In this document: positions 1 to 33,155 of the stretch, piece by piece | Layout of the letters: each line of letters opens with the position of its first letter | Position numbering within the stretch: the stretch's first letter is position 1 | DNA from: Microtetraspora sp. NBRC 16547 | Lineage (GTDB): Bacteria; Actinomycetota; Actinomycetes; Streptosporangiales; Streptosporangiaceae | Assembly (NCBI RefSeq): GCF_030268965.1 | Contig: NZ_BSSE01000046.1 | Coordinates: 1-33,155 of the forward strand | Length of the DNA: 33,155 bases | Direction of reading: 5' to 3' | The notes under the pieces: model-generated | Databases searched by the model: none | What the model was told of the DNA's origin: nothing | Seen by the model: only the letters and a program-made list of their open reading frames with translations | Made by a program: the position numbers and the translations under genes

Positions 1-1738
1 CCATCCGCGCCGCGAACACCGGCGAACACCCCAGCAGCTCCACCCCCATCCCGGCCCACTGCGACCCCTGACCGGGAAAGACGAACACCACCCGCCGATC
101 AGGACGCGCCACCCCCGCCACCACCCCCACGCCCGCATCACCGTCGGCCAGCAACCGCGCGTTCACCCCCACATCCGGCAACACCACCGCCCGATGCTCA
201 AACACCCGCCGCGTACTGACCAGCGAAAACCCCACATCCCCCGGATCCGCCTCCACCCCCGCCACCCGGCCCGCCCACACACGCAACGCCTCACCCGACC
301 GAGCCGACAACACCCACGGCACCGGCACCGGCCCGACCCCACCCGGCACCGCAACCTCAGCAACCGGCGCAGCCTCCAAGATCACATGCGCGTTCGTCCC
401 ACTGATCCCGAACGACGACACCCCCGCACGCCGCACACGCCCCGTCTCCGGCCACGCCACCGCCTCGGTCAGCAACCGCACACTGCCCGACGACCAGTCC
501 ACGTGCGGCGACGGCTCATCCACGTGCAACGTCCGCGGCAACACCCCATGCCGCATCGCCTGCACCATCTTGATCACCCCGGCCACCCCGGCGGCGGCCT
601 GCGTGTGCCCGATGTTGGACTTCACCGACCCCAGATACAGCGGCGTCTCACGCCCCTGCCCATACGTCGCCAGCAACGCCTCGGCCTCGATCGGATCACC
701 CAGCGCCGTCCCGGTCCCATGCGCCTCCACCACATCCACCTCCGACGGCGCAAGCCGCGCATTGGCCAGCGCCGCCAGAATCACCCGCCGCTGCGACGGC
801 CCGTTCGGCGCGGTCAGCCCGTTCGACGCACCGTCCTGATTGACCGCCGTGCCACGTACGACCGCGAGCACGGGATGGCCCAGCCGCTGGGCGTCGGAGA
901 GCCGCTCCAGCAGGAGCAATCCGGCGCCCTCGCCCCACGAGGTGCCGTCGGCGCCAGCGGCGAACGCCTTGCAGCGGCCGTCGGGCGCGAGCCCGTTCTG
1001 CTGGCTGAACTCGATGAACCCCTCCGGCGTGGTCATCACCGTGACGCCGCCCGCGAGCGCGAGCTCGCACTCCCCCGCACGCAGCGCCTGTGCCGCCAGA
1101 TGCATCGCGACCAGCGACGAGGAGCAGGCCGTGTCGACCGTGAGCGCGGGGCCCTCCAGCCCGAAGGTGTAGGCGATCCGGCCGGAGAACACACTGGCCG
1201 CGCTGCCGGTGAGCAGAAAGCCCGACAGCGCTTCGATCTGTTCCTCGCTCGGCCCGGAGATCTGGGCCATCCCGCCGACGAACACGCCGGTCCTGCTGCC
1301 GCGCAGGCCGTCCACCGGCAGTCCCGCCCGTTCGAACGCCTCGTACGCGACCTCCAGCAGGAGCCGCTGCTGCGGGTCCATGGACAGGGCCTCGCGCGGC
1401 GAGATCCCGAAGAACTCCGGGTCGAAGTCGGCGGCGTCGTACAGGAACCCGCCCTCGCGGACGTAGCTGTGCCCCGGCCGGGCCGGTCCAGGCCGGTAGA
1501 GCCGCGTGGTGTCCCAGCCGCGGTCGGCGGGGAGGCCGGAGATCGCGTCCACCTCGTCGGCGGCGAGCCGCCACAGCAGTTCGGGCGAGGTGGCGCCGCC
1601 GGGGTAGCGGCAGGCCATGCCGACGATGGCGATCGGCTCGGCAGCCCGTTCCTCGACCTCGCGCAGACGGGCGCGGGCCTGGTGCAGGTCGGCCGTCACA
1701 CGCTTGAGAAAGTAGCGGAGCTTGTCTTCACTCGACAT
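1..1738 (-). CDS. Modular type I PKS, fourth gene of operon (module 6, KS and start of AT; 3' end outside window)
   Basis: Partial gene, 579 codons visible, cut by the left edge. It would accept the chain from the preceding ACP5 and extend it once more. ATG at 1738 is preceded by an AGGA ribosome site 36 nt after the previous gene's stop. An N-terminal coiled docking segment ([18 protein letters not shown], residues 1-18, continuing to about 34) leads into a complete KS from about residue 35. The KS has active-site Cys205 in DTACSSS and both His motifs (EAHGTGT; KSNIGH). The AT begins near residue 550 with [12 protein letters not shown], the form carried by the two methylmalonyl ATs in this operon; the malonyl ATs read F(T/S)GQGxQR. 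Methylmalonyl use is therefore likely, but the deciding YASH/HAFH motif lies outside the window. Codon style changes near position 840 (see findings). Reductive domains cannot be seen. Confidence 0.93.
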
Positions 1739-1774
1739 GGACGTTCCTCGCGAAGCGGGCGGGCAGGGGGAAGG

Positions 1775-4700
1775 TCAGGAGATCCCGAACTCGGTGTCGA
1801 GCAGCCGGAACATCTCGTCGTCGGACGCGGACTCGATCCGGTCCTCCAGTGACGGCCCCGCGGGGCCGCGCACCCGGGCGAGCAGAGCCTCGATGCGGGT
1901 GGCGAGGCGGGCGCGGTCCTCTTCGCCGGTCAGCGAGGCCAGCGCCGCCTCCACCCGGTCGAGTTCGCCGAGCGGATCGACAGGGGGCCGGATCGCGTCG
2001 CGCAGGTACGAGGCGAGGGCGGTCGCGGTCGGGTGGTCGAAGACCAGCGTGCTGGGCAGGCCGAGCCCGGTCGCCCGGGAGAGGCCGTTGCGCAGTTCCA
2101 CCGCGGCCAGCGAATCCAGGCCCACATCGCGCAGCGACTGGTGGACGTCCACCGCGTCTGGCGAGGCATGCCCGAGCACGGCGGCGATCTCGCCGCGCAC
2201 GATGTCGAGCAGCAACCGGTCGAGCTCGCCGTCTTCCGCGGTGCTCAGGATCTCGGCGGCGGTGCCGCCCGCCGCGTCCGCCGCCATCCGGTCCAGCACG
2301 TCCTGGGCCTCGGGCAGTTCGGCCAGCAGCGGGCTCGGGCGCATCGCGGTGAAGGCCGGCACAAACCCCGTCCAGTCGACGTCCGCGACGACGACGGCGG
2401 TCTCGTCCCGCTCCACCGCGCCGGTCAGTTCGGCGACCGCGAGTTCCGGGGGAAGGCCGGCCACTCCTCGGCGGGCCATGTGCGCTCCGGCCTCGCCATC
2501 GGCCATGCCGGGACCGGCCCAGGGCCCCCAGGCGATCGAGGTGGCGGTCAGCCCGCGGGCCCGGCGTCCCGCGGCCAGGGCGTCGAGTGCCGCGTTGGCC
2601 GCCGAGTAGGCGGCCTGGCCGCCGCTGCCCCAGGTCGCCGCGATCGAGGAGAACAGCACGAACGCGTCCAGGGGCGTGTCGCCCAGCAGGGCGTCGAGGT
2701 TCGCGGCGCCGACGACCTTGGCCGAGCGGACCCTGGCGAACTCGGCGAGGTCGGTGTCTTCGAGTGGTTGCGGATCGCCCAGGCCGGCGGCGTGCACGAC
2801 GGCCGTCAGCGGGAGTTCCGGCGGGATCTCCGCGAGGATCTCGGCGAGCGCGGCCCGGTCGGCGACGTCGCAGGCCCGCATCGTGACGCGGGCGCCGAGC
2901 GCGGTGAGTTCGGTGGCGAGGCCGGCGGCGCCAGGGGCGTCCTCGCCACGGCGGCTCTGCAGGATCAGGTGCTCGGCGCCGCCGGCGGCCAGGTGGCGGG
3001 CCACGTGCGCGCCGAGCGCGCCCGTGCCTCCGGTGATCAGCACGGTCCCGCGCGGGCTCCAGGCGCGGACCTTCTGCCCGTGCGCCGCGCGGACCAGCCG
3101 GCGCACGTGCACGCCGGACGGGCGCAGCGCGACCTGGTCCTCTTCTGCCGCGGCGAGCACGCCCGCCAGCAAGGCTGGGTCGATGCCGGCCGCCTCCGCC
3201 GGGAGGTCCACACACCCGCCCCAGCGGCGCGGGTGCTCCAGCCCGGCCACCCGCCCCAGTCCCCAGATCTCCGCCGCCGCCGGATCGACCGGCTCACCGG
3301 GTTCGACCTGCACGGCGTTCCTGGTGACGCACCACAGCGGCGCGTCCCATCCCCTGTCGCCGAGGGCCTGGACGAGGGAGACGGTCTGGCCCGCGTCCGT
3401 CAGCAGGGACAGCACCCCGGCCGGTTCCGTGCCGGGCAGCAGCGCGGCCGCGTCGGCGCGGCCGGCCCCTGCGGGCAGTTCCAGCACCGCCGCGCCGACC
3501 GCCTCGGCGGCTCGGACGATCCACGCGTCCGAGGCGCCGCCCTCGGGCACGACCGCCAGCCAGGTGCCACCGGGGATCCGGCGGCCGGGCGTTCCGGCCG
3601 GCCGCCAGGTGACCTGGTAGCGCCAGCCCTCACTGACGGCGTCCCTGGACCGCGTCTCCGCCGGGCCGGACGTACGAGAAGGGGTGAGCCAGAACCGCTC
3701 GTGCTCGAAGGGATAGGTCGGAAGCTCCGCGGGCGTGGCAGGCCCGAGCAGGCGCGTCAAGCGCGGTCCTGCCCCGCGCACATGCAGGCGGGCCAGCGCG
3801 GTCATCAAGGTCGCGGCCTCGGGCCTGCCCGCCCGCAGAACGGGCACGGCGTCGTCCACCAGCGCGGACAGCACGGCGTCCGGGCCGATCTCGACGAACG
3901 CGGTGACGCCGCGGGCACGCAGGGCCTCGACGCCGTCGGCGAACCGGACGGTCCGTATGACCTGCCCCGCCCAGTACGCCGCCGTTCCAGGATCGCCGTC
4001 CCCACCGGTGGTCACCAGCGGCACGGCGGGTTCGGCGAAGGTCAGCCCGTCGAGCACCGCGCGGAAACCGTCGAGCATGGGCGCCATCAGCGGCGAGTGG
4101 AAGGCGTGGCTCGTGGTGAGCCGTTTGGTCCTGCGGCCGCGGGCGACCCATTCCGCGGCCACGTCCAGGACCGCGGGCTCAGGTCCTGAGAGCACGACCG
4201 CGGACGCGCCGTTCACCGCGGCCAGCGCGACGGGCTCGGCCAGGTCGCCCAGTTCGTCCTCGGCGGCTTCGATCGCCACCATCGCGCCGCCCGCGGGGAG
4301 TGCCTGCATCAACCGCCCGCGCGCCGTCACCAGCGCGGACGCGTCCGCCAGGGAGAGCACCCCCGCGACGTGGGCGGCGGCGATCTCGCCTATGGAGTGA
4401 CCGAGCAGGACGTCCGGACGCAGGCCCCAGGTCTCCAGGAGCCGGACCAGCGCGACCTGGACCGCGAAGATGCCCGGCTGCGCGAACTCGGTCGTGTCCA
4501 GATCCGGGTCGCCGTCGAACACGGCCTGCCGCACCCGCGGGTCCAGGTGGGCGCACACCTCGTCGAAGGCCGCCGCGTACGCCGGGTGGGCCTCGTACAG
4601 CTCGCGACCCATCCCCGCGCGCTGGGAGCCCTGGCCGGTGAACAGGAACGCCGTCGTGCCGCCCGCGCCGGCGGTCCCGCGGATCACGTGCCCGGCGGTG

Positions 4701-7700
4701 CCGCCGTCGCGCACCGCCGACAGGCCGCTCGCGAACTCGTCGGGAGTCTCGCCGATCACGACGGCCCGATGCTCGAACGCGGCCCGTCTCCCGGCGAGAG
4801 CACGGGCGACCACGAGCGCGTCGGCGCCTTCCACGGCCGGGAGGAGCCGGGCGGCCTGAGCGCGCAGCGCGGTCTCGGTGCGCGCGGACAGCACCCACGG
4901 CAGCGGGCCGGCCGGCCCGGGCCGCACCGTCGCGGCGACGGGATCGGGCTGTTCGAGGATTACGTGCGCGTTCGTGCCGCTGACCCCGAAGGACGACACC
5001 GCCGCGCGGCGTACGCCCGTCTCCGGCCACGGCGTCGTCTCGGTCAGCAGGGAAACCGCGCCGGACGACCAGTCCACCTTGGCGGACGGCTGATCCACGT
5101 GAAGGGTCCTGGGCAGGACGCCGTGCCGCAGCGCCTGGACCATCTTGATGATCCCGCCGACGCCGGAGGCGGCCTGGGCGTGGCCGATGTTCGACTTGAG
5201 CGAGCCCAGGTACAGGGGCGTCTCCCGAGCCTGGCCGTAGGTCGCCAGCAGGGCCTGTGCCTCGATCGGGTCGCCGAGCACGGTGCCGGTGCCGTGCGCC
5301 TCGACCGCGTCCACGTCGGACGGCGAGAGCCCGGCGTTCGCCAGTGCCTGCCGGATGACCCGCTGCTGCGAAGGGCCGTTCGGCGCGGTGAGGCCGTTGG
5401 AGGCGCCGTCGGAGTTCACCGCCGACCCGGCGACCACCGCCAGCACGGCGTGCCCGTGGCGGCGGGCGTCCGACAGCCGCTCCAGCAGCAACATCCCGGC
5501 GCCCTCCGCCCACGCGGTGCCATCCGCCGTCTCGGCGAACGACTTGCAGCGGCCGTCGGGAGCGAGCCCACGCTGACGGCTGAACTCCACGAACGCGCCG
5601 GGGCTCGACATCACGGTCACGCCGCCGGCGAGGGCCAGGTCGCACTCTCCCGACCGGAGCGCCTGAGCGGCCAGGTGCAGCGCCACCAGCGACGACGAAC
5701 AGGCCGTGTCGACGGTGAGCGCGGGCCCCTCCAGGCCGTAGACGTAGGAGATCCGGCCGGACAGCACGCTCGCCGCCGTACCGGTGCCGAGGTTGCCGCC
5801 GACATGGTCGGGGGCCTCGTGCAGCGGCGGGCCGTAGTCCTGCGACGAGGTGCCGGCGAACACGCCGACAGCGGAGCCGCGCACCATGCGCGGGTCGATC
5901 CCGGCGTGCTCGAAGGTCTCCCAGGTGACCTCCAGCAAGAGGCGCTGCTGCGGGTCCATGGCGAGCGCCTCTCGCGGCGAGATCCCGAAGAACGCGGCGT
6001 CGAAGCCGGCGGCGTCCGCGAGGAACCCTCCTGAGCGCACGTAGGTCCTGCCCGGCCGGCCCGGCTCCGGGTGGTAGAGGGCGTCGGTGTCCCAGCCGCG
6101 GTCGGCGGGGAACCCGGTGATCGCGTCGGTCCCCGTGAGCACGAGGTCCCACAGGTCGGCAGGGGATCCGACGCCGCCGGGGTAACGGCAGCCCATGCCG
6201 ACGATGACGATCGGGTCCGTGCCGCCGTCGTGCGCGGTGAACCGTTCCGCCGGGGCGGGCGCGTCGAGGACCTCGGCGAGCAGCAGGGCGGCGAGCGCGG
6301 CCGGGCTCGGATGGTCGAAGACCAGCGTCGCGGGCAGGCTGAGACCCGTGGCGGCGCCGAGCCGCGTGCTGAGCTCGACCGCGGTCAGCGAGTCGAACCC
6401 GAGCTCGGCGAACGCGCGGCCGGCGTCGATCGCCCCGGTGTGGCCGAGCACCGCGCCGGCCTGGGTGCGGATCAGGTCGGTGAGCTGCACGAGGGCGTCG
6501 GCCTCCGGCAGACCCGTCAGCCGGTCCCGCAGCCCCCGGTCCACCTGGGCCGTACGGCGGATGCGGGCGCGGGCGGGCGGGGTGCCGCCGGGCACGAGCC
6601 AGAAGTGCTCGTGCTGGAAGGCGTAGGTGGGCAGGTCGGTCCGCCGCGCGCCGGTCCCGGCGAAGAACGCGGCCCAGTCGACCGGGACACCGTGGGTGTA
6701 CAGGGCTCCGACCGCGCTCAGCAGCGTGACCGCCTCACCGCGGCCGGGCCGCAGCGCGACCGCCGTCACGCCCTCGGCCAGGTCCCGGGTCAGCGCGGTC
6801 AGCACGCCGTTCGGTCCGAGCTCCAGATAGGCGGTGACCTCCTGCTCACGCAGGCACGCCACCGCGTCGGCGAACCGGACGGTGCCGCGGACCTGCGCGG
6901 TCCAGTGCTCGGCGGTGGACAGTACGGCCAGGTCCGCGACCGTGCCCGTGCGGGTCGAGACCAGCGGCACGGCCGGGGCGTGGAAGGTCAGGCCGCCCGA
7001 GACGTCCGCGAGCGGCGCCAGCACCGGGTCCATGGCGGCGGAGTGGAAGGCGTGGCTGGTGCCGAGACGGCGAGTGCGACGCCCCTGCCGTACCCAGTGC
7101 TCCACCGTCGCGGCGACGTCGTCCTCGGGGCCGGAGACGACGACCGCCGAGGGCCCGTTGACCGCCGCCACGTCCACGGTCGACGGGAGGGCGCCCACCA
7201 CCTCGGCCTCGCTCGCCTCGATGGCCGCCATCGCGCCGCCGGCGGGTACGTTTGCCATCAGGCGGCCTCTGGCGGCCACCAGGACCGCCGCGTCCTCCAG
7301 AGTGAGCACTCCCGCGATGTGGGCCGCGGTGATCTCGCCGAGGGAGTGACCCGCCACGACGTCGGGCCGCACGCCCCACGACTCGACGAGGCGGGCCAGC
7401 GCGACCTCCACGGCGAACAGGCCCGCCTGGGCGTAGTCGGTCCGGTCCAGCAGGGCCGCCAGGTCGGTGCCCGGCTCGGCGAACACGACGTCCTTGAGCG
7501 GGACACCGTCCGCCCAGCGTCCGTCGATCTCCACGCAGACGGCGTCGAAGGCCGCGGCGAACGTGCCGTACGCGGCGTACAGCTCACGTCCCATTCCCGC
7601 GCGCTGGGCGCCCTGGCCGGTGAACAGGAACGCCACCTTGGGTTCCGCGCACGCGACGTCCTGTACGAGACCGGGGGCGGGAGCGCCCTCGGCCAGGGCG

Positions 7701-9322
7701 TCCAGGCCGGCGGAGAGCGTGCCCGCGTCCGGGGCGACCATGACGGCCCGGTGGTCAAGCGTGGCGCGCGTCGTCGCGAGCGAGTAGGCGGCGTCCACCG
7801 GCCGCCGGAAACCGCCCAGCGAGGCGGACAACCGAGCGGCCTGCGCACCCAGCGCCGCACCGGTCTTGGCCGAGATCACCCAGGGCAGGACGGCAGGGGC
7901 GGCAGGGGCGGCAGGGGCGGCCGGCTCACCCGGCTCCACGGCGGTGGGCGGTGCCTCCTCGACGATGACGTGCGCGTTGGTGCCGCTGACCCCGAAGGAC
8001 GACACCCCTGCCCGGCGCGGGCGTTCGCCCGCCGGCCACTCGCGGGCCTCGGTCAGCAGTTCGACCGCGCCGGCGGACCAGTCGACGTGCGGCGTTCGCT
8101 CGTCGGCGTGCAGGGTACGCGGCAGCGTGCCGGCCCGCAGGGCCAGGATCATCTTGATGATCCCCCCGACCCCGGCCGCCGCCTGGGCGTGCCCGATGTT
8201 GGACTTCATCGACCCCAGCCACAGCTGGCTCTCGCGGTCCTGGCCGTAGGTCTCGATCAGCGCCCGCGCCTCGATCGGGTCGCCGAGCACGGTCCCGGTG
8301 CCGTGCGCCTCGACCGCGTCCACGTCCGCCGGCGTGAGCCGGGCGTCGGCCAGCGCGGCGCGGATCACGCGCCGCTGCGCCGCTCCGCTCGGCGCGGTGA
8401 GGCCGTTGGAGGCGCCGTCGGAGTTCACCGCCGACCCGGCCAGCACCGCCAGCACGGTGTGCCCGTGGCGGCGGGCGTCCGACAGGCGTTCCAGGATCAG
8501 GACGCCGACGCCCTCGGCCCAGCCGGTGCCGTCCGCTCCGGCGCCGAAGGACTTGCAGCGGCCGTCGGGCGCGAGCCCGCGCTGCCGGCTGAACTCCACG
8601 AACCCGCCGGGGGTGCTCATCACCGACACGCCGCCGGCCAGGGCGAGGGTGCTCTCCCCCACGCGCAGCGAACGGATGGCATGGTGCACCGCCACCAGCG
8701 ACGACGAGCAGGCGGTGTCCACCGTGATCGCCGGCCCCTCCAGGCCGAAGGCGTACGCGATGCGCCCGGACAGCACACTGGCCGCGACACCGGTGAGCAG
8801 GTGCCCCTCGACCTCCTCCGGCGCCTCATGCAGCCGGGGCCCGTAGTCCTGGCCGTTGGTGCCCACGAACACCCCGGTCCGGCTGCCGCGCACCGAGTCC
8901 GGCACGATGCCCGCACGCTCGAACGCCTCCCAGGCCGCCTCCAGCAGGAGCCGCTGCTGCGGGTCCATGGCGAGGGCCTCACGCGGGCTCAGGTCGAACA
9001 ACGACGCGTCGAACCCGGCGACGTCATCAAGAAAGCCGCCCTCGCGGACGTAGCTCGTGCCGGGAGCCGACCCGGGGTCGTAGAGCCTCCCCAGGTCCCA
9101 GCCGCGGTCGGCGGGGAACTCCGAGATCGCATCCACTCCGCGATCGACCAGGCGCCACAAGTCGTCCGGCGTACGCACGCCGCCGGGGTAGCGGCAGCTC
9201 ATGCCGACGACGGCGATCGGCTCGTGCGCGCGATCCTCCAGGTCCTGGAGGCGGCCGCGAGCCTCGCGCAGGTCGTTGGTGGCGCGTTTGAGGTAGTCGA
9301 GCAGCTTCTCTTCGTTACTCAC
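1775..9322 (-). CDS. Modular type I PKS, third gene (modules 4 and 5: KS-AT-ACP-KS-AT-KR-ACP)
   Basis: 2515 aa, GTG start, overlapping the previous stop by 4 nt (GTGA), so translation is probably coupled. An N-terminal docking helix ([18 protein letters not shown]) precedes module 4: KS Cys205; AT Ser660 in GHSLGE with HAFH at 757-760 (malonyl-type); ACP Ser978 in GFDSL; no reductive domain. Module 5: KS Cys1208; AT Ser1643 in GHSIGE with HAFH at 1739-1742 (malonyl-type); KR with TGGTGALG and Tyr2239; ACP Ser2404. The KR lacks the LDD-type loop and has Trp2231 eight residues before the Tyr, with Gln rather than His three before it. By the usual fingerprint this is an A1-type KR (L-hydroxyl, no epimerisation). 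The C-terminus ends in a docking tail ([18 protein letters not shown]). Module 4 should leave a beta-keto group and module 5 a hydroxyl. All KS and AT catalytic residues are present. Confidence 0.97.
7892..7918. repeat. In-frame 9-bp tandem repeat x3 in KS4-AT4 linker
   Basis: Three exact copies of ggcaggggc, encoding an AAP-rich stretch in the linker between KS and AT of module 4. The length is a multiple of three, so copy changes keep the frame. Confidence 0.9.
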
Positions 9323-12300
9323 GAGGTGGCACCCAGTTCCCGGTCGAGCAGCGCGAACATCTCGTCGGCGGAGGCGGCGGCCAGATCGATGCCGCCGGAG
9401 TCGTCGGAGCCTGTGTCGTCGGGGCCGGCCGCCGGCGTCGTGGCGAGGTCCCGCAGCCGGCTCAGCACCGCGGCCCGTTCGGCGCCGGTCAGCGAACGCA
9501 AGCCGGCTTCGAGCGCGTCGAGATGGCGATCGAGCTTGCCTCCCGGCGCTCCGGCCAGCTCGGTACGGAGGTACTCGGCCAGGTGCGCGACGGTCGCATG
9601 GTCGAACACGACGGTGACCGGCAGGTCCAGCCCGGTCGCGGCGGCGAGCCGGTTCCGCAGCTGGACCGCGGCGGCCGAGTCGAAGCCGAGGTCACGGAAC
9701 GACCCGTTCTGCTCGACCTCCTCAGGTGATGAGTGGCCCAGCACGGCCGCGGCGGCCGTCCGCACCAGCTTGGCCAGCATCCGCCGTTGCTCGGCCTCGG
9801 CGAGCCCGCCCAGCCGGCCGGCCCAGTCCGGCCCCTGCCCCAGCCCGTGACCCTGCCCCTGGTCCTGGTCCTGCCCCAGCGCGTGACCATGACCCCGCCC
9901 CTGGCCCTGGCCGTTCACGGCCTGCCGGGCACTCGCACCGAGCGCCACGCGGCCCGCGTCGAGCCAGTAGCGGCGGCGGTCGAAGGCGTAGGTGGACAGG
10001 TCGACCCGGTGGCCGGCGGGCACGGCGGCACCCCACTCCACCCGCACGCCACGGACGGAGAGCTCCGCGAGCGAGAGCCGGACGCGGCCGAGCCCGCCGT
10101 CGCCACGACGCAGCGCCCCGGCGACCACCGCGTCCGTGCCGGTCTCGGCCACCGTCTGCTGCATCCCCATGGTCAGCACCGGATGCGGGCTGAGCTCGGC
10201 GAAGGCGTCCTTGCCCTCGGCCAGCAGCACCCGCATCGCCGGCTCGAACAGCACCGGTTCCCGCAGGTTGGTGAACCAGTACGCGGCGTCCAGCCCGGTG
10301 GTGTCGAAGTGGTCCGCGGTGACCGTGGACATGAAGGGGATTTCCGCGGTGTGCGGGCGGATCGGCGCGAGATCGGCGAGCAGCCGCTCCCGCAGCGCGT
10401 CGACCTGCCGGGAGTGGGAGGCGTAGGACACGGGGACCCGCTTGGCCCTGACACCGTTCTCGGCACAGTAGCCGAGCAGCTCCTGCAGCGCCTCCGTCGC
10501 ACCGGAGACCACGACGGAGGCGGACCCGTTGACCGCGGCGACCGAGATCCGGTCGTCCCGCTCGATCAGGGAGGCGACCTCCGCCGGCGGCAGGGCCACC
10601 GACACCATTCCACCGCGTCCGGACAGGTCCGCCAGCGCCCGGCTGCGCAGGGCCACCACGCGGGCGCCGTCGGACAAGGACAGAGCCCCCGCGACGCAGG
10701 CCGCCGCGATCTCGCCCTGGCTGTGGCCGAGTACGGCCGCCGGCTCAACGCCGTGGGCCCGCCACACCGCGGCGAGCGACACCATGACCGCCCACAGCGC
10801 GGGCTGGACGACGTCCACCCGGTCCAGCTCCGTGCCGTCGCGCAGCACACCCTCCAGGTCGAGCTCGGTGAACGGTTCCAGGGCCGCCGCGCACTCGGCC
10901 AGCCGCCCGGCGAACACCGGGCTGGACGCGAGCAGGTCCCGGCCCATCCCTGCCCACTGCGAGCCCTGCCCGGGGAACACGAACACCGCTTCACCGCCCG
11001 TGCCCGCACGCCCGGTCACCACGCCGGGTGCGTCCTCACCGGCCGCCAGGGCGGCGAGTCCCCGGCGCAGTGCGTCGCGATCGTCGCCGATGACGACCGC
11101 GCGGTGCTCGAACAGGCTGCGCGACGTCACCAGCGAGTACGCGACGTCGGCGGCGGCGTACTCCGGATGCGCGTCCACGTGGGACAGCAGCCGGGCCGCC
11201 TGGCCGCGCAGCGCGGCGGCGCCGCGGGCGGACAGGACCCACGGCATCGCGGGGGCATCCGGGCTCGTCGGCTCGTGACCGTGCTCCGGAGCCTCCTCCA
11301 GGATGAGGTGCGCGTTCGTACCGCTGACCCCGAAGGACGAAACGCCCGCGCGGCGGGGCCGATCGGCGGCGGGCCAGTTCCTCGTCTCGGTGAGCAGTTC
11401 GACGGCCCCGGCCGACCAGTCGACGTGCGGCGACGACTCATCGGCGTGCAACGTCTTCGGCAACACCCCATGCCGCATCGCCTGCACCATTTTGATCACC
11501 CCGGCCACCCCGGCCGCGGCCTGCGTATGCCCGAGATTCGACTTGATCGACCCCAGAAACAACGGCTCTGCGCGGTCCTGCCCGTAGGTGGCCAGCAACG
11601 CCTGCGCCTCGATCGGATCGCCCAACGGCGTCCCCGTCCCATGCGCCTCCACCACGTCCACATCCGCCGTGGACAGACCCGCACTCCCGAGCGCCTGACG
11701 AATCACCCGCTCCTGCGACGGCCCATTCGGCGCCGTCAACCCATTCGATGCACCATCGGAATTCACCGCAGAACCACGCACCAACGCCAACACCCGATGC
11801 CCGTTGCGCCGCGCGTCCGACAACCGCTCCAGCAACAACATCCCCGCGCCCTCGGCGAAGCCGGCGCCGTCGGCACCGGCGCCGAACGCCTTGCAGCGCC
11901 CATCCGCGGAGAGCCCGCGCTGGCGGCTGAACTCGACGAACAGCGACGGGGTGGCCAGCACGGTCGCGCCGCCCGCCAACGCCAGAGAGCACTCGCCCCG
12001 GCGCAGCGCCTGGGCCGCGAGGTGCAGGGCGACCAGCGACGACGAGCAGGCCGTGTCCACGGTGAGTGCCGGGCCCTCGAAGCCGAAGGTGTAGGCGACC
12101 CGGCCCGAGGCCAAGGACCCTGAGGTGCCCATCAGCACCTGCCCGGCGAGGTCCGCGTCGGCCGCGGCGGCGCCGTAGTCCTGGTACATGATCCCGGCGA
12201 ACACCCCGGTCGGGCTGCCGCGCAGGGCCAGCGGATCGATCCCCGCGCGTTCGACGGCCTCCCAGCAGACCTCCAGGAGCAGCCGGTGCTGCGGGTCGGT

Positions 12301-12660
12301 GACCTCGGCCGCGGCCGGGGAGAGGCCGAAGAAGCCGGCGTCGAAGTCTCCCGGCGCGTCCAGGAAGCCACCATGGCGGGTGGCCGAGTGGCCCGGCGCG
12401 TCCGAGCGGTGCAGCGCGTCCACGTCCCAGCCCCGGTCGGCGGGGAACTCGGTGATCGCGTCGGCGCCGTCGGCCAGCAGCCGCCACAGCTCCTCTGGAG
12501 TGGTGACCCCGCCCGGATAGCGGCAGCCCATCCCGATGATGGCGATCGGCTCGGTCCGTTCCTCCTCCGCCGCGCGCAGCCGCTCGCGAGCCTCGTGCAG
12601 CTCGCGGGTGACCCAGCGCAGACTCTCCAGCACGCGGTGGTCGGTCGCCTGCTCACCCAT
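9319..12660 (-). CDS. Modular type I PKS, second gene (module 3: KS-AT-ACP, methylmalonyl)
   Basis: 1113 aa from ATG at 12660. The frame stays open upstream to 12792, but ATG 12660 gives an 8-nt overlap with the upstream stop and begins exactly at a docking helix ([20 protein letters not shown]), so it is preferred. KS Cys205 in DTACSSS, with an unusual segment [14 protein letters not shown] where the neighbours have [16 protein letters not shown] Ser647 in [10 protein letters not shown] and YASH at 746-749 indicate methylmalonyl-CoA. No KR, DH or ER: after the AT comes a Gln/Gly/His-rich linker (about residues 916-945), then ACP Ser995 in GFDSAAA. It should add one methyl-branched unit and leave the beta-keto. 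The C-terminal tail ([18 protein letters not shown]) is a docking element for the third gene's product. Confidence 0.97.
9834..9918. repeat. Repeat-built Gln/Gly/His linker in module 3
   Basis: Low-complexity DNA with a 36-bp period: cctgccccag starts at 9834 and again at 9870, each followed by a near-copy. It encodes runs of GQ, GH and DQ between AT3 and ACP3, exactly where a KR would sit in a reducing module. It looks like a slippage-grown spacer. Confidence 0.8.
11372..11856. repeat. KS3 segment nearly identical to KS2 segment (485 bp)
   Basis: This half-KS segment aligns without gaps to 16794-17278 in module 2. By eye there are only about two dozen differences, while the flanking KS and AT DNA diverges quickly. 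Both copies carry many TTG and GAT codons, unlike the surrounding coding sequence. Confidence 0.85.
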
Positions 12661-15600
12661 CGTTGCCCAGCTCCTTGCGGATGAAGTCGAGGATCTCGTC
12701 GGCGGAGGCGGTGCTGAGGCGATCGGCCGCGGTAGATCGGCTCGCGCCGTCTCGTCCAGCGCCGTCTCGTCCAGCACCGTCTCGTCCGGCACCGTCTCGT
12801 CCAGCGCTGGCGCGGTCCCGCCGCAACCGTGCGCTCAGCGTCTCCAGCCGGGCCGACAGCCCGGCCAGCGCCACGTCGTCCGCCGTGGTGTCCCGCAGCG
12901 CCGCCTCCAGCCGGTCCAGGTGCTCGAACGCCTCGGGACGGCCGGGTTCCGGGGTCAGCTCCCTCGCGAGGTACTGCGCCACGGCGGACGGCGTGGGGTG
13001 GTCGAACACGAGCGTGGCGGGCAGGCGCAGACCGGTGGCGGCGCTCAGTCGGTTACGCAGTTCCACCCCGGTGAGCGAGTCGAACCCGGTCTCGCCGAAG
13101 GGCCGCGCCGGGTCCACCGCCCCGGGACCGGCGTGCCCGAGCACGTCGGCGACCTCGTTGCGCACGAGTTCCAGCAGCGCGCGCGGGCGGTCCGCCGCGG
13201 CGACGCCGGCGAGCGTCGTCACCGCGCCGGCTCGCGCCTCCGGAGCCCGGACCAGCCCGCGCAACAGCCGAGGCACCTCGCGGAGCCGGGCGGCCGAGGT
13301 CTCCAGGCGTACGGGGAACAGCACCGCGTCCCCGGCCGCCCATGCGGCGTCGAACAGGTCGAGCCCCTGACTGCTGGACAGCGGCAGCACGCCGCCGCGG
13401 CCGAGCCGGGCCAGGCCGGTACCGTCCAGCCCGCCGGTCATCGTGCTGGCCTCGGCCCAGAGGCCCCAGCCCAGCGACAGCGCGGGCAGCCCGCGCGCCC
13501 TGCGGTGCCGCGCGAGCGCGTCCAGGTAGGAGTTCGCCGCCGCGTAGTTGGCCTGGCCGGCGGTGCCGAGGACGCCCGCCACCGAGGAGAACAGCACGAA
13601 ACTGCGCAGCGGCAGGTGCTCGGTGAGCGCGTGCAGGTGCCAGGCGGCGTCGGCCTTCGGCCGCAGGACCGCGTCGAGCCGCTCAGGCGTCATGGCGGTG
13701 AAGGTGGCGTCGGCCAGGACGCCCGCGACGTGCACCACCGAGGTCAGCGGATGCTCTTCAGGGATCCCGGCGAGGACCGCGGCCAGTTGCCCGCGGTCCG
13801 CGGCGTCGGCGGCCACGATGGTTGCCGACGCGCCCAGCTCGGTGAGCTCGGCCACCAGCTCTCGCGCACCCTCGGCCTGCGGGCCGCGGCGGCTGAGCAG
13901 CGTCAGGTGGCGGGCACCGTGGGTGAGGACCAGGTGACGGGTGACGAGCCGGCCGAGGGTGCCGAACGCGCCCGTGACCAGCACCGTGCCGTCCTCGTCG
14001 AGCAGCGGCCTGCCCTTCGGCCGCGTCTCGGCCCTGGCCAGCACCGGGACGTACGCCGCACCGCCGCGCAGGGCGAGCTGCGCCTCCCCGGTGCTGACGG
14101 CGGCGGGCAGCGCGGCGAGGGAGCGCGGATCGTCGTCGAGATCGGCGAGGACGATCCGTCCGGGATGCTCGGCCTGCGCGGAGCGCAGCATGCCCCACAC
14201 CGCCGCGCCGGCGAGATCGGTGTCCCGCTCTCCTTCGCCGACCTGAACGGCCCAGGACGTGCACAACACGAGGCGGGTGCCGCCCAGCCGGTCGTCGGCC
14301 AGCCAGTCGCGGACCAGGGTCAGGTGCCGGCCGAGCACCTCGTGGACCGGCCCTTGTCCGACCGGCGCCACGACGGCCTCGTACGCGCTCAGCGAGGCCG
14401 GGTCCGTGTGGCGGGGAACCCCCATCGCGGCGGCGAACGCGTCGTCCCCACGTACGGCGGTCACCGGTGCTGGACCTTCGGCCGCGACGGGGTTCCAGGC
14501 CAGCCGGTACAGCGAGTCGGCGCCGACGGCGAGCTGGTCGGGCGAGAACGGCCGCAGGGTCAGCGCCGCGACGGTGAGCACGGGGCGGCCGTTCTCGTCG
14601 TCGGCGGCGAGCGCCACAGTGTCCGGACCCGCCGGGGAGAGCCTGACGCGCAGTGCCCGCGCCCCGCTCCCGTGGACGGTGACGCCGCCCCAGGCGAACG
14701 GCAGCCGCGCGCGGTCGTCGGCGGGAAGCAGCCCGCCGAGGCGGACCGCCTGGGCCGCGGCGTCCAGCAGCGCGGGATGGATCACGAACCGGTCCGGCTC
14801 GTGACCGGCCGCCACCTCGGCGTAGACGTCGTCCCCTGCCCGCCAGGCGCGCCCCAGGCCCTGGAACGCGGGTCCGTAGTCGAACCCGACCTCGGAGGCG
14901 GTGGCGTAGAACTTCTCCAGCTCGACCTCACCGGCGCCCGGCGGCGGCCAGGCGATCGGCGGCCGGCTCCTGGCCGCGGCCTCGCCCGCCAGCGTGCCGG
15001 ACGCGTACCGGGTCCAGGTGGCATCGGCGGGGGCGTCCTCGGCGCGGGCGAAGAGGCGCAGCGCGCGCCGTCCGTCACCGTCGGCGGCGGTGACGCTGAT
15101 CTGCACCTGCACCGCTCCGCCGCGGGGCAGCACCAAGGGCGCCTCGACGGTGAGGTCCTCGACCGCGCAGCCCGTCTCACGGGCGGCGTGCAGGGCCAGG
15201 TCGAGGAACGCGGTGCCGGGCAGCAGCGGCGTGCCGAGCACGGCGTGGTCGGCGAGCCACGGCTGGGCCCGCAGCGAGAGCCTGCCGGTGAACAGCAGCA
15301 TCTCCGGGTCGGCCAGCCGGGTCGCGGCGCCCAGCAACGGGTGCCCTGCCGGGGCGAGGCCGAGCCCAGTGGCCGCGCCGCCGATGGGGATCTCGGGGGC
15401 GTCGAGCCAGAAGCGCTGCCGTTGGAAGGGGTAGGCCGGCAGCGTGATCCGCCCGCCGGTGGCAGGCAGCACGGCGGCCCAGTCCACGGGCACGCCCTGG
15501 ACATGTGCCTCTGCCACGGCGGTCAGCACGCGGTCGAGACCGTCCTCGCCGCGCCTGAGCGTGCCGACGGCGAGCGGCCGGTCTCCGTCCAGCGTGTCGA

Positions 15601-18600
15601 AGGTCTCGGCGAGCGCGGTGGCCAGCACCGGGTGCGGGCTGCACTCGATGAAGACGTCGTGGCCCGCGTCGAGCAGTGCCGTGGTGGCCTTCGCGAACTC
15701 GACCGGCTGCCTGAGGTTGCGGTACCAGTAGCCGGCGTCGAGGCCCGCGGTGTCGAGGGGCGCGCCGGTCACCGTGGAGTAGAACGGGACGTCTCCGGAT
15801 ACTGGGCTGACGGGGGCCAGGAGCCGGCCCAGCTCGTCCTCGATCAGTTCCACATGGGGCGAGTGGGAGGCGTAGTCGACCGCGACCCTCCTGGCCCGGA
15901 CGTCCTGGGCGGCGCAGGCCGCCATGAACTCGCCGAGCGCGCCGGCGTCGCCGGACATCACGGTGGAGGAGGCGCTGTTCACCACCGCGACGGAGATGCG
16001 CCCGTCCCACGGCTCGGCCAGTTCGCGGGCCCGGCTCACCGGGAGGGCCACCGACACCATGCCACCGCGGCCCGACAGGGCCGCCAGCGCCCTGCTACGC
16101 TCCACGACCAGCCTGGCGCCGTCCTCCAGGGACAGCCCGCCGGCCACCACCGCCGCCGCGATCTCACCCTGAGAGTGCCCCACCACCGCCGCGGGCTCGA
16201 CTCCGCAGGATCGCCACACCGCCGCCAGCGACACCATCACCGCCCACAGCGCGGGCTGTACGACATCGACCCGCTCCAGCGCGGCGGCGTCGCCGAGCAC
16301 ATCCGGCAGCCAACAGCCGGTGAAGGGCTCCAAGGCCGCCGCGCACTCAGCCATCCGCTCGGCGAACACCGGGCTGGACGCGATCAGCTCCAGCCCCATC
16401 CCGGCCCACTGCGAGCCCTGCCCGGGGAACACGAACACCACCCGACGGCCCTGCTGTGCGACCCCGGTCACCGCACCGCCGCCGCTCCCGCGCTCGGCGA
16501 TGGCGCTCAGCCCTTCGCGGGAGCCGCCGAGAACGACGGCACGGTGGTCGAACAGCGTACGCGTCAGCAGCGCGCGGCCCACCGCGGCGGCGTCGGTGTC
16601 CGCCAGCGGCATCAGGTTGCGGGCCTGCTCCCGGAGCGCGGGTTCCGACTTGGCCGACAGCACCCACGGCACCACCGGCAGATCCGGCCCGGTCTCCTCG
16701 GGGGGTTGGGGCACCGCCTCCAGAATGACGTGCGCGTTGGTGCCACTGATCCCGAACGAGGACACCGCGGAGCGGCGGGCGCGGATGGTCTCGGGCCAGT
16801 TCCTCGTCTCGGTGAGCAGTTCGACGGCCCCGGCCGACCAGTCGACGTGCGGCGACGGCTCATCGGCGTGCAACGTCTTCGGCAACACCCCATGCCGCAT
16901 CGCCTGCACCATCTTGATCACCCCGGCCACCCCGGCCGCGGCCTGCGTATGCCCGAGATTCGACTTGATCGACCCCAGAAACAACGGCGTCTCACGCCCC
17001 TGCCCGTAGGTGACCAGCAACGCCTGCGCCTCGATCGGATCGCCCAACGGCGTCCCCGTCCCATGCGCCTCCACCACGTCCACATCCACCGTGGACAGAC
17101 CCGCACTCCCGAGCGCCTGACGAATCACCCGCTCCTGCGACGGCCCGTTCGGCGCCGTCAACCCATTCGACGCACCATCGGAATTCACCGCAGAACCACG
17201 CACCACCGCCAGCACCGGATGCCCGTTGCGCCGCGCGTCCGACAACCGCTCCAGCAACAACATCCCCGCGCCCTCGGCCCAGGCCGTGCCGTCCGCGGCG
17301 GCGGCGAACGGCTTGCAGCGCCCGTCGGGGGCCAGCGCGCGCTGGCGGCTGAACTCGACGAAGGAGCCGGGCGTCGCCATCACGGCGACCCCTCCGGCCA
17401 GCGCCAGAGAGCACTCCCCCTGCCGCAGCGCCTGGGCCGCGAGGTGCAGGGCGACCAGCGAGGACGAGCATGCGGTGTCAACCGTGACCGACGGGCCCTC
17501 GAAACCGAACGTGTAGGACACCCGCCCGGACACGACGCTCCCCGAGCCGCCGGTGAACGAGTAGCCTTCGGCCTCCTCGGGCAGCGGTGCCAGCCGTGCG
17601 GTGTAGTCGTGGTACATCGCGCCCGCGAAGACGCCGGTACGGCTCCCGCGCAGCGCGCCCGGGTCGATCCCCGCGTGCTCGAACGCCTCCCAGGACGTCT
17701 CCAGCAGCAGCCGCTGCTGCGGGTCCATCGCGGTCGCCTCGCGCGGGCTGATGCCGAAGAACTCGGCGTCGAACATCCCGGCGTCGTGCAGGAAGCCACC
17801 GCTGGTGGTGTACGTGCGGCCGGGGCGGTCGGGGTCGGCGTCGTACAGCGCCTCGGTGTCCCAGCCACGGTCCGAAGGGAACCCGGTGATCGCGTCGGTG
17901 CCCTCGGCCACCAGCCGCCACAGGTCGTCGGGGGTTCGCACGTCGCCGGGGAACCGGCAGGCCATGCCCACGATCGCGATCGGCTCGCCGTCAGCGGCGG
18001 CCGGTGCAGGGCGCGACTCGGGCGCCGCTGCCCGGGGCGCGCCCAGGTCCGCGCACAGCCGGTCGATCACCGCCTCCGGGCTCGGGTGGTCGAACAGCAA
18101 GGTGGCGGGCAACCGCAGGCCGGTCACGGCGGCCAGCCGGTTGCGCAGTTCCACCGAGGTGAGGGAGTCGAAGCCGATCTCCTTGAACGCCCGGCCAGGT
18201 TCGATGGAGGCCGTGGCCGCCAGTCCCATGACCGCGGCGATCTCGTCGCGCACGAGGGCCGCCACGGCGTCCCTGTCCAGGTTCGCGCCACGCGGAGCCG
18301 CGGTGGCGCCGGTCCTTCCCGCCCGGGGGCGGACGAGCCCGCGCAGCAGGCCGGGCACCGTTCCAGCGGCCCGCAACCCCGCCTCGTCCAGCCTCAGCGG
18401 CACGAGCAGGGCCTCGCCCGAGGCGCGGGCGGCGTCGAACAGCTCGATTCCCTCCCGCGTGGGCAGCGCGCCGACGCCGGTCCTGGCCATCCTCGCCCGG
18501 TCCGCGGCGGCGAGCCCGCCCGCCATGCCCCCATCCGTTTCCCACAGGCCCCACGCCAGCGCCGTGGCGGGAAGTCCCGCGGCCCGCCGGTGGTGCGCCA

Positions 18601-21600
18601 GCGCGTCGAGGAAGGTGTTGGCCGCCGCGTAGTTCGCCTGCCCTGCCGTGCCGAGCAGGCCCGAGACCGAGGAGAACACCGTGAACTCGGCGAGTTCGAG
18701 GTCTCGGGTCAGTTCATGGAGGTTCCAGGCGCCGTCGAGCTTGGCCCGCAGGACGTCGTCGATCCGGTTCGCGTCCAGCGCTTCCACCGGACCGTCGGCC
18801 AGCACACCGGCGGTGTGGATCACGGAGGTCAGCGGACGGTCCGCCGGGATGCCGCCGAGCAGTGTGCGCACGGACTCCCGATCGGCGACGTCGCAGGCGG
18901 CCAGCGTCGCCTCCGTCCCAAGGTCCCGCAGCTCCGCGGCCAGTTCCCCGGCGCCTTCCGCCGCCGGGCCACGGCGGCTGACCAGCAGCAGGTGCCGTGC
19001 GCCTTGCCGGGCCATGGCACGGGCCAGTTCCCTGCCGAGCCCGCCGGTCGCTCCGGTGATCAGGACGGTGCCGTCGGGCTCGCCGGCCCGGGGGCCGCCG
19101 ACCGGAACGGTCGCCCGCGCGAGCCTGGGCACGAGAACCCGGCCGTCGCGGAGCGCCAGCTCCCTCTCGCCGGTCGCGACCGCGGCTGCGATCCCCTCGG
19201 GCGTGGCACCGGTGCCGGTGCCGGCGTCGGCGTCGAGCAGCACGAACCGGCCGGGGTACTCGGTCTGCGCCGAGCGGAGGAGGCCCCACACCGGCGCCTG
19301 GGCCAGGTCCGCCACGTCCTCCCCTGGCAGGACGGCGACCGCCGAGCGGGTCACGAACACCAGCCGGGCGTCCGCGAAGCGGTCACCCGCGAGCCAGGCC
19401 CGGACCAAGCCGAGCACGCGATCGACGGCGGCACGGGCCCGCTCCGGGAGGCCGGGCGCCGCTCCGGTCTCGCACCGCACGGCCACGACGTCCGGCACGG
19501 TCGTCAACCCGGCGAGATCGGCTTCCGGGCCGAGAACGACGCAGGTCAGGCTGGTGGGCGGGGCGGGCACAGGGGTCCAGCCGACGCGGTAGAGGTCGGG
19601 GTGGGTCACGGTGGCCCCCCCGGCGATCCGATCCGCGGAAGCCGGTCGCAGGGCCAGGGCACCGACCGAGGCGATCGGCGCTCCTGACGGGTCGGTGAAG
19701 GACATGGCGACACCGTCGGCGGACGGTGTGTACCGGACGCGGGCGGCGCTCGCGCCGACCGCGTGCAGGGCGACCTCGTGCCAGGAGAACGGGATCCGGC
19801 CTTCAGCGGCGTCCGCCGGGTCGCCGAACGCGACCGCGTGCAGAGCGGCGTCGAGCAGCGCCGGGTGCAGGCCGTAGTGCGCGGCCTCGGCCTGCCGGTG
19901 CTCGGGCAGTACAACCTCGGCGAACAGCTCGTCACCCCGGCGCCACACCTCGCGCAGGCACCGAAACTCGGGACCATAGTCGAAGCCGAGCTCGGCAACG
20001 CGGTCGTAGAGGCCGCCGATGTCCACCGGCTCGGCCCCGTCCGGGGGCCAGGCTCCGGTCTCCGGCGCGGTGGCCGCGGCGGAGGCGGTGGTGGTGGTCG
20101 AGACGGTGGCCGAGACGGCGGCCGTCGCGTTGCGGGTCCACCCGGCGGTCACCGCCGGCGAGTCGGGCCTGGAGGAGACCGCCAGCGCGCGGCGGCCTGA
20201 CTCGTCGGGCACGCCCAACGTCACCTGGACCTGGACGCGACCGTCGGCGGGCAGCACCAGCGGCGCCTCCAGGACCAGCTCGTCCACCCGATCGCACCCG
20301 ACGTGCCCGCCCGCCAGCAGTGCCAGCTCCACGAACGCGCTGCCGGGCAACAGGTTCGCGCCTAGGACGACGTGCTCGGCCAGCCACGGCTGGGTGCGCA
20401 CCGACAGCACTCCGGTGAACAGCGCCTCGCCGGTCCCGGCGACCTCGGCTCCACCGGCGAGCAGCGGGTGGCCGGTCGGGGTCAGGCCGGCGGAGGCGGC
20501 GTCCGCGGGGACCGAGCGCGACGGGAGCCAGTAGCGCTGCCGGTCGAAGGCGTAGGTCGGCAGGCCGGCCAGCAGGTCGGCCCGCAGGTCAGTCCGTGGG
20601 TCGGCTGGCGGCGTGCCGGGGAAGACCGCCGTCCAGTCGGGGTCGATGCCCCGCGCGTACAGGTCGGCGAGCGCGGTGAGCACCGTCGCCGGTTCCGCGC
20701 GGCCGGCACGCAGCGCCGGGAGGAACGCGGTCCCCGTGGCGTCGGGCAGGCAGTCGCGCGCCATCGCGGTCAGCACGCCGTCCGGCCCCAGCTCCAAGAA
20801 CGTCGTGACCCCGGCTCCGGCCAGCCGCTCGACCGCGGCCGAGAAGCGTACGGTGTCCCGGACGTGCCGGACCCAGTGATCCGCGGTGCCGGGGTCGCCG
20901 GAACCGCCGACGACCAGCGGGATCCTGGCCGGGCGGAACGTCACCGTTCCGGTGACTTCCCGGAACCGGTCCAGCATCCCGTCCATGGCCGGGGAGTGGA
21001 AGGCATGACTGACGTTGAGCCGCCGCGTCTTGCGGCCGAGCCCGGCGACATGGGCCTCTATCTCCGCGACCGCGCCGGCGGCGCCCGCGACCACCACCGC
21101 CTGCGGCCCGTTGACCGCCGCCAGGGATACCTCGTCCTCACGGCCGTCCAGCAGCGGCAGTACCTCGCCCTCGGCCGCCTGCAGCGCGACCATCGCGCCA
21201 CCTTCGGGCAGCGCGTCCATCAGCGTGCCGCGAGCGGCGACCAGCCGGGCCGCGTCCGGCAGGTCCAGGATCCCCGCGGCGTGCGCAGCGGCCAGTTCGC
21301 CGACCGAATGCCCGGCGACGAAACCCGGGGCCACGCCCCAGTGCTCGAACAGCCGGAACAGGGCCGTCTCCACCGCGAACAGCGCGGGCTGGGTGTAGGC
21401 GGTGCGGTTCAGCAGGGCCGCCTCCGGAGTACCGTCCGCGGCGAACATCACCTCGCGCAGCGGGCGCGGAAGGTGCGGATCGAGCGCGGCGAACGCGTCG
21501 TCCAGCGCGGCGGCGAACACCGGCAGCGTTGCGTACAGCTCATGGGCCATCCGGGCGCGCTGGGCCCCCTGACCGGTGAACAGGAAGGCTGTCTTTCCGC

Positions 21601-24600
21601 CGGTGACGCGGGCGGTCGCGCTTCCGCGTTCCGCCAGGGACTTCAGCGCGTCGAGGTAGCCGTCACGGTCCGCCGCGACCAGCCCGGCGCGGTACTCGAA
21701 CGCGGTGCGTGCGGCCAGCGTCCCGGCCACCGCGGCGAGGTCGAGTTCAGGATGCTCGGCCAGGTACGCCCACAGCCGCCCCGCCTGCCGGGCCACCGCG
21801 CCGGGTGTCTTCGCCGAAATCACCAGCGGCGCCTGGAGACCACCGCCACCGGCGGTCCCAGCGGCGGTGGGCACTGAGGCGGAGGGCACTGAGGCGGAGG
21901 GCACTGAGGCGGAGGGCGCCTCCTCCAGGATGAGGTGCGCGTTGGTGCCGCTGATGCCGAACGACGACACGGCAGCCCGGCGCGGCCGCCCGCCCTCCGG
22001 CCAGGCCACGGGCTCGGTCAGCAGCCGCATCGCCCCCGACGACCAGTCCACGTGCGGGGTCGGGTTCTCCGCGTGCAGGGTCCGCGGCAGGACGCCGTGG
22101 CGCAGGGCCAGCACCATCTTGAGCACGCCGCCAACCCCGGCGGCGGCCTGCGCGTGTCCGATGTTGGACTTCAGCGAGCCCAGGTATACCGGGGTCTCGC
22201 GGTCCCGCCCGTAGGTCTCCAGCAGGGCACGCGCCTCGATGGGGTCGCCGAGGGTCGTGCCGGTGCCGTGTGCCTCCACCGCGTCCACGTCCGACGTGGA
22301 CAGCCCGGCGTCGGCGAGTGCCTGGCGGATCACCCGTCGCTGCGCGGGCCCGCTCGGCGCGGTCAGGCCGTTAGACGCTCCGTCGGAGTTCACCGCCGAC
22401 CCGCGTACGACGGCCAGCACCGGATGCCCGTTGCGCAGCGCGTCCGAGAGCCGTTCCAGCAGCACCACGGCGGCGCCTTCCGCCCAGCCCGTACCGCCGG
22501 CCTCGGCAGAGAACGCCCTGCACCGGCCGTCGTCGGACAGCCCGCCTTGCTTGGCGAACTCGGCGAACATCCCCGGCCCTGACATCATGGCCACCCCGCC
22601 CGCCAGCGCCATTCCACACTCACCCGCTCGCAGCGCCTGGCACGCGAGGTGCAGGGCCACCAGGGAGGATGAGCACGCGGTGTCCACGGTGACCGCCGGG
22701 CCCTCCAGCCCGAAGGTGTAGGCGACCCGGCCCGAGATGAGGCTCGTCGTGGTGCCGGTGAGCAGATGCCCCTCGAAGCCCTCCGCGGCCTCGGACAGGC
22801 GCGGCCCGTACTCGTGGGAGGTGGCGCCGAGGAAGACGCCGCCGCGATGACCGCGCACGTTCGCCGGCCGGATGCCCGCGCGCTCGAACGCCTCCCACGC
22901 GATCTCCAGCATCAGGCGCTGCTGCGGGTCCATGGCGAGCGCCTCGCGCGGGCTGATCCCGAAGAACGCGGGATCGAACTCCGCCGCGCCGGTCAGGAAA
23001 CCGCCGTCGCGGACGGCGTCGGTGTCCCAGCCCCTGTCGGCCGGCGGCGCGCCGACCGCGTCACGGCCCTCGTCGACCAGCCGCCACAGGTCCTCAGGAG
23101 TGTGAACGTCGCTGGGGAACCGGCAGGCCATGGCGACGATGGCGATCGGCTCGCGACTGGTGGAGGCGGGCGCGGCTTCCCCGGCGTCACCGCGTCTTGC
23201 AAGGTGTCCGGCCATATCGACTCCTGCCGGGTGTCCGGCCACATCGAGTCCTGCCAGGTGTGCGGCCAGTGCCGCGGGCGTCGGCTGCTCGTACAGCAGG
23301 GTCTCGGGCAGCGCGTGGCCCGTCACCTCGGCGAGCCGGTCGCGCAGTTCCAGCCCACCCAGGGAGTCGAGCCCGAGGTCGCGGAACGCCCGCCCGGGAT
23401 CGACATCGTCACCGGCCGGATAGTCAAGAACGGCCGCGACCTCGGCCCTCACCAGCTCCAGCGCGACCGCCTCGGAAAGCGGGCCCGCGGGAGCGTGGGT
23501 CTCCTCGGGGATCGAAGTGCCGGAGGGCATGGGAACACCGCGCCGTTCCCATGCCCTCTCGGACAACCAGTGGCGTCCGCGCTGGAACGCGTAGCCGGGC
23601 AACTCGACGCGGTCGCCGTTCCATGGGGCGAAGACGGCCGCCCAGTCGATGTCGCGGCCCGAGGTGTGCAGGCCCGCCAGGGCCCGCAGGACCGCGGCGA
23701 CCTCGGGACGGCCGCCGCGCTGCGCCGGCACGGCGGCGGCCGGTCCTGTGACGGTGGCGCGAACCTGCTCGACAAGCACACCGGTGGGGCCGACCTCGAC
23801 GAAGTCGGTGACCTCGGCGGCCTCCAGCGTCTGGACAGCCTCGGCGAACCGCACGGCCTCGCGGGCCTGCCGCACCCAGTAGCCGGCGTCGCGTAGTTCG
23901 TCGTCCGCGATCCGCCCGGTCAGCGTGGACACCAGCGGTATCGCCGGACTCCGGTACGAGACCTCCCGCGCCACCGCGCCGAACTCGCGCAGCATGGGAT
24001 CGATCAGCGCGGAGTGGAACGCGTGGCTGACCCGGAGCCGCTTGGTGCGGTGCCCGCCTCCGGCGAGCGCGTCCGCCGTGGCGAGCACCGCGTCCTCCCC
24101 GCCCGAGAGCACCACCGACGCGGGCCCGTTGACCGCCGCGATCGAGACCTCCGGGCTCAGGTACGGCAGGACGTCCGCCTCGGCCGCGTCGACGGCGACC
24201 ATCGCGCCGCCGCGCGGAAGCGCCTGCATCAAGGAGCCGCGCGCCGCGACCAGGCGTGCCGCGTCCGCGAGCGAGAACACCCCCGCCACGTGGGCCGCGG
24301 CCAGCTCACCGACCGAATGCCCCACGACGAAGTCCGGGCGGGCCCCGGCGGTTTCGAGCAGGCGGAACAGGGCCACCTCGAACGCGAACAGCCCAGCCTG
24401 GGTGTAGACGGTCTCCGCGAGCACGTCCTCGGCCTCGGGCGACTCCGCGGCGAGCACAACCTCCTTCAGCGGGCGGGGGAGGAGGCCGTCGAGCGCGGCG
24501 CACACGGCGTCGAACTCGTGCGCGAACGCCGGGAAGGCCGCGGCGAGTTCCCTGCCCATGCCGAGCCGCTGGCTGCCCTGGCCGCTGAACAGGAAGGCGA

Positions 24601-26173
24601 GCGCGCCGCGCTCCCCCACCGTGCCGCGCACGATCTCGCGACCACCGCCGCCGTCCGCGAGCGTGCCAAGCCCGCGCAACAGCGCGTCCCGGTCGCCGCC
24701 GACCACGACCGCCCGGTGCTCGAACGCCTTGCGCGTGGTGGCCAGCGAGAGACCGACGTCCACGATGCCGGCGTCGGGCAGCGCGGCCACGTGGTCACGC
24801 AGGCGGGCCGCCTGGGCCCGGAGGGCTTCGGGCGTTCGTCCCGAGACCAGCCACGGAACCGCCGACGCCGTGGACGGGGTCGGCGCCGTGGACGGGGTCG
24901 GCGCCGTGGACCGAGCCGGCGGTTCTTCGAGCACCACGTGGCAGTTCGTGCCGCCCATGCCGAACGACGACACGCCCGCGACGAGCGGCCGGTCCGGATC
25001 GGGCCAGTCGTCCAGCGCCGTCTGCACCCGCAGGCCCAGTTCCCCGAGCGGGATCGCGGGGTTGGGGGTCGCATGGTCCAGGGTCGGCGGAAGCTTCCGG
25101 TGCCGCATGGCGAGCACCACCTTGACCAGCCCGGTGATCCCGGCCGCCGCCTCGCCGTGGCCGACGTTCGGCTTGACTGATCCCACCGCCAGTCGCGGGC
25201 CCGTGGGCCGGCCGAGTACCTGGCCGAGCGCCGAGGCCTCGGCGGGGTCGCCGGCCTTGGTCCCGGTGCCGTGCAGTTCGACGTACTGGACCGCCCGCGG
25301 CTCGACACCGGCACGCTCGTAGGCCAGCCGCAGCACCTGCGCCTGCCCCACGGGATCGGGGGCGGTCAGGCCGGCGCCGCCGCCGTCGTTGCCGACCGCG
25401 CCGCCGCGAATCACCGCGTGCACGATGTCGCCGTCGGCGAGCGCGTTCTCCAGGGGCTTCATGACCAGCGCCGCTCCGCCCTCGCCCCGCACGAAGCCGT
25501 TGGCGCGGGCATCGAAGACGTAGGCGTGCCCGTCCGGGGAGAGTCCGCCGAAGCGCTCGGCCAGCGCCACGGCCTCCGGCACGAGGTTGAGGTGCACGCC
25601 TCCGGCGATCGCGACCGCGCATTCCCCGCGGCGCAGGCTCTCCACGGCCTGGTGCACCGCCACGAGCGAGGACGACTGCCCGGAGTCGACGGTGTAGCTG
25701 GGGCCTCGCAGGCCGAGCGCGTATGAGACCCGATTGGCCACCAGTGAGCGGCGCACCCCGGCCATCGAGTACCGGGTGACGGCGTCGGCGCCTGCGCGAT
25801 CCAGCAGCGTGGCGTAGTCGTCGGACGCGGCGCCGACGAACACTCCGGTCCGCGCCCGGTCCGAGTCGCCGGGAACGATCCCAGCGTTCTCCATGGCCTC
25901 CCAGGCGAGTTCGAGCATGAGCCGTTGCTGGGGGTCCAGCGCGGCGGCCTCCCTCGGGGAGATCCCGAAGAAGGCGGGGTCGAAGTCCTCGACCCGGTCG
26001 AGGAACGCCGCGGGCGGCGCACCGGGCGCCACTGCCCGTCCGGCCGGAGGCTCACCGATCGCCGTGACACCGTCGCGCAGCATCGCCCAGAACTCGGCGG
26101 GCCCCGGCACCGAAGGCAGGCGGCAGGACAGGCCGACGATGGCGATACCGTCCACGCCCGGGGTTCGGCTCAT
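12653..26173 (-). CDS. Modular type I PKS, first gene (KSQ loading module plus modules 1 and 2)
   Basis: 4506 aa, ATG at 26173 with AGGAGG four bases upstream. Loading module: KSQ (about 8-425) with Gln166 in DSGQSSS in place of Cys, which decarboxylates malonyl-ACP; AT Ser620 in GHSVGE and HAFH 717-720 (malonyl); ACP Ser937. Acetate starter expected. Module 1: KS Cys1167; AT Ser1623, HAFH 1723-1726 (malonyl); DH His1934 (HxxxGxxxxP) and Asp2108; [10 protein letters not shown] and Tyr2515; ACP Ser2670. Module 2: KS Cys2902; AT Ser3334 in GHSQGE, YASH at 3434 (methylmalonyl); DH His3643 and Asp3804; [10 protein letters not shown] and Tyr4210; ACP Ser4366. Both KRs have LAD in the LDD position and a [11 protein letters not shown]-like context, fitting B-type and hence trans alkenes after DH. 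No ER is present. The N-terminus lacks a docking helix, as expected for the first protein. The C-terminus ([15 protein letters not shown]) docks to the second protein. Confidence 0.97.
12746..12805. repeat. In-frame 15-bp tandem repeat x4 in C-terminal docking linker
   Basis: Four copies of (g/a)ccgtctcgtcc(a/g)gc, encoding DGAGR-type pentapeptide repeats between ACP2 and the terminal docking helix of the first PKS protein. They lengthen the flexible tether that reaches the second protein. Confidence 0.92.
16794..17278. repeat. KS2 segment nearly identical to KS3 segment (485 bp)
   Basis: Partner of 11372-11856. It covers the His-motif half of KS2 and encodes the same [15 protein letters not shown] and [11 protein letters not shown] segments. 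Sharp similarity borders suggest gene conversion or module shuffling. Confidence 0.85.
21871..21915. repeat. In-frame 15-bp tandem repeat x3 in KS1-AT1 linker
   Basis: Three exact copies of gcactgaggcggagg, encoding PSASV repeats just after the end of KS1. Confidence 0.92.
23203..23267. repeat. In-frame 27-bp tandem repeat (about 2.4 copies) between ACP0 and KS1
   Basis: The unit begins ggtgtccggcca and repeats at 23203, 23230 and (partly) 23257. It encodes a nonapeptide repeat around [15 protein letters not shown] in the linker joining the loading ACP to KS1. Confidence 0.88.
24867..24912. repeat. In-frame 18-bp tandem repeat (about 2.5 copies) in KSQ-AT0 linker
   Basis: The unit gccgtggacggggtcggc repeats at 24867 and 24885, with a partial third copy. 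It encodes STAPTP repeats in the linker after the KSQ domain. Confidence 0.9.
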
Positions 26174-26177
26174 GCGG

Positions 26178-26183
26178 CCTCCT
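26178..26183 (-). promoter_or_regulatory. Ribosome binding site of first PKS gene
   Basis: A perfect AGGAGG four bases before ATG 26173 fixes this start and suggests strong translation of the 4506-aa protein. Confidence 0.9.
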
Positions 26184-26217
26184 GACGATGGTGTGCCATT
26201 CCTTCGGAACGATCAGA

Positions 26218-26260
26218 AAGCTAGAAGGGACGGCTTCCTTTTCACTTCCACCGGCTTTCC
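26218..26260 (-). promoter_or_regulatory. Predicted SARP-type promoter of the PKS operon
   Basis: Read on the minus strand: GGAAAGC (26260-26254), 4 bp, GGAAGTG (26249-26243), 4 bp, GGAAGCC (26238-26232), then exactly 8 bp, then TAGCTT (26223-26218) as a -10 element. SARP activators are known to bind heptameric direct repeats at an 11-bp period whose last copy lies 8 bp from the -10, and such promoters lack a good -35. All of these spacings are met. The -10 lies 44 nt upstream of the PKS ATG. The same layout occurs before the esterase at 30237-30279. The binding protein is inferred to be the neighbouring SARP. Confidence 0.72.
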
Positions 26261-26377
26261 GGCACTGAAAGTCACGAGCCGCATCGGGAAGGATCCGGTT
26301 CGTGGCCGACTGCGGGCAGCATGAAGCCCCTGGTCAGTGGGTGAGTGGAACGAAAGCGGCGCGACGGTGGACGCCGC

Positions 26378-26402
26378 CGGGCTCCGGGCTCGCCGGAGCC
26401 CG
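26378..26402. terminator. GC hairpin, likely terminator of SARP transcript
   Basis: Perfect 9-bp inverted repeat (cgggctccg / cggagcccg) with a 7-nt loop, about 320 bp past the SARP stop and 118 bp before the PKS operator. There is no T tract, as is common for actinobacterial terminators. It would separate SARP transcription from the PKS promoter. Confidence 0.5.
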
Positions 26403-26404
26403 AG

Positions 26405-26470
26405 GGTCACAGGAGGGCCGAGGTCACAGGAGGGCCGAGGTCACAGGAGGGCGAGGTCACAGGAGGGCGA
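26405..26470. repeat. Four tandem 16/17-bp repeats upstream of PKS promoter
   Basis: Two copies of ggtcacaggagggccga followed by two copies of ggtcacaggagggcga, head to tail. They lie between the hairpin at 26378 and the end of the TPR-like remnant, overlapping its last codons. Function unknown: either a slippage minisatellite or a multi-copy protein site. Confidence 0.9.
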
Positions 26471-26722
26471 GGATCTCGCGGGCCTTTCCGTCCAATCGCG
26501 TTCCAGGTGTGCGCCCGCCTCCTCGAACCGCCCGGCCACGCGCAGCGCGAGAGCGAGGCCGCCCAGCGCGGCGGCCTCGTCCGCGGACCAGCCCACCCGC
26601 TCCAGCATGTGCGACGCCTCGGTCAGCCGCACCAGCACCTGCTCTTTGATCTCCCGGCGAACGTAGGCCAGCCCGATGCTCAGCCCGCTGGCCGCCTCGA
26701 CGGCCGAAGACCCGCTCGGCCG
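26441..26722 (-). pseudogene. TPR-like remnant, probable lost C-terminus of the SARP regulator
   Basis: Directly after the SARP stop, another frame shifted by one base reads about 93 codons with strongly GC-ended wobble positions and ends in TGA. It contains a helix pair typical of tetratricopeptide repeats (ADEAAALGGLALALRVAGRF, then EEAGAHLE). AfsR-type regulators normally continue from the winged-helix region into a TPR domain, and the SARP here stops exactly where that would begin. A frameshift or internal deletion that left this piece is the simplest reading. It could instead be an independent small gene starting at GTG 26638, but that start has no clear ribosome site. The end runs into the tandem repeats. 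Confidence 0.5.
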
Positions 26723-26723
26723 A

Positions 26724-28613
26724 CTAAGCGGCGGACAGGTGCAGCTCGACGAACCGCCGCCACGCCTGCGCCCGGGACTGTGCGGGCTCGTGGGCGACCG
26801 CCTGACGCTGGGCGTAGACCCGTACCAGGTCGTGCAGCCGGTACCGGCCGGCGGCGTGCTGCTCGACGAGGTGGGCCGCGGCCAGCCTGCGGAGCTGCCT
26901 CGTCACCGTCTCGACCGGGTCACCTGCGAGCGCGGCGGCACCGTACACGGTGAAGTCTGCGCACGAGACCAGGCCGAGCAGCCGGAACAGGCGCCGCAGC
27001 TCGGGCGCGAGCGCCTCGTAGGAGGCGGCGAACGCCCGGGTCACGCCGCTCTCATCCACACCGTCGAGGATGAGAGCGGTGAGCCGGTCGCCCTCGGTCA
27101 GGTCGGCGACCATCGCGGCGATCGTGTTGTCCGGGCTGGTGGCGATGTTGGAGGCGGCGATCCGCAGCGCGAGCGGGAGGTGCCCGCACAGGCGGGCCAG
27201 TCCTTCGGCCGCCTCGGGCTCGGCGTCCACCCGGCCGTGGCCGAGCACCGTGCCCAGCAGCGTCCGCGACTCCGCCGCGCTCATCGGCGTCAGGTCGAGC
27301 GACAACGCCCCGGCCTCCCCGACGAGCCGGCCGAGCCGGTGACGGCTGGTCACCAGCACGGTCCCGGTCGGTGGGAGCAGCGGCAACACCTGCTCGGCGT
27401 CCCGCGCGCCGTCCAGCACCAGCAGCACCTTCCGGTCGGCCAGCAGCGACCGGTAGAGCCCGGCCTGCGCGTCGACCTCGTCGGGGATCCACCGCGGATC
27501 GACGCCGAGCGCGTGCAGCATCTGTGACAGCGCCTGCGCCGGCTCCAGCGGTTCGCAGTCGACCTCGAAACCGTTGAGGTCGACGTACAACTGCCCGTCA
27601 GGGAACCGGTCGCGTACCTGGTGGGCCCAGTGCAACGCGAGCGCCGTCTTGCCGGCCCCGGCGATGCCGTGCAGGACCCACACGTCCGAGTGCGTGCCCG
27701 CCGGGGCGGCGAGCTGGGCGTTCAGCCGGGCCAGGTGCTCCGTCCTGCCGACGAAGCGGGGCACGTCCCTGGGCAACTCGGCCGGCCGCATCAGCTGGAC
27801 GGTTCCCATGATCGGCGTGGCCGGCTCCCGCTCGGCCGCGTCGTCCAGGACGCTCCTGAGCACTTGCCGGTGCGCGGCCTGCAGCCGTTCCCCGGGTTCG
27901 ACCCCGAGCTCGGCATCGAGCCGACGCCGTGCGGCGGTGTAGACCTCCAACGCCTCCGGCACCCGCCCGGACCGCTGCAGCGCCAGCATCAGCTGTTCCT
28001 GCAGCCGTTCCCCGAATGGGTATTCCTCGACCAGCACCAGCAGCTCTCGTACCACCTGCATGTGGCGGCCGATGGCGAGCTCGGCGTCGTACAGCGTCTC
28101 CAGCACGGCTCTGCGCCGCTCGGACAGGACCGGGCCGCTGCGCCGCAGGAGCGCGTCGGTCACGCCACCGAGCGGTGGGCCCTGCCACAGCTCCAGCCCG
28201 AGCCGCAGGCGCTCCACACCACCACGCGGGTCTCCGTGGTCGATCAGGTCCTGCGCTTCCCTGGCGATGTCGTCGAACAGGTCGACATCCAGCTCACCCG
28301 GCTTGACCTCGATCAGGTAGCCGGGCACCCTGCGTACGATCGCGGACCGGCCGAGCAGGTTGCGCAGCTCCCAGATCCGCACCTGAATCTGCCCCCGGGC
28401 GCTGGCCGGCGGCCGGTCCTCCCACAGCAGGTCGACCAACTGCTCCTCGGACACGACCTGGTTCGGGTTGAGCAGGAGAGCCGCGAGGACGGTCCGCTGC
28501 TTGGGCCCGCCGAGCCGGACCGGGCCGTCCGGGCCGAACGCCGCGACCGAGCCGAGCAGCCGGTACTTCAGGTCGGCGAACCCCGGCCTGGCCAACCCGT
28601 TGCGGAGCGTCAC
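26724..28613 (-). CDS. SARP/AfsR-family transcriptional activator with NB-ARC ATPase domain
   Basis: 629 aa, GTG start; the reading YRLLGSVAAFGPDGPVRLGG is the typical SARP opening. Domains: OmpR-type winged helix (about 18-100; VSEEQLVDLLW, GQIQVRIWELRNLLG), bacterial transcriptional activation domain (about 105-255; DVDLFDDIAREA, RRRLDAELGVEPGERLQ), then NB-ARC with Walker A GIAGAGKTAL (Lys322), Walker B-like KVLLVLDGA and GHLPLAL, then a winged-helix region to HDLVRVYAQRQ. Family members bind 11-bp-period direct repeats and recruit RNA polymerase to antibiotic biosynthesis promoters. Two such sites are present (26218-26260 and 30237-30279), making this the likely pathway activator. The protein ends without the TPR domain common in AfsR-type proteins; a possible relic lies just downstream in another frame. 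No TTA codon was seen. The start is overlapped by a short leader frame. Confidence 0.92.
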   Translation of the reverse strand: MTLRNGLARPGFADLKYRLLGSVAAFGPDGPVRLGGPKQRTVLAALLLNPNQVVSEEQLVDLLWEDRPPASARGQIQVRIWELRNLLGRSAIVRRVPGYLIEVKPGELDVDLFDDIAREAQDLIDHGDPRGGVERLRLGLELWQGPPLGGVTDALLRRSGPVLSERRRAVLETLYDAELAIGRHMQVVRELLVLVEEYPFGERLQEQLMLALQRSGRVPEALEVYTAARRRLDAELGVEPGERLQAAHRQVLRSVLDDAAEREPATPIMGTVQLMRPAELPRDVPRFVGRTEHLARLNAQLAAPAGTHSDVWVLHGIAGAGKTALALHWAHQVRDRFPDGQLYVDLNGFEVDCEPLEPAQALSQMLHALGVDPRWIPDEVDAQAGLYRSLLADRKVLLVLDGARDAEQVLPLLPPTGTVLVTSRHRLGRLVGEAGALSLDLTPMSAAESRTLLGTVLGHGRVDAEPEAAEGLARLCGHLPLALRIAASNIATSPDNTIAAMVADLTEGDRLTALILDGVDESGVTRAFAASYEALAPELRRLFRLLGLVSCADFTVYGAAALAGDPVETVTRQLRRLAAAHLVEQHAAGRYRLHDLVRVYAQRQAVAHEPAQSRAQAWRRFVELHLSAA

Positions 28614-28675
28614 CCGGCGCTCCCCGGGCCGAACCCAAAGCGCCGATTTCTCTCCGCTGCTTGAGCCCTCACCAT
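28610..28675 (-). CDS. Possible 21-codon leader frame coupled to the SARP gene
   Basis: ATG at 28675 lies 10 nt after GGAGG (28690-28686) and opens a 21-codon frame (begins MVRAQAAERNRRFGF). Its TGA overlaps the SARP GTG as GTGA, the classic 4-nt coupling overlap. It has a better ribosome site than the SARP itself. It could set SARP translation by coupling. No homology is recognised, and chance occurrence is possible. Confidence 0.4.
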   Translation of the reverse strand: MVRAQAAERNRRFGFGPGSAG

Positions 28676-28745
28676 CGCGGATCCGCCTCCTTACCCCATG
28701 CGCTCAGTCACCGTTCTCAACGCCCGGTCACTGCCCGGCCAGAAA

Positions 28746-28787
28746 TCTCGCGAGAGCAACTTGCCAGCGAGCCCACAAGATCGTCAA
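28746..28787 (-). promoter_or_regulatory. Candidate promoter and palindromic operator of the SARP gene
   Basis: On the minus strand TTGACG (28787-28782) is followed after 18 bp by CAAGTT (28763-28758), a weak -10. The perfect 10-bp palindrome TCTCGCGAGA (28755-28746) would then lie at the start site, where a repressor could act. The 272-bp divergent gap also holds AAACGTTT (28796-28803) and is the most AT-rich stretch of the region. No SARP-type heptads were seen here. Confidence 0.25.
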
Positions 28788-28947
28788 CGAAAAGTAAACG
28801 TTTCGCGCATGCCCAAAATGCGACATTGCACATCAAACTGGACCAAATGGAAGGTTTCGTGACCGAACCGGAGGACCGAAAACAGAGGCAACACATGCAC
28901 CGTTACCGTGGCTTACCTGGCCGCGAAAAGGGGGATGGCTCCAAGAA

Positions 28948-29907
28948 ATGTTGAAAATTCTATTTACGGCAGCGGATCTGACGAAGGTCACCGTCGCGGA
29001 GGACGCCAACCCGATGTGGGAACTGTTACTGAGCACCTACCGGCTCCGGCGGCCGGAGGGCGAGCCCATCTTCGGCCGATGGCGCCGAGCGTCGCGCGCT
29101 GCGGTCCCCGACTCCGGCGAGATGCTCATGTCCGCCATCCCCCCCTACGGCTACTGCCCCGACTTCCTCACCCCATCCGAGGCGAGGACGGTCGGCGAGG
29201 GCATCTCGACCATGGTCGAGGCCCCTCACGAGAAGCTGGCCGGCGACATCGCCGAGCTCGCCGTACAGAGCCGCCGCATCCCGCCGTGGCTGCGCCGCAT
29301 CGGCGACGGGGAGCCACGCGAACTACGGCGGCTGGCCACCGCGCTCCATGACTACTTCCAGCGGTGCATCGCCCCCAGCTGGCCCGCCGTACAACGGACC
29401 GTCGCCTCCGAACGCCGCCGAATGCAGTCGGCCCTCGATCGCGGCGGCCCCCAACTGCTGCTTTCGACCCTGCATCCGGACGTCACCTGGCAGCCGCCGG
29501 TCCTGCACGTGCGGTTCCCCGTCGCACAGGAGCTCCACCTCGGCGGACGCGGACTGCGCCTGCTCCCATCGTTCTTCGCACACGGAATGCCAACCACCTA
29601 CAAGGACCCGGCACTGCCGCCGGTGCTGGTCTACTCGATCGGCCATGCCCGCCTCGGCAGCGACGCCGAGCCCGGCCCGTCCCTGGCCGCGCTGCTGGGG
29701 CACACCCGCGCACGAGTGCTCATGACGATCGCGATCACCACGTGCAACACCAGCAGCCTCGCCGAGATGACCGCCATCTCGATCGCCACCGCGAGCCAGC
29801 ACGCTTCGGTCCTGCGCGCGAGCGGGCTGATCACCAGCACGCGGTGCGGGAAGTCGCAGATCCACGAGATCACCCCGCTCGGCCTCGCCGTCATCAGGGC
29901 GAGCTGA
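28948..29907 (+). CDS. ArsR-like winged-helix regulator with DUF5937-type N-terminal region; contains a TTA codon
   Basis: 319 aa. The start MLKILFTAADLTKV matches the usual opening of an actinobacterial family with a long N-terminal domain of unknown function (I recall it as DUF5937) and a C-terminal ArsR-like winged helix. The helix-turn-helix is around residues 262-310 (SLAEMTAISIATASQHASVL, then RASGLITS and a wing). Divergent from the SARP across a shared 272-bp gap (334 bp to the SARP start), so it may regulate that promoter or itself. A TTA codon at 29026-29028 sits near the 5' end. TTA is very rare in such genomes and, in Streptomyces, needs the bldA tRNA, so expression may be tied to development. 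The first codons (AAA ATT CTA TTT) are AT-rich and the ribosome site is weak. Ligand unknown. Confidence 0.85.
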   Translation: MLKILFTAADLTKVTVAEDANPMWELLLSTYRLRRPEGEPIFGRWRRASRAAVPDSGEMLMSAIPPYGYCPDFLTPSEARTVGEGISTMVEAPHEKLAGDIAELAVQSRRIPPWLRRIGDGEPRELRRLATALHDYFQRCIAPSWPAVQRTVASERRRMQSALDRGGPQLLLSTLHPDVTWQPPVLHVRFPVAQELHLGGRGLRLLPSFFAHGMPTTYKDPALPPVLVYSIGHARLGSDAEPGPSLAALLGHTRARVLMTIAITTCNTSSLAEMTAISIATASQHASVLRASGLITSTRCGKSQIHEITPLGLAVIRAS

Positions 29908-29974
29908 CTTCGGGCCTCCTGTACCGCGTCAGAACCCATCGCACAGGGACTGAGCTGCCTTTCCTTCGAAGCAG

Positions 29975-30094
29975 CTATGCGGCTCGGTGGTACTCGTTGA
30001 TTACCCCGCCGAGCACTTGCCGACGCTTGATCGAACCTTCCAACGGTACGACGGCCCGCTCATCGTGATCAGGTGGGTACGGCCATCGGCCACA
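29975..30094 (-). pseudogene. Transposase/integrase C-terminal scrap
   Basis: A 39-codon stretch between two stops on the minus strand ends in RQVLGGVINEYHRAA and TAG, a tail I associate with actinobacterial integrase-type transposases. No start and no catalytic domain are present. It abuts the IS21-like scrap in a different frame, so this gap looks like decayed mobile DNA. Family assignment is from memory and tentative. Confidence 0.35.
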
Positions 30095-30236
30095 TCAGTC
30101 TCGCCAGCAGCTCCTGCTCCACCGTCCCCAGTCGAGGGCGGCGGTGGATCAGTTTCGGTTCCGGCGGCCAGGATGCCCTTGACTGTCTTGTAGGTCGGAG
30201 CCAGGTGGTGAGTGCCGGGCAGTGGTTCGCGGTCAT
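30095..30236 (-). pseudogene. IS21-type transposase (IstA-like) C-terminal scrap
   Basis: A minus-strand frame reads LPGTHHLAPTYKTVKGILAA then GTETDPPPPSTGDGG. The YKTVKGILAAGTE and STGDGG elements resemble the C-terminus of Streptomyces IS21 IstA proteins as I remember them. Only about 45 codons remain, with no DDE region. The scrap ends where the heptad operator of the esterase begins. Confidence 0.4.
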
Positions 30237-30279
30237 GGAAGCGCTTTGGAAGCGCTTTGGAAGCGCTCGTCCCTAGCGT
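30237..30279 (+). promoter_or_regulatory. Predicted SARP-type promoter of the esterase gene
   Basis: Three exact GGAAGCG heptads at 30237, 30248 and 30259 (11-bp period, spacers cttt), then exactly 8 bp, then TAGCGT (30274-30279) as a -10 element. This matches the layout upstream of the PKS operon (26260-26218) in period, spacing, heptad sequence and -10. The -10 lies 40 nt before the ATG, close to the 44 nt at the PKS. The units also contain AAGCGCTT palindromes, so a LacI-type repressor site is an alternative. The PKS copy has no such palindromes, which favours the SARP reading. Confidence 0.68.
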
Positions 30280-30319
30280 CTGGATCATCCTTTGTGGCGC
30301 GAGAAACTTCGGAGTGTAG

Positions 30320-31921
30320 ATGATATGGGGTAAAGCGATCGCCGCGGCGGGTGCCGTGGTGGCGCTGGCGGTCTCGGGAACCGCAGGTACGGCGGCCGCG
30401 GACCAGGAGACGCGTGTCAGCGACGTGGTGACCACCAAGACCGGTTCGGTCCGCGGGACCGAGACCGCCGATCTGGTCACGTTCAAGGGCATTCCCTACG
30501 CGGCACCGCCGGTCGGTTCCCTGCGCTGGCGCGCGCCGCAGCCCGCCAAGCGGTGGAACGACGTCCTCGACGGTACGCAGTTCCGCAGCCAGTGTGCGCA
30601 GCTGGGCGGGCTCGGCGGCATCATCGAGTCCTACGAGGAGGACTGCCTCTACCTGAACGTCTTCGCGCCCAAGACGACCAAAGCCAAACCGGTGGTGGTC
30701 TGGTTCTACGGCGGCGGGTTCCAGAACGGGACCAGCTCGACCTACGACGCCGCGCAGCTGGCCGCCAAGGGTGACGTCGTGGTCGTCACGGTCAACTACC
30801 GGGTGGGCGTGCTGGGCTTTCTCGCACTGCCGTCGCTCGACCGCGAGACCCCGGGCGTGCAGTCCGGCAACTTCGGAATCGCCGACCAGCGCGCGTCGCT
30901 GACGTGGGTGCAGAGCAACATCGCCGGGTTCGGCGGGAACCCGAACAACATCACCATCGCCGGTCAGTCTGCCGGCGCCGGCGCGGCGTGCATCCACCTC
31001 GCCTCTCCGGCCTCGGCCGGGCTGTTCCAGCGCGCCATCGGCCAGACTTACAGTTGCGGCTCCCCACTGCTGACCAAGGACGCGGCCGAGACGATGGGTA
31101 CGACCCTCGCCGGGCAGTTCGGCTGCGCGGACGCGGCTAGGGCGGCGAACTGCCTGCGCGGTATCACCGACGTCAAGGCGCTCATGCAGGCCTGGCCGGC
31201 GCTGCCGCAGGGCCCGGTACTCGGCGGCAGAGAGATGCCGCTGCAGCCGATCGACGCCTTCCGGCAGGGGAAGTTCAACCGCGTCCCGATGTTGTGGGGC
31301 AACAACCGCGACGAGATGCGGATGATCGTCAGCATCCAGTACGACGCCTCCGGCAACCCGGTCACCGCCGAGACGTACCCGCAAATCATCCGCGCCACCT
31401 TCGGCGTCGACGCCGATCGCGTGCTGGCGCGCTACCCCGCGTCCGATTACCCGACGCCGGGCATCGCGCTTTCCGCGGTACTCAGCGACGCCGGTGACGA
31501 CCAGCTCGCCACCTGCCAGCACGTCGAGGCCTACCGGGCGGCGATCGCCGGGCAGGGCAAGCTGTTCACGTACCAGTTCTCCGACCGCACCGCCCCGCCG
31601 GTCGTCGACATCCCCGGCTTCGACGAAGGCGCCGAGCATGGTGCGGAGCTGAACTACCTGTTCCCGGGGTTCACCGGCGCGACCCTGAACGCGCAGCAGC
31701 AGGAGTTGTCCGACCAGATGGTCAAGTACTGGTCAGCGTTCGCCCGCACCGGCGACCCGAACACGACCGGCCTGCCCGCGTGGCCCCGCTTCACCACCGG
31801 GACCGCCCAGGACACGCTGTCGCTGGACCTCGCGGCGAACGGCGGCAACCAGAAGATCGACCTGGCCACCCGAAGCCAGTGCGACTTCTGGGCGACGGTA
31901 CCGCCCCCTCCGGGAGCCTGA
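30320..31921 (+). CDS. Secreted type-B carboxylesterase
   Basis: 533 aa, ATG at 30320 after GGAG five bases upstream. The N-terminus (Lys5, a hydrophobic Ala/Val run, then TAGTAAA before DQE) is a Sec signal peptide, so the enzyme should be exported. Alpha/beta-hydrolase of the carboxylesterase B family: EDCLYLNV signature at 107-114, oxyanion loop FYGGGF, nucleophile Ser217 in GQSAG, probable acid Glu332 (NRDEM; Asp331 adjacent) and His440 (AEHGAELNY). Length is normal for the family. Substrate unknown; family members hydrolyse or transesterify carboxylic esters. It lies beside a PKS and shares a matching predicted SARP promoter with it. It may therefore act on the pathway product, for example unmasking, removing or detoxifying an ester or lactone. 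Pathway membership is inference, not shown by the domain itself. Confidence 0.92.
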   Translation: MIWGKAIAAAGAVVALAVSGTAGTAAADQETRVSDVVTTKTGSVRGTETADLVTFKGIPYAAPPVGSLRWRAPQPAKRWNDVLDGTQFRSQCAQLGGLGGIIESYEEDCLYLNVFAPKTTKAKPVVVWFYGGGFQNGTSSTYDAAQLAAKGDVVVVTVNYRVGVLGFLALPSLDRETPGVQSGNFGIADQRASLTWVQSNIAGFGGNPNNITIAGQSAGAGAACIHLASPASAGLFQRAIGQTYSCGSPLLTKDAAETMGTTLAGQFGCADAARAANCLRGITDVKALMQAWPALPQGPVLGGREMPLQPIDAFRQGKFNRVPMLWGNNRDEMRMIVSIQYDASGNPVTAETYPQIIRATFGVDADRVLARYPASDYPTPGIALSAVLSDAGDDQLATCQHVEAYRAAIAGQGKLFTYQFSDRTAPPVVDIPGFDEGAEHGAELNYLFPGFTGATLNAQQQELSDQMVKYWSAFARTGDPNTTGLPAWPRFTTGTAQDTLSLDLAANGGNQKIDLATRSQCDFWATVPPPPGA

Positions 31922-31926
31922 TCTCC

Positions 31927-31974
31927 GCTGAGGGCCACCATGAAGGCTTTGCCACCCTCATGGTGGCCCTCAGC
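31927..31974. terminator. Strong bidirectional hairpin terminator after the esterase
   Basis: Perfect 17-bp inverted repeat (gctgagggccaccatga and its complement at 31958-31974) with a 14-nt loop, starting six bases after the esterase stop. It can act on both strands and would insulate the esterase from the transposon region. Confidence 0.85.
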
Positions 31975-32071
31975 GTCAGGGCCGATACCGGCGGGCGGTC
32001 AGGCCGACGAAGAGCGGTCACGTCCACGAAGGTGGTGTACGAGTAGCCACCACGTGATCCGTTTCTGCAGG

Positions 32072-32551
32072 TTAAGCGGTGAGGGTTTCCGGGAGGTGTT
32101 CCTGGTTCGGTGTGTCGCCGGGGATCACGCGTAGACGTGCTTTCGCCAGGACATCCAGGCCCATATAGCGACGAGCCTCGGTCCACTCGTCGGTCTGCTC
32201 GGCCAGCACGGCACCGACGAGACGGATGACCGCGGCTCGGTCGGGGAAGATGCCGACCACGTCGGTGCGGCGGCGGATTTCCTTGTTCAGCCGCTCCTGC
32301 GGATTGTTCGACCAGATCTGCTTCCAGATCTCTCGCGGGAACTGGGCGAACGCGAGCAGGTCCTCTCGCGCCTGATCCAGGTGATCGGCAGCCGCCGGGT
32401 ACTTGGCCTCCAACGCGTCGATCACCCAGGCGTGCTGGGCACGGACCTGCTCGGCGGTGGGCTGGTCGAAGATGGTGCGTACCAGGGTGGCCACCCACGG
32501 CTGAGCCGACTTCGGGACGGTCGTGAGCAAATTCCGCAGGTAGTGAAGCCG
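32072..32551 (-). pseudogene. IS256-family (mutator-type) transposase, C-terminal fragment
   Basis: About 156 codons remain, from HYLRNLLTTVPKSAQ to the stop. The fragment shows the IS256 C-terminal signature: FPREIWKQIWSNNPQERLNK, EIRRRTDVVGIFP and a closing DEWTEARRYMGL. Full-length family members are about 400 aa, so the N-terminal half with the first two catalytic Asp residues is missing. A stop codon lies directly upstream at the junction near 32551, where the next transposon begins. DNA from 31975 to 32071 has no gene and probably holds the element's 3' non-coding end. The protein should be inactive. Confidence 0.85.
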
Positions 32552-32598
32552 TCAAGAAATAAGCCGTTGGTTTCTGATCTTGGGCTCGTTGGTGTGGT

Positions 32599-33028
32599 AT
32601 GGCCATCTCCACCGAGGTCCGCGAGCAACTCGAGCTGAGATTCATGGTGTTGTTGCCGCATCTGAACGAGCGCCAACAGCGGCTGATGTTGGCGGCCGAG
32701 GCACGGCTGCTCGGGCATGGAGGCGTGCGGGCCGTCGCCCAGGCGGCCGGAGTCAGCGAGACAACCGTCCGGTCAGGGATCTACGAACTGGAAGACGGCC
32801 ACGACCCCTGGCCTCCAGGCCGCGTCCGACGGCCAGGCGGAGGCCGCAAGCCGGTGACCGAACACAGTCCGGAACTGCTACCGCGCTGCTGGCACTGGTC
32901 GAGCCGGACGAGCGAGGCAACCCGCAATCACCACTGCGCTGGACCACCAAGTCACTGCGGAAGCTGGCCGAAGAACTGACCCGGCAAGGACACCATGTCT
33001 CGGCGCCAACGGTGGGCAAGCTATTGAA
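32599..33028 (+). pseudogene. ISAzo13-family transposase, N-terminal fragment with frameshift
   Basis: Begins MAISTEVREQLELRFMVLLP, then LNERQQRLMLAAEARLLGHG and GVRAVAQAAGVSETTVR (an N-terminal helix-turn-helix), typical of ISAzo13-type transposases. Near 32882-32884 one base appears to be missing: the frame turns to nonsense, while the shifted frame continues ALLALVEPDERGNPQSPLRW and LTRQGHHVSAPTVGKLL. Family similarity stops after GKLL at about 33025, where IS3-like DNA begins. No DDE catalytic domain is present, so the element is dead. Its left end lies close to 32552, against the cut IS256 gene. Confidence 0.8.
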
Positions 33029-33069
33029 GTGGAGTTGCCCCGGTTCGGTAGACACTTCACGAATTGGGA

Positions 33070-33155
33070 CTATGCGGCATCGTAGTGGACATTTCCTCTG
33101 ATCAATTCGTGGTAGCGGCGCTCGTACTCGGCGGGGCTGAGCTGGCCGTTGGCCG
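33070..33155 (-). CDS. IS3-family transposase OrfB, extreme C-terminus (gene continues beyond window)
   Basis: The last 27 codons of a minus-strand gene running off the right edge: NGQLSPAEYERRYHELIRGN, then VHYDAA and TAG. LSPAEYERRY is the usual ending of IS3-type OrfB. The end of the element is probably near 33029, where tggagttgccccggttcgg begins right after the broken ISAzo13 frame, so the IS3 copy seems inserted into ISAzo13. Integrity of the rest cannot be judged. Confidence 0.65.
   Translation of the reverse strand, partial: ANGQLSPAEYERRYHELIRGNVHYDAA

What the first reader, a model, noticed from the sequence alone, without database searches (positions are those of the whole stretch)
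26218..30279. Matched SARP-type promoters in front of the PKS operon and the esterase
Two promoters 4 kb apart on opposite strands share the same architecture: three GGAAG-type heptads at an exact 11-bp period, an exact 8-bp gap, then a TAGCNT -10 and a 40-44 nt leader. At the PKS the heptads are GGAAAGC, GGAAGTG, GGAAGCC with TAGCTT; at the esterase GGAAGCG three times with TAGCGT. This geometry is the established signature of SARP-activated promoters, and a SARP gene sits between them. The heptad differs from the classical TCGAG-type consensus, so this may be a distinct SARP specificity and defines a small regulon.
Basis: partly seen in the sequence, partly recalled or inferred. Interest (0 to 1): 0.82.

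Follow-up and report, generated by a model that had tools for sequence, protein, structure and literature searches.

The report
Two matched SARP-activator promoters, GGAAG type
Two gene switches on either side of an antibiotic-type regulator gene carry the same three-repeat docking pattern, and that pattern turns up beside similar regulators in other soil bacteria, so it looks like a real, not yet catalogued version of a known activator-promoter design.

Summary
Observation confirmed. Both promoters have three GGAAG-type heptads at 11 bp, an 8-bp gap and TAGCNT, 44 and 40 nt before good start codons. They are the only such sites in the 7.8-Mb genome, even as doublets with one mismatch.

The spacing is not chance. 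With spacings left free, all 7 exact matches in 297 family genomes (49 combinations) and all 7 in 345 order genomes (13 gap lengths; overlapping samples) have the window's values. Of 22 loci from named genomes, all 11 actinobacterial ones have the 8-bp gap, the other 11 scatter (3 of 11).

Assignment to the window SARP is supported: Saccharothrix SARPs with nearly the same recognition helix (15-16 of 18) lie just upstream of a GGAAG promoter; two of three genomes have one further site in that locus.

Corrections: the SARP lacks the TPR domain; a full-length paralogue has nearly the same helix; GGAAG operators also accompany very different SARP-LALs. Binding is untested. New variant of a known kind.

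The parts
26218..26260 (-). PKS promoter operator: three heptads at 11 bp, 8-bp gap, -10 TAGCTT
   Evidence: exact pattern match; sequence
30237..30279 (+). Esterase promoter operator: three GGAAGCG heptads at 11 bp, 8-bp gap, -10 TAGCGT
   Evidence: exact pattern match; sequence
26724..28613 (-). SARP, 629 aa: OmpR-type DNA-binding domain, BTAD, NOD/NB-ARC; no TPR
   Evidence: Pfam, NCBIfam, AfsR structures
12653..26173 (-). First PKS gene, 4506 aa, three KS-AT-ACP modules; start codon 44 nt after the -10
   Evidence: Pfam
2..12792 (-). Further PKS genes of the presumed operon (9319-12792, 1775-9322, 2-1738, the last cut by the contig end)
   Evidence: ORFs, Pfam
30320..31921 (+). Carboxylesterase, 533 aa, N-terminus looks like a signal peptide (not tested); start codon 40 nt after the -10
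   Evidence: PF00135 E 9.8e-116

Best explanation
The two sites are SARP-activated promoters of a GGAAG class. SARP monomers sit side by side on the 11-bp heptads, one per helical turn, on one face of the DNA. The third heptad, 8 bp before the -10, puts them where they can hold sigma region 4 in place of a poor -35 element, so RNA polymerase starts at TAGCNT. The activator is most likely the window SARP (28613-26724, minus), which switches on the PKS operon and the esterase together. Shown here: the pattern, its uniqueness in the genome, its fixed geometry in other genera, its closeness to SARP genes, and the recognition helix shared with Saccharothrix SARPs. Inferred: binding, activation, and that this SARP rather than its paralogue is the main activator. 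The mechanism is carried over from AfsR (PMC10936776, passages read).
For: Exactly two sites in 7.8 Mb, both flanking the SARP. Free-spacing searches return only the window's spacings: 7 of 7, 7 of 7 with TAGC in all (overlapping samples, 3 of the 7 orthologous, 1 the window's own), 11 of 11 actinobacterial loci. Saccharothrix SARPs with 15-16 of 18 helix residues the same have this promoter in the gap between their stop codon and the next gene. AfsR T88 and R92, the base-contacting residues, align with V78 and E82, in keeping with another heptad. No sigma-70 consensus match at either site, as expected of an activator-dependent promoter.
Against: No binding or 5'-end data. Two of four other family genomes with a SARP at least 48% identical (G042, G054) have no site at one mismatch. 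GGAAG promoters also go with SARPs whose helices differ widely (G106, SARP-LALs). G140 has 5 sites with no SARP found in the regions fetched around them. The paralogue has the same helix in 15 of 18. SARP homologues occur in 290 of 297 family genomes, so only closeness, not co-occurrence, counts.
Confidence: 0.78

Rival explanations
1. The sites are SARP operators, but the working activator is the full-length paralogue at G000:C11:39688-41514; the window SARP is a decaying or modulating copy.
For: The paralogue is 55-56% identical, keeps TPR and has 15 of 18 helix residues the same. It has no GGAAG site near it, so its targets could be these. The window SARP ends at 629 aa.
Against: The window SARP keeps 629 open codons, third-position GC 0.93 and an intact-looking Walker A motif (sequence), and lies between the two sites. 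Other relatives without a long C-terminus exist (e.g. G042, 569 aa).
Confidence: 0.13
2. Another regulator uses the repeats: the weakly ArsR-like protein at 28948-29907, or an extracytoplasmic sigma factor whose -35 is GGAAC-like (recalled).
For: An HTH gene lies between the sites (weak matches below curated cut-offs). GGAAG resembles a GGAAC -35 (recalled).
Against: Three repeats at 11 bp with a fixed 8-bp gap recur beside SARPs in other genera; one -35 element would not need this, and the 15-bp start-to-start distance to the -10 is short for such a sigma factor (recalled). No ArsR gene was seen to accompany the other sites, though it was not searched for.
Confidence: 0.06
3. Chance or tandem slippage produced the repeats.
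For: The esterase unit GGAAGCGCTTT is almost perfect over three copies, as slippage would leave it. A motif-free scan is not significant.
Against: No match in 100 shuffles. The PKS site has diverged spacers but kept heptads. The same spacings recur elsewhere.
Confidence: 0.03

Closest known systems
AfsR and its afs box before afsS (Streptomyces coelicolor; PMC10936776, PMC10972967, passages read)
   Same: Repeats at 11 bp, last one next to the -10 and the upstream one over the -35 region; SARP plus NOD architecture; PDB match E 3.6e-97
   Different: Two repeats CGTT(T/C)ATCG there, three GGAAG here; base-contacting T88 and R92 are V and E here; no TPR here
SARP promoters with three heptads (DnrI, ActII-ORF4, VlmI, FdmR1; PMC10972967, passage read)
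   Same: Three heptads; the 8-bp gap is the published general feature
   Different: Heptad sequence (TCGAG type for DnrI and ActII-ORF4 is recalled)
PimR operator, CGGCAAG x3 with 4-bp spacers (PMC5930380, passages read)
   Same: Three heptads with 4-bp spacers; a G- and A-rich core
   Different: PimR is a SARP-LAL; its operator does not overlap the -35; CGGCAAG is not GGAAG
Saccharothrix SARP with GGAAG promoter (L069, L071, L084; found here)
   Same: Helix 15-16 of 18 residues the same in L071 and L084; same heptads, gap and TAGCGT; one further site in the same locus in two of three genomes
   Different: SARP keeps TPR (Pfam on L084); targets are large RHS/LamG and BNR/LamG genes, not a PKS

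Membership tests
SARP-activated promoter | direct repeats spaced 11 (or 22) bp | tested here: met
   11-bp period at both sites; the only period returned with spacings left free
SARP-activated promoter | 3' repeat 8 bp from the -10 | tested here: met
   both sites; 7 of 7 and 11 of 11 actinobacterial loci
SARP-activated promoter | repeat overlaps the -35 region, which is itself poor | tested here: inconclusive
   If the -10 is at -12 to -7, heptad 2 spans -38 to -32 (arithmetic); no sigma-70 consensus match at either site; start sites unmapped
SARP-activated promoter | bound and activated by a SARP | not testable with these tools
   needs gel shift, footprint and reporter
SARP protein family | OmpR-type DNA-binding domain plus BTAD | tested here: met
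   Trans_reg_C E 2.8e-08 and BTAD E 1.1e-35, both above cut-off
AfsR-type large SARP | NOD (NB-ARC) domain | tested here: met
   AAA_16 and NB-ARC just above cut-off; aligned to AfsR through 609
AfsR-type large SARP | C-terminal TPR domain | tested here: not met
   no TPR in the 629 aa; AfsR equivalog model 429 bits against a cut-off of 1430, matched only to position 635 of 986

The most novel reading that the evidence does not exclude
GGAAG-TAGCNT is a SARP operator code that crosses actinobacterial orders, tied in one lineage to a recognition helix with Glu where AfsR has Arg92. In this genome two SARPs with nearly the same helix read the same two promoters: a full-length one with its TPR sensor and a TPR-less one without it, so the PKS and esterase receive one sensor-governed and one sensor-free input.
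Probability: 0.2. Interest if true: 0.65.

Novelty: new variant of a known kind. Interest (0 to 1): 0.5.

Why it matters
SARP binding sites are usually found one cluster at a time. Here an exact, searchable operator (three GGAAG heptads, 11-bp period, 8-bp gap, TAGCNT) marks likely SARP targets in several genera with few chance matches, and in one lineage links a heptad to a recognition helix. That makes SARP specificity testable by swapping helices and heptads, points to promoters worth switching on in silent clusters, and ties an esterase to this PKS product.

Tried and rejected
Chance and slippage: rejected. A scan for any 11-bp triple before TANNNT: weak (6 hits at 29 SARP loci against a Markov mean of 2.45, max 6 in 20 runs; window 2 against 0.54; its gap histogram is blurred by register shifts). 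Four of those 6 hits have another heptad, GAGGA-type, with TAGCGT; not pursued. A site at the own paralogue: none found. Class-wide scan with TANNNT: 3 of 394 genomes, the two others at 5 and 12 bp, 1 reversed-control hit. The guess that G448 is of the Saccharothrix family was probably wrong: 0 of 35, so co-occurrence across that family is untested. Papers: SARP plus GGAAG searches listed 15 and 2 (both among the 15). In the four whose GGAAG passages I opened (PMC5930380, PMC7296167, PMC7480387, PMC8780764) the hits shown were primers or adaptors; the other 11 were seen as listings only. Class V lanthipeptide plus SARP: no paper. Searches (12 of 697 listed) gave nothing relevant. 'Not catalogued' means only these searches of this library.

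Full report
What is in the sequence. The window is one whole contig (G000:C46) of an unnamed 7.8-Mb genome in 151 contigs. It holds PKS genes on the minus strand, cut at the contig's left end; a SARP (minus, 28613-26724); a weakly ArsR-like HTH gene (plus, 28948-29907; below curated cut-offs); a carboxylesterase (plus, 30320-31921); and part of an ISAzo13-type transposase. The first PKS gene has three KS-AT-ACP modules. This distance is not the leader length, as no start has been mapped.

Is it more than chance? The pattern occurs twice in the window and not at all in 100 shuffles, and twice in the genome with no reversed-control hit. Relaxed to a doublet plus TAGNNT with one mismatch, the genome still gives only these two, while the reversed control gives three. 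There is no sign of a larger regulon of this class, though 151 contigs leave small gaps. A weight matrix from nine outside sites, without the window's, ranks the two first and second in the window (30.3, 23.5; next 4.9). Against this, a scan for any 11-bp triple before TANNNT is not significant (window 2 against a mean of 0.54; 29 SARP loci 6 against 2.45, max 6). The evidence lies in the specific motif and its recurrence.

Does the spacing recur? Three searches left a spacing free. In 297 family genomes with both repeat spacings free from 3 to 9 (49 combinations), all 7 matches, in 7 genomes, have both at 6, an 11-bp period; reversed controls gave 2 hits. In 345 genomes of the order (341 of the same family, largely the same genomes), with the last gap free from 4 to 16, the same 7 sites came up, all with 10, that is 8 bp after the heptad, and all with TAGC where only TAG was asked; reversed controls gave 1. 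Three of the 7 look like one orthologous promoter (G100, G260, G271) and one is the window's own esterase site, so about four are independent and new. In the named-genome collection (84,980 species), with the last gap free from 6 to 14, 22 loci matched. All 11 labelled as Actinobacteria (4 Kribbella, 3 Saccharothrix, 3 Nonomuraea, 1 Acrocarpospora) have 8 bp; the other 11 have 6, 7, 8, 8, 8, 9, 9, 11, 12, 12 and 12. Five of the 11 are also among the family genomes or their orthologues, so these searches are not independent. One of the three others at 8 bp, an Ideonella MAG, has a SARP-LAL and an OsmC gene beside the site, so it is probably genuine. In a class-wide sample of 394 genomes only the window's site has the right gap; two others have 5 and 12 bp, and reversed controls gave 1. 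With one mismatch, 9 of 297 family genomes have 14 sites, with 0 reversed-control hits.

What lies beside the sites? Acrocarpospora (G106): an AMP-ligase/carrier gene 29 nt after the -10 and a condensation-domain gene, SARP divergent. Nonomuraea montanisoli (G221): divergent from a SARP; the target gene is unclear, the next ORF starting 256 nt on. Kribbella, G215, G127 (one mismatch) and the Ideonella MAG: an OsmC-like gene, with a SARP-LAL in the loci long enough to show it, and a flavoprotein gene in the actinobacterial ones so checked. Nonomuraea pusilla, N. turkmeniaca and G100: an operon that in G271 has phosphotransferase, HopA1-domain, methyltransferase, ABC, luciferase-like and flavoprotein genes, which recalls class V lanthipeptide clusters (recalled, not tested), with a SARP 14-15 kb downstream in all three. 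Of the 11 actinobacterial loci, 7 show a SARP within the 8-kb locus, 2 have one at 14-15 kb by way of G260 and G271, and 2 (L067, L074) are cut off just after the site. SARP homologues are common: 290 of 297 family genomes have one (E up to 1e-60), with 63 loose first-look candidates in the own genome, or about one per 124 kb. So a SARP within 5 kb by chance would be seen in under a tenth of cases, but the 14-15 kb cases count for little. Named organisms were tied to G handles by equal contig length and equal site sequence; the window's family, given Nonomuraea and Acrocarpospora in it, is probably Streptosporangiaceae (inference).

Which SARP reads the window's sites? The window SARP matches AfsR structures at E 3.6e-97. 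In that alignment AfsR R87-T88-Y89-A90-S91-R92-L93-R94-K95 falls on Q77-V78-R79-I80-W81-E82-L83-R84-N85. PMC10936776 (passages) reports base contacts by T88 and R92; both differ here, in keeping with a different heptad. The nearest helix outside the genome is that of Saccharothrix: 16 and 15 of 18 residues in L071 and L084 (L069 is cut there), with 55-57% identity over the matched protein. There the GGAAG promoter lies between the SARP gene's stop and the next gene, a large RHS/LamG gene. Two of the three Saccharothrix genomes have one further site at one mismatch, 15-17 kb away on the other strand, before a BNR/LamG gene that would start only 6 nt after the -10, and next to a second SARP (BTAD tested in G700); the third has one site only; reversed controls 0 in 8 genomes. 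So a pair of promoters in one locus recurs, with other target genes. In the family, genomes with a SARP at least 48% identical (own genome left out) have sites in 2 of 4 cases (G140, G221; not G042, G054), others in 6 of 292, P = 0.0037; the threshold was chosen after seeing the list. Against a strict code: G106 and the SARP-LALs have quite different helices, and no SARP was found around G140's five sites.

The short SARP. The window protein ends at 629 aa, after the NOD; its paralogue and the Saccharothrix, G140, G221, G106 and G054 relatives run from 928 to 1078 aa, and TPR was found in those scanned (paralogue, L084, G221). Short forms are not unique: G042 has 569 aa, and several matches have open frames of about 590-700 aa. 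Downstream, another frame gives weak TPR hits (best E 0.012, below cut-off), and the space before the PKS promoter is much less than a whole TPR part would need, so a deletion is likely. PMC10936776 (passages) says that AfsR without TPR binds and activates in vitro and that NOD is needed in vivo; but also that AfsR without TPR was less active than the bare SARP domain, so losing TPR does not by itself lift inhibition. The own paralogue has 15 of 18 helix residues the same and no GGAAG site near it, so both may act on the same two promoters. This is inference.

Comparison with known systems. The layout is the known SARP layout: repeats 11 bp apart, the last 8 bp before the -10 (PMC10936776, PMC4393881, PMC7040171, passages). 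Three repeats are reported for DnrI, ActII-ORF4, VlmI and FdmR1 (PMC10972967, passage). Repeats seen in these papers are GTCAGSS, CGGCAAG, CGTT(T/C)ATCG and the OtcR repeat CGGTCGAAG; TCGAG is recalled. GGAAG was not met as a SARP repeat in the searches named under Tried and rejected. So this is a new variant of a known kind, supported by comparison and untested at the bench.

Noticed in passing
window 26444-26758 (minus): Stretch after the SARP stop gives weak, below-cut-off TPR matches in another frame: possible remnant of the lost TPR domain.
   Followed up: partly
window about 26400-26475: About four copies of a GAGGTCACAGGAGGGC-like unit between the SARP and the PKS promoter, seen by eye.
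   Followed up: no
window 28948-29907: HTH gene with weak ArsR-like matches, divergent from the SARP; may be another cluster regulator.
   Followed up: no
window 32580-33101: ISAzo13-type transposase part at the contig's right end, beyond the esterase.
   Followed up: no
L039, L044-L047 (G140): Five GGAAG triple sites at one mismatch in one genome, alike in spacers too (GGAAGA...ACGGAAGA), with -10s mostly TAAC; no SARP found nearby: perhaps a wider regulon.
   Followed up: partly
L022, L025, L031, L035: Other heptads (GAGGA-type, three repeats at 11 bp) with the same 8-bp gap and TAGCGT near SARP genes; L025, L031 and L035 look orthologous.
   Followed up: no
L113, L116 (Saccharothrix): SARP-type promoters before a giant RHS/pretoxin-HINT gene and a BNR/LamG gene, with a terpene synthase on the other side of the SARP: SARP-type control of large surface or secreted-type proteins.
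   Followed up: partly
L073: An Ideonella MAG (Betaproteobacteria by its title) has a SARP-LAL, an OsmC gene and a GGAAG triple promoter, as in Kribbella: transfer or mis-binning.
   Followed up: partly
L055-L057, L091, L093, L096: Nonomuraea operon that recalls class V lanthipeptide clusters behind a conserved GGAAG promoter, SARP 14-15 kb away with the helix RNQVHRGVGELRKYG.
   Followed up: partly
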